Positions 1 through 64,000 of a stretch of 64,000 nt of DNA are shown piece after piece (positions within the stretch are counted from its first letter, which is position 1; each line of letters begins with the position of its first letter). The translations under genes and the position numbers were made by a program. Under the pieces are notes generated by a model. It had not been told where the DNA came from and searched no databases. It worked only from the letters and a program-made list of their open reading frames with translations. Origin of the DNA: Liolophura sinensis (Eukaryota; Mollusca; Polyplacophora; Chitonida; Chitonidae). Where the stretch lies: positions 1,488,001-1,552,000 of the forward strand of contig NC_088300.1 of the NCBI RefSeq assembly GCF_032854445.1. The letters run 5' to 3'.

Positions 1-532
1 CATTGTTGTAATCAGGATAGGAGACTTTATTGTTATTTAGATCAGACAGGAATTCCTTTTTGAGAATAAACTCGCCGGAAACGACACAGTTTCCCAGCAA
101 ACGAGCACATGCAGTCTCAAAATCCACTCGGCTATCGTTTGAGTCAGTAAAAGAGAAGGTTTTGATCTTCCGGCTGATTTCCGCCATTTCTGTTATGACA
201 GGGCCTGTCAGAATGTTAGAGCCGACAGCAGACGTGAAGATGACCTCCCCGAATTTACCGTCATCTATGACGTGTTGTGGGTAGAAGGAAGTCCCACTTT
301 TGTCAGGAAACATGGTCCTGGCGGCGTGCCTGTCTTTGGCCGCCTGGTTCCCGGTGGGCACGTACACCTTCTCCACGTCATTCACGGACTGGATGCCCAG
401 GAGAAGCACTCCCAAGACACCGTTCACGACAATACTGCTGACGATGAACCACCAGGGGTGTGCCCCAACAAATCTTCCGTACTTTGAAAAGACATTCTCA
501 CAGGCTGTGGTGAATTTCTCTACGACTGACAT
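1..532 (-). CDS. PTCHD3-like Patched-domain protein, 5' exon (partial)
   Basis: On the minus strand an ATG at 532 opens a frame that stays open for 177 codons to the window edge, so the gene continues outside. The N-terminus has a membrane segment (WWFIVSSIVVNGVLGVLLLG, about residues 27-46), followed by an extracellular-type stretch with VEKVYVPTGNQAA and a DKSGTSFYP segment, as in Patched-domain-containing (PTCHD3-type) members of the RND superfamily. From position 416 leftward it is almost identical to exon 1 of the plus-strand gene at 38,329, but without that copy's indels. PTCHD proteins are multi-pass membrane proteins related to Patched and NPC1; substrate unknown here. The start is supported by the homologous start in the second copy. 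The two genes point away from each other, about 37.8 kb apart. Confidence 0.85.
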   Translation of the reverse strand, partial: MSVVEKFTTACENVFSKYGRFVGAHPWWFIVSSIVVNGVLGVLLLGIQSVNDVEKVYVPTGNQAAKDRHAARTMFPDKSGTSFYPQHVIDDGKFGEVIFTSAVGSNILTGPVITEMAEISRKIKTFSFTDSNDSRVDFETACARLLGNCVVSGEFILKKEFLSDLNNNKVSYPDYNN

Positions 533-640
533 TGTTTCTTCGTTGAATGACCCTCTTTAGGATAAATTCATTGCTCGAATATTCAGGTCGTTATAACCCT
601 CGGGTCTGTAACACAACAGAGGGTTTCACCATAAATCGAT
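533..640 (-). promoter_or_regulatory. 5' flank/UTR shared by the two PTCHD3-like genes
   Basis: The reverse complement of this stretch aligns with about 38,220-38,328, upstream of the other PTCHD3-like start. Shared blocks include a tgtgttacagacc segment and the aatttat..taaaga segment close to the ATG. Identity is clearly lower than in the downstream coding part, so the duplication included the leader and that part has diverged. Whether a promoter lies here cannot be told. Confidence 0.5.
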
Positions 641-3600
641 ATCCGGAGGAAAAAAGACCTGCGCTGTACGGTGTATCAGGTGTTACACACGCCTTGTCAT
701 GATACACATGTACTGGCCGCCGCCAGATTGTTGCCGGGCAGCAAAGCCAAGGACACATAAAACTATGAAGTCGCGTTTAGAAAGTGCATGGAAGGTTGTG
801 CTAAGCTATTGTGCTATTTCTGTATAGTGTATATCACACAATGGCAACGCATCGCTACTAAAACAGCCACATATTACGAAAAACCATGTTGTCTTCTCCA
901 AGATTCAGAACCAAGGTTAAAGACAGGGAATAATGAAGATTTTTGTGAAGAAATATATGCAATGGAACAGGGACTAGGCAGTTAAATTTAGACAAAAATT
1001 TAATTCTGGCAATTAATTCTGTGAAGTATCGCACTGGGGAGCAAAACAGCCGAGAAACTAGACACATAATTTGGAAAAGAATAGTAGAACCTTGTATCAA
1101 TAAAAGGGTCCATAAAATGTGATTTAAATGAAGGAAATGTTTATCTAAAATACTGATTTATATTTAAAGCAAAATCAACGGTCACCGGGCAGTTTCCTGG
1201 CCAGAAAATCATCACCGTAATTTCCACGTGTAACCACAAGAGTGTGAAACCCATAACAGACAAATGTTGGACCCTTTGATGAACATGATATAAACTGAGT
1301 ACAGGATATCATAAACAACAGGGCAAGCTTTATTCCAGGCTAATTTTTATAGAGGTCACTGCGCTCAGGATTTTCTTCTCCTGCACTGAGACTCGAAACA
1401 TACCTGAGAAAGATCCAGCCTTTTACAGGGAGCAGCAATGAGGACGCATTCCTTCCGTAGAGCCCGCCTTCTGTACCGGCACGTCAGACGAGGCCAAAAA
1501 CTGGTAAGAGGAAGAAAATTATAACATAATGGGTTTACTGTCAGGACGATGTATTCTTTGTGGTATCAGCCAGCTTAACAGCAGGCGTTCCGAACCGCCT
1601 CCGTATAACCCAGGGAATCACCCCACAAGATCTGCACCATATGTAACGATGTTCACACGCGCATTAAAGCTTCCCTAGCATTAATGGACGTCAACTGTGT
1701 GGTCTCTGTAATTAACTAACCCGTTGTGAGGTTTGCCGAACCTAAAGGGTCAATAGGTATCACAAAGACAACCATGTCGAGATGGGGGGCGAAACAGGGT
1801 AGACACTGTAAACGAATGTGTTGTTCGAAATGAGAGTTACCCCACACCACAACTATCACTTATTAACAAAAAAAAATCATGGGTTGCAGGTGACCGACCC
1901 TGACTTGCCTCCCGGTGCAGATATCGTACAGTGGGTACGGTCGCATAATCACTACACCACAGCCTAAACTCATGCTTACCTGATATTTATTTCGGCAATA
2001 TCGTTGTATACAAATGTAGATGTAACCAGTAAGTAAAGTTTAGCAGGCAAGAGATGTTTTGCACAAAGATGGCCAATGCTCTCACAAAAGTCCAGGACAC
2101 GATTTCAAAAATTTAATATTGAGATATAAGCTCAAAATAGTCTGGAATTGACGAAATAAGCTCTACAACCATTTTCAAACGCTTGTCTCATGTGTAACGT
2201 TAAGAAACTATCCTTTTTTCCTGCTAATGTAAACATTGACATATAGATGATGTTAGAATAAGACAAAGCCCATGAAAGAGAATGATTTGTTTTCGTGTCG
2301 AATTGATGAAACTGCTATTTGCCAAATTAACGGCTTAGCACCTGAAGCCCTTAGAAGCCGTAACCAATTTGTATGCGATCTCCGTACTCACAAACTACAG
2401 CAAAGGCTGTAAGCCTTTTAGGTGGAATAACGGGCTCTTGGAAAGAGCACGTGCACTGGCCACCTCGGGGACCCTGGAAAGAAATAGTTTCTTAGTGGCA
2501 AGGGCGATGGGTAAAGGGGCTGTCACTGGGAGTTGAAGAGTTAAACGGAGTACAAACTGACATCATAGCGGATGTGGTCAGGCTTGCCAGCCTTAGGTCC
2601 GACATGATCTGACAGGCAAAATATTGCCACCTTCAAATAATAAAGGTCAAGGGATCGCTTGCACAAAGGCGATCGGAGGCCTTACTATTTAATCGTAGGT
2701 ACCATGGTGACACATGTTAAAAACATATGTTGCCATCGTAGTTACAGTCAGCAACAAACTACGATTGTTTAGTGGAAGACACCCAAGCAGTCTATGTTTA
2801 ATTCCTCCATTTTCACATTTGTGTATTTAGGTTGTAGCCCGAACAACCTGTAAGATTGCCGTTTGTTCTGACAACGCTCGCCTGTCATGTAATCTTATAG
2901 CCCGGTGTGTACTCACATCAACAAAAGTCGACAAATATGTCAGCTATCAACTGAATGACACTGCACACGATCTTGTATTTCATGATAGAATTTGTATCGC
3001 TTGCTCGAATTGAAGAAAAGTGTCAAACGCACAGCTGTGATCCAAATTCAAATACATTCCTTACTTGTATTTGAATGGATGCCTTGTCTCAAACGTTGAA
3101 CTTTTCAAAAAGTAAGCTAAGCGAGAGTCATGCCTTCTTCTCAGCTTCTGTCTACGGTTGACCTATCATCGTTAGGTTTGACAGGTTGTGACCTTATGCC
3201 CATATAAGGAACAGAAGCCCAAATTACCTAACTACCATGCGCACAACGAATGGCCCGCCTACGTAAACGCCTGAACTCGACTGCAAGCAATGGCGAACAC
3301 GTTCGTGGCGGAAGAGATGGAGTAATCAAGTTCGGTTTTGTTCAGCCAGCATACCGCAAAGGCACGCTAACGGGTACAAAAACGTTCCCTACTGTTTAGC
3401 CTCTAGATAAGAATTATACTACGATATATGCGTAAAACAAATACCATATCTTTCTTTTTTAGCAGTTACACATATGAGCCGACGATTTCTTCGTGCGTTA
3501 AATCGCTATTTTAACTATGGAACTTCTCTACCATGACAGAGAAATCGTCCCAGACAAGATTCTCGGCCCGTTGTATTTACCAACGAAGATCTAGGAGAGT

Positions 3601-5787
3601 CTTATACCATACCCGCGGGTGACCCGAGTACTTTCTTAAAGTAAACGTACACCTAAATTCTGCACACATGTTTATAGTTGTTTTTGTCTGCCTACACACT
3701 CCTGTTTCATGTTCATGACGTGACCTAAAACTTTAAAACTTATACCATTTTTATTACTGATGAAACTTTCACTTGCCTTCCCATTGCTGTCTTCTCCAAT
3801 GATGCCTCCTTGCTCACATACGTGTGCGCCCACAACTGGGTGGCTGTTTTACAAACAACACATAAGGAAGGAGTTCTTTCACACAGAAAAAGCTCCATTC
3901 AGCACGTCTTCACTGGGCGTATGATCTGACTCTGAACAAACTGGTAGACATATAAAGTGTTGAGAGACGCGAATAGGGAAGTTCATGAGATAAGGCCGTT
4001 CTGTTTGGCATTTCTCCAATCTTATGATGTATGAGTCAGTTTTGTTCAGTGTTTTATTACACGCCGTAAATCGTTATTGCTGGCTTTGAATGCGCTCCTG
4101 TTATACTGGTAAGTGCCACAGCATTTTCGAGCAATATCCCAGAGTTTTCCACCTATAAGCTGTCCAACAACATCGTTTTTTTTAAATCTCCACACAGTTT
4201 ATACGATGTTGTGCTATAGCGTTCCATGATAGAAAGGAGCATTCAGTAACTGCAAAGTTGCAAAGATTTTTGATAAACATCAAGACCTTTTGTCCTAATC
4301 AAAATGACAAGAACTTACTCTCTCTTTACGAAAGGCATTTTGAGATTTCAGGTTACATTATCTGTTTATTTATTTACATGAGCAAATGCTGACTGATTGA
4401 CAAAACCTTGGTATCAAAACACATGTACCGTATGCCTGTAGTGTAACACAACCACGGAAATGCTGGAGAATAACTGAAGAGATGATCTCCAAAACTAACA
4501 TGGTGTTTTCATGTCTAATCTTCCCAGATTGCCACAAGTATTTCCTAATAGAACAAGTTCTTCCGTCAAGCTGTAATAATTTAAAGACTGATACACTCAA
4601 AAATATAATGAGTTTATTTTGAGAGAAAGCTTATTGTGTGAGTGAAGCCAGAAATAATGTGTTATTATAACATAGTACTGTGTCACATTCAACATAATAT
4701 CCTGTTAGTCTAACACAATCTTTATGTTTGATTAATAGGATATGCACTTGCGCTATATTTAACAGAATTATCTGCTGCATTGCTAAAATACATTCCAGCG
4801 TCAAACAGACAACACATTTTCTGATTATTTTTTATTGTTATTTATTACAACATATTTAACAGATTATTTCTTTACAATAGCGTTTTCCCGTAGTACTTGT
4901 TCATTTGTAAGTTTCACTTACATATATAAACAGGCATATTAAGAAATTCTTCCTCTATTTATCGAAAATAACAAGGATTGGAGAATAGAAGCTAACATAT
5001 ATTATCGTCCTTGCTAAATAATTGTTTGGGAAAATATTCACCATAGTAGTTCAGCAGTTTGTATTTAAACTCCATCGACATGGTGGGGTAAAGATGTAAG
5101 GTGTTGACAAGTTTGTAGAAGACTGCAGACTGTTGCAGATTTTCGTTACAATCCAATTTCTGTTTCGATAGAAAGTCCAAGACAATACCATTTTGTAAGT
5201 GCATTTATCATATAGTAATCAAAAGTAAACATCTATTGCTCAACTTGATCCCAACATTCCACACAGGTCTTTTCACATCCGAACCATCTGTTAAACAAGG
5301 AAGCCTCCTTTAAACGTTAAAGTCACATTGGTTGAATTTTTACTTTAGCTGTTCATGTTTGGTAAGTCTTAAATATTTCATATCAAATAAAAAGATACCA
5401 AAATGATTTAAGGAACTAAAACCTTCCATTATCGGACTTTGAAGTTTAAACTTCAACTTTGGGAATTGCAATCCTTAGAAAATCTAAGAATATTTTGTTC
5501 ATTTATGTCCAGCTATTACAATTATATTGACTTAAACTCTTTAATATAATTCATAAAGCTTCGTCTACATGATTCGATAAATAGCTGCAATCCTCGGCAT
5601 ACACGAAAAGAAACAAACTCAAATTTTCAGTGTCTGTGCAAACTGCTTTTTTATGTCCCCCACACATATGACGTCCTAGGCATTTATTGCGGTCTGCTGT
5701 GCAGTTAAAAGTAAGGTTTTTACGTGGGGTGCGCACGGTAAATGAGTTTAAACACTGGTACACTATCACGCTATGAGATCGCAAATC

Positions 5788-5818
5788 CAAGATGGCGGGC
5801 TCCTCGAAAATGGCGTTT
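5788..5818 (+). promoter_or_regulatory. Possible YY1-type promoter element pair
   Basis: The stretch contains ccaagatggcggg and, 16 bp on, aaaatggcg. Both fit the AAnATGGCGGC core that marks many animal TSS/translation-start regions. A short ORF of 85 codons overlaps but has no recognised domain. This may be a first exon or a chance match. Confidence 0.25.
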
Positions 5819-7799
5819 TAATGTAGGGGTTTGTGTTTTTGTGATTTTTCCGAAAAACGGAGGTGTTGACTATTGGCAGCAGTGTGTAGACATTCATATT
5901 CGGGGATTGTTTCAAGATTTGTTTTCACTGCTGCTGGAGTTGAGAACTTGTCTGAACAGAGCAGTGTCGCCACAAAAAAGCATGCTGACAATTGTATGAC
6001 TCTATGTTGTTGATACAGCTGCACTATTATTTTGCAGAAGTTACCCCTTATATTTATCCTCATAACCAACAAATGTTTAGAGCTTAGAGACCCGGGTTAA
6101 ACAATGACAAATTGACAAAAGTTGTAGGGCTACCTAACTACTAAGCGCTCTGTAACGACTTTCTAGATTTGAACATAGTTGCACAGAGACTGAAGATAGC
6201 TAAACCAGCCTCTCCCACTGACGATATGACAATAGGGTGACTTATTTCCTCACAAACAGGGTGTAGTTCGGTCAGTTCAATAAACCATTGAACAAACAAT
6301 ATAAAACTGGTTTACAATATCCATAAATTGAGCGTCTTGAGTTTTTCTACGAAATTCCCTTTGAGTGTGCCAGTGGTTATTACCTCGATCGCCGCTAGTA
6401 CCTTTAATATCCTGCTTGTCAGGCCACGGTGACTGGCGTTGGGTTTTTTCTGATAATCACACACAGCACCACCGTCACAAAGTAGTCTCGGAGGGCAGTC
6501 AGCGCTTTAGCCATGATAGTTTTACCCGTTCACCAGCCAGTCTGCATGCTTTCATTTCCGGCTATAACAGCTGTCTCACCCTACATGTCCCCGTACAAGC
6601 TGAACGGCTTACGAGCAATACGTTTATATCCTGTAACACGTTTAACAAAGCCATGGAACTTGGGCCAGGCGTAAGATGCAACTACTTCGTAGAACGGGTT
6701 CATCGGCCTCCGTCCCAGAGTGCGTTTACAACCTAATCTTTACAGAGTTAGGAATGTCAATCTTTCAACCTCTTATTCCTGCATAAAGTATAACACAAAC
6801 TATATAAATTCAATTATCAACTTCGAAAAACAGCGAACAAACCTTTTCATTGCGGAGAAAACCTTGCACCGTTTATGTCTGTATTTATCGTTTTTTCGTC
6901 TTTCGCTTCTGTGTCTGCGTTAGTTCATTTTGGTATACGCTTTCTTTCAAAATTTATAACCTATCCCACATGTCCTTATTTAGTTTTAGTACTCAGAAAA
7001 TGTAAGAAAGAGCAAATAATTAAAAGTATATACAAAAAATTAACGCGGGCAGGGAAACAAAATAGACAAAATGGATGAATACAGTCATAAACAAAGGGTT
7101 TTTTTTTCTCGGTGTATATATGTACGTAAGTATGCGTGTATTTTTATATGTATACTGTGTACATTTGTATGTATACTGTTTACGTTTGTATATATACTGT
7201 GTACTTTTGTGTTTTATCCTCAGCTGTTCATCAGATCTACATGTGCTTAATATTTGCTGACGGATACTTCAGCGGGTATTGTACTTGTTTCAGCAAATGT
7301 GATGAATACATGTAACATATAAATTGTGGGTGATTCACAAATATCTTCGTACTGAGGTTTTGAAATATCTGCCCTAAAGATTTAAAGTTCCCATTGTGTT
7401 AAGGCAGTATATATTTAACTGACGTGTTGCACACCCGTTTAAGTAAAAGCAATTGTTTCATATAACATAGAAAATAAAGCAAAATGGTTTAATGACTTTC
7501 TTCATGTTCTCCGTTTGAAGTGCATGAGACGTGTATGATCGGCTTCCCGGAGAAGCCGTTACTGTGCGCATCGACTGTGCTTCATAGCATTCATATGAAG
7601 GATCGCTATTTGGACAGGAAAATGAAAATCTTTGTACCCATGGTCACATGATAAAATTTACTTATATTGACCGAGGGACATTATCGATTTATGCACCTCT
7701 CCTTTCTTTGCTACATGTACAAGCTTTGACGTACATCCGACTTAAGAAATGAATTAAAACAGTCACGTCTCAATCGTTGTCTCATTTTTATCAATGCTA

Positions 7800-7895
7800 T
7801 TACTTCAAGCAGAGCAGTAACAACAGTGTGACAGTTGGCAAAGTAGGGTGAAAAATTACCTGTGAAATCAGGTCTCTTGTCAGTATATCTCATTC
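7800..7895 (+). repeat. Dispersed repeat copy (agtgtgayagttggcaa family)
   Basis: The core (acaacagtgtgacagttggcaaa, then a caggtctcttgt-like end) recurs in degenerate form at about 45,920, 46,222-46,280, 52,622-52,710 and, inverted, 53,408-53,497. Copies are about 80-90 bp and diverged. The family was not identified; a decayed MITE or SINE fragment is possible. Confidence 0.5.
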
Positions 7896-8599
7896 AGACT
7901 TTTATTCCAATTGTTATTCCGACGAATGTCAGAAGAGCAGAACTTGTATACATATGTTTCTTCCCTATTATTGTCATCATAATCTGTTTGTAGAAGGTTC
8001 ACAGAACGAGTTTTCTGCTTTCTAACTAAATATTACTGACTTTGGGCTTACATGTATGCATGCTGGAATAGACATGATTCCTGCGTCATGAAACAGGTCT
8101 TGTTCAGTGCGATTAACTTCACATATTAGGCTTTAGAATTCCAAAGTGTGAGTGTAAGGCACGTCAGTGAGTCCATCATAGCTCAAGACGCACATTGAGG
8201 GAACGTGACAACGAACTCTAAAACAAAAATCATAGCTTTTCAAGGGTAATTACGAAGCTATGACAAACACATGGGATAGATTTTTATTTGCAATATACTT
8301 TATATCTCTTAATAAAGCTTCTGTTCTATGTATATTCTCCACGTAGGGTCGAAATGTTTTGGAAATGACGTCATCGTAGGACTTACTGAACTAGCTTAGG
8401 GTCCACAACTGGACCCTAGCCACACAGATATATTCTAATAACCGTCATCACAAATGATGTCTACTAACTTCCAGGTTGACAGATTGGGCCATACGTGTAC
8501 AACACTAGTAGTGTAAAGCAATTTGTACAATCTGAATTTTCAAATTTTCCCTGATCTTTCTACCATATCTACCGCACCTTTGCTCTGAACTTTGTTTAT

Positions 8600-8760
8600 G
8601 TCATACATACGACTGCGGCCAGTATTATGGAGGAAGAAAGCCTGAAACCCACGACCGGAGCAATCGGAGCTGCAGCCAGCATGAGCTGTAGTTGAACTCG
8701 GAGCGATTGCATTGGTGAAAGGGTCGTGAATAATTGTGCTGCGCGGGCACTCTTTACTTA
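8600..8760 (-). mobile_element. Degenerate tRNA-derived SINE copy
   Basis: It shares several blocks in the same order with the intact SINE at 49,860-50,126: the acgac..ggccag.attatgg block, aaacccacgacc, gccagcatgagctg, ttgaactc, and gcattggtga. The tRNA-like right end is truncated or decayed. Strand is inferred from that alignment. Confidence 0.65.
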
Positions 8761-11700
8761 ACGTGAAAAGAGAGATTGGCTGATCGGCCTAGCACTTAAT
8801 GAATGTTGTTCTCCAAACTTCACACAGAGTTAGTGGTACTTTCTACGAGACGCCTATGTCCCGACAATGTGGACAGACTTATTGGTCTATGTCCTCATAA
8901 TAAATTAACAAAATATTTGACAAAATTCAGAAAGAGGACTGACTTTGTCATAAATAATAATGAAAGAAACTTGCAACTTTAACGTTCAAATTTCATAACG
9001 GAATTATAAAAACATGTAACATAGACCCCATGTTTCTTTAAAATACAATAATTTGTTTAACATCGGTCAAAATCTGAAGACCCAAAGCTCAATTTGCTGG
9101 TTCTAGGGCTATATAGATTACCAAAAGCTTGACGTGCAGCATGAATTTGTAATAGCAGTCAACGATTAAATTTAGTCAAACACACAGGCGGTCCACAAAA
9201 AGAAACACAACAACAAATCGATTATCTCCTGGATAGCACAACAAAACATTCCATGTTAACTTTATCCTTGTTTTGTGTGTAGCCATTGTTTTGTAAGAAA
9301 ATTGATATTGTACCTGCGTCATATGTTCGCTGGGCCATTTAGTGGTGTCAAATCTCTTGTCAGTAAAAATTATTACGGTTTGAAAACCGTAGTCCCCCTT
9401 CTAACAATTTCGTCACACAGCTAAGCATAAAGATGTGTATCAAGTTGGGAAGTTGGTCAGTAACTTTCCAAGGTGAATGTTTACTTCGGGTACACTGGTT
9501 TCCGCATCTTATAAACCAGAATGCCGTCATTGGAGTGAAAAATTCTTGAGCACGTCGTTTGACCGCAATCACTCACTCATTTAACTAATCAGTCATTCAG
9601 TCAATTGTAATATATGTAACAAACTTTAAGCGCTGGGTTTTTATTATTTTAGAACCCCCTTATTTTGAGACACATTATAAAAGCTGAGGATGGTGTCCAT
9701 CCATTTGTCTCATATAAGTATATGAATGGTATAATGCAGCATTACAGAAGGACAAAAACTGATTACGTGAACACGTAATAGATAACCTGTAACTTGGCCG
9801 TTTTCTACACCATAAATTAGCATTTCATCATACAAATCCGCCTTTTTTGCCTTTATCCGGGGTCAAACAACTTCCTGGAGAAAAATTCGCTTACGCAAAA
9901 CACTGATCTTTGTACATACGTACAGTAATCAGGATTCGCGACTTTAAATGAAAGAAAACCAAAAGAAAGTAAGCGTCAGTAGAATGGCCAATAAAAACCA
10001 TATCCAACACTGGCTTATTGTTTCAGATTTTTTTTTTTTTGCTTTGTTTTCGGCTGCTGGATTTGAGTAGTCTCGTACACCAAACATTAAATATTTGAGA
10101 CAAAGGCAAAAACAACTGTAAATTGGGCAAAGGACACACTAAGTCATACTTTTGATTGCATAATCTCTCGAAAAGTTATTATTGGATGTATTTAAATAGT
10201 CTTACTACAGACACCTACTTTTTCTTTATTTTTTCTCTTCAGCTGAATGGCTACTGCATTCAGAACTACTACTGCATTCAAAAAACAATGTTGGGCATCA
10301 CATTTTTAACACATTGAGTAGCTTACTCAAATAGCTTGATATTTTGATAACAAAACATCCTAAATTCCTCCATAGTAAATATAGTTTTTATTTTTTATTC
10401 ATATTAAAATATAAATAAAAATAGAGATTTTTAGCATATATACACTGTAACGTTTAAGGTCCACTATAATAAGGGACGGATTAACACCAAATTATTATTC
10501 GAAAAAAGTTACATGAATTACTTGCATACTGAGATTCATTTAAATTTGATGATCTGTTTTGTGGTGAAGTCACACAGCTGTCAAAGTCCAAAACATTTTA
10601 AAACTAATTTTTTTTTAGTTTCAAACTGAGTAAACGGTTTAAAACTCAAACATCATCTGTTAGTCTTCGTGGTGTAAGCATGCACATTGTACAATGTTTT
10701 AACTCAACGTGAATTCCCATTAACAAAGAGCGATAACTGACCCAGGGAAAGGGACTAAAAGCTTTTCAGTAGGCTACCACACCACTTACCAAGCTTGAGC
10801 AGAAAACTGTGTGATTTGTATTGAAAACAAATAAAAGCGGACAGAAAGACGTGAATTCTGCACAAATTCGCGGGGCATTAAGTAAAAAAAATAGTTGATT
10901 TTATAAAAATTCAGTTGATGGTATTTAAGATTAAATTTTTGGGGAAAAAATAAAGAGCATTAAATTATCAGTGAAAACAAATAAATCGCACTAAAACACA
11001 GTTGAATGATCTGTTTTCAACACTGGCAATTTTAAGAGTAGGTTTATTTATATTTGCACACATTTAAAATGACTGAACGGGTTTGCGTTGACATGGTAAG
11101 TTATCCTTTCTCTTCATGATGACCACCATTTAGTAAATGTAATTGTGACAAGCTATCAGGGTAGGAAAATGCAGAACTCAAAACCAGAAATATGAATCCA
11201 GAAAACGCCATGGCTAGGAGTATTAGGGGATGCTAAAATATTGGAAAGTACTTTTGTTTCCACCAATGTACTATGTAATCTATGTACATATGCGAGCTCG
11301 TGGGTCACTTATATATCAATCCTAATTGTGACCTTAACGTCTTCCAAAGTTACATACAACAATCAAGGTGAGTAGATGTACCACTTGCACTTTAAATGTA
11401 ACGTCATTGTTAAGGTAGTGTAAGAATTTATTCAGGTGTAAGAAAATGCTGCTTTTGAGATGTTCGGCAGAGACGCCATACCGCCAAGTTGCAGGCTGAT
11501 GAATGTAACGAACGGTTTGGATAGGTAAATGTGAAAGCGAAGCTATATGAACAGGGTCATTGGATCTCAGGTGCACATTTAGCAAACATCGTGATATTTG
11601 GAGAGGAAATGAAATAGCAGTGGGGAGCTGTTTTCACGAAACAGTTAAACAGGATTAAGTGAAAAGGAATTATTTTCAAGTATGCGAGAGTCAAATAGAC

Positions 11701-13899
11701 AGAACACACCTCTAGTGTCTGTTCCATCTGAAAATTAAATTTAAAAAAAATGTAAAATGCATAAATCGTTCACACATCAAAAAATTAAAAACGTTGTTGA
11801 AAATAATTGCCTCAGTTGTGATTTGCAGGCGCTTTGAACACTACACATTCTATCTACAAACAATGACGGTGTAAAGAACATCTCCGATGTATTGCGTCAA
11901 CTAAGACTTAAACGTTTTAGAGTGAGTTGTGTTTACAAGGCGTAATTTGCTTTGAAAGCCCATGCAGTTTTCACAATCAGAAAACCATAACAAGGACAAT
12001 AATTCAGGAATTGCAACTGAAAGCAATTAAAAGGTATTTCAGCTAATTACCATACCATCTACCAAGTTTCAGCACGAAGGGGTACTGAAATTTCTGTTGA
12101 AGCGAAAATACAGACGAAAGATGCGGAAGATCTGAACGATACATCTCTGCCTATTGACACGCATTTATACTTTGACAAACTTTTTATGGGTTTTAGTAAA
12201 AATCAACTGGTTTTCTTTTTAAAATATCTGTGTGGTATTTAAAACTTATTTACTGGAAAGAAACCAGTCGATTATCAGTGGAACAACTCAATTTCATTAA
12301 AGGAGAATTAATTGAGTTTACGATACTTGCGAGTGATTTAAAATTAATGTAATTATACATTTAAAACCGGTGTGTCAATTACACGATTCAGAAAAATGAG
12401 TATTTAATTGTGTTCATGCTGAATGACAACCATTCAGGAAAGGCAATTGTAATTAATGCAAGGTATCGTTATCACGGTAGAAAAATACAAAACGCAAGAC
12501 CAGATCGTAAAACCACAAACTGTGATTGATATGAGTATAGGGGACAGCTTAATGACTGGACACTTAATATCTACCAAAATGCTTCAGTATTTCACATAGA
12601 TTTTCTCGCCGTGAGTATCACAGCAATGGGCCTACCCCCTGTACGTTATGTTGACTTATAGATTGTGTGAGAAGAGTTCTTGGTCACAGATGACTGGATA
12701 AACACAGTAGATTCTGACATCTTGATCTCTGCCCTTAACAGAAATAATCGATCCAAAAGCACCCTTATGCCAGCAGAAAGTTAGCTGGCGTGTCTGACTT
12801 CAAGCTTTTATGAGAAAATCTACTGGGGAAAACCAAATGAAGTGCATGGGCCATTTTAGAGAGAGATCGACGTTCTGTTTACAGATGAAGTGGAAACAGG
12901 AATATTGGAAATGAGCAGAAATAAAGAGTACCAATGTTTATCATAGGATTAAAATAGTATATGCGTGCAGTTTGAAATTATAACTGTAGAAAATACAAAC
13001 AACGACTTACCACGCTCACTGAAGCTGACATGGATACACACATGGCCACACCACTACGTGTGCAGTATCTACAAAATCTCTCCAAAAACAAAACAAAAAA
13101 CCAGATATTTATATGTGAAACTTTCCAATCACGTAGGTATGGACACGGAATGCAATACACATGCTTACAACAACACAAAGCTTCAGAAATAATATATTTA
13201 GTTTCAATTGAGTGGCACTTTGCTCACCGCACCGCATTGCTATATATACGAATCGTCCAGATAAAGGAATGTGAGAGATAAAAATATTTTTTTTCTAAAT
13301 TTGGAAAGTGCAGCGCGGTTTATGTATTTTGCACCCAGTCCGAACGTATGCGCCAGTTACTTCCATAATTGTCTTTCCAGTCTAGAGACGAAAAATGAGG
13401 TGAGATGAGGTAACACTTATGTCAGGATAAAAAAACAACACTGTCGTGAAGTAGCAGTGGAGGGCCGAAAAAAAAGTTCGACAGGATAAATGAATTAATG
13501 GTCAAATTCCAAAACTTCTTGATTCATGCACTGTTTATTCAGTTTTTAGTCAAAACTACACAGAGTCAGTTAAAGCTAAACCAGATTAGAGCCGCAAAGC
13601 AACAAAGGAAAAGGGCAGTTAGAAATTATTAAGAATTATTAACACAGAACTAATCATATGTGGGACATTTTACGTCATTGGTGACTATATACACGTATCA
13701 CGAATCTCTACCTTGTACGGTCGCAGAAGACCTTCAGTTTCCAATTATGCAAGGATGATGGCTATTCTAAGCATTACACCCTGAAGCCTTTAATGGAATA
13801 CGTTCCGCACATTAGTTGTCGCAGAAATGCCATGTGACGTTAATTAAAATCAATGTCACATGTGGTCTAACGAAAGCCTAAAAATAAAAATGATTAAAA
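8761..13899. other. AT-rich spacer, nothing assigned
   Basis: No ORF with recognisable domains, no RNA gene and no clear tandem array were seen. Short homopolymer runs are common. The small ORFs around 12,965-13,281 overlap on both strands and look fortuitous. Confidence 0.55.
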
Positions 13900-13908
13900 T
13901 TGATTAAA

Positions 13909-14090
13909 AATACATGTATGTATGTATGTATGTATGTATGTATGTATGTATGTATGTATGTATGTATGTATGAATGTATGCGTGCGTGCGTGCGCGTGTG
14001 TGTGTATCAGTGTGTGTGCGTATGTGTATGTATGTATCAGTGTAAGTGCTTGCGTGTGTGTGTGTATGTAAAACATGTATGTACATGTTA
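13909..14090 (+). repeat. (ATGT)n microsatellite grading into (TGCG)/(TG) runs
   Basis: A near-perfect tatg/atgt tetranucleotide tract of about 70 bp (13,909-13,978) is followed by tgcg and tg variants up to about 14,090. It directly abuts the dispersed element at 14,091-14,335, as the second (ATGT)n tract does at 25 kb, so it is probably the element's simple-sequence tail. Confidence 0.9.
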
Positions 14091-14335
14091 GCTTTGGTTT
14101 ATACGTGGAAGTTACCAATTTTCACATCACATATACTATGTCTGCCTGTGGCAGGGCGAGTCAATGCCGCCAAAGCGCCGCCCAATCTGAACTATCATAC
14201 CGAAGACACCAGGCATGACATCCACCCAGTCACATTATACTGACAGTTGGCCAAGCCAGGAGCTACAAGCACCATTTTAAAAGTCTTTGATATGACCCGA
14301 CCCCGGATCGATCCCAGGTTTCTCGAATTGGGTCT
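14091..14335 (-). mobile_element. SINE-like dispersed element, copy 1
   Basis: It aligns with 25,256-25,560: shared blocks are the ttaccaattttt-like start, ggcagggcgagt.catgcc, accgaagacaccag.catgaca and cacccagtcacattatactgac. The right end has gatcgatcccaggt, resembling the box-B region of tRNA-derived SINEs read on the minus strand. The family name is not known to me. Confidence 0.65.
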
Positions 14336-15230
14336 CCAAACGCTTTTGTATGCCTTGGTTGTTGTGATCATTTTAAATTTGTATGCGTCAGTTCTATATC
14401 TACAGTATAATATTATCTCACTAAATACTATATTCTCTGTGCAGATTTAGAATATTATTTTCTGTTAATTAACAGTTGTAAGCATCACTATAAAGAAGGT
14501 AGGAGGTGACGCCGGCATTCTGCAAGGAAACACCGTCTTGGTATAATGGAATTAATATTCAAAGTGACTTTAAACCGTAAAACAAACAGTCATGCAAACA
14601 ACTATTACAGGCTATAATTTAGTACCTCAAATTATTTGAGCGTCACAACATGTAATGTACCAATTGCCCAACAACTCTGAATTTCCGCCCATTCCTGCAT
14701 TGGAAGTCCGAGGGGAATTACCACACATCTCTTTGATAGGTCATAAGCCCAATAAATCTCGACATGTGCACGTAAACCTCACCCAAATCCCTTTATAGGT
14801 AAAGTTGCTGGCAGACAGACAGATTGGCTGACAGCTGATCGTCGGTGAGAACATAAATTCTTTGGGGTAGATAATACAAGATGAAAGGACCAGTTCTCCT
14901 TACATTAAAGTGGGGAACATAATAAATAATTAACCGACTGTTGAAAGTTGATTAAAACTTGTCTCTGAAAGTACCTTCACTTGTTATTATTTTCTCACAT
15001 TCGACAATGTAGTTATAACCAGCTTGCATGGAAACCAATTGACATTAAATTTACATATCAGACAGATAAGAAATATTTATTCTTATTTTCATAATCACAT
15101 CAGTGATATGTCTGTATATACTAAATGGAAATTACCAGCACAGCTCATGCATTCATAATTTTTTTTCACCAGCATTGTGTATTTGTATAAGTTTAGACAT
15201 GTTTATATTAACATGTGGTTTGGTGTAATT
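14336..15230. other. Spacer, nothing assigned
   Basis: No gene, RNA or array was recognised between the SINE-like element and the 35-bp array. Confidence 0.5.
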
Positions 15231-15835
15231 GGAAACTGTGATGGGCCTAGGCTGGTATTTATTATGGAAACTGTGATGGGTCTAGGCTGGTATTTATTAT
15301 GGAAACTGTGAAGGGCATAGGCTGGTATTTATTACGGAACTGTGATGGGCCTAGGCTAGTATTTATTATGGAAACTGTGATGGGCCTAGGCTGGTATTTA
15401 TTACGGAATCTGTGATGGGTCTAGGCTGGTATTTATTATGGGAACTGTGATGGGCCTAGGCTGGTATTTATTATTGAACCTGTGATGGACCTAAGCTGGT
15501 ATTTATTATGGAAACTGTGATGGGTCTAGGCTGGTATTTATTATGGGAACTGTGATGGGTCTAGGCTGGTATTTATTATGGAAACTGTGATGGGTCTAGG
15601 CTGGTATTTATTATGGAAACTGTGATGGGCCTAGGCTGGTATTTATTATGGAAACTGTGATGGGCCTAGGCTGGTATTTATCACGGAATCTGTGATGGGC
15701 CTAGGCTGGTATTTATTACGGGATCTGTGATGGGCCTAGACTGGTATTTATTATGGAAACTGTGATGAGATGGGCCTAGGCTGGTATTTATTACGGAAAC
15801 TGTGATGGCCCTAGTCTGGTATCCATTATGGAATT
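15231..15835 (+). repeat. 35-bp minisatellite, about 17 copies
   Basis: The unit starts ggaaactgtgatgggcctag and continues gctggtatttattat. It contains the palindrome cctagg. Copies differ at a few positions (cct/tct, tat/tac, ggaaac/ggatc). One copy carries a 5-bp internal duplication (gatgagatggg, near 15,765). Confidence 0.95.
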
Positions 15836-17132
15836 GAACTTTTAACTTGAGTCTTAAGGTTTTTGATAAATATGGGCCCGGAGCCCTGGTAAACTTAGCA
15901 GTATGGGCCCGGACCCCTAGTAATACTTAGCAGTATGCCACGTCAGACCACTCAAGACACGGACTCGCTCTGTCACAAGAAGACACATTATATGTGCACA
16001 CACACACCTAATGACTCCTCGCCGCTATGTCACTTAAAAATTGATAAGTGTACATAGCGATCACTTAGTATGGTGGGTTGACGAATGAGCTTGTACCTGA
16101 GGTAGTGTTGGCATTAACAGATTATGTGAGCACTTGAACGTCAGCAGGTTTGCCTGGTACATGGCAAACTGAGGTGATTCCCCTCGGTTTTCACAATCTC
16201 TTCTACAAATAAAGAAAAAGTCATTTCGAACATCATTTACGGTTTTGTGAATACTTTATTAGCCTTTTATTGATAGAAGTAAAATATACAGCTCCTTCAG
16301 TGTCATTGTGAGTTTGTTATCTTGATGGATTTCGCTTTTACAACTTTCTTGTTTAGGAAAGCTACTTGGCCATCCGTGTGTTACCAAGGTAACACAGATA
16401 GTACGTTATGACTGGCCCCTTCTTACCTTGAAATGACTGCACGCTTTAAAATCTTGCCATTGGGCACCGTGTCTTTAACACACCGCGAAGAAACACTTGT
16501 GTGATAAAGGTCTGGGGCACAAGTAAAATGGGATACTGAGATTTCAAAACTGCAGGCGTCTATAACACGTTATAAGTCGTGGGTTATTTGATGTCCACTC
16601 GGCTTGGGCTGTAAGATGGAATCCTTTATTGCCTATCCATTATCATACAGATAGCGCATGCGAATGAATATCAGGAATTGTCAGTTCGAGAGAAATGTCG
16701 AGAGCTACACGCACAGTTTTGTACTAGAGACAGTACTGTATCTCTTCTTTTTATACATGTTGATGGATGGAGAATTACAGAGTGAAAAATAAACACTTGA
16801 GAGACGTCATAATTATTAACAAAACAGTGGTATGCTGGATATTGGGCGGAATTTAATATGTTTTCATGAAAAGTGACACCGGTCGCTTAAACAGCTAACG
16901 CCTTTAATCTAAACCCTGTTTCTGATACGGCCACGTTTGACATTTCTCGCACATTTTAGTATAATAAAACCTTCATAAATGAAATTTATTCCATCTCACG
17001 GCAGTATGGTTTTAAATCTGAATATTAGGAACTTTTGTTATAAAAATAATGTTATTTATTCGCTGAGACAGGAGTGTAGGTTGTGCTACTGCGTGGAGTT
17101 TGTTCTAACCGTGTGTTGGGGCAGCTATTGTA
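15836..17132. other. Spacer, nothing assigned
   Basis: Aside from a short near-duplicated phrase (gtatgggcccggacccc) at about 15,870-15,925, nothing was recognised. Confidence 0.5.
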
Positions 17133-17935
17133 AAACAGATTACTCTCCACGCCCATTGTCCAGTATGGAGATATTATCAAACAGATCACTCTCCACGCCC
17201 ATTGTCCAGTATGCAGATATTATCAAACAGATCACTCTCCACGCCCATTGTCCAGTATGCACATATTATCAAACAGATTACTCTCCACGCCCATTGTCCA
17301 GTATGCAGATATTATCAAACAGATCACTCTCCACGCCCATTGTCCAGTATGGAGATATTATCAAACAGATCACTCTCCACGCCCATTGTCCAGTATGGAG
17401 ATATTATCAAACAGATCACTCTCCACGCCCATTGTCCAGTATGGAGATATTATCAAACAGATCACTCTTCACGCCCATTGTCCAGCATGCAGATATTATC
17501 AAAAAGATCACTCTCCACGCCCATTGTCCAGTATGGAGATATTATCAAACAGATCACTCTCCACGCCCATTGTCCAGCATGCAGATATTATCAAACAGAT
17601 CACTCTCCACGCCCATTGTCCAGTATGGAGATATTATCTAACAGAACACTCTCCACGTCTATTGTCCAGCATACAGATATTATCAAACAGATCACTCTCC
17701 ACGCCCATTGTCCAGTATGGAGATATTATCAAACAGATCACTCTCCACGCCCATTGTCCAGTATGCAGATATTATCAAACAGATCACTCTCCACGCCCAT
17801 TGTCCAGTATGGAGATATTATCAAACAGATCACTCTCCACGCCCATTGTCCAGCATGCAGATATTATCAAACAGATCACTCTCCACGCCCATTGTCCAGT
17901 ATGCAGATATTGTCCAGTATGCCACTCGTCCTTGA
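17133..17935 (+). repeat. 46-bp minisatellite, about 17 copies
   Basis: The unit is cactctccacgcccattgtc followed by cagtatggagatattatcaaacagat. The main variation is tatgg/tatgc/catgc. Because 46 = 3x15+1, every frame cycles through all three readings of the unit. This gives three overlapping plus-strand ORFs (up to 291 codons) encoding the same peptide repeats, so they are not treated as genes. Confidence 0.95.
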
Positions 17936-18665
17936 ATAATTATGACGTTCCTTGCTATAATATAAAGCACCATTTACTTCCGTCAGTCTGCTACGCGGGC
18001 ACTCTACCCAGGCCACCGCTGTTCTTTGCCCGACATCAGATCTCCTCAGAATATCACCATTTCGGAAGAAAAATTGGAGGCAGAAATGAAAAAAGTTGTG
18101 GGACAAAAACAGTAAATCAGTAAATAAAAAATAAAAAAGAACAGAGTAGAGAATATAAAAATAAGATAAAATAAAAAAATCAGTTTTGTGGTAGATTTTA
18201 TATTTATTTATTTTCTTGTATTTTTTAAATTTAGTGATCAACGATTGCCAACCTGCTCACAGTGACACATCGTCTACGAAATGACTCAAGGGCTTCGCCG
18301 GTATGTGATTAAAGCTGTTATGTAAGGTGTTGGTCATGGAATGGGTCAAGCTAAAATATTGGTTACTAACCATCAGTCTGCTGTTTGCCGTTAAATGCAT
18401 AGGATAATATCCTTTTCCGTCTAATATTTGTGTTTGAAACAAATTTTGTCTTGAGAATTAAACCGTGAAATAATGATAGTGTCTTTGATAGACATTTATT
18501 ATAAAGCTAAATTGATAAGCAGGTGCCCCCTGTCTGAATGTAATTGTACGCTATACTATCAGCTGAAGTAAACAGTGTGAAGCTTCCTTATTAGTATAGA
18601 TTTACTATAATATATTTAAACTGAACATATAGCTTGACAATATTTGAAGGAATATAAAAAAAAAT
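17936..18665. other. Spacer, nothing assigned
   Basis: An A/T-rich tract around 18,120-18,230 is the only notable compositional feature; no gene was recognised. Confidence 0.5.
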
Positions 18666-18672
18666 TTCTTGT

Positions 18673-20232
18673 GTGGTTCAAATTCATTTCCGCCCTCCAT
18701 TACCTCACTTTGTCAAGCACCAAAAAAAAAGTTATGCCATTATACGAAACGAACTCATGATCGATCGTAATCGACTCAGCAATTTTGAGGAATGCATGTT
18801 ACTGAATGCCTTAGGAGTCATGAAATATTGTTGTGAACTTCTATGTAATTTCTGCTATGATACCACAGTAATATGTAATCCACTTTCACTGAAGTTTGCC
18901 GACAATGTGACTTCGACTCACTGTGACTTCTGCTGTGATACCGCAGTAATATGTAATCCATTTGCACACAAGTTTGCCAACAATGTGGCTTGGACTCACT
19001 GTGACTTCTGCTGTGATACCGCAGTAATATGTAATCCATTTGCACACAAGTTTGCCGACAGTGTGACTTCGACTCACTGTGATTTCTGCTGTGATACCAC
19101 AGTAATATGTAATCCACTTTCACTGAAGTTTGCCGACAATGTGACTTCGACTCACTGTGACTTCTGCTGTGATACCGCAGTAATATGTAATCCATTTGCA
19201 CACAAGTTTGCCAACAATGTGACTTCGACTCACTGTGACTTCTGCTGTGATACCGCAGTAATATGTAATCCATTTGCACACAAGTTTGCCGACAATGTGA
19301 CTTCGACTCACTGTGATTTCTGCTATGATACCACAGTAATATGTAATCCATTTGCACACAAGTTTGCCGACAATGTGACTTCGACTCACTGTGATTTCTG
19401 CTATGATACCACAGTAATATGTAATCCATTTGCACAGAAGTTTGCAGAAAACGTCTCTTCGACTCACTGTGATTTCTGCTGTGATACCACAGTAATATGT
19501 AATCCATTTGCACACAAGTTTACCGACAATGTGACTTCGACTCACTGTGATTTCTGCTGTGATACCACAGTAATATGTAATCCATTTGCACACAAGTTTG
19601 CAGAAAACGTCTCTTCGACTCACTGTGATTTCTGCTGTGATACCACAGTAATATGTAATCCATTTGCACACAAGTTTGCAGAAAACGTCTCTTCGACTCA
19701 CTGTGATTTTTGCTATGATACCACAGTAATATGTAATCCATTTGCACACAAGTTTGCAGAAAATGTGACTACGGCTCACTGTGATTTTTGCTATGATATC
19801 ACAGTAATATGTAATCCATTTGCACACAAGTTTGCAGAAAACGTCTCTTCGACTCACTGTGATTTCTGCTGTGATACCACAGTAATATGTAATCCATTTG
19901 CACACAAGTTTGCAGAAAACGTCTCTTCGACTCACTGTGATTTCTGCTGTGATACCACAGTAATATGTAATCCATTTGCACACAAGTTTGCAGAAAACGT
20001 CTCTTCGACTCACTGTGATTTCTGCTGTGATACCACAGTAATATGTAATCCATTTGCACACAAGTTTGCAGAAAACGTCTCTTCGACTCACTGTGATTTC
20101 TGCTGTGATACCACCGTAATATGTAATCCATTTGCACACAAGTCTGCCGACAATGTGTCTACGGTTCACTTTGTACAGACATTTTTGAAAACCATACTGG
20201 TTTTAGGCGTCCGCCTTTTTACACTTTTATAG
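18673..20232 (+). CDS. Possible 26-residue repeat protein in a 78-bp array (doubtful gene)
   Basis: The 78-bp unit is a multiple of three, so one open frame covers about 17 copies of a cysteine-rich 26-residue repeat (HCDFCCDTTVICNPFAHKFA followed by ENVSST). No known domain is recognised. No splice or promoter signal is evident. The first ATG is near 18,757; the frame also opens upstream. Two minus-strand frames are open as well, which speaks for a chance-open minisatellite. In favour of coding, the main variant block (gcagaaaacgtctct versus gccgacaatgtgact) differs at four third positions and only one first position, and other variants (gat/gac, ttc/ttt) are also synonymous. Confidence 0.25.
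   Translation: MVQIHFRPPLPHFVKHQKKSYAIIRNELMIDRNRLSNFEECMLLNALGVMKYCCELLCNFCYDTTVICNPLSLKFADNVTSTHCDFCCDTAVICNPFAHKFANNVAWTHCDFCCDTAVICNPFAHKFADSVTSTHCDFCCDTTVICNPLSLKFADNVTSTHCDFCCDTAVICNPFAHKFANNVTSTHCDFCCDTAVICNPFAHKFADNVTSTHCDFCYDTTVICNPFAHKFADNVTSTHCDFCYDTTVICNPFAQKFAENVSSTHCDFCCDTTVICNPFAHKFTDNVTSTHCDFCCDTTVICNPFAHKFAENVSSTHCDFCCDTTVICNPFAHKFAENVSSTHCDFCYDTTVICNPFAHKFAENVTTAHCDFCYDITVICNPFAHKFAENVSSTHCDFCCDTTVICNPFAHKFAENVSSTHCDFCCDTTVICNPFAHKFAENVSSTHCDFCCDTTVICNPFAHKFAENVSSTHCDFCCDTTVICNPFAHKSADNVSTVHFVQTFLKTILVLGVRLFTLL
18847..20170 (+). repeat. 78-bp minisatellite, about 17 copies
   Basis: Tandem 78-bp units start with gatttctgctgtgataccac and end with the cgactcactgt phrase. Two main variants alternate (gccgacaatgtgact and gcagaaaacgtctct). 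A third variant with ccactttcactgaag occurs twice near the left end. The right-hand half is the most homogeneous. Confidence 0.95.
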
Positions 20233-20543
20233 TCCATGTTGACATAATACACCAGTATGCTGTATAAACCATTTGGTAGGTTTTCCATTTGACACGCCCA
20301 GAAAAGCTCAGCAAATAAAGAAGATGCAAACTTTGGAATATTTTCACTGAGCTATTTAACCATCTTCGGTATCTGTTGCAAAATAGCATCCATAGCAAAT
20401 ATCAAGAAGGAAACGCAAAATGCTAGTGTGACTCTATTAGAGTTACAGAGTAAACGACTGTCTGAAACTACTGACAACTGGCGACTGTTCTTACAGTTCT
20501 TACTGTTTACTGTCAATCTACGTATGGCGATGAAACTGATATA

Positions 20544-21106
20544 AAGAAGGTGAACTGAACAGTTTTTATTCGACGTCAGTTGCCAAAAAATCAGACGTTA
20601 ACGGTATTATTAAAACCGCTAAAGATTTTACTACAGAACTAGACGCTGAAATACACGTATTGCATAAGGGCATCTTCACTCTCTATACTGCTATTCCTCA
20701 CAAAGACGTAACTGGTAGAATTTCATCACTACTTTTTTCGGTATTTAATGAAATACCAAATTCAAAGGCAACAATGCCTTCTTTAGTTACCACTACATAC
20801 AAATGTTATTATGTCTCGTACACAGAGTTGCTTCAATTTTTCGTGAATAACCATTTGGGTATGACTTTTGTCCACTTTTGCATTTATATCTGTCTCATCT
20901 ATACTTGTCGTCGTGTGAATACGACTGTATGTAGAAATTATTGCAGAGTAATTTTCATCTTTTTCATTCACTAAATGGTGTATTGATACTTTGCTAGCTT
21001 TAAACAATCCATATACAACAATATATGGCTGTAAAATATAATATCCAACTCCTCTGGATCTACAGACGATATATCTTATCTGAATCTCTATTTGCACATA
21101 AACCAT
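20544..21106 (-). pseudogene. Unidentified degraded coding-like segment
   Basis: On the minus strand a 107-codon frame (21,106-20,783) passes, after a frame change near 20,785, into another open stretch (VVTKEGIVAFEFGISLNTE) and, after a stop, into a third. On the plus strand a frame is also open from about 20,544 to 20,974. No family was recognised. It may be a remnant of a mobile-element gene or chance. Confidence 0.2.
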
Positions 21107-21950
21107 AAACAGTTTCCTTTCACACCAACTTCACGACAAGAGGTTTCAATTTTGGCATTATAAATTACCCTTACTTTGATAGCAATATTCCGAAAGTGCA
21201 TATCTCGCTCCGTGGCATTTGTTAGATCCTGACGATTTCAATCAACTTCACAAGCTATTACTGCAAAAGCTGACCAGTGTGTCAAGCTCATTTCACAACG
21301 AGTACAAATATCTTGTAAGTAAAAATGGACAGAGGTGCCATAATCGCAGGCATTTTTTTCTCCATACCTTCGCCTAATTCTGCTTAATCCGGGAGCTAGG
21401 GGCTGTATATATATCGTCTTTTGATTGCCAAAGTGAATATAAGAACGGATCTATTCACTGTCAAACAAGGGTAGGAACTTATTATCGTGCTTCTCCTTGC
21501 ATGATTCGATTTTAATTTCGTAATTTATTTACATTGTGAATTCCTACTTGTGAAAAGAGAAGCAGCCTCTAATAGTATACATACAAATTTATACTAGTTT
21601 ATGGTGCTGTATTGAAGTCAACACCATCTCTATGAGTATAATCTTCATTGGTGGTATACTCGATAAGACTTCGATCATAACAATGTTTCACAGGCGGGAG
21701 GTCCCAGCCGTCAACACGGTAGACATGCACGCCGCTTAACCCGTTGGTCACCGTTCTCCTGTAGAAAGAGCTTCGGCTACTCTATCTCCCTACATCCTCC
21801 GTTTAGATGTCATTCGATGACATACCTGACAGCTCAGAGCCGAGCTGTCTTCTCACCAAGGCATTTACTCAACATCAGTGTCTCGCCATCTTGACTAGTC
21901 GGACACAAGGCATGTTTTCTATAAGAAATACGTGAATGACCAGCGGATAC
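21107..21950. other. Spacer, nothing assigned
   Basis: No gene, RNA or repeat array was recognised before the GC-rich 60-bp array. Confidence 0.5.
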
Positions 21951-21954
21951 AGTC

Positions 21955-23478
21955 CTACCAATCATCCTGTTCCGAAACCCCGCCTCACATACATCGGCTG
22001 CTCCTACACCCCGCCTCACAGACGTCCGCGACCAGCATTCAGTCGGACAAACCATCGTGCTCCCACATCTCGCCGCACACACATCCGTGACCAGCATACG
22101 GGCGGACAACCATCCTACTCCCACACCCCGCCTCACAGACATCCGCGACCAGCGTACAGTCCGCCCAACCATCTTGCTCCGACAACCTGCCTCACTGACG
22201 TCCGTGACCAGCATACAGGCGGACAAACCATCGTGCTCCCACACCCCGCCTAACAGATATCCAACAAACCATACTGCTCCGACAACCCGCCTCACAGACA
22301 TCCGCGATCAGCGTACAGTCCGCCCAACCATCCTGCTCCGACAACCCGCCTCACTGACTTCCGCGACCAGTATACAGTCGGGCAAACCATCCTGCTTCCA
22401 TACCCCGTCGAACAGGAATCCGTAACCAGCATACAGGCGAACAAACCATATTGCTCCCACACCCCGCCTCACAGACATCCGTGATCAGCGTACAGTGCGA
22501 CAAACCATCTTACTCCCACACCCCGTCTCACAGACATCCGTGACCAGTATACAGTCCAAAAACCCATCCTGCTCCCAAACCCCGTCTCACAGACATCCTC
22601 GAACATCGTACTGTCCGACAAACCATTTAACTCAGTCCGCACAGTCCGACAGACCATCATGCTCCCACACCCCGCATCACGGACGCCATCAACTAGCGTA
22701 CAAACATACAAACCATCTTGCTTCCAAACCCCGTCTCACAGACGTCCACGACTAGCGCACAGACCGACAGACCATCATGCTCCCACAGTCCGCATTACAG
22801 ACGTCCTCAACGTGGAGTCCGACCGACCATCCTACTCCCACAAATTGCATCACAGATGTTCACGACCAGCGTATAGTCCGGCAGGCCATCCTGCTCCCAC
22901 ACCCCGCCTCACAGACGTCCGCGGCCAGCTTACAGTCCGACAAAACATCCTGCTCTCACACACCGCTTCACAGACGTCCGCGACCAGCATACATTCCGAC
23001 AAACCATCCTGCTCCCTCACCCCGCCTCACAGTCCACGACCAGCGTGCAGTCCGACAAACCATCCTGCTTCCGCACCCTGCTTCACAGTCCGCGACCAGC
23101 GTACAGTCCAACAAACCACCCTGCTCTCACACCCCGCCTCACAGACGTCCGCGACCAGCGTGCAGTCCGATAAACCATCCTGCTCCCGCATCCCGCTTCA
23201 CAGTCCGCGACCAGCGTACAGTCCAACAAACCACCCTGCTCTCACACCCCGCCTCACAGACGTCCGCGACCAGCGTGCAGTCCGATAAACCATCCTGCTC
23301 CCGCATCCCGCTTCACAGTCCGCGACCAGCGTACAGTCCAACAAACCACCCTGCTCTCACACCCCGCCTCACAGAAATCCGCGACCAGCGTGCAGTTCGA
23401 CAAACCATCCTGCTCTCACACCCCGCCTCACAGACGTCCGCGACCAGCGTGCAGTCCGACAAACCATTCTTGTGACGG
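21955..23478 (+). repeat. 60-bp GC-rich minisatellite, about 25 copies
   Basis: The unit is roughly cgcctcacagacgtccgcga, ccagcgtgcagtccgacaaa, ccatcctgctcccacacccc. The period is a multiple of three, which creates overlapping Pro/Ser/Thr-rich ORFs on both strands. Copies at 23,050-23,400 show a larger repeated block of about two units. The array stands out as much more GC-rich than its surroundings. Confidence 0.95.
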
Positions 23479-23549
23479 CTGGGTGATGCTGATCCAAAGT
23501 GGACAGGGATGATTCTGACCTTGTCACCTCCGCCCTTCTCCGGACACCT

Positions 23550-24235
23550 TTAATATATTCTGTGCCTGAAATGTATTTCTCTATACAACATTTAATGGAG
23601 CTGGGCCTGGTATCTTTTTCTCTATACAACAGTGATTGAAGCTCTGCCTGATATGTATACATTTATTAAGGCTGTGCCTGATATGTATTTCTCCATACAA
23701 CATTGATTGAAGCTCTGCCTGATATGTATTTCTTTATACAGCACTGACTGAAACTGTTTGATATGTATATCACTATAGAATATTGACTGAAGCTGTGCCT
23801 GATATGTATTTCTATATTCATTCTTGGTTAAAGCAGTGCCTGATATATTTTTCTCTATACAACATTGATTGAAGCTCTGCCTGATATGTATTTCTTTATA
23901 CAGCACGGACTGAAACTGTTTGATATGTATATCACTATAGAATATTGATTGAAGCTGTGTCTGTTATGTATTTCTCTAAGTAACATTGTTTGAAGTTGTG
24001 CCTGACATGTATTTGTCTTAACAGCATTGTTTGAAGCTGTGACTGGTATGCATTTCTCTTTACAACATTGACTGACGCTACGAATGGTATGTATTTCTCT
24101 TTACAAGATTGTTTAAAGCCGTGACTGATATGGGTTTTTTTCCATACAACATTGATTGAAGTTGTGCCTGACATGTATTTCTCTTTTAAACATTATTTGA
24201 AGGTGTGCCTGACATGTATTTTTCTATAAGAAAGG
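23550..24235 (+). repeat. 41-bp AT-rich minisatellite, about 16 copies
   Basis: The unit is ttgattgaagctgtgcctga followed by tatgtatttctctatacaaca, with considerable divergence. A sub-block of two units (gcactgactgaaactgtttg and neighbours) occurs at about 23,740 and again at about 23,905, a segmental duplication inside the array. It begins about 75 bp after the 60-bp array. Confidence 0.9.
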
Positions 24236-24880
24236 TTATGGCATTCTTGTATTTAATGCTTTTTATTTTCATTTCTCGACTGTCGACTGATTAGACTGTA
24301 AAACCATGCTCTGTTTTTACAAGTTATGAATGACGTTTTTACTGCCTGGGAAAGTTGAAAAGTATACTTTTCTCCAGATTGTTTCTTTTCTTTGCCAAAG
24401 CAAAGAACGATTGATTCGTGTCAGTAACTGTTTGGATTTTTTGCACCAATTGGGAAGAGATGTGTCAGCGTGGCATTTATCATAAAAATGGGTACCATGC
24501 CAGTTTGAAATGATAATCCGATAAGACGTCTGATATGTTCCCATGTCTAAGTGGTCCACGCATGTTGCGACTTGAAATTAGTTTGCAGCTCAGACCCGCA
24601 ATGTGACGCGTTTATGGTTATACATACCTGATCTCATGAGCAGACTGACTTCCGTGTTCACCACTGTCTATATATACTTAGTCTACCCCGCCAGGTCGAG
24701 CAGTTGCCAATCCTTTACCATGTCAGGTAGTCTTGAAAATATATATTGAAAATAGATATATTGAAAATGGAGACTTATGTCTCCGGCCCGAGATACAAAA
24801 GTGTCAAAGAGCTGTAGGTGTACATGAGTCAGAGAGGATATTGGAGAAGACAGGAGCCAGAAGGCAAGTTATTCATGTTA
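24236..24880. other. Spacer, nothing assigned
   Basis: No gene or repeat was recognised apart from short AT-rich duplicated phrases near 24,735-24,770. Confidence 0.5.
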
Positions 24881-25020
24881 TTTATTTATTTGGTTGAGGC
24901 TTAACACCGTACACCTGAAATTATCACCTACACAGCGGCCGTCAGGTTTATGGGAAGGGAAAGCAGTAGCACCAGGATTAAACCACTGTCCATCATCAGG
25001 GCTCTGGCTAACCTCCTCAC
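24881..25020 (-). mobile_element. SINE-like fragment
   Basis: A tatttatttatttggttg start followed by ttaacaccgtacacctgaaa.t resembles the tail end of the SINE at 49,860 (atttatttgatt..tgccgtactcatgaatat). The interior is diverged. Confidence 0.4.
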
Positions 25021-25203
25021 ATACGCTTCATAAGGCACACTTTAGCCATCTTTGTCTTTTTCTAGACATTTGATCATTAGACTGGAACTTGATATATGGC
25101 TTCACACAGGCAAGTTGCGGTTGAAGTTCGAGTTTCGTGCTGATTAGCCAATTTGCGACGAATTTATGGCCGTTTTGTTCTCTTTTATATGGTAACTATT
25201 TTA

Positions 25204-25255
25204 GTATATGTTTGTACGTATGTATGTATATATGTATGTATGTATGTATGTATGT
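25204..25255 (+). repeat. (ATGT)n microsatellite
   Basis: A short tatg/atgt run immediately precedes ggggtttaacgtcgtactta, the beginning of SINE-like copy 2, and is probably its simple-sequence tail. Confidence 0.85.
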
Positions 25256-25560
25256 TTGGGGTTTAACGTCGTACTTACCAATTTTTCAGTCATATGACGG
25301 CGAGGGGTCGCCAGGTGTATGTAAATATGACAAGTGTATGTAAATATATTGTATCGCCTTGTGGGAAGGGCGAGTTCATGCCACAAAGCGATGCTGCCAC
25401 TGAAGTATCATGCCGAAGACACCAGACATGACACCTCACCCAGTCACATTATACTGACACCGTGCCAACCACTCATGTCATAACCTGTCCGTCCTGAGCG
25501 CCAAGCGAAGCAGCAGCAAGTGTCATCTTTATACTCTCTGGTCTAACCCGAACAAAACGG
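25256..25560 (-). mobile_element. SINE-like dispersed element, copy 2
   Basis: Begins ggggtttaacgtcgtactta and includes the cacccagtcacattatactg block shared with copy 1 at 14.1 kb. It also has a cctgagcgccaagcgaagca segment absent from copy 1. An internal duplication of gtatgtaaatatgacaagt-like sequence lies near 25,317-25,345. The minus orientation is inferred from the position of the microsatellite tail. Confidence 0.65.
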
Positions 25561-26629
25561 TTCATTGTATTTAATTGAAACTTGGTTTCACCTCCACAAG
25601 TTAAAAATCAAGGTCATGTTTCATGCACTTTTGCTTATTTGCTACCTCCTTAAGGGCCTTCTCTATTTGTTTTTGGACATTAAGAAAGCTATTTTCTGAC
25701 GGCGAAAATGTGTAGGTTGCGAAAGCTATGTACTTTCAAAATGCTCTATTAAATTAATTTTTTTATAATAATAATTTGATTTAGAATTTAACCTTGTTGA
25801 CACAGTATGAAATTAAAAATCCAATTCGTTTTTCACTATGTTTTGTTAGCAGAATTATTGTTCCCGCGGATTAGAATGGGTCATATATTTAACGTTGTCT
25901 TAAAGACTGCAATTCTTGAAAAATGACGCGTAAGTAGAAAAAACTGGTAGCGACTTTGCAGGTTTAAATATCTTTGTGTATGGTATGTTGACCTGCGTAA
26001 TGACCAGATATGAAATATACAAATATACTGCCACATATATTCTACCTTATCTATAAGTGTTGAATTACTCTCGCAACGAGAATGTTGATCATGTATGAAC
26101 AGGTGTCAATATCAATACGGGATGACTAGTAACTAGGGAGTTTCCTTTGCACTGCTCTACTAAACACAACACACGAATATTTTACAGAGTATGCTTCTGT
26201 AACAAAATCGATAACAATGTCTTCCGTGTGTGTTCACACTAAATCTTGTCAATTAATGCGTCCTGTTTCGTTGTCGACATGTCAATATCAGCTGGATTGC
26301 ACAGAGCGCCAATTTGATATTTCATTGCCAAATGCTGTTTCCCCCTAATCCTTATTCAACATTTCATGTCAGGTTCTCCCTGGACTTGCCAGCACAAAAA
26401 ACAGGAGCTTGCAATTAGATAACTTAAGTTTATGCCTTGTTTTTGTAAGACTAATTAAATGTATAACAGACTGTCTTGAAGGAATGACGTGCTGGTGGAC
26501 ATTTAAAAAAATAAAAACAAAACAATTGTCATAACATAATTAGACATACAGTACAGACAACATAAGAAAAGGTGTGAATTTAAACCTTTAAGAAAAGGAC
26601 TTATAAGCACGTGAACTATATGTATCTAC
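25561..26629. other. Spacer, nothing assigned
   Basis: No gene, RNA or array was recognised before the large 45-bp array. Confidence 0.5.
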
Positions 26630-27989
26630 CTATGAGTCATGAGTCATGCTGGTGTGTCAACTATCTCAAACGATGGTCATGAGTCATGCTGGTGTGGTGT
26701 ATAAACTATCTCTTTATGTGAGTCATCCTGGTGTGGTGTATAAACCATTTCAATTGGCACCTGTGACTCAACTATCTCAGTCAGTGGATGTAAGTTATGC
26801 TGGTGTGGTGTGTAAACTATCTCATTCGGTCGCTGTAAGTTATGTTGGTGTGTCAACTATCTCATTAGGGCGACTATGAGTCATGCTGATGTGGTGTGTA
26901 AACTATCTTGCTTGGCGGCTGTAAGTTATGCTGGTGTGGTGTGTAAACTATCTTATTTGGCGGCTGTAAGTTATGCTGGTGTGGTGTGTAAACTATTTCA
27001 TTCGGTCGCTGTAAGTTATGTTGGTGTGTCAACTATCTCATTAGGGCGACTGTGAGTTATGCTCGTGTCGTGTGTCAACTGTCTCATTCGGCGGCTGTGA
27101 GTTATACCAGTGTAGTGTGTGGACTATCTCATTTAATATATCTAAGTCATGCTGATTGGCGTGTAAACTATCTTTTTCGGCGGCTGTGAGGCATGCTGGT
27201 GTGTAAACTGTCTCATTTGACAGCTGTAAGTTATGCTAGTTTGGTGTGTAAACTATCTCATTTGGCTGCTGGGCGTTATGCCAGTTTGGTGTGTATACGA
27301 TCTCATTTGACGGCTGTGAGTCATGCTGGTGTGGTGTGTAAACTATTTCTTTATTTGAGTCATGCTGATGTGTAAACTAGATCAATTGGCGACTGTGAGT
27401 CATGTTTGTATGGTGTATAAACTAGCTCATTCTACGGCTGTTAGTCATTCTGTTGTGGTGTGTCAACTATCTCATTCGGCGGCTGTAAGTTATACTGGTG
27501 TGGTGTATAAATTATCTCATTCGGAGGCTGTGAGTCATGCTGGTTTGGTGGTAAACTATCTCATTTGGCTGCCGTGAGTTACGCTAGTGTGGTGTGTAAA
27601 CTAACTCAATCCGCGCCTTTAATTTGTGCTGGTGTGGTGTGTGAAATATCTTACTTGGCGTCTGTAAGTTATGCTGGTGTCATGTGTAGACTATCTCATT
27701 TGGCAGGTGTGAGTTATGTTAGTGTGGTGTGTAACCTATCTCATTTGGCGTCTGTGAGTTATGCTGGTGAGGTGTGTTAACAAACTCATTTGGCCTCTGT
27801 AAGTTATGTTGGTCTGGTGTATAGATTATCTCATTTGGCGACTGTGAATTATGCTGGTGTGGTGTGCAATCTATCTCAGTAGGTGGCTGTAATTTATGCT
27901 GGTGTGGGGTGTAAACTATCTTATTTGGCAGCTGTGAGTCATGTTGGTGTAGTGTGTAATTATCTTCTTTGGCCCCTGTGAGCTATGTT
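26630..27989 (+). repeat. 45-bp minisatellite, left arm (heterogeneous)
   Basis: The unit is gagttatgctggtgtggtgt followed by gtaaactatctcatttggcggctgt (45 bp), with high divergence between copies. The 45-bp period is in frame, so short ORFs with a YAGVVCKLSHLAAVS repeat occur; they are broken and not believed to be genes. The array is interrupted at 27,990 by a LINE and resumes at 31,133. Confidence 0.95.
27976..27989 (+). repeat. Target-site duplication of the LINE, left copy
   Basis: The 14-mer ctgtgagctatgtt is repeated exactly at 31,133-31,146. A T-rich tract (antisense poly-A tail) follows it directly. Confidence 0.85.
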
Positions 27990-30900
27990 TTTTTGTTTTT
28001 TTTTTTCCACCAATCAGATTCTATTTTCCATTCATGCTGTAATCAGTCAATCTCATGCATCTCTAAGTACTCATACATTCATAATTTTGTTTTAACTATT
28101 TTCAAGTTTTAAAATTTTTCCCACGCTTTAGAAAATCGTCGCCTTTCCCGGATATATCAGCTATATGTTTTTCGATTTTATAATGGTCAGTTACCGTTTT
28201 CTGCAGGTTAATTATGTTTAATTTGGCGTCATTTCGTCTCATATAAAGGATGTAGTTTTTGCTAAAATTGTCAGTAAATTTAAAGGTGAAGAATTGTGTT
28301 TCTCGCTCCATCCCATAATAATGACTTTGGGAGTTATTTTAATATCAGTTTTGCACTTTTGTGATAGCCACTTTTCGTATTCTGTCCACAATTTACGTGT
28401 TTCCAGACATTCAATGAAAGGGTGTTCTATAGTGTCCTTACTGAGTCTGCAGTAATTACAAATATCGTCGTGTCTCTGTCCTATTTTAAACAGATAGGAG
28501 TTTGTTGGCGTTATCCTGTGTAAGACTGTGTATTGAAAATCTCGTAGCTTGGTGTATTGAGTGCATTGATAAATAGATTCGAATACCTTTTCCCACTCAG
28601 TTTCTTTCTAACCTTACAATATCCTTTCATTTTTCGTGGATTTTGATATTTTGCTGCAACTCATTATTTAATAAATCGTAAAAGCGTTTTGTTCCCCGTT
28701 TTTGTTTAGTCAGTAATCGTATGTTCGATGGAAAGGAGGGGCAATATACATCATGCTTCTCATTTATCGTGAGCCACTCGGTTGGAACATTTCGAATTAA
28801 CCTATTATAATCTAAGAAAATACGTTTCACTTTAAATTTTTGTTTAAAGTCTTTAAATGTTATCAAATTTCCTTCTGAATTTTTTAAATCCCTTATAAAC
28901 CTTACATTACTTTGATACCAGTGGCTAATAAAAAAATTTGGTTCTTTAAACCTTGGGTTATGCCATAAATGTTCATCAAGAATATACTCAATATTTGTCT
29001 GATATTTTTTGTGTGTTATTTCCTGCCATGCCCTTAGAGTATCTACCCAGAAAGGGTTGTTTACTCTTTTTAGTATTAGCCGTATATACTTACCCCCTGG
29101 TGTGAATAAACTTTTTATATCATTTTGACATATACTTACATTTTGCCATTTATATTTCGCTAATAATAATTTTCTCATCCAAGATATTTTTAAGGGTTGC
29201 ACAAATGGTATTAAGTTTACCATCCGTAATCCACCTTTTGAGTAGTCCTTTATGATAATGGATCTCTGTATCCTATCTAGACCATCATTCCATATGAATT
29301 TATAAAGTAATACATTTATTTCTTTCATAGTACTATCTGGTGGGTTTGGGAGGGAAAGGAACAAATGAATTAGTTTCGATAGAGCTGGAGATTTTATAAC
29401 TGTTATTTTCCCTTGCACTGGTAAGGTTCTAATTTTCCATATTTGAAGATCAGTTTTCAGTTCCTCTATTCTAGCCAAATAATTTATTTTCCATATGTTA
29501 TTAAATTCCACCGTTGAGAAATTTATACCCAATATGTTAAGTTTTTCCACCCAGTCTAATTTCACTTGCTCACATAGTTTTACATTGGATCCGGATAGAG
29601 AACATATCCATGCTGCCTTTGTTTTTTCTATATTGATTTTTAATCCTGGATATTTGTAAAATATATCTAAACACGATAGTGCTTCTGAGAGAGACTTTTC
29701 GGACCCATCTAAGATTAACTGTGTCTCATCAGCATATTGGCTTGTTTTATGTTCTGTTTCGTTTATATTTATTCCCTTTATAACTGGGTTATTTTGTATC
29801 ATTGAACCTAAAATTTCAGCACATAACAGAAAAATATACGGAGAAATTGGATCTCCTTGTCTACATCCTCTGCTAATATTAAACAGAGGTGATATAATGC
29901 CGTTTTGGACGATACACGTAGAAATATCAGTTTGAAACAATTTTATCCAGGATCTTATATCTTGTCCAAAATTAAAGGTTTCCAGTATTTCTTCTATGAA
30001 TTCCCAACAGATAGAGTCGAAGTCCTTTTCAAAATCTATTGACAGCAGTAACCCGGGTATTTGTCTCTCCTTTGTTTCAAACATTATGTCGTAAATTAGA
30101 CGTACATTCTCTGCAATGCATCTTCCGGAAATAAAACCCTTCTGATCTTCATTTATAATGTTATTAAGAAAGTTTTTAGCCGATTTGCAATACAAGCACT
30201 GTAGAGTTTGTAATTTACATTTTAATAAGGTGATGGGTCTCCAGTTTTTGAAAACATTTCTAGGTTTATTTGGTTTTGGTAAACATGTTATAATCCCTTG
30301 CTTTTGAGATCGTGACAATTCGCCTTGTAAAAAACTTCCATTTCCTGCCCTTAAAACAAAATATCCTACATCTTTCCAGAACATCTTATAGAATTCTACA
30401 TTGAAACCGTCTATTGCTGGAGTTTTATCATTTTTCATATTTCTCAAACAGTTTGTTAACTTCTCCAAAGTCAATAACCCCTCTAATTTAACTGCATCAC
30501 CACCTAAGAGTCTATCTAGTTTTATGTCCTGAAGACGTCCCCTAAGGTTTTTTTCTTCTCTTACCGTTTTTGTATACAGTTTAGGATAATAATTTATCTG
30601 TGCCTCCAGAATATCTGCCGTTTGGTATATTTTTTTCCCATCGTCAAGTGTTAGTTTTGAGATAAGTTTGTTTGTATAATTCGTTTTTTTCCATAGCTAA
30701 AAAGTATTTTGTCGGTTTTTCTCCTGGTTCGATCTTTCTTGCTTTTGACCTAATAAGCAATCCATCTATTTTTCTCTCAGCTTTTGATATTCTATTTTAA
30801 AGTTATTGAGTTCATCTAGCTTCGAATCTGTTACATTGATAAGCTTTGTTTGAATTTCCCTATCTATTTCTTCAATTTTCCAGTTGTGTTTCTCTTATCC

Positions 30901-31132
30901 TTTCTTCTTTCCGTTTTCTTGATGAATATTTAATTGTTTCTCCTCTTATTTTCATTAGCAATACTTCTAAAAATAATTGATCACTGATGCAAAGCTGTAT
31001 TCGATCTTTAAGAATATTTTTTAAATTGTCTCTGTTGTATATTATAGGACTATATTTATCTAATGTTTCATCAATAATATTTTTGACTAAGTCAATATAT
31101 GCTGAGTCTTTTAACATTGAACAGTTTAATTT
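27990..31132 (-). mobile_element. 5'-truncated L1/Tx1-like LINE
   Basis: On the minus strand the insert shows, 5' to 3', the ORF2 linker with the RSKA..GEKPTKYFLAMEK signature, a reverse transcriptase, and a C-terminal part with a C..C..H..C-like pattern. A poly-A tail appears as poly-T at 27,987-28,006. The endonuclease and ORF1 are missing. A 14-bp target-site duplication flanks it. Frameshifts (one near a poly-A run at about 30,700, others after 28,627) make it inactive. Confidence 0.9.
28627..30474 (-). pseudogene. LINE reverse transcriptase (ORF2 fragment)
   Basis: A 615-codon frame carries the reverse transcriptase of an L1/Tx1-type non-LTR element. Visible motifs are KTPAIDGFNVEFYKMFW, the LLSIDFEKDFDSICWEFI block, GCRQGDPISPYIFLLCAEIL and SQYADETQLIL. 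The catalytic YADD reads YADE, and the usual A of KAFD is D. The frame stays open upstream of 30,474 to about 30,700 and then breaks. The downstream C-terminal region is shifted. No activity is expected; the element is a passenger within the minisatellite. Confidence 0.9.
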
Positions 31133-33004
31133 CTGTGAGCTATGTTGGTGTGGTGTGTAATGTATCTTCTTTGGCCTCTGTGAGCTATGTTGGTGTGGTG
31201 TGTAAACTATCTCATTCGGCGCCCGTAAGTTATGCTGGTGTGTTTTGTAGACCATATCATTTTGCCTATTTGAGTTATGCTAATGTGGTGTGTAAACTAT
31301 CTCATTCAGCGACTTTGAGTTATGTTCGTGTGATGTGTAACCTACCTCATTTGGCGGCTGTGAGGTGTCCTAGTTTGGTATGTAAGCTATCTCAGTTGGC
31401 CTCTAGGAGTAATGCTGGTGTGGTGTATAAACTAGCTCATTTGGCCTCTACAAGTAATGTTGGTCTAGTGTATAAACTATCCCATTTGCCTGCTGTGAGT
31501 TATGCTAGTGTTGTGTGTAAACTCTCTCATTTGGCGGCTGTGAGTTTTGCGGGTGTGATGTATAAAGTAGACTATCTCATTTGGCGAATGTGAGTTATGC
31601 TGGTGTGGTGTGTAAACTATTTGTGTGAGTGATGCTCGTGAGGTGTGTAAACTAGATCAGTCGACGACTGTGAGTTATGCTGATTTGGTGTGTACATTAT
31701 CTCATTTGGCGGCTGTGAGTTCTGTTGGTGTGTCAACTATCTCATTCGGCGGCTGTGAGTCATTGTGGAGTGTCAACTATCTCATTCAACTGATGAGAGT
31801 TACGCTGGTGCGGTGTGCAAACTATCTCATCCAACGGCTGTGAGTCATGCTGATGTATTAACTATGTCAATCGACGGCTGTGAGTCATGTTGGTGATGCT
31901 GATGTGGTGTGTAAACTATCTTATTTGGCGGCTGTAAGTTATGCTGGTGTGTCAACTATCTCATTAGGGCGACTGTAAGATCATGGTGTCGTGTGTCAAC
32001 TGTCTCATTCGGCGGCTGTGAGTTATACCGGTGTAGTGTCTAGACTTTCGCATTTGGCGGCTGTGAGTGATGCTGGTGTGGCGTATGAGAGTGGTGGAAT
32101 GTGCAAACTATTTCATTTGGCCGGTGTAAATTATGCAGTGTGGTGTGTAAACTATCTTATTTGGCGTCTGTCAGTTATGCTGGTGTGGTGTGTATACTGG
32201 CTCATTCGGCCTTTGTGAGTGTTTTGATGGGTTGTACAAACTATTTCATTTGGTGTCTGTGAGATTTGCGGTGTGGTGTGTAAACTATCTCATTCGGTGG
32301 CTGAGAGCTATTCTGGTCTGGTGTGTCGACTCTCTTATTCAGCGGCTGTGAGTTATACCGCTGTAGTGTGTAGACTTTCACATTTGACGGCTGTGAGGCA
32401 TGCTGGTGTGGTATGGTGTGTAAACTGTCTCCTTTGACGTCTGTAAATCATGCTGGTGTGTCAACTTATCTGTGAGTTATGCTAGTGTCGTGTGTCAACC
32501 GTCGCATTTGACGGCTGTGAGTGATGCTGGTGTGGCGTATGAACTATATCCTTCCGCGGCTGTGAGTTAGGCTGTTGTAGTGTGAAAACTATCTCATTTG
32601 GAGGTTGTAAGTTATGCTGATTTGGTGTGTAAACTATCTCATTTGGCTGCTCTAAGTGATGCTGTTGTGGTGTATAAACTAGATCATTTGACTGCTGTGT
32701 GTTATGCTGGTGAGGTGTGCAGACTGTCTCATTCGGCGGGTGTGAGTTGTGCTGACGGGTGTGTAAACTATCTCATTTGGCGGCTGTGAATTATGTGGTG
32801 TGGTGTACAAACTATCTCATTTGGCCGCTGTGAGTTATGTGGTGGGGTGTGCAAACTCTCATTTGGCGGCTGTGAATTATGTGGTGTGGTGTACAAACTA
32901 TCTCATTTGGCCGCTGTGAGTTATGCGGTGGGCTGTGCAAACTCTCATTTGGCGACTGTAAATTATGCGGTGTGGTGTGTAAATTATCTTATTTGGCGTC
33001 TTTG
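31133..33004 (+). repeat. 45-bp minisatellite, right of the LINE (heterogeneous)
   Basis: Continuation of the 26.6-kb array with the same diverged 45-bp unit and several indels. It begins with the right copy of the 14-bp duplication (31,133-31,146). Its first full unit matches the last unit before the LINE, as expected for an insertion into a pre-existing array. Confidence 0.95.
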
Positions 33005-36000
33005 AGCTACGCTGGTGTAGTGTGTAACTTGCTCTTTTGGCGTCTTTGAGTTACACTGCTGTAGTGTGTAACTTGATCATTTGGCGTCTTTGAGTTACGC
33101 TGGTGTAGTGTGTAACTTGCTCATTTGGCTACTGTGAGTTACGCTGGTGTAGTGTGTAACTTGCTCACTTGGCGTCTTTGAGTTACGCTGGGGTGGTGTG
33201 TAACTTGCTCATTTGGCTACTGTGAGTTACGCTGGTGTAGTGTGTAACTTGCTTATTTGGCGTCTTTGAGTTACGCTCGTGTAGTGTGTAACTTGCTCAT
33301 TTGGCGTCTTTGAAATACGCTGGTGTAGTGGGTAACTTGCTCTTTAGGCGTCTTTGAGTTACGCTGGTGTAGTGTGTAACTTGCTCATTTGGCTACTGTG
33401 AGTTATGCTGGTGTAGTGTGTAACTTGCTCATTTGGCGTCTTTGAGTTATGCTGGTGTGGTGTGTAACTTTCTCATTTGGCGACTTTGAGTTACGCTGGT
33501 GTGGTGTGTAACTTGCTCATTTGGCTACTGTGAGTTACGCTGGTGAACTGTGTAACTTGCTTATTTGGCGTCTTTGAGTTATGCTGGTGTGGTATGTAAC
33601 TGCCTCATTTGGCGTCTTTGAGTTACGCTGGTGTAGTGTGTAACTTGCTCATTTGGCGACTGTGAGATACGCTGGTGTAGTGTGTAACTTGCTCATTTGG
33701 CGTCTTTGAGTTACGCTGGTGTAGTGTCTAACTTGCTCATTTGGCTACTGTGAGTTACGCTGGTGTGGTGTGTAACTTGCTCATTTGGCTACTGTGGGTT
33801 ATGTTGGTGTTGTGTGTAACTTGCTCATTTGGCTATTGTGAGTTATGCTGGTGTGGTGTGTAACTTCCTCATTTGGCGTCTTTGAGTTACGCTGGTGTGG
33901 TGTGTAACTTTCTCATTTGGCTACTGTGAGTTACGCTGGTGTAGTGTGTAACTTGCTCATTTCGCTATTGTGAGTTACGCTGGTGTGGTGTGTAACTTTC
34001 TTATTTGGCGTCTTTGTGTTACGCTGGTGTGGTGTGTAACTTGCTCATTTGGTTACTGTGAATTACGCTGGTGTAGTGTGCAACTTGCTCATTTGGCTAC
34101 TGTGAGTTACGCTGGTGTGGTATGTAACTTTCTCATTTGCCTACTGTGAGTTACGCTGGTGTAGTGTGTAACTTGCTCATTTGGCTACTGTGAGTTACGC
34201 TGGTGTGGTGTGTAACTTGTTCATTTGGCTACTGTAAGTTACGCTGGTGTAGTGTGTAACTTGCTCTTTTGGCGTCTTTGAGTTACGCTGGTGTAGTGTG
34301 TAACTTGCTCTTTTGGTGTCTTTGAGTTACGCTGGTGTAGTGTATAACTTGCTTATTTGGCGTCTTTGAGTTACGCTGGTGTAGTGGGTAACTTGCTCAT
34401 TTGGCGTCTTTAAGTTACGCTTGGTGTAGTGTGTAACTTGCTCATTTGGCGTCTTTGAGTTACGCTGGTGTGGTGTGTAACTTGCTCATTTGGCGTCTTT
34501 GAGTTGCGCTGCTGTAGTGTGTATCTTGCTCATTTGGCGTCTTTGAGTTACGCTTGGGTAGTGTGTAGCTTGCTCATTTGGCTACTGTGAGATATGCTGG
34601 TGTAGTGTGTAGCTTGCTCATTTGGCTACTGTGAGTTAAGCTGGTGTGGCATGTAACTTGCTCATTTGGCTACTGTGAGTTACGCTGGTGTAGTGTGTAA
34701 CTTCCTCTTTAGGCTACTGTGAGTTACGCTGGTGTAGTGTGTAACTTGTTCATTCGGCGTCTTTGAGTTACGCTGGTGTAGTGTGTAACTTGCTCTTTTG
34801 GCCTCTTTGAGTTACGCTGGTGTAGTGTGTAACTTGCTCAATTGGCGTCTTTGAGTTACGCTGGTGTGGTGTGTAACTTGCTGAGTTGGCGTCTTTGAGT
34901 TACGCTGGTGTAGTGTGTAACTTACTCATTTGGCTACTGTGAGTTATGCTGGTGTAGTGTGTAGCTTGCTCATTTGGCGTCTTTGAGTTATGCTGGTGTG
35001 GTGTGTAACTTTCTCTTTTGGCGTCTTTGAGTTACGCTTGTGTAGTGTATAACTTCCTTATTTGGCGTCTTTGAGTTACGCTGGTGTAGTGTGTAACTTG
35101 CTCATTTGGCGTCTTTGAGTTACGCTGGTGTAGTGTGTAACTTGCTTATTTGGCGTCTTTGAGTTACGCTGGTGTAGTGTGTAACTTGCTCATTTGGCGT
35201 CTTTGAGTTACGCTGGTGTAGTGTGTAACTTGCTCAATTGGCGTCTTTGAGTTACGCTGGTGTAGTGTGTAACTTGCTGATTTGGCGTCTTTGAGTTACG
35301 CTGGTGTAGTGTGTAACTTGCTCATTTGGCGTCTTTGAGTTACGCTGGTGTAGTGTGTAACTTACTCATTTGGCTACTGTGAGTTATGCTGCTGTAGTGT
35401 GTAGCTTGCTCATTTGGCGTCTTTGAGTTACGCTGGTGTAGTGTGTAACTTGCTCATTTGGCTACTGTGAGTTATGCTGGTGTAGTGTGTAGCTTGCTCA
35501 TTTGGCTACTGTGAGTTGCGCTGGTGTAGTGTGTAACTTGCTCACTTGGCGTCTTTGAGTTACGCTGGTGTGGTGTGTGACTTGCTCATTTGGCTACAGT
35601 GATTTACGCTGGTGTAGTGTGTAACTTGCTCTTTAGGCTATTGTGAGTTATGCTGGTGTGGTGTGTAACTTGCTCATTTGGCGTCTTTGAGTTGCGCTGG
35701 TGTAGTGTGTAACTTGCTCACTTGGCGTCTTTGAGTTACGCTGGTGTAGTGTGTAACTTACTCATTTGGCTACTGTGAGTTATGCTGCTGTAGTGTGTAG
35801 CTTGCTCATTTGGCGTCTTTGAGTTACGCTGGTGTGGTGTGTAACTTGCTCATTTGGCTACTGTAAGTTATGCTGGTGTAGTGTGTAACTTGCTCATTTG
35901 GCTACTGTGAGTTGCGCTGGTGTAGTGTGTTACTTGCTCACTTGGCGTCTTTGAGTTACGCTGGTGTAGTGTGTAACTTGCTCATTTGGCTATTGTGAGT

Positions 36001-37645
36001 TAAGCTGGTGTGGTGTGTAACTCGCTCATTTGGCGTCTTTGAGTTACGCTGGTGTGGTGTGTAACTTGCTCATTTGGTTACTGTGAGTTACGCTGGTCTG
36101 GTGTGTAACTTGCTCATTTGGCTACTGTGAGTTTTGCTGGTGTAGTGTGCAGCTTGCTCATTTGGCTACTCTGAGTTACGCTGGTGTAGTGTGCAACTTT
36201 CTCATTTGGCTACTGTGAGTTACGCTGGTGTAGTGTGTAACTTGCTCATTTGGCGTCTTTGAGTTACGCTGGTGTAGTGTGTAACTTGCTCTTTTGGCGT
36301 CTTTGAGTTACGCTGGTGTAGTGTGTAACTTGCTCAATTGGCGTCTTTGAGTGACGCTGGTGTGGTGTGTAACTTGCTCATTTGGCTACTGTGAGTTACG
36401 CTGGTGTAGTGTGTAACTTGCTCATTTGGCGTCATTGAGTTACGCTGGTGTGGAGTGTGTAGCTTGCTCATTTGGCTACTGTGAGTTATGCTGTTTTTGT
36501 GTAACTTGCTCATTTGGCTACTGTGAGTTGCGCTGGTGTGGCATGTAACTTGCTCATTTGGCTACAGTGAGTTACGCTGGTGTGGTGTGTAACTTGCTCA
36601 TTTGGCTACTGTGAGTTATGTGGTGTTGTGTGTAACTTGCTCATTTGGCTATTGTGAGTTACGCTGGTGTGGTGTGTAACTTCCTCATTTGGCGTCTTTG
36701 AGTTACGCTGGTGTGGTGTGTAACTTTCTCATTTGGCTACTGTGAGTTACGCTGGTGTAGTGTGTAACTTGCTCATTTCGCTACTGTGAGTTATGCTGGT
36801 GTGGTGTGTAACTTTCTTATTTGGCGTCTTTGTGTTACGCTGGTGTGGTGTGTACCTTGCTCATTTGGTTACTGTGAGTTACGCTGGTGTAGTGTGCAAC
36901 TTGCTCATTTGGCTACTGTGAGTTATGCTGGTGTGGTGTGTAACTTTCTTATTTGGCGTCTTTGTGTTACGCTGGTGTGGTGTGTAACTTGCTCATTTGG
37001 TTACTGTGAGTTACGCTGGTGTAGTGTGCAACTTGCTCATTTGGCTACTGTGAGTTACGCTGGTGTGGTATGTAACTTGCTCATTTGCCTACTGTGAGTT
37101 ACGCTGGTGTAGTGTGTAACTTGCTCATTTGGCTACTGTGAGTTACGCTGGTGTAGTGTGTAACTTGCTCATTTGGCTACTGTGAGTTACGCTGGTGTAG
37201 TTTGTAACTTGCTCTTTTGGCGTCTTTGAGTTACGCTGGTGTAGTGTGTAACTTGCTCTTTTGGCGTCTTTGAGTTACGCTGGTGTAGTGTATAACTTGC
37301 TTATTTTGCGTCTTTGAGTTACGCTGGTGTAGTGTGTAACTTGCTCATTTGGCGTCTTTAAGTTACGCTGGTGTAGTGTGTAACTTGCTCATTTGGCTAC
37401 TGTGAGTTTTGCTGGTGTAGTGTGTAGCTTGCTCATTTGGCATCTTTGAGTTACGCTGGTGTAGTGTGTAACTTGCTCATTTGGCTACTGTGAGTTATGC
37501 TGGTGTAGTGTGTAACTTGCTCATTAGGCTACTGTGAGTTACGCTGGTGTAGTGTGTAACTTGCTCAATTGGCGTCTTTGAGTTACGCTGGTGTGGTGTG
37601 TGACTTGCTCATTTGGCTACTGTGAGTTATGCTGGTGTGTTGTGT
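33005..37645 (+). repeat. 44-bp homogeneous core of the array
   Basis: Here the unit is 44 bp (gagttacgctggtgtagtgt, then gtaacttgctcatttggcgtcttt), about 105 copies with few differences. Two subtypes, ..ggcgtcttt and ..ggctactgt, are interspersed. Loss of one base per unit removes the in-frame period. Blocks of several units are duplicated (for example about 33,750-34,420 and 36,570-37,370). Confidence 0.95.
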
Positions 37646-37990
37646 AACTTGCTCATTTGGCTACTGTGAGTTATGCTGGTGTGGTGTGTATACTGGCTCA
37701 TTCGGCCTCTGTGAGTTATGCTGGTGTGGTGTGTATACTGGCTCATTCGGCCTCTGTGAGTTATGCTGGTGTAGTGTGTATACTGGCTCATTCGGCCTGT
37801 GTGAGTTGTACTGATGGGGTGTGCAAATTATCTCATTTGGTGTCTGTGAGTTTTGCGGTGTGGTGTGTAAACTATCTCATTTGGTGGCTGTGAATTTTGT
37901 TGGTGTGGTGTGTAAACTATTTTATATGGCTGCTTTGAGTTATGCCGGTGTGGTGGATAAGCTAGGTCTTTTAGCAGCTGTAAGGAGCTG
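37646..37990 (+). repeat. 45-bp-type units, right edge of array
   Basis: The last units return to the diverged type (tatactggctcattcggcct, aaactatctcatttggtgg), matching units near 32,180-32,300. The homogeneous 44-bp core is therefore flanked on both sides by older-looking copies. Confidence 0.9.
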
Positions 37991-38328
37991 TCTTATGTTT
38001 GTAATATCGACCTGATAAACTAATTCACGTTTTAGAGCTTTACATCTCTCCGTGAGAGTTTTACACCCCTTTGTGCAAACTCCGTCGTAACTTTATGGGT
38101 TTACGTAATGTGGCATTATAACACTGTGTGAGATCGCAGAGCACCATTGATTTTAGTCGACTTAAACCAAAGATCTGGAACCTGCATGTAGTACATGACG
38201 GTTTGTCCTCGGAAAGTCTCTTACGGCGTCAATTTCTATTGTGTTACAGACCAAAGGTTATAGCGGCTGAATACTGTAGCAATCCATTTATACTAAAGAC
38301 AGAGGAACACTGAGCAGGCAATAATAAA

Positions 38329-39329
38329 ATGGGGTGTTGCTCAGGCGTGAATTTATTTATCACAGCGTGTGAGAATGTTTTCTCAAAGTATGGGAGATAT
38401 GTTGGGACATACCCATGGTGGTTCATTATTGGCAGTGTTCTTGTGAACGGTGGCTTGGGAGTGCTTCTCCTGGGCATCCAGTCCGTGAATGACGTGGAGA
38501 AGGTGTACGTGCCCACCGGGAACCAGGCGGCCAAAGACAGGCACGCCGCCAGGACCATGTTTCCTGACAAAAGTGGGACTTCCTCTACCCACAACACGTC
38601 ACAGATGACGGTAAATTCGGGGAGGTCATCTTCACGTCTGCTGTCGGCTCTAACATCTGACAGGCCCTGTCATAACAGAAATGGCGGAAATCAGCCGGAA
38701 GATCAAAACCTTCTCTTTTACTGACTCAAACGATAGCCGAGTGGATTTTGAGACTGCATGTGCTCGTTTGCTGGGAAACTGTGTCGTTTCCGGCGAGTTT
38801 ATTCCTCAAAAAGGAATTCCTGTCTGATCTAAATAACAATAAAGTCTCCTATCCTGATTACAACAATGGCGTACAGAATGTGGATCTGTCGTTATACCTG
38901 TCTGGAGTAGGTCACAACAATGGTACACTGTACGCAGCAAACTATTTAAAGCTCAAGTACAATTTACGCCAGGACACCCCACAAAACACTATTCTCTCTG
39001 GCAATGGGAGGAAGAGTTCCTCAGTCAAAATGTCGGCCTATGACCACAAATACAACGCTACAGATTTAGCTTATGCAGTGTCCGACTCATTAAACGTCGA
39101 ACTGACCGAAAACTCGGGAGGTGACATCATGTGGTTCAGTTTGACCTTTACTCTGATGATCACCTACGCCAGCATCGTCACTTCCGGTGGAAACTGTGTG
39201 TCAACCAAAGGCTTCCTGTCGACAGCCGGTGTTCTGGCGGCCGGACTGGGAATCCTGGCGGGATTTGGGGTCGCCAGTAGGATCCTGCCTTCTCAAACAT
39301 AGTAGGAATCATGCCCTTTCTGGTTATAG
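38329..39329 (+). pseudogene. PTCHD3-like exon 1 with four indels
   Basis: The ATG at 38,329 gives MGCCSG, different from the paralog's MSVVEK. The cysteines could be lipidated, but that is speculation. By comparison with the intact paralog a T is missing near 38,582, a T near 38,670, and a C is extra near 38,804. A further base is missing near 39,276, inferred from the PAFSNIVGIMPFLVI frame. The exon ends at tggttatag|gtaagg in phase 1. The membrane stretch GDIMWFSLTFTLMITYASIV starts the sterol-sensing-type region. Confidence 0.8.
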
Positions 39330-39753
39330 GTAAGGCAATTGTACATTGCTTGAACATGGGTATTGAAAAAATTAAATGGCGGGAGATAGAACAAAACAAT
39401 AAGATATGCGTACTTTTTTGGCAAATGTTACGATATTCTCAGTCATTTAAATCATTTTCGGATTTTTTTGCCCTTAAAAATTGAAGAAAGAATTAAAACA
39501 TTGTTTTTGTGTTGTTCTTGATAACAAAAACGTGCTGTAATATTCTTGTGGACTCATTTTTAATTACGTTTGGACTTTTTGAAGTCAAAATGATATCAAA
39601 AGAATGGTGAGTGCTGAAATGTAACCATTGCTATAAAACAGTAAAAGTAGTTGTCATTTACCTGGTAGATTATATGATACCACATACACACTATGGAATC
39701 CTTACCTTTTCTTTTCCTGGGTCTAGCTGAGCTTGTTCGTGTTTCACTTTCAG

Positions 39754-39954
39754 GGGTTGGTGTTGATGGACGCATTCATCTTAATGTCGGGCTGGTCAGA
39801 AAACCGGGAAGCCATAAACATCCCTGATAGAGTGGCGGCCACCATGAGGACCAGTGGCATGTCATCACGCTGACCTCTCTCACAGACCTGGTGGCCTTTC
39901 TGATCGGAATGACCAGCTCCTTCTACTCAGTGAGGATATTCTGCTTGTATACAG
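39754..39954 (+). pseudogene. PTCHD3-like exon 2 with two indels
   Basis: The acceptor tttcag|gggttgg joins in phase to exon 1 as VIGVGVD, the conserved GxGVDD segment of the fourth membrane helix. A G appears extra in gatggacgc (about 39,777) and an A missing in atgtcatcacg (about 39,861). Together they restore the frame. Encodes SENREAINIPDRVAATM and SLTDLVAFLIGMTSSF, typical of Patched-domain proteins. The donor is acag|gtaagg. Confidence 0.8.
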
Positions 39955-40138
39955 GTAAGGGTGAATACAGTTTTGATCTGTTTTAGGAATCATTTTGACA
40001 TGTTTCATGTATAATGTGAAGGTAAAGGTTGTAGAGAGATAAACGCTCTTCAACACATTTCATATCTAATTGCGTTTGTTTTTTCAGAGAAAAAATGTGT
40101 TTTTGTATTTTTCTGATTAAATTCTGCTTTTTCCACAG

Positions 40139-41910
40139 CTTTGACTATCCTGTTCTGTTACCTGAACCAAATCACGCTGTTTGCCGGATGCTTGGCTGTA
40201 CACGGACGTAGAGTGGAACAAAACCGGCACTGTGCCACGTGTATGGTGGTGAAGTCGGCAGATGAGATCAGGAACAGCACGCAAACAGAGATTAGAGAGG
40301 ACTCTCCAGGAGGATCAACGATAGCTTACCCATCAAAGGAAAATGCGACCTACAGAAAACACACCAACAAAGCCAGCCTTCACCAGTCAGCTCCTGAGAG
40401 ACACAATGCCATTCCAGTGACATCAAGAATTAAAAGTTCATCTGCCAGCTTGTGCTTACAGCTATGTTTCTGTTCCGGTCAACCGTCTCAGAAACTGGGC
40501 GACGATGGTAACTGCTTTGAGTGGGCGCCGCGTAAACGTCTTCCTACCCTTGTCCTGTCTCTACCTGCCAAGATCTTGATTGTTCCCATGTTCTTAGGTT
40601 ATCTCGCAATGTCTATCTACGGGGTTATCTATTTACGACAGGGCCTCGAACTGAAGAACCTTATAGCTCCGTCTTCGTATTTCTATGAATATACTAACTG
40701 GAACACGGATCACTATCAGCAACGTTTCTTGGTTACGTTTTTTGTCAGTCAGTCGCTGGCTTACAATGACGACACAAATATAAACACACTGGAAAACCTT
40801 TTTGAGGAGGTGAAGGCTGACAGCACCATACAAGACAACTTCCAGATCTCCTGGATGACCACTTACCAAAACTCCACTTTTTATGACCCATCCACCAAAG
40901 AGAATTTCTCAGGCGGACTGAAAAAGTTTCTTCTGCATTATCCCTTGTTTGAGAACGATATTAGATTTGGGGACAATTCGTCCGAGATCACGGGCTCACG
41001 GTTTCATTTTCAGACAGTTGATCTCCCAGATTCTTCACAGCAAGGACAGTTCATGATAAGGATGAGAGACATTGCTTCTACATCCGGTATCTCGGTTTTC
41101 GTGTACTCACCGCCATTCCTCTACTTCGAGCAGTATATTGCTATCTTGCCCAACACGTTACAGACTGTAGGAGTGGCTGTGGCGGCCATGTTCGTCCTCT
41201 CAGTGATCTTTATTCCCCACCCCCTCATGTTTGTGTCTATTACAGTGTCTATGGTGTCTACACTGACGGGGATACTAGGGTTCCTGTACTGGTGGGATCT
41301 CACCCTCAGCTCTATCACAATGCTTCATCTCGTCACCGCCACGGGCTTCTCCGTGGATTACTCCGCTCATATCTGTCATGCCGTGATGCAGAATGGGAAA
41401 CTGGGCACCAGCAGACAAGATGTGGTGTCCAGGGCACTGGCTGTCACAGGAGGGCCAATACTGAACGGTGCACTCTCTTCATTTATTGGTATTTTGTTTC
41501 TGGCGCCCTCAGAATCCTATATTTTCAGTTCGTTTTTCAAGGTAATGTTACTGGTGTTGTTGTTTGGAATAGTCCATTCTATTCTGTTCTTACCGGTGTT
41601 TTTCTCCCTCTTCGGACCAGCAGAAAACTTAGTAAGAAGAAATGATCGCGATCGAATTGAGAACAAATCGTCAAACCATGAGCTTCCCATTGAAATATCA
41701 CCCGTCGACGGTGCTGAGGACCAATTTGCCCTGCCATGGAACAGTCATCATCGCTACAAAAGTTATTCTGGATATAATTTGCAAAATACCAATCAAATTG
41801 TACCAGGGAGTAGCGAAGAAGCTAGGCGCACTTTGTCTAGCGATGAGATCTGGTACACTCCAGGAGGGACCGATAAAAACGAAGTACAAATAAAACAATA
41901 TAATATATAG
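40139..41910 (+). CDS. PTCHD3-like exon 3 (C-terminal half, intact)
   Basis: The acceptor ttccacag|ct joins in phase with exon 2 (LYTALTILFCYLNQ). It encodes the rest of the sterol-sensing-type helices, a cytoplasmic loop, a membrane helix (LPAKILIVPMFLGYLAMSI), the second large extracellular loop with NST and NFS glycosylation sequons, and the C-terminal membrane block. GFSVDYSAHICHAV carries the Asp conserved in RND and Patched proteins. The tail after the last helix (LFGPAENL) is about 95 residues, charged. Stop at 41,908-41,910. The 1.77-kb exon has no indel, unlike exons 1-2. Confidence 0.92.
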
Positions 41911-42108
41911 TAGCATGCATAATATTATCGCCATTTACAGAAACTGTTTTTAATGAAGAATATAGTACCTTGATTTAGTGAACCAAATACCTTTATCAAA
42001 AGTGGAAATGTAAATCGTAGATCGGTGTATTTAATTAGAAATGCAAAATTTTATTAAGGGTTTTTAATTTTATGTTCCTGTAAAATTAGAATGCATGTTA
42101 AGTGCTGA

Positions 42109-42114
42109 AATAAA
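42109..42114 (+). terminator. Candidate poly-A signal of the PTCHD3-like gene
   Basis: AATAAA lies 199 bases after the stop codon. The cleavage site itself is not visible from sequence alone. Confidence 0.5.
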
Positions 42115-43693
42115 TCATCTTTATCAGAGTTTCTGTAATAGAATACTCACTCAAAGGCAACAGGAAAACATGAATTTAGTGTGTTCAAATGTTTATTAAA
42201 ATATTCAAGTGTGTGGTATTCAAATATTAACGTCGATTTTGCAGAGGACTCTGTTCATATCGGATTACTTGGGCATCATTTGATTATGTCCACTACGTAT
42301 GTGGGTGTCTTTATTGTGACATTTATTTAGTAACTACCAGATACAGAGACATTTTGACACAATTTTGACACAAAGGTATTCTCACAATGGCAGAACTGTC
42401 ATAAAGCACATCGCTACTTGACATGAGATCGAGGCTGCTTCTACTGAATCTCAATACAACTTATGTCAGAAGTACAGATTTCTGTTTTAAATTAAATTGA
42501 GCACTATCGGAAAGGCCACTAAAATGGCACCGCTACATTGGCTTCTGTGTTTTTTTTATGATATTCATGGGCAAAATAAATACATGCAAGTGTTTAACTC
42601 GTGAAGTAGTCTTGTATAGACCATATCCGAAGTGACCCTTGAGGTCAATAACTTTCATCTTTCCCCGAAAAACGGAGCTTTATTGTGGGAATAGATCATT
42701 TCTATTTGCATGACCGTTGCGCAGAGAAGAACGGAGAAGAGAGAAGAACGAAACCGCGAGGACAGTTTGAGATTTGGCATCTGATTCCTCATGACATTTG
42801 AAGGTTAAATGTGTGCGTAGATACCAATCCAATCATCATCTAACTCGATACATAGTTACATTACACGTTACTCGTTAGCTTTTAGCGACATATGTTTGCT
42901 ACACATAGAAATGTGATGTGCTCCTAATTTTGCACTAAGTTTTCCACAACATCTGCAATATACGCTGGTGATTACTTTTGGAAATATGTAAGTCAATCCG
43001 TCAGTCTCTTCAGTCAGATGACAATTGTTTTACCCAAATATTCTTCTCTATCCACTTGAGAAGGATGCAGTTTGGAGTCTCTAACACCTGTGCATTTTTA
43101 TATGGTCCGACTTTACTTAGTGTCCTGAAACAGCCTCATTCCTCCATCTCTATTTAAGCTAGTTTTAGTACATTTTATGCAGATTATGTCATGATGAGAT
43201 AAACTTGAAAAATACAACCCCTACTCGAGCTCTACTTCCTAGATAATCCTGTGAACAGCTGATGGCGAAATGGACTTCATATTGAAGGACTCATCAATGC
43301 TTCAACCACTCCGCTCCTAGATTCCACTGAACTACATGGCAAACAGGTGGCCGTGAAATGAGGAGTCATGACATGACTGCTTGTGTAGACATGTGCTAAG
43401 CAGGGTAGCCAGTCCATTGGAGTAATGAGACGATATGAATCTGTTATAGAAAGGAGGTCAAGGTAGATACTGTATGGTATATGAAGGAAAGTGCACTTTG
43501 ATTTAAATGCATACCGAAAAACGTCGATTATAACAATAATGTATCATTTAATCTCATTTTGTCTGAGATATGTTTCATCTTTCTGGCCAGCAATTACAGG
43601 AGAAAATAGTGAAAATCTAATCTGACAATCACATATCGCTCGTAAACGCATTTTCACTTTTGGTACAACAGAGTTACTAGAAGAGAGTGACCC
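42115..43693. promoter_or_regulatory. Intergenic region and presumed PKS promoter region
   Basis: About 1.6 kb between the PTCHD3-like gene and the PKS start has no ORF of note and no repeat array. No TATA box or other element could be assigned with confidence. A non-coding first PKS exon may lie here. Confidence 0.35.
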
Positions 43694-43896
43694 ATGAAAA
43701 TGAAAGAACCCATAGCAATCGTTGGATTGGGATGCCGATTTCCTGGAGCGGGAAACTTGGACGAATTCTGGAGAGTGTTATCAAAGGGAGAAAACCATGT
43801 CATAGACGTGCCGCCGGACAGATGGAACATAGATGCATGGTATCATCCGGACGCTCCTGGGAAGATGTACACACGAAAACTGGGCGCTGTCAAAGG
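43694..43896 (+). CDS. PKS exon 1 (KS N-terminus)
   Basis: Starts [20 protein letters not shown]; the second ATG, two codons on, is an alternative start. Contains [13 protein letters not shown], typical of the KS N-terminal region. The donor is aaagg|gtttgt, a weak GT, chosen because it alone joins exon 2 in phase as AVKGHDEFD. Confidence 0.9.
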
Positions 43897-46800
43897 GTTT
43901 GTAATGTAAAACTACATGTAAAAAAATGTAGGCCTGTATCCAAGGGATACACATCGTTTGAAATCCGGTATCCTTTTAACGGTTATGATGATTGGTGTCG
44001 CAACTGCTTGTGCAGACATGACATTGATGTCTGAATGACCTTCCCACATACGATCGGAGAGGAAGTCTGAGCTTGTGCATTGGCGAGGGGCTCCTTTATC
44101 ATCGTTCGGCGCTAGTACGTTCTCCTCCTCAGATCCAGCTTTAGCTAGGCTTCAGTACCGTTACTCGTGATCATAGTACCGGTAATGCTTATGTATCCGT
44201 GATTCTACTACGGTACTACAAAGCTATAAATGGGCGTTCCAAGTCGATAATTGCAAAACTCATTTCCAAAACAACCTGACTTACAGTAGTTCCCAATGTG
44301 TAATGTGTAAATGTGTAAACAATGTGTAAAAAATAACATACATAAATAGTAAATAAAGCTGCTAACATGTAAGAGAGAAGCAAACAACAGATTTCGCTGG
44401 TGTAGATCGGTGTTCGGAGGCCCTGAATGATCTGTCCATATTTGCCAACCAGTACACTATACTCAGTACATGTTTTAGGAAACTTGGAGTGAAGGCGCTT
44501 GATGGAATACCTTTAAATATTAGTTTTTAATTAAAACCTTGTGACGTAGGTTTCATAATTACATTTTACATTTGATCTAGTAAACGTTTCAAGACGATAT
44601 ATGTGTACGCTATGTGTAGGACATTGAGGTACATTACTATCCAAGCAAGGATACATCACAGTTTCATACTGGAAGTTATCCCTTTTGTCATAAAGGCGGC
44701 GCGACATGAGACGTTGGTCAACATTGTACAGACATACGAAATAAGATGCCCTAGCAGAACTAGTCGTCTACTTCTTGGTAATTTCTGCACATACAGTAGT
44801 CGTATTCGTACAGTCAGGTTTAAAGGCCTGTTAATAGAGGTGCTTAACTTGTACCTATATGAACCCATATGTACCTGTATTCACCTGTAAGGAATCTGGC
44901 ATTCACCTGTAAGGAATCTGGCATTCACCTGTAAGGAATCTGGTATTCACCTGTAAGAAATCTGGCATTCACCTGTAAGGAATCTCACATTAAAAGAGAT
45001 GTGAGATTAAAGAGACTATATCGAAAAATCGACAACACTATAAAAAGTGCAGGTACTAGTCTAATAATTCACTGAAATTTTTTTATGTTTTTTAGACACG
45101 ATGAGTTTGACAATCTTCTGTACGGAATCAGCGAATCAGAGTCGATTAAGATGGACCCTCAGCAGAGATTTGTGCTGGATTCGGTCCATATGGCACTGGA
45201 GGATGGTGGGTTTACCAGGGAACAGCTTCGGGGCAGTAAAACTGGTGTCTATATAGGTAACTAAACATTCTGTTCAAAACATGGCCTTGTTTACCTAGTA
45301 CAGCCCCCCCCCCCCCCCCCCAAAAAAAAAAAACAAACACCTTTTTTATCAAGTGCATAAAACAAGCGTCTAATCAGGTAACTAAACAATCCATACAAAA
45401 CACAGACTTGTTTACAAAGTGGAATAAAACAGGCGTCTATATATACAGGTAACGAAATAATCCATACAAAACACAGACTTGTTTACAAAGTGGAATAAAA
45501 CAGGCGTCTATCTATACGGGTAACGAAACAATACATACAAAACACAGACTTGTTTACGAAGTGGAATAAAACAGGCGTATGTGAATACAGGTGGCTAAAC
45601 GTTCTGTACAAAACACAGGGACTTGTTTATTAGGCAACAGCTTTGGGACAGGGGTAGGGGGCTGATGGATTTACACCTTACTCAAGAATAGTTCGGCGAC
45701 AGTACAGCAGCCAGCTCTGCTCGTAGATACATTCTATTGATAGTACAATGGCCAGCTCTGCCCATAGATACATTCCAGTGACAGTACAGCAGCCAGCTCT
45801 GCCCATAGATACATTCCAGTGACAGTACAGCAGCCAGCTCTGCTCGTAGATACATGTACCTGCAGCCATTTAGAGTATAGACGACAAGGGAATGGAGAGT
45901 AATACCAAGGCAGCTAAGATAGTGTGATAGTTGGCAAGTACATGGAAAACCGTAATCACTGACATTTTTACCTTAATACTTAGTGTTTAGTTCTAACTTT
46001 TCAGGTAAATAGCAGCTACTTACATCTCCCCACCCCCACCCACCTCTCACACAACTGAAACCGAGATAGGCAACATTATGTAACGATGTCGAAAAGTGCA
46101 CAAATGCTGTGAAGTCATCATATTTAGTACAATGACATGAAGATAAAATGGACCAGGCCTCGGCGAATGCTTAGTCCATTACCAGAATCCCGGTTGATGC
46201 GGGCATATAATTGATTAAACAAAGACAACACAGGTGGCCAAGTGGTCACAAGTAACCAGTAAAAATCCGATGTTATTATGACAATATTTATGTAAAAACT
46301 TAGATACTGGCAACATGTACCCCCTCCACCCACAGCATGGCTAAAACTTAGATAGTGACAACATATATCCACTCCACCCCCAGCATGACTGTAACTTAGA
46401 TAATGACAACATATATCCCCTCCACCCCCTATATACTATATAAATATGCATCCGCATAAACAGTAATTGAAATTCTTGTAGAAATCACTCGACTTGAATT
46501 ACTTAGATATCGTGTAGTGGTCACGTATCGGGGAAATCCAGCGCCGCACCTGGACATGTACCTAGCAAACCTACTGACGCATGGCTCCTTGGTGACAGAC
46601 TACTGCTGCGAACTATAGAGCTCTACGCAAGCCTGTTCTCTGAACGGCTCTGTGATTACTCTTGTGACTATCAAAGTTAACCATATATAACCATATATAT
46701 ATAACCATATATTGACACAAGTAAGCAGGTTCCACTCCTAAAATGTTTCATATTATGTTATTTATTTCAGGATCGATGAATACAGACTACTCAGACATCC

Positions 46801-49800
46801 TTTCAAAACACGTAGAAGTGGCTGATAATTACCACTTGACTGGATCTGCCAACAGTATAGTGGCCGCCCGGGTATCTTATGTGTACGATCTCCGCGGCCC
46901 GGCTGTTACCTTGGATACGGCCTGTTCCTCTGCTCTCATGGCCATCCATTTGGCCTCACAGGGCCTTTCCACAGGTGGGTGCTCCAGTGAATTTTAAATA
47001 CATAATAATAACGTGGAATACTTAGATGTAAGGATTCATTTTTTAAGCTAGTGCAGATAACTGCTGTGGGTAATTCTCCAAAGACAAACGACTCCTAATG
47101 ATAAAAAAGGTAGAGTTGGGAATAAAGACCTTGTTCTGTAGAAAACCAGTGAAAAAGCATGTTGATGTTAATGGCGGTCTAATGCTGGGCCCCAGTCGTA
47201 ACACTGTCAAACATCCATGGACATTCTAATGCAGGGCCCTAGTCTTAACACGGTCCAATTTCCATGGAAAGTCTAATGCTGGACTCGAGTCGTAACACTG
47301 TGGAACTTCCATGGGCAGTTTAATGCTCGGCTCCAGTCGTAACACTGTGGAACTTCCATGGACAGTCTGATGCTGGGCCCCAATCGTAACACTGTCGAAC
47401 TTCCATGGATAATCCAAAGCTGGTCCCCTGTCGCAACACTGTCGAACTTCCATGGGTGGTCTGATGCTGGGCATGAGTTGTAACACTGTCGAACTTCCAT
47501 GGACAGCCCAATGCTGGTCCCCAGTCGTAACACTGTCGAACTTCCACCGGGGGTTTACTGCCGGTCCAAAGTTGTAACAATGTTCAACTTCCAAGGGCAG
47601 TTTTATTCTGGTCCTCAAACGAAACACTGTCGAACTTCCATGGCCAGTTTAATGTTAGACCCCAGTTATATAGCTGCGCCCCAATCGTAACACTGTCCAA
47701 CTTCCATGAGTAGTCTAATCCTAGTCCCCAGTCGTAACACTGTCGAACTTCCATGGGTAGTCCAATCCTGGTCCCCTATCGTAACACTGTCGAACTTCCA
47801 TGGGCAGTCTGATGCTGGGCCCCTATCGTAACACTGTCGAACTTCCACCAGGGTGTTTAATGCTGGTCCCAAGTCATAACACTGTCCAACTTCTATGGGC
47901 AGTTTTATTCTGGTCCCCAAATGAAATACTGTCGAACTTTCAGGGCCAGCTTAATGCTGGGCCCCAGTCGAAACACTGTCCAACTTCCATGGGCAGTTTT
48001 ATTCTGGTCCTCGAATGAAACACTGTCGAACTTCCATAGCCAGTTTAATGCTAAACCCCAGTTATAACACTGTCGAACTTCCATGGGGAGTTTAATGCTG
48101 GGCCCCAATCGTAACATTGTCCAACTTCCATGGACAGGCCTAATGCTAGGCCCCAGTTATAACACTGTCGAACTTCCATGGGCAGTCTAATGCTGGTCCC
48201 CAGTCGTAACACTGTCGAACTTCCATGGGTAGTCCAATCCTGGTCCCCAGTCGTTACACTGTCGAACTTCCATGGGCAGTCTAATGCTGGTCCCCAGTCG
48301 TAACACTGTCGAACTTCCATGGGTGGTCCAATCCTGGTCCCGAGTCGTTACACTGTCGAACTTCCATGGGCAGTCCAATGCTGGTCCCCAATCGTAACAC
48401 TGTCGAACTTTCATGGGCAGTCTAATACTGGGCCCCTGTCGCAACACTGTCGAACTTCCATGGGTGATCTGATGCTGGGCATGAGTTGTAACACTGTCGA
48501 ACTCCATGGGCAGCCCAATGCTGGGCCCCAGTCGTAACACTGTCGAACTTCCACCGGGGTTTACTGCTGGTCCAAAGTTGTAACACTGTCCAACTTCTAT
48601 GGGCAGTTTTATTTTGGTCCTCAAATGAAACACTGTTGAACGTCCATGGCCAGTTTAATGCTAGACCCAGGTTATAAACACTGTCGAACTTCCAAGGGTA
48701 GTCTGATGCTGGGCACGAGTTGTAACACTGTCGAACTTCCATGGACAGCCTAATCCTGGTTCCCAGTCGTAACACTGTCGAACTTCCATGGGCAGTCTTA
48801 TACTGGGCCCTAATCGTAACACTGTCGAACTTCCATGGGCAGCCTGATGCTTGGCCCCAATCGTAACTCTGTCGAACTTCCATGGGGGGGGGGGGGGTTA
48901 ATGCTAGTCCCCAGTCGTAACACTGTTTAACTTCTATGGGCAGTTTTATTCTGGTCCTCAAATGAAACATTATCGAACTTCCACCGGGAGTTTAATGTTG
49001 GGCCCCAGGTGTAACACTGTTGAACTTCCATGGGCAGTGCCATGCTGGTCCTCAAATGAAACTCTGTCGAACTTCCATGGCCAGTTTAATGCTAGACCCC
49101 AGTTATAACACTGTTGAACTTCCATGGGCAGTGCCATGCTGGTTCCCAGTCGTAACACTGTCGAACTTTTACGAGCAGTTTTATTCTGGTCCCCAAATGA
49201 AACACTGTCAAACTTCCATGGACAGCTTAATCCTATATTCCAGTTATAACACTGCGAACTTCCATGGGCAGTCTAATACTGGTCCCCAGTCGTAACATTG
49301 TCCAACTTCCATGGACAGCCTAATGCCGGCTTCCAGTCGTAACACTGTCCAACTTCTACGGGCAGTATTTTTCTGGTTCCCAACAGATACACTGTCAAAC
49401 TTCCATGGGCAGTCTAATAGTGGGCCTCAGTCGTAACACTGTGGAACTTCGACGGTTTGTTTAACGCTAGTTCCCAGTCGTAACACTGATGAACTTCCAT
49501 GGGAAGTCCAATGCTGGTCCCCAATCGAAACAGTGTTGATATTCCATGGGTAGTATAATCCTGGACCCCAGTCGTAACATTGTCGAAGCTCTATACATTT
49601 TGAGAATTAGATTGAGGCTTCATTTCACTGTGGTTTAATTGAGCACATTTATGGCTCAAATTGTTTGCTAACAGAGTAATTTGAAGATAAATATTTCTTA
49701 GAGACATGTTATTTTAAACATTTGTACGTATTGTACTTAGAGTATACACATACAAGTGACTGAAAATATCTAAAACATGAATGAAGATACCATCAGTGTG

Positions 49801-52800
49801 TGCAGTACAGTTCCCATGCTAACTTTAGTTTCTTAAACTATTAATCTCTACTGCCAAGATTTATTTGATTTATTTGATTGGTGTTTTATGCCGTACTCAT
49901 GAATATTTCACTTATACGACGGCACCCAGCATTATGGTGGGTGGAAACCGGGCACAGCCCAGGGAAAACCCACGACCACACGCAGACTGCTGGCAGACCT
50001 TCCCACGTACGGCCAGAAAGGAAGCCAGCATGAGCTGGACTTGAACTCACAGCGACCGCATTGGTGAGAGGCTCCTGGGTCATTACGCTGCTCTAGCGCG
50101 CTAACCAACTGAGCCACAGAGGCCCCCTACTGCCAAGAATTCGCACCTAACTTAGCTCTGTATCAAATATGACATATTTTTATCGACAAGAGCACGTTCG
50201 TGTATTTTTACTTTTTGCCAGGCGACTGTGACGTTGCTCTGGCTGGAGGAGTCAATCTGGTCATGTTACACATTTCCGGGGTGTACCTGAGTCAAGCACG
50301 GATGGCCTCCCGTGTTGGTCAGTGCCAAGCCTTCTCAGCAGATGCTGGACGGATACGTAAGAGGAGAAGGTTGTGGGGTTGTTGTACTGAAAAGATTGTC
50401 TGATGTAAGTTTTGTATTTCAAAGATAAAAATATCGGCTCTGATAAAGAATGCAATATTTGTTGAACCCTCACAAATAGATAAGAGCTTCCTGAGCCTCC
50501 TAGTAACGTATAAAATGTATACACCGAACAAAGGTGAGGCAAACAAGCATTAGTACCTCAGTAATTGTCACAGGCAAACAAGCATTAGTACCTCAGTAAA
50601 TGTCACAGGCAAACCAGCATTAGTACCTCAGTAATTGTCACAGGCAAACAAGCATTAGTACCTCAGTAATTGTCACAGGCAAACCAGCATTAGTACCTTA
50701 GTAATTGCCACATTTAAACGAGCATTAGTACCTCAATAATTGTCACAGGCAAACAAGAATTAGTACCTCGGTAATTGTCATTGGGAAACCAACATTAGTA
50801 CAACAGTAATTGTCACTGGGAAACCAGCATTAGTACCTCAGTAATTGTCACAGGCAAACAAGCATTAGTACCTCAATAATTGTCACTGGTAAACCAGCAT
50901 TAGTACCTCAGTAATTGTCACAGGCAAACAAGCATTAGTTCCTCAGTAATTGTCACAGGCAAACAAGCATTAGAACCTCAGTAATTGTCACAGGCAAACA
51001 ATCATTACAACCTCAGTAATTGTCACAGGCAAACAAGCATTAGAACCTCAGTAATTGTCACAGGCAAACAATCATTACAACCTCAGTAATTGTCACAGGC
51101 AAACAAGCGTTAGTACCTCAGTAATTGTCACAGGCAAACAAGCATTAGTACCTCAGTAATTGTCACAGGCAAACAAGCATTAGTTCCTCAGTAATTGTCA
51201 CAGGCAAACCAGCATTAGTACCTCAGTAATTGTCACAGGCAAACAAGCATTAGTTCCGCAGTAATTGTCACAGACAAACAAGCGTTAGTACCTCAGAAAT
51301 TGTCACAGGCAAACAAGCATTAGTACCTCAGTAATTGTCAAAAGCAAACAAGCATTAGTTCCTCAGTAATTGTCACAGGCAAACAAGCATTAGTACCTCA
51401 GTAATTGTCACAGACAATAAAGCATTAGTACCTCAGTAATTGTCACAGGCATTCAAGCATTAGTACCTCAGTAATTGTCACAGGCAAACAAGCGTTAGTA
51501 CCTCAGTAATTGTCACAGACAAACAAGCGTTAGTACCTCAGTAATTGTCACAGGCAGCAAAACAAGCATTAGAACCTCAATAATTGTCACAGGCAAACAA
51601 GCAGTAGTACCTTAGTAATTGTCACAGGCAAACAAGCATTAGTACCTCAGTAATTGTCACTGGTAAACCAGCATTAGTAACTCAGTAATTGTCACTGGTA
51701 AACAAGCATTAGTACCTCAGTAATTGTCACAGGCAAACAAGCATTAGAACCTCAGTAATTGTCACAGGCAAACAATCATTAGAACTTCAGTAATTGTCAC
51801 AGACAAACAAGCGTTAGTACCTCAGTAATTGTCCCAGGCAAACAAGCATTAGTACCTCAGTAATTCTCACAGGCAAACAAGCATTAGTACCTCAGTAATT
51901 GTCACGGGCAAACAAGCAATAGTACCTCAGTAATTGTCACAGGCAAACAAGCTTTAGTACCTCAGTAATTGTCACAGGCAAACAAGCATTAGTTCCTCAG
52001 TAATTGGCACAGGCAAACCAGCATTAGTACCTCAGTAATTGTCACCGACAATAAAGCATTAGTACCTCAGTAATTGTCACCGACAATAAAGCATTAGTAC
52101 CTCCGTAATTGTTACGGACAATAAAGCATTAGTACCTCAGTAATTGTCACAGGCAAACAAGAATTAGTACACTCAGTAATTGTCACAGGCAAACAAGAAT
52201 TAGTACCTCGGTAATTGTCGTTGGGAAACCAGCATTAGTACCTCAGTAATTGTCACTGTTAAACCAGCATTAGTACCTCAGTAATTGTCACAGACAAACA
52301 AGCATTAGTACATCAGTAATTGTCACAGGAAGCCAGCATTAGTACCTCAGTAATTGTCCCAGGCAAACAAGCATTAGTACACCCAGTAATTGTGACAGGC
52401 AAACAATCAGTGCTCCAAAAAAAGAGCAGGAGAGAAAATCTACACAAAAGGGCATCAAGACTGCCACTGTCAAGTCTGCACCGCGAGGATCCAAAACATA
52501 AATAACAAAGTGAAATGTCTAATGTCTCGGCATGCTCTTACATCCTCTTGATTTGAATTAAGTCAGAATTAAAATATTTGAACAATGCTGTATAATTAAG
52601 ACGCACAACATAGAGAGTAACACAAGAGCAGCGACAACAGTGTGATATCTGGCAAATAGCCACACGTGACCGGTGAAATACCGCCTCTTGTTATTTTACC
52701 TCAGTTAGAGACATCTCCTAACACCACGTTTTTAGGAGAATTATGTCAGGCCACATAGCAGAGAAAACTATCTCAAAATACAGTTAATATTTGACATGGA

Positions 52801-55800
52801 ATAACCTTAATTCCATTCGAACAGTGAAATTTGATACTTTTGGTAAAACTACCTCAATCAGTTTTATCATTTACTTTAGTGTCAGTGATATATAGCAAAA
52901 TATTTTATCACATAATCAAAATTCACAGAAAATTGGGTTAGTGTGAGCTCACTGCCATCATGTCTTTGTCAGGCTTTGAAAAGCCGAGACAAAATCTGGG
53001 GCACGATCATCACTGAACAAACCAAGATGGCCACATGACACAGCCGATTACAGCTCCCTCTGGTGATCAACAGAAACAACTTCTAGAAGATATGTACAGC
53101 CGTCACAATATCGACAAATCTACAGTGCAGTACATTGAAGCACACGGTAAGATATCCTCTAATATGCATGAACCATCTCTCAGTGGAATTATCTCAAAAT
53201 AGGTAAAAGTTGAGTAACAGGGCCGAAACCACTTTATACGAATTTCATAATCCACCCATAACCCAGACACATTAAGTACCTGTTCTAGTAACTTCTCAAA
53301 CGCCAAGAGAAGTGCAATTTTTTTACCTAATTCTCCTTAAGCCATTGTGGTACGGGGCGTGTAAATTGTGACTATTTATGCATTTACATGAACAGTTAAA
53401 ATAAAACCCTGACTGAGGTAACATGACAAGAGGAAGTATTTCCCCGGTTACCTGTGACCATTCGCAATCTATCACACTGTCTCGGGAGCGGTGATGGGGA
53501 ACGAATTGGAAACAGCCCTAATTTTTTTTGATGAAACCTTCCAGATTTATCTTTTCCTCTTAGCTGTAGCAGGAATGAGGTCAGATATGTACTTCTTCAT
53601 TGTGCCATTATATAAAAATCTTGAACTGTTTCTGCACAGAAAAATAATCTCACCTTAACCGTACGCTTTTACTGACGTTCCAGGCACAGGTACCCCTGTA
53701 GGAGACCCTATAGAAGCGAACTGCCTCGGCAGATTTTTCGGACAAGATGGCAAGTCCCGACATATTGGTTCAGTGAAAACAAACATTGGACATCTGGAGG
53801 TCAGCGGCAGGAGCGGCGGGGCTCATTAAAGTGCTGCTCATGATGAAGCACGAGACCATAGTGCCATCACTGTTCAGCTCAAAGCTCAACCCAAAGATTG
53901 AGTTTGAAAAGTACCATCTCAAAGTGCCTACTGATTGCGTCCCATGGGAAGAGCTGCCCTCCGGAGGTAGGGCAGCTGGTGTTAACTCTTTTGGGTTTGG
54001 GGGGTCCAACTGCCACGCTTACGTCAAGCAGTATGTGAAAACTGATCCACCAGTACCGCCTAAACCACAGAAAAATGGGTACAGAATGATTGCTGTGTCA
54101 TCTAGAAGTTCGTCTGGTTTGAAGGCCAATATCCTCCACCTGAAAGACGCGGCTGAAAAAAATCCCCTAGACATGGATGCTCTGTCCTTTACGTCAACAT
54201 GTCGACGAGATCATCACGAATACCGTTTGGCTTTTCATGCCAGTGACCAGCAGGAGTTGATAGCTGAACTAGGTAAACACCGTGTCTTTGAAAAAGTTCA
54301 ACCAGCCAAAAAACTGCGCGTCATTTATGTGTTCTGTGGAATGGGGACTGTTTGGAAGGGAATGTGCATTGATCTCTTGGATAAAGAGCAGGTTTTCAGG
54401 GACCAGTTAGAAGAAATTGACACATTACTGAAAGAATTCAACTCTGTTTCTGTAATAAATGAACTCAGAAACCAAAGCAATATACACGACCCTGCTGTTG
54501 AGCCCCTGGTGCTTTTCGCTTGCCAGGTGGGACTGACGGCCGTGTGGCGCCACTGGGGAGTGGAGGCTGATGCTGTGATTGGTCAGTCTGTAGGGGAAGT
54601 GGCTGCCGCCCACGCCGCCGGGATTCTGTCCCTCAGGTCGGCAGTAGCTGTGATCTACCACAGAACTAAGCTACTCTTACAATCAGTTGGAGGCAAAATG
54701 CTGGTAATTGGGAAATGTCCTGTTGAAAAAGTGGAAGAACTTTGCCATGAGCAAGGCGGTGGCGTTAACGTCGCCGTGTACAACAGTCCTACAAGCTGCA
54801 CCGTTTCCGGTGACGACGAAGCGGTGACCTCTGTTCGGAAATGTCTCGAATCTTTGGATCAACCTGACATGATAATCACAGAGCTTTCTGTGAAAACAGC
54901 TTATCACTGCCACAAACAAAAACCCCTGGCAAATTCTCTCATCAAGGCCTTAAATGGACTGAAGGGACAAGACGCACAGCTCGACATCGTTTCTACAGTT
55001 ACTGGTCACTTGGCATCTTCAACAGATTTTAAAACAGCAGAATACTGGGTGAAAAATCTCACAGACCCTGTTAAATTTTATCAGGGTTTATTGAATGCAA
55101 CAGATGGTGACAAATTCAACGTATTTCTCGAAATAGGACCACGCCCGGTACTTCGAGCTCATTTCAACGACGTTTTTAGTATCGGATATAGCAATGGAAT
55201 GGTTGTATCCTCAATGGAGAAGATGTCAAACACTGAAACCATGGTAAGCAGCCTTGGGAAGCTTTTTAGCCATGGTGTGAATCCCAGGTGGGCTTCTGTT
55301 ATAGTGCAGGGTGTTACACAGCTGACTGTGGAACCCAAATACCAGTTTCAGAGAACGAAAGGTTTATTTGAATCTGAAAAATCTCTCTTAGAACGCCAGG
55401 GGCTGCCAACTGTGAATGGGAGACATCCGTATGTGAATCGAGTTTCCGGGAATCTTCTCACAATGGAAATCCGGATAAATGAAAATGACACGCCATTTGT
55501 TTACTCACATGTTGTCGGCGGAGCGGCATTTGTCCCGGGATCTTTGTTCGCTGATGTCGCCTTTGAATACGCAACAGAAATATTTGAAAATGTAGTGCAA
55601 GATGTACGAGTGTCTGTGCGCTTGTTGAAGCCTGTTGGTGTCATGAAGGGCCGTAGCCAGACATTAACTTTGATGACTGAAGCACAATCTTCACACAGCG
55701 CCAGCTTCAGGATTTTACACAAAAACTCTGCGTGTGTGTTTGGTGAAGTAGTCAAATCCGGAGATTCATTCGAGCCCAAGCCCTGGGACATAGCCGCTGT

Positions 55801-58800
55801 CCGCATGCGGTGTACATCTTCGATGGACAAAAACGAGATATATCACAGGTTGAGGCAGTTCGGATTTGCGTATGGCGAGCAACTTCAACTGATCACGAAG
55901 TGTGAAGCCAATTCCGTGGAGTGCTTAGCATGGCTAAGCGTCAGCGATCTCGTGAAAACACAGATGTGTAAAACTCATCTACATCCCTCCATTCTGGATG
56001 CTATCATGCAGTCTACCTGTGCAATTTACTTCAGTACCGAGTCTTACTGGGAAGACCGTATACCTTCCATTCTTGGCGAGATTAGCATCTACAGGAAGAT
56101 CACTGGGGACATGATGTGTTATAGTAAACAGATGAGTCAGTCCAATGGGCAATTTCATTTTAGGGTTCTTCTACTAACACCTGCTGGCCAGGTGATTGCA
56201 GAACTAAAAGACTTCGTTATACAGATTTTGAGCACCACAAAGACAACCGCAGAGGATCTGGAATACGAGCTCCAGTGGGTGCCAACTGAAATCTCTACAA
56301 AGCCTCCTGATAAAAGAGCAATTTTGTTCATTCACCGGAAGCGCAAACCGGACAAAATTCTGAGTAAGCTGTCTGACTCTATGAAGGTTATTTCAACAGA
56401 GTCCACCTCAGAGCTGATGATACAAATAGACAAAGTATCTGGTGTCGTATTCTATGCAGACCTGGGTGAAGAGACTGAAGACTGTCTGATGAGATCATCG
56501 ACAGTAATGTACGACAATCTCAGGGAAGTCATCTGCTTTCTGATCAACAGCGGGAGCGACATCCCAGTGTCCGTTGTGACGGTGAATACACAAATAGCAA
56601 AGGAAGTTTCCAGTGTTTCTCAGGTGAACCTGGATGGGTCACATCTATGGGGCATGATGAGATGTTTTGTAATAGAGGACAACAGAAAGGGACAGTTGAT
56701 TGATCTCCATGACTTCACCAGGGCTACCATAGACACTTTAACTAATTCTTTGAATCCACAGGCCTTTCAAGAATTTGATTTCAGAGAACTGATGATATGC
56801 GAAGGAAAACCCTTTAAGTATTTGGTGAAAGCTGCTCTACGTGTGATGCCAATCAGGGAGAAACTTGGCCGTCAAACCGAGACTAGTCAGCCTTTGGATG
56901 TTGTCAGTCATCGTAAGACACCGGATTGTCCATACGAATTTCGGTTGGAATATTCCAAACAGACAGCAGATACTTCATCAAAAGGAGAAACATTGTCGGT
57001 AAACGTGCAATTTGTGGTAATAACAAAACCTACCAGTTTTTACACCGATGAGTCGCAAACGAATTGGGACGAAGGGCAAAGACTGGTCTGTGTGGAGGCC
57101 CTTGGCACCACCAAAAGTACGTCAGAAACTGAGGACGTCATTGTCCTTTGTCCAACATTTGCCCGAACTGTTTTAACAGTTTCAAAAGCGAATACAGTAC
57201 CAAAGTCACTCATTAAAGACTATAAGCCTGGTGTGTTGATATGTTTGGCGATGATAGAAAACATGACCCAACCAATTCCCTCCGATTCTCACGTGGCCGT
57301 CATAACTGAACCGCAGTCCAGATGTTTTGGTCAGTTGGTGAAAGCTGTTTTAAACTATAAAGGATGCATGAGCGTGGGGATTTATGAAACACTAACACAT
57401 GGAAGTATCCCAAAAGACACATCGCACATGATTTTGTTTTCAAGGTGTCCAGCCGAATTCTTCAAAACAGAAGATACTGATCAGACAATAGAAATAATTG
57501 CCATTGAAGGCTTTGCAAGAGAAAGAACAGTAGGCATCCTACTTATGAAAAAGAGGATGTTTACTTCTCGATTAATTAGACTATCGGAAGTGCTACAGGC
57601 TGACAAGATTACGAAATGCTTGGAACAAATATCGACCATGCTGTCAACGGAATGGAGAGGATTAAACGAAATCTTGAGCACATTTGAAGAAAAACATCTT
57701 GAAATCTTCGTGTCGCACGTCATTCATGTTGCAGATCAGTCAGTGCCTTTGTGTGTTACTGAACGGACGCTTTTCCGAGGAAATGCGTCATATGTTATAG
57801 TGGGAGGCCTGACGGGCCTAGGCTGGTTGATTGTTCAGTTCATCGCAGAAATGGGCGGTGGTCTGATCGCTATTACGTCACGGAGGACACCAGACGCGGA
57901 CGCCCAGGAAAAGATGCGAAAACTAAGCCAGGAGACCAAAGCCAAAATTGAATTTCTACAGGCAGATGTGTGTGACTTGAGCTCTCTTGAAAACGCCTTC
58001 GTGATCCTACAGGCAAAGTACCCTGATCACGCAGTCAAGGGAATATTTCAAGGTGCTGGTGTGCTGAAGGATTCTCTGTTGCTCTATTCCACAGCCGAAG
58101 ATTTCGAAAAAGTTGCCTCGCCTAAAATCCAAGGTTCTTTAAATCTACATAAGCTGTGTATGAAACTTGGTCTAAAGTTGGACTACTTTATTTTACAATC
58201 TTCAGTCGCATCTGTTTTCGGAAATCCAGGCCAGACAAGCTATGGTGCAGCTAACAGTTTTCTCGACACACTCGCCAACTACCGTCGTCAAAAGGGTTTG
58301 AAAGCACAGTCTCTAAACTGGGGACCATTATGTGTAGGAATGGCTGTGAGGGACGAGTCCGTAGTCAGCAGCTGGAAAAGCGCAGGGTTTGAAGCCATGT
58401 GTGAAGAGGGCATTCGAAAATGCTTAACGCATGCATTGTTGTCCAGCAAAGTACAGATGTGCTTTGCTGATCTTAGCGTCAAAGTGGAAGGCACATCACA
58501 AGACATACGAGCGGTTTTGAATGGTTCTGCGCAAGGTGTATCTGGGTCACAATCCGAGAACGTAGATATTGACTTATCGTCAATCCAGAGAATGAATGAA
58601 GAGGACAGAAAACACTCTCTCTGGAAGTATGTCAAGGCTCTTGTGACCAGTATGATCCCAGTGTCGCCAGATCTACTTCAACATTCAACTCTTTTCTCTG
58701 AGGTAGGACTCAATTCAATGGTAGCCGTTTCCTTTACAAACAGAGTGAGGGCCGATACAGGAATCCATCTACCTGCTACTCGTCTACTCTCAGAAGACCT

Positions 58801-61800
58801 CAAGCTGATAGACATTCTGGCAGAAATCGACAATGCTTTGACGAAAAACAAGAGTTCCACCACTGATACAGAGAGGATGTCGTCCAAACTCTCACCACTG
58901 ATTTCACCGACACAAGGCCTTATCTATCAAATCCATCAGCAACGTTTTCGAAATGATGTCGATGTCCTAATTTGGACAGAATTGAACACCACATTGGTGC
59001 TTTCTAAGGAAAACATCAAAGCCGCCGTGTACAAAGTGGTCGAGAGAAATAAACCAATAAGAACGATATACAAGCAGAATGGAAATCGTGTAGAGCCTGT
59101 CCTGTTGGAAACATTTCAACTTCCGGATATTATAGAACTCCGCGGAGTTGATGAAGATATCACACAACAGTTTTCAAGCATACTGAAGCAACCTTTCGAC
59201 CTGAGCAAAGACCTGCCGTTCAGGATCATTTATAACCAGTCTAATATCTCCAGTTCTAAGATCAAGTTTATTTTCCATCCAATAAGCTTTGATCAAAGAG
59301 CAGTTCATCTGTTTATCAATGAGTTCAAAAGCGTTTTGCTCTCTGAAGATTTGCTGGAAGTAAAGGATATCGATATTCCACAGGAAATTTTCAAAATTCT
59401 AAACCCTCAGTTTACGAAACTTGAGAGATTCTGGGAGAAGCGCCTGAATCCGTCTAATGACTTGCCTCTTCTGTCATTGTCCACATCGCCGGAAGACCAC
59501 ATACCCCCTGGATCGGAGAAAACCATATCTCTTTATTGTCCAACAGATGTCGTCATCGACATTATCAAAATGTCAGAAAAGTTGAAAATCACAATGTTTC
59601 AGCTTTTAGTGAGTGCCCTTCATCTTCTGTGGCATGTGTTGACTGGAGAGGACAAAGTTGGACTTCTGATGGACATTGACACACGCCAGCATGTCCCAGC
59701 CCTGAAGAACGTCATGACTCACTGCGTGAACTACCTACCTGCTATTGGCTCCTTTGACCAAGACATTACAATTGAGAGTTTCTTACAGAGCAACTCAGCT
59801 GAGGTGAGGCAGTGTGTGGAGCATGGCCTCTATCCCGGGTTTTTGGTGCTGGAGAACACGTCAGAGGTGACGGCAGCCAACATCTGTAGACATAACGTGG
59901 TTATGGAGGAGCTCACCGATCAGAAGACCATGACACATGATAAGGTAAATATTGGAAAGACTGGTGCCGTAAGTACACATCACGAGACACGACTCCGGAT
60001 ATGGGCGAGTGAGAGACGTAAGGTTCTGCAATTGCAGTTAGATTATCACCCTGGTATTGTTACTCAAAGAGCAGCAGAAACGTTTCTCGCGGACTACCAA
60101 GAGGTCGTACATTTTGTCGTACACAGTCCAAAAACTCCAGTGAAGAACATTGCTCATGCAGTGTCGTTACATTCTGTGACAACACCATCAGCAACAGTGG
60201 ACTCGAAACTGTCCACTTTATCACACGGGATCTCGGAGTCGACGCAGGAAATCCTTTTCGGGGAAGAAAATACGGATGAAAACAACACGTTGAACGAAAA
60301 TGGATATTCTCTGGACAGCAGCCTTTCATTCCTTACTGTGGGTAAGCCATTTGTCAGAGTACTAAGGAACTAAAACAATTTTACAAATTCTTCTGTCATT
60401 GCAATTTTTAACAGTTTTAACCACAGTGGACTGTATTTTCATATCGAGCATGTGGTGAAGTAAATTTTATGATAATGTTAAGATCCGCAGCTATTAAGAT
60501 AAGAAGATAAATTAGTTAAAATGGTATTTAGCACTTGTGGATATTCTTTTGGCAAAATAGTATATTATTTTAGTGATTGGAGCATTTCCCTCATGAATGT
60601 TTATCAAATCTTTGATAAGAAAAGGTGATTTCATGAATTCATTCACTTTACTACTTATTTTAACGTCGTTCTCAAGAATGCTTTTACTCACATGGCAATA
60701 GTTAGGCTAATGTGTGCAGCAAATCGAGAAGATGTTATAACTATCAGCAAAACAGAAATCTGATAGCATTATACAGATTGTTACGTGGTGACTCGTTGTC
60801 TGATTGTCGTACGTAAGTAATTTTAAATGAGTATTAAGGATTGTATTTGTTCCGCAGGTTCCTCGTATGAGATGAAAATAGGTGACGGATGTTGTGCGTC
60901 ATCTTGGGAAGACGCTCTTCTGCGCATGACCCTGCTTAACGGAAGGCCGGGTTGCCTGGAGTGGGGCCTCGACGAGTCTGGATCTGTGGGGAAGATGGCC
61001 GTGTCCCAAATCAAGAGAGTCAGTCGTCGCTCTAAAGGAAGTGAGTTAGCAAGAAAACAATTTACCAAAAGTGTAATTTGCTAAACATTTTTAATAAGAA
61101 CCAAAAAAATAATTGCAATCTTTTATAAGTGAATATAGGCGATCTGCCATTCTCGATGTTTTGACATGTTGAGAATTTCAGGGACTCAGGGGCTCTTAAT
61201 TACACAACATTATTGGTGTGATTTGGAAGAGCAGAAATGAAATCTTTTGTAGTCACAGTGTGAGTGTTAATGACCGTGGACCTATGCATGTAACTATAAT
61301 AGCCGTAGCACTATACATCCTTTGATGTACGCAGTTACACAGATAACAGTTTAATTACAGTTTAACTATGGTAGCCATCGCATTATAAAGCCTTTGATGT
61401 ACGCAGTTACATAGATCTCAGTTAAATTACAGTTTAACCATGGTCGTCATCGCATTATAAAAGCCTTTGATGTACGCAGTTACACAGATCTCTGTTTAAT
61501 TACAGTTTAACCATGGTGGTCATCGCGTTATAAAGCCTTTGGTGTACGCTGTTACACTTCAATTAGGTCTCAGTTTAAGACCCAATCCAAGGGTAGTAAC
61601 GCTAATCAGTACATTCATTGGATGCCAGAAAGACGGCCTTATGGAAATGTGTGATTCTCAGGTGTCAAACTGTGGATTTTTCTTGGCTAAAGAGTTCACC
61701 CGTTTCCACAGACAAATATTACATATATAATATGATAATAAGAATTTACTACTCCTTGTGACAATAGTAAAAACTAAACCGTATAGCGGACTGGTGTCAA

Positions 61801-62382
61801 ATGTCGATGGTTTACTGGATTGCTGCTAAAGGTCGGCTTGCTGGATTGGTGCCAAAGACCGGTGGTTTACTGGATTGGTGCCAAATATCGGTGGTTTAGT
61901 GGATTGGCGCCAAAAGTCGGTGATTTGCTGCTATGGCCAGTGATGCTAACACAGTGACTCGCTGTGGTCGCCGTGAGGCCCGGTCTACTTTATGCTGCCT
62001 TCCTGGCCGGTCGTACGTATGTGTAGAAAGCCCTGTCAGCAACCTGCGGATCGTTGTGGCTATTCTCCAGTATCTGCTTTGTTTCCTTCCACCACAGTGC
62101 TGGACACTGTCGTATAAGTCAAATATTCAACAGTACGGCATAAAATACAGTCAGATATAGAAACAAATCTTTAAGTTTAAGTTTAATCGACATGTTTCAG
62201 ACATTCATAAACTGGAAATCAAATCCTCAAACAAAACTCTCAAGTTCAGGACAAGGGACGAGACCTTGGTAGACAGATGGAGCAATGCACTGGATCGAGT
62301 GACGAGATCCAGAGAACATCAACAGACCTACGTGAATCGCGGGGCCGAGTTTGAGACAGACACACTCACAACGCATATGTAA
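43694..62382 (+). CDS. Animal type I polyketide synthase, KS-AT-DH-(ER)-KR-ACP-C-PH
   Basis: Eight exons (43,694-43,896; 45,096-45,256; 46,771-46,974; 50,222-50,404; 52,973-53,146; 53,684-60,341; 60,858-61,040; 62,201-62,382) join in phase, giving about 2,648 residues once three one-base indels in KS exons are allowed for. It would act as an iterative megasynthase: KS condenses malonyl units loaded by AT, KR and DH reduce and dehydrate, and ACP carries the chain. The ER is vestigial. A degenerate NRPS-like C domain and a PH-like domain follow; there is no thioesterase. The N-terminus ([15 protein letters not shown]) and MDPQQR motif match PKS rather than animal FAS, and resemble the vertebrate/echinoderm pks1-type group. 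Product unknown. The three indels leave open whether the gene is functional. Confidence 0.93.
44880..44990 (+). repeat. 22-bp tandem repeat, 5 copies (PKS intron 1)
   Basis: The unit tcacctgtaaggaatctggc+at is repeated five times with two substitutions. It contains cctgtaag, resembling a 5' splice site, and leads straight into the stem-loop at 44,981-45,008. Confidence 0.9.
44981..45008 (+). other. Perfect 10-bp stem-loop in PKS intron 1
   Basis: aatctcacat and atgtgagatt are exact inverted copies around an 8-base loop, 87 bp upstream of exon 2. It may affect splicing; no evidence beyond the structure. Confidence 0.6.
45096..45256 (+). CDS. PKS exon 2 (KS, MDPQQR motif)
   Basis: Encodes [20 protein letters not shown] followed by [18 protein letters not shown]. 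The MDPQQR motif is standard for PKS ketosynthases. It ends GVYIG with donor atatag|gtaact in phase 1. The 3' end of this exon plus its donor has been copied four times into intron 2. Confidence 0.93.
45304..45334 (+). repeat. Poly-C/poly-A tract (PKS intron 2)
   Basis: About 19 C followed by 12 A. Such a run is prone to length error in sequencing, so its exact length is uncertain. Confidence 0.85.
45350..45645 (+). repeat. 75-bp tandem repeat derived from exon 2 and its splice donor
   Basis: Four units resemble 45,228-45,300, the last 29 bases of exon 2 plus the intron start. Each has a gtaaaactggtgtctata-like part, a caggtaac/gggtaac donor-like part, and the tacaaaacacagacttgttt part. Copies 1-3 keep a GTAAC donor (near 45,376, 45,449, 45,524); the fourth reads aggtggc. 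Confidence 0.85.
45685..45860 (+). repeat. 41-bp tandem repeat, 4 copies (PKS intron 2)
   Basis: The unit is acagtacagcagccagctct followed by gcccatagatacattccagtg; copies differ at a few sites. A short minus-strand ORF across it is a by-product of the repeat. Confidence 0.9.
46222..46280 (+). repeat. Dispersed repeat copy (PKS intron 2)
   Basis: A diverged fragment (gtggccaagtggtcacaagt, then aaccagtaaaa) aligns with the copy at 52,640-52,705. Confidence 0.4.
46290..46436 (+). repeat. About 58-bp tandem repeat, 3 copies (PKS intron 2)
   Basis: Units of the form aaaacttagatagtgacaac followed by atatatccactccacccccagcatg are repeated with small changes. Confidence 0.8.
46771..46974 (+). CDS. 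PKS exon 3 (KS active-site cysteine)
   Basis: Joins in phase as [13 protein letters not shown]. Encodes [20 protein letters not shown], with the nucleophilic Cys of DTACSS. Donor tccacag|gtgggt, phase 1. No indel is seen in this exon. Confidence 0.95.
47160..49595 (+). repeat. 47-bp minisatellite, about 51 copies (PKS intron 3)
   Basis: The unit is atgctgggccccagtcgtaa followed by cactgtcgaacttccatgggcagtcta. It makes ladders of minus-strand ORFs that repeat every 47 codons and are not genes. Multi-unit blocks recur, such as the ttttattctggtcctcaaat-containing block at about 47,600, 48,000, 48,600 and 48,950, which suggests a higher-order structure of 350-600 bp. Confidence 0.95.
49860..50126 (-). 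mobile_element. tRNA-derived SINE (PKS intron 3)
   Basis: On the minus strand it begins with a tRNA-like head: tggctcagttggttagcgcg (A-box region) and gagttcaagtcc (B-box-like). It ends in a (caaataaat)-type tail at the left. An exact 12-bp duplication, ctactgccaaga, flanks it (49,848-49,859 and 50,127-50,138). It lies about 95 bp upstream of the exon 4 acceptor. The head is not counted as a functional tRNA. Confidence 0.9.
50222..50404 (+). CDS. PKS exon 4 (KS) with one extra base
   Basis: Encodes [15 protein letters not shown] and the CQAFSADA segment. After the SADA codons the expected [19 protein letters not shown] lies one base out of frame: gctggacgg carries one G too many at about 50,347. 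Read straight through, the frame misses the conserved GEGCG and reaches a stop at the donor. Donor tctgat|gtaagt, phase 0. Confidence 0.9.
50528..52415 (+). repeat. 35-bp minisatellite, about 53 copies (PKS intron 4)
   Basis: The unit is cctcagtaattgtcacaggc followed by aaacaagcattagta. Variants include caaccag, cattagaac, cattagttc and cactggtaa. Distinct from the 35-bp array at 15.2 kb despite equal period. There are no unique spacers between units, so it is not CRISPR-like. Confidence 0.95.
52622..52710 (+). repeat. Dispersed repeat, direct copy upstream of PKS exon 5
   Basis: Runs from agagcagcgacaacagtgtg through the cacgtgaccggtgaaatacc part to a cctcttgttatttt-cctcag end. Its reverse complement matches 53,408-53,497 at roughly 75-80 percent by eye. 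Confidence 0.75.
52973..53146 (+). CDS. PKS exon 5 (KS, first catalytic His) with one missing base
   Basis: Acceptor ttgtcag|gctttg, phase 0. It reads [14 protein letters not shown], then one base is missing near 53,015 (actgaaca where actgGaaca would give the conserved TGTNQDG), then [16 protein letters not shown] through [10 protein letters not shown]. The end supplies the first residues of the [10 protein letters not shown] motif. Donor cacacg|gtaaga, phase 1. Confidence 0.9.
53408..53497 (-). repeat. Dispersed repeat, inverted copy downstream of PKS exon 5
   Basis: The plus strand reads ctgaggtaacatgacaagag and then a ccggttacctgtgacc..ctatcacactgt part, the reverse complement of the copy at 52,622-52,710. 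The two copies bracket exon 5. Confidence 0.75.
53684..60341 (+). CDS. PKS exon 6: KS end, AT, DH, vestigial ER, KR, ACP, C domain
   Basis: A single 6.66-kb exon. It starts [17 protein letters not shown] and [10 protein letters not shown]; an extra G at about 53,800 then shifts the frame to [10 protein letters not shown], which stays open to 60,341. In whole-protein numbering: AT has GQSVGE (Ser near 610) and AYHCH. DH has [10 protein letters not shown], an exact HxxxGxxxxP match (His near 917), and DAIMQ (Asp near 1080). No ER nucleotide motif is visible between DH and KR. KR has GGLTGLG (near 1681) and SSVAS..SYGAAN (Tyr near 1828). ACP has GLNSM (Ser near 1986). The C domain spans about 2043-2470, with HPISFDQ in place of HHxxxDG and CVNYLPAIG at the NTLPLR position. 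A 55-residue Ser/Thr/Glu-rich linker ends it. Confidence 0.93.
60858..61040 (+). CDS. PKS exon 7 (PH-like domain, first half)
   Basis: Acceptor ttccgcag|gttcc joins exon 6 in phase ([13 protein letters not shown]). It encodes [20 protein letters not shown], then [20 protein letters not shown]. The W....[10 protein letters not shown] and G.I-like [12 protein letters not shown] pattern fits strands 2-5 of a PH fold. Donor aaaggaa|gtgagt, phase 1. Confidence 0.75.
61285..61560 (+). repeat. 73-75-bp tandem repeat, about 4 copies (PKS intron 7)
   Basis: Units run from tacagtttaaccatggt through the cattataaagcctttgatgt part to acgcagttacacagatct. They are moderately diverged. Confidence 0.85.
61785..61935 (+). 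repeat. 29-30-bp tandem repeat, about 5 copies (PKS intron 7)
   Basis: Units resemble tggattggtgccaaagaccg followed by gtggtttac. Confidence 0.85.
62201..62382 (+). CDS. PKS exon 8 (PH-like domain, C-terminal half, stop)
   Basis: Acceptor atgtttcag|acattc joins exon 7 in phase as SKGNIHKLEI. It encodes [20 protein letters not shown], then [11 protein letters not shown]. This is the strand-strand-helix ending of a PH domain with the near-invariant Trp of its last helix. A polar 24-residue tail ends THM, then TAA at 62,380-62,382. The reading frame from exon 6 through 8 needs no correction, which supports the gene model. Confidence 0.78.
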
Positions 62383-63584
62383 GGTTACTGGCTGCGATGA
62401 ACGTGGATCTTGTGTTACTTGTTCCGTTATATTCCCTATGTCAGAATTGTGGAAACACTATGGCGTGATTCTTTCTGACTGAAATGTTACCGATTTTACA
62501 GAACAAACAGACATATACATTGGTTCAAGCCTCTGCTGATTTTCACATAAGTAGCTAAATTAAGCAAAAATCCTGGAATAATGAAGTTTTCCAGGTAAAT
62601 TTGGATTCGGTATTGTTTTTAATAGGAAGATGGAGAAACTCTGATGAAACTATGAATGTATTAGTAGAACAGTTCATGATATGCGAGAACAATATTTTCA
62701 TATAACATTATTATGTTCATTTTACAGACCCTAATTTCTTTTGAAAATGAGGAAATTTTTACTTTTTGTACATTTGCAAAAATGTGTGAACCAATGTCTT
62801 TCTTTGCTGGAAGCAATTTTTAAACATTATCCTTTGGAATTGTTTTATTACTTCACGTAAGTCATGGTGTTTTATTTTTTTACTCCAGCTTGCGCTGCTG
62901 TTCCACATTTGTGGTAAATGTAGAGTATGTATCTTTTACACTTGAATGAAAAGAGCATATGAAGAACACAAGTAAACTTGAACCATGTGTGTTTTACGTG
63001 GAAAATAGATCATCTCAAGTGAACCATAAAGTGCGAAAATGTAGACATAATGTTTTAAGATTACATGACCTATTGTATTGTCGTATAACCACTGAACTGA
63101 ACGTGATAATGTATGAATAATATAATCAGATATTATCAAAAGTATTTTGGACCGAATGTACTCTTTTATAACGACCTTCAAGTGTGATATATTGAACCGG
63201 AAGATAACATGTCCAACTTTATTTTATATTGAAATATATAATATACAAGTATATTAAGAAATCATGTAAAATTGTGGAAGCGGTTGATGACCATATACGG
63301 TTATGCAAAAAATTTTCAACGGAAGCAACGTGTTGCTGACCACTGTGACTGTTCCCCGGAAAGAATGTTTGTCAAATGCCTGTGATTGACGTACTAAAAT
63401 ATTTGTGTTGTGCCACATATATAGATACATCTGCTGATTGTTCCTTTTTTATAACAAGGTATTTTTATAACGAAGGTGTACTCCTTTAGCCAGAATAAAC
63501 CAATGTAAAAGTCGCCTCATGGGCTCAGTTTACGTTGTGTATGATCCTAATATGCGCACTTCAACTTTCATTTGGTTATAATCA
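62383..63584. other. PKS 3' flank
   Basis: AT-rich, no ORF with recognisable content. An AATAAA occurs at 63,494-63,499, 1.1 kb after the stop; whether it ends the PKS transcript is unknown. Confidence 0.4.
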
Positions 63585-64000
63585 CCTGTGGGCTACGTCT
63601 TTACGAGCAGTACTCAGCTGTGGGTCATGTCTTTACGAGTCGTATTCACCTGTGGGCCACGTCTTTACGAGCCGTACTCACCTGTGAACTATCTCTTTAC
63701 GACCTGTATACTCATCTGTGGGTTACGTCTACGAGACACACTTACCTTTGGGCCAAGTCTTTGCCAGTCGTATACCCACCTGTGGGCTACGTCTTTACGA
63801 GCCGTATACTCACCTGTAGACCACCTCTTCAAGAGTCGTTCTCACCTTTACAAGCTGTACTCACCTGCGGGCTACGTCTTTACGAGCCGTACTTGCCTGT
63901 GGACCACGTCTTTACAAATCGTACTCACCTGTGGGCCACGTCTTTACAAATCGTACTCACCTGTGGACCACGTCTTTACAAATCGTACTCACCTGTGGAC
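63585..64000 (+). repeat. 32-bp minisatellite, runs off the right edge
   Basis: The unit is ctgtgggctacgtctttacg followed by agccgtactcac, at least 12 copies within the window. The final copies are the most alike. Confidence 0.95.

Follow-up and report, generated by a model that had tools for sequence, protein, structure and literature searches.

An animal type I PKS gene with a terminal condensation domain and a probable PH-like tail

We describe an animal type I PKS gene of eight exons, encoded on the + strand at positions 43694-62382 of a 64,000-nucleotide stretch of the Liolophura sinensis genome, in which a Condensation (C) domain follows KS-AT-DH-KR-ACP and the C-terminus, by Pfam, carries no thioesterase. 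Beyond the C domain, two exons encode a conserved tail, and an architecture combining PKS, C domain and PH-like tail probably holds. Throughout, the window is the whole stretch analyzed (G000:C6:1488001-1552000, where G000 is the 609-Mb genome), W is the PKS gene of the window, and A, B and C are its sister PKS genes.

Gene model and domain order

The exon model is one of predicted splicing, with both the frames and the splice edges taken from sequence and from alignment with the sister genes. All eight exons have GT/AG edges, and the layout is of five short exons with most of the KS followed by a single large exon 6. Window coordinates are given for W.

43694-43896 (+), exon 1
45096-45256 (+), exon 2
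46771-46974 (+), exon 3
50222-50404 (+), exon 4
52973-53146 (+), exon 5
53684-60341 (+), exon 6, 6.6 kb
60858-61040 (+), exon 7, encoding the N-terminal half of the PH-like tail
62201-62382 (+), exon 8, encoding the C-terminal half of the PH-like tail and the stop codon (PF00169 sub-threshold on the joined tail)
43694-53890 (+), KS, exons 1-5 and the start of exon 6 (PF00109 rows; comparison with A and B)
54323-55279 (+), AT (PF00698, 6.2e-47; GQSVG motif at 54581)
55457-56233 (+), DH (PF14765, 8.1e-18; PF21089, 3.3e-5, under its cut-off)
56273-57775 (+), middle region between DH and KR, without a Pfam family match
57785-58330 (+), KR (PF08659, 2.9e-51)
58628-58789 (+), ACP with GLNSM (PF00550, 2.7e-4; 21.6 bits, slightly above its 20.8-bit cut-off)
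58982-60151 (+), Condensation domain (PF00668, 2.2e-20; motif HPISFDQ at about 59276)
C6 ~1.381 Mb, same strand as W, sister gene A
C6 ~1.422 Mb, opposite strand to W, sister gene B
C6 13.03 Mb, opposite strand to W, sister gene C

The domain order in W is KS-AT-DH-(middle region without family)-KR-ACP-C, then the PH-like tail, with a KS C-terminal extension also found in exon 6 (Pfam, 1.6e-17). Pfam bears out the original prediction of a KS-AT-DH-KR-ACP enzyme followed by a C domain, exons 1-5 giving KS and exon 6 the rest, as well as its claim that a thioesterase is absent: exon 6 has no match to ER, thioesterase (TE) or adenylation (A) families. Among the families proposed there for checking, those of KS, AT, DH, KR, ACP and Condensation were matched, and PF00169 stayed below its cut-off. 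An ER remnant, which had been placed between DH and KR, was rejected for 56273-57775, where we find no ER family and two chance PDB matches (E 2.3).

The tail splice sites are in phase, running from the end of exon 6 at 60341 through 60858-61040 to 62201-62382. Exons 7-8 had been proposed as a PH-like tail, which stands as coding, in phase and PH-like, with a sub-threshold PH match and a corrected exon 8 start: position 62161 is out of phase with exon 7 and was replaced by 62201, the acceptor fixed by sister gene A. AATAAA/ATTAAA poly(A) signals are absent from W after either possible end (exon 6 or tail). In A they occur several times after exon 6, with just 85 bases of post-tail sequence covered; C has some behind exon 6 and some behind the tail, and B has some too, a pattern that favors neither end.

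The introns and flanks of W hold other elements. Intron 3 contains a long minisatellite of period 47 (~40 copies, window 47679-49587) and intron 4 another of period 35 (~53 copies, 50537-52406), and a reverse transcriptase open frame (PF00078, 1.8e-29) marks a retroelement at 28627-30696 (-). Directly upstream of the PKS, at 38314-41910 (+), lie exons of a membrane protein that appears to be patched-like; its sterol-sensing match is sub-threshold (0.0051). A Patched row at G000:C6:1483099-1483338 (-), ~5 kb before the window, is on the strand opposite to these exons. A cluster of the PKS genes with export genes was rejected, as of 12 Patched rows the nearest to either A or B lies ~60 kb from B, and C has no Patched row nearby.

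The tail encoded by exons 7 and 8

Exons 7 and 8 together encode a 121-residue tail in phase, and comparison with A indicates that they are real coding sequence. The tail of A has the same exon edges, splice phases and position; across 117 codons the W and A tails differ with dN 0.203 and dS 1.003 (dN/dS 0.20); and W-A DNA similarity downstream of exon 6 is exon-confined, at 60841-61055 and 62229-62387. These three observations rule out a chance reading frame. Read in its two alternative frames, exon 8 contains stops and shows dN/dS of 1.20 and 1.24.

A six-frame search of the genome with the W tail, using an approximate query built with the wrong exon 8 junction (62161), found four rows up to E 10, split evenly between W and A. 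Past the C domain of gene C, a phase-1 donor opens onto three further exons whose phases agree and the last of which closes with a stop. When one tail was left out at a time, the W+A profile found the last tail exon of C as its best non-self six-frame match (E 0.2), and the C tail found a tail exon of A (E 0.081). Because these scores are weak, what links the C tail to those of W and A is its position and phase, with a faint resemblance in sequence. No tail was found above threshold in B within 10.8 kb past its last stop (frames of at least 25 residues). We therefore count the tail as present in 3/4 C-domain PKSs (W, A and C), with C on weaker evidence.

Alternatively, the PH-like exons could form a separate small gene, duplicated along with the PKS and lying outside its transcript. 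W and A share a conserved Met close to where exon 7 begins, 5.6 kb separate exon 6 from the tail in A, and the exon joins of W are predicted from sequence rather than transcripts, all of which would suit such a gene. However, in W, A and C exon 6 closes with a phase-1 donor that is matched by a phase-1 acceptor, the Met is missing in C, and the genome-wide tail search matched behind W and A only, and we regard a separate gene as very unlikely.

We next consider what the tail encodes. PF00169 was the sole Pfam family matched (E up to 10) by the joined W tail (E 0.081, 13.9 bits; residues 45-96 on profile 46-104) and also by the joined C tail (E 0.017, 16.1 bits; residues 74-106 on profile 70-104). 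Neither score reaches the curated cut-off of 25.1 bits, and Pfam gave no PH match when W exons 7 and 8 were scanned apart. Ten shuffled tails yielded no PH matches (0/10) and two matches to other families (at 0.036 and 0.13), so a single tail E-value says little; agreement on PH between two divergent tails weighs more. Set against six PH domains from this genome, a three-tail profile scored 32.3 (probability 73%), a value reached by 0/200 column shuffles (best 19.6) and well above the reversed profile (9.6). With hhalign against the same PH set, W+A alone gave a probability of 27 and C alone 32. For this set 12 loci were fetched, 10 translated and 6 used (L007, L008, L009, L013, L014 and L018, with L013 and L014 near copies); L010 and L011 were dropped for stops, probably reflecting the wrong strand, L012 and L015 were left out, and L016 and L017 were untranslated.

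These comparisons suggest that the tail is probably PH-like. That it is instead conserved coding sequence of some other kind is unlikely, even though both Pfam scores fall under the cut-off, the match is missing from the exons scanned apart, and a PDB sequence search gave no meaningful relative (0 matches for C; three chance matches for W, E 0.85). Two divergent tails matching PH alone, each near the profile's end, and a three-tail profile score beyond every shuffle and the reversed profile argue against it.

The original prediction further had the PH domain dock the enzyme on phosphoinositide membranes, a role that is now weakened. Near the N-terminal strands of PH domains, K-x(n)-[KR]-x-R is presumably the phosphoinositide-binding motif. 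Its strict form, K-x(4-16)-[KR]-x-R in the first 45 residues, occurs in 0/3 tails (W, A and C), as does a laxer form that is found in 5/6 comparison PH domains of the genome. With the canonical motif absent from all three tails, membrane docking is at best a possible role.

Sister genes and the condensation motif

Searching the genome with PF00109 gave 20 rows, four in each of four C6 loci, three on C1 and one on C10. The Condensation family, with 5 candidates scored, occurs in four places, one in each of the C6 PKS genes (W, A, B and C). The only PF00975 thioesterase row is at C1:5757870. It adjoins the C1 KS rows (15-19 kb away, same strand), and C1 is therefore probably a FAS locus. Introns together with this FAS-like gene point to an animal genome.

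The exon 6 protein of W is 91 and 79% identical to that of A (two pieces), 55% identical to that of B and 26-53% identical to that of C (four pieces); with frameshifts allowed, 740/2087 aligned residues are the same in W and C. Divergence is a mosaic over window 53801-60340, where the core of W and A is nearly alike and the middle region and C domain are far apart. Specifically, W-A dS is low in windows over the KS end, AT and DH (0.04-0.14) and in one KR window (0.06); it rises to 0.27-0.96 across the middle region and again from the KR end through the C domain, where the last window is saturated. For W and B, dS is 0.07-0.09 over the first 300 codons and at least 0.57, often saturated, in every later window. 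The simplest reading of this pattern is that gene conversion homogenized the catalytic core while the rest diverged. Intron 2 of A (G000:C6:1382237-1384218; L001:2237-4218) holds ~24 tandem copies of an 82-bp unit that appears to derive from the 3′ end of exon 2; many copies retain the splice donor, making the array a set of spare exon ends and donors within an intron.

The C domains diverge from the active-subtype motif HHxxxDG, which is HPISFDQ in W, HHVSFDQ in A, HPITFDQ in B and HPICFDL in C. Only A keeps the second His, which is Pro in the other three (W, B and C); all four retain the Asp, and all four have another residue in place of the Gly. The W-A dN/dS is 0.24-0.36 in the three full windows of the C domain, which by this comparison is still under selection. 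Its nearest PDB sequence is tyrocidine synthetase 3 (2jgp, 7.2e-9), and its likeness to the MokA C domain (6ad3) is weak (E 0.069). The second His was once taken as the catalytic base; according to the available text of PMC11546977 its role is disputed and not uniform, and activity is described for a C domain with HQxxxDM.

Pro in place of the second His in 3/4 copies argues against ordinary condensation, and we read the C domain as retained to hold or recruit, not to form amides in the ordinary way. The original prediction allowed it to release or to hold the chain, of which release is weakened by the Pro substitutions, yet the active HQxxxDM domain keeps it in view. As a release catalyst, the C domain would transfer the ACP chain to a free amine or alcohol with the second His unneeded. 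Consistent with this are a clear C-domain fold family (PF00668), the retained Asp and the HH of A, purifying selection in the C-domain windows and the debated role of the second His (PMC11546977, available text). The altered second His and Gly speak against it, as do the lack of an adenylation domain in exon 6 and the LovB terminal C domain, called inactive in the available text of a review (PMC9055775). We consider release by the C domain rather unlikely.

The exons of W had been predicted to be all in phase, which fails as assembled: relative to A and B, W has one single-base frame disruption in each of exon 4, exon 5 and the start of exon 6. The KS disruptions may reflect either assembly or sequence error or a young pseudogene. 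In the second case, the tail would be the relic of a working ancestor, a possible but doubtful reading. Besides the three breaks in W, it is favored by disruptions in A (one in exon 6 and one in the first tail exon) and in C (eight frameshifts within exon 6, plus a short deletion affecting GHLE in the KS), and by an assembly that is not poor everywhere, since 5/5 full-length HSP70 rows (of 49 HSP70 rows) lie in one frame open throughout. Another HSP70 match, at G000:C1:28756494-28757417 (-), is inside a 42,745-aa open frame, perhaps an N run read as open.

Several observations weigh against a pseudogene. Exon 6 of W has a 2198-codon frame without a stop; the frame of exon 6 is intact in B, and likewise in W past its disruption. 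None of the four exon-6 alignments has an in-frame stop, in a type of alignment that can trade a stop for a frameshift. The eight frameshifts of C fall within less than 1.8 kb, the other 4.4 kb aligning frameshift-free, and this clustering looks like local sequence error. Counted at sites where the other of the two copies matches B, dN/dS is ~0.45 for changes special to W and ~0.41 for those special to A, so W appears to have no special loss of constraint.

Proposed mechanism and known relatives

Our best explanation, tentative as a whole and held at somewhat less than even confidence, is an iterative C-domain PKS with the C domain as a platform, separate release and PH-like docking. The W enzyme would work iteratively, making a partly reduced chain (polyene or hydroxylated) on the ACP. 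Instead of acting as an ordinary amide former, the C domain would serve as a platform, either keeping hold of the chain on the ACP or recruiting a partner; the glycopeptide X domain offers a parallel, and the terminal C domain of fungal LovB, called inactive, is in line with this. The chain may then be freed by another enzyme, by a free nucleophile or by closing spontaneously into a ring, and the PH-like domain may dock the enzyme to a protein or membrane site.

In favor of this mechanism we count the exon 6 families, the location of 4/4 genomic C domains in these PKSs, the coding tail common to A with a tail of consistent phase in C, the PH statistics, and a motif that is degenerate in 3/4 C domains despite W-A dN/dS of 0.24-0.36. 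Against it we count the PH match below cut-off, the 2/10 shuffles that match other families, the weak link to the C tail, the HH kept by A, the lack of a tail in B and the broken frame of W as assembled. A broader proposal, which we find doubtful, is that an animal PKS lineage converted a condensation domain into a non-condensing platform and added a PH-like mooring at a protein or membrane site, with the chain passed to a partner.

Terminal C domains on PKSs are already known. NRPS and NRPS-PKS genes are described as scattered across animal phyla in the available text of PMC10531068, and mollusc PKSs with C domains have been published, their introns few and clustered towards the N-terminus (Lin et al. 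2024, PMC10764717, main text). The original prediction that a PKS with both C and PH domains is undescribed stands for the combination, of which a literature search, mostly outside subscription journals, gave no case (condensation plus PH or pleckstrin homology domain), and does not extend to the C domain alone (PMC10764717, PMC7870829, available texts).

Like the mollusc C-domain PKSs, W is an animal type I PKS that carries an NRPS-type C domain, and its five small KS exons and one large exon fit their few, N-terminal introns; the W tail is unlike that clade as presented in the main text of PMC10764717, which has no PH or pleckstrin domain ("pleckstrin" occurs 0 times). How most TE-less animal PKS-like enzymes offload their product is not known, as that text states for AFPKs of clades 1-3. 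The degenerate C domain and PH-like tail of W offer a concrete place to test product holding, release and placement in a TE-less PKS, and the PH-like tail adds a domain to the known PKS tails.

Among fungal enzymes, the highly reducing PKS LovB is a PDB relative of W exon 6 (7cpx, 2.4e-54). Like W, it follows KS-MAT-DH-...-KR-ACP-CON without a working ER in cis, and its release is by a separate LovG (PMC7870829 and PMC9055775, available texts). Its terminal CON domain is unresolved in its structure (PMC7870829, available text). The same texts describe an active methyltransferase and a psi-ER in LovB, neither of which was found in W, and make no mention of a PH tail. The glycopeptide NRPS X domain is C-type, has the second His replaced (HRxxxDD) and recruits partners instead of condensing (PMC11546977, available text); with HPxxFDQ in W against HRxxxDD, its relation to the W domain is one of analogy only. 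Finally, the animal FAS-like PKSs EcPKS1 and EcPKS2 are, like W, TE-less animal synthases (PMC10764717, main text) and are PDB relatives of exon 6 (9cq1, 7.4e-54; 9ctk, 1.6e-41), whereas exon 6 of W scores better against bacterial PKS modules (7m7e, 6.1e-73) and W, unlike either, has C and PH-like domains.
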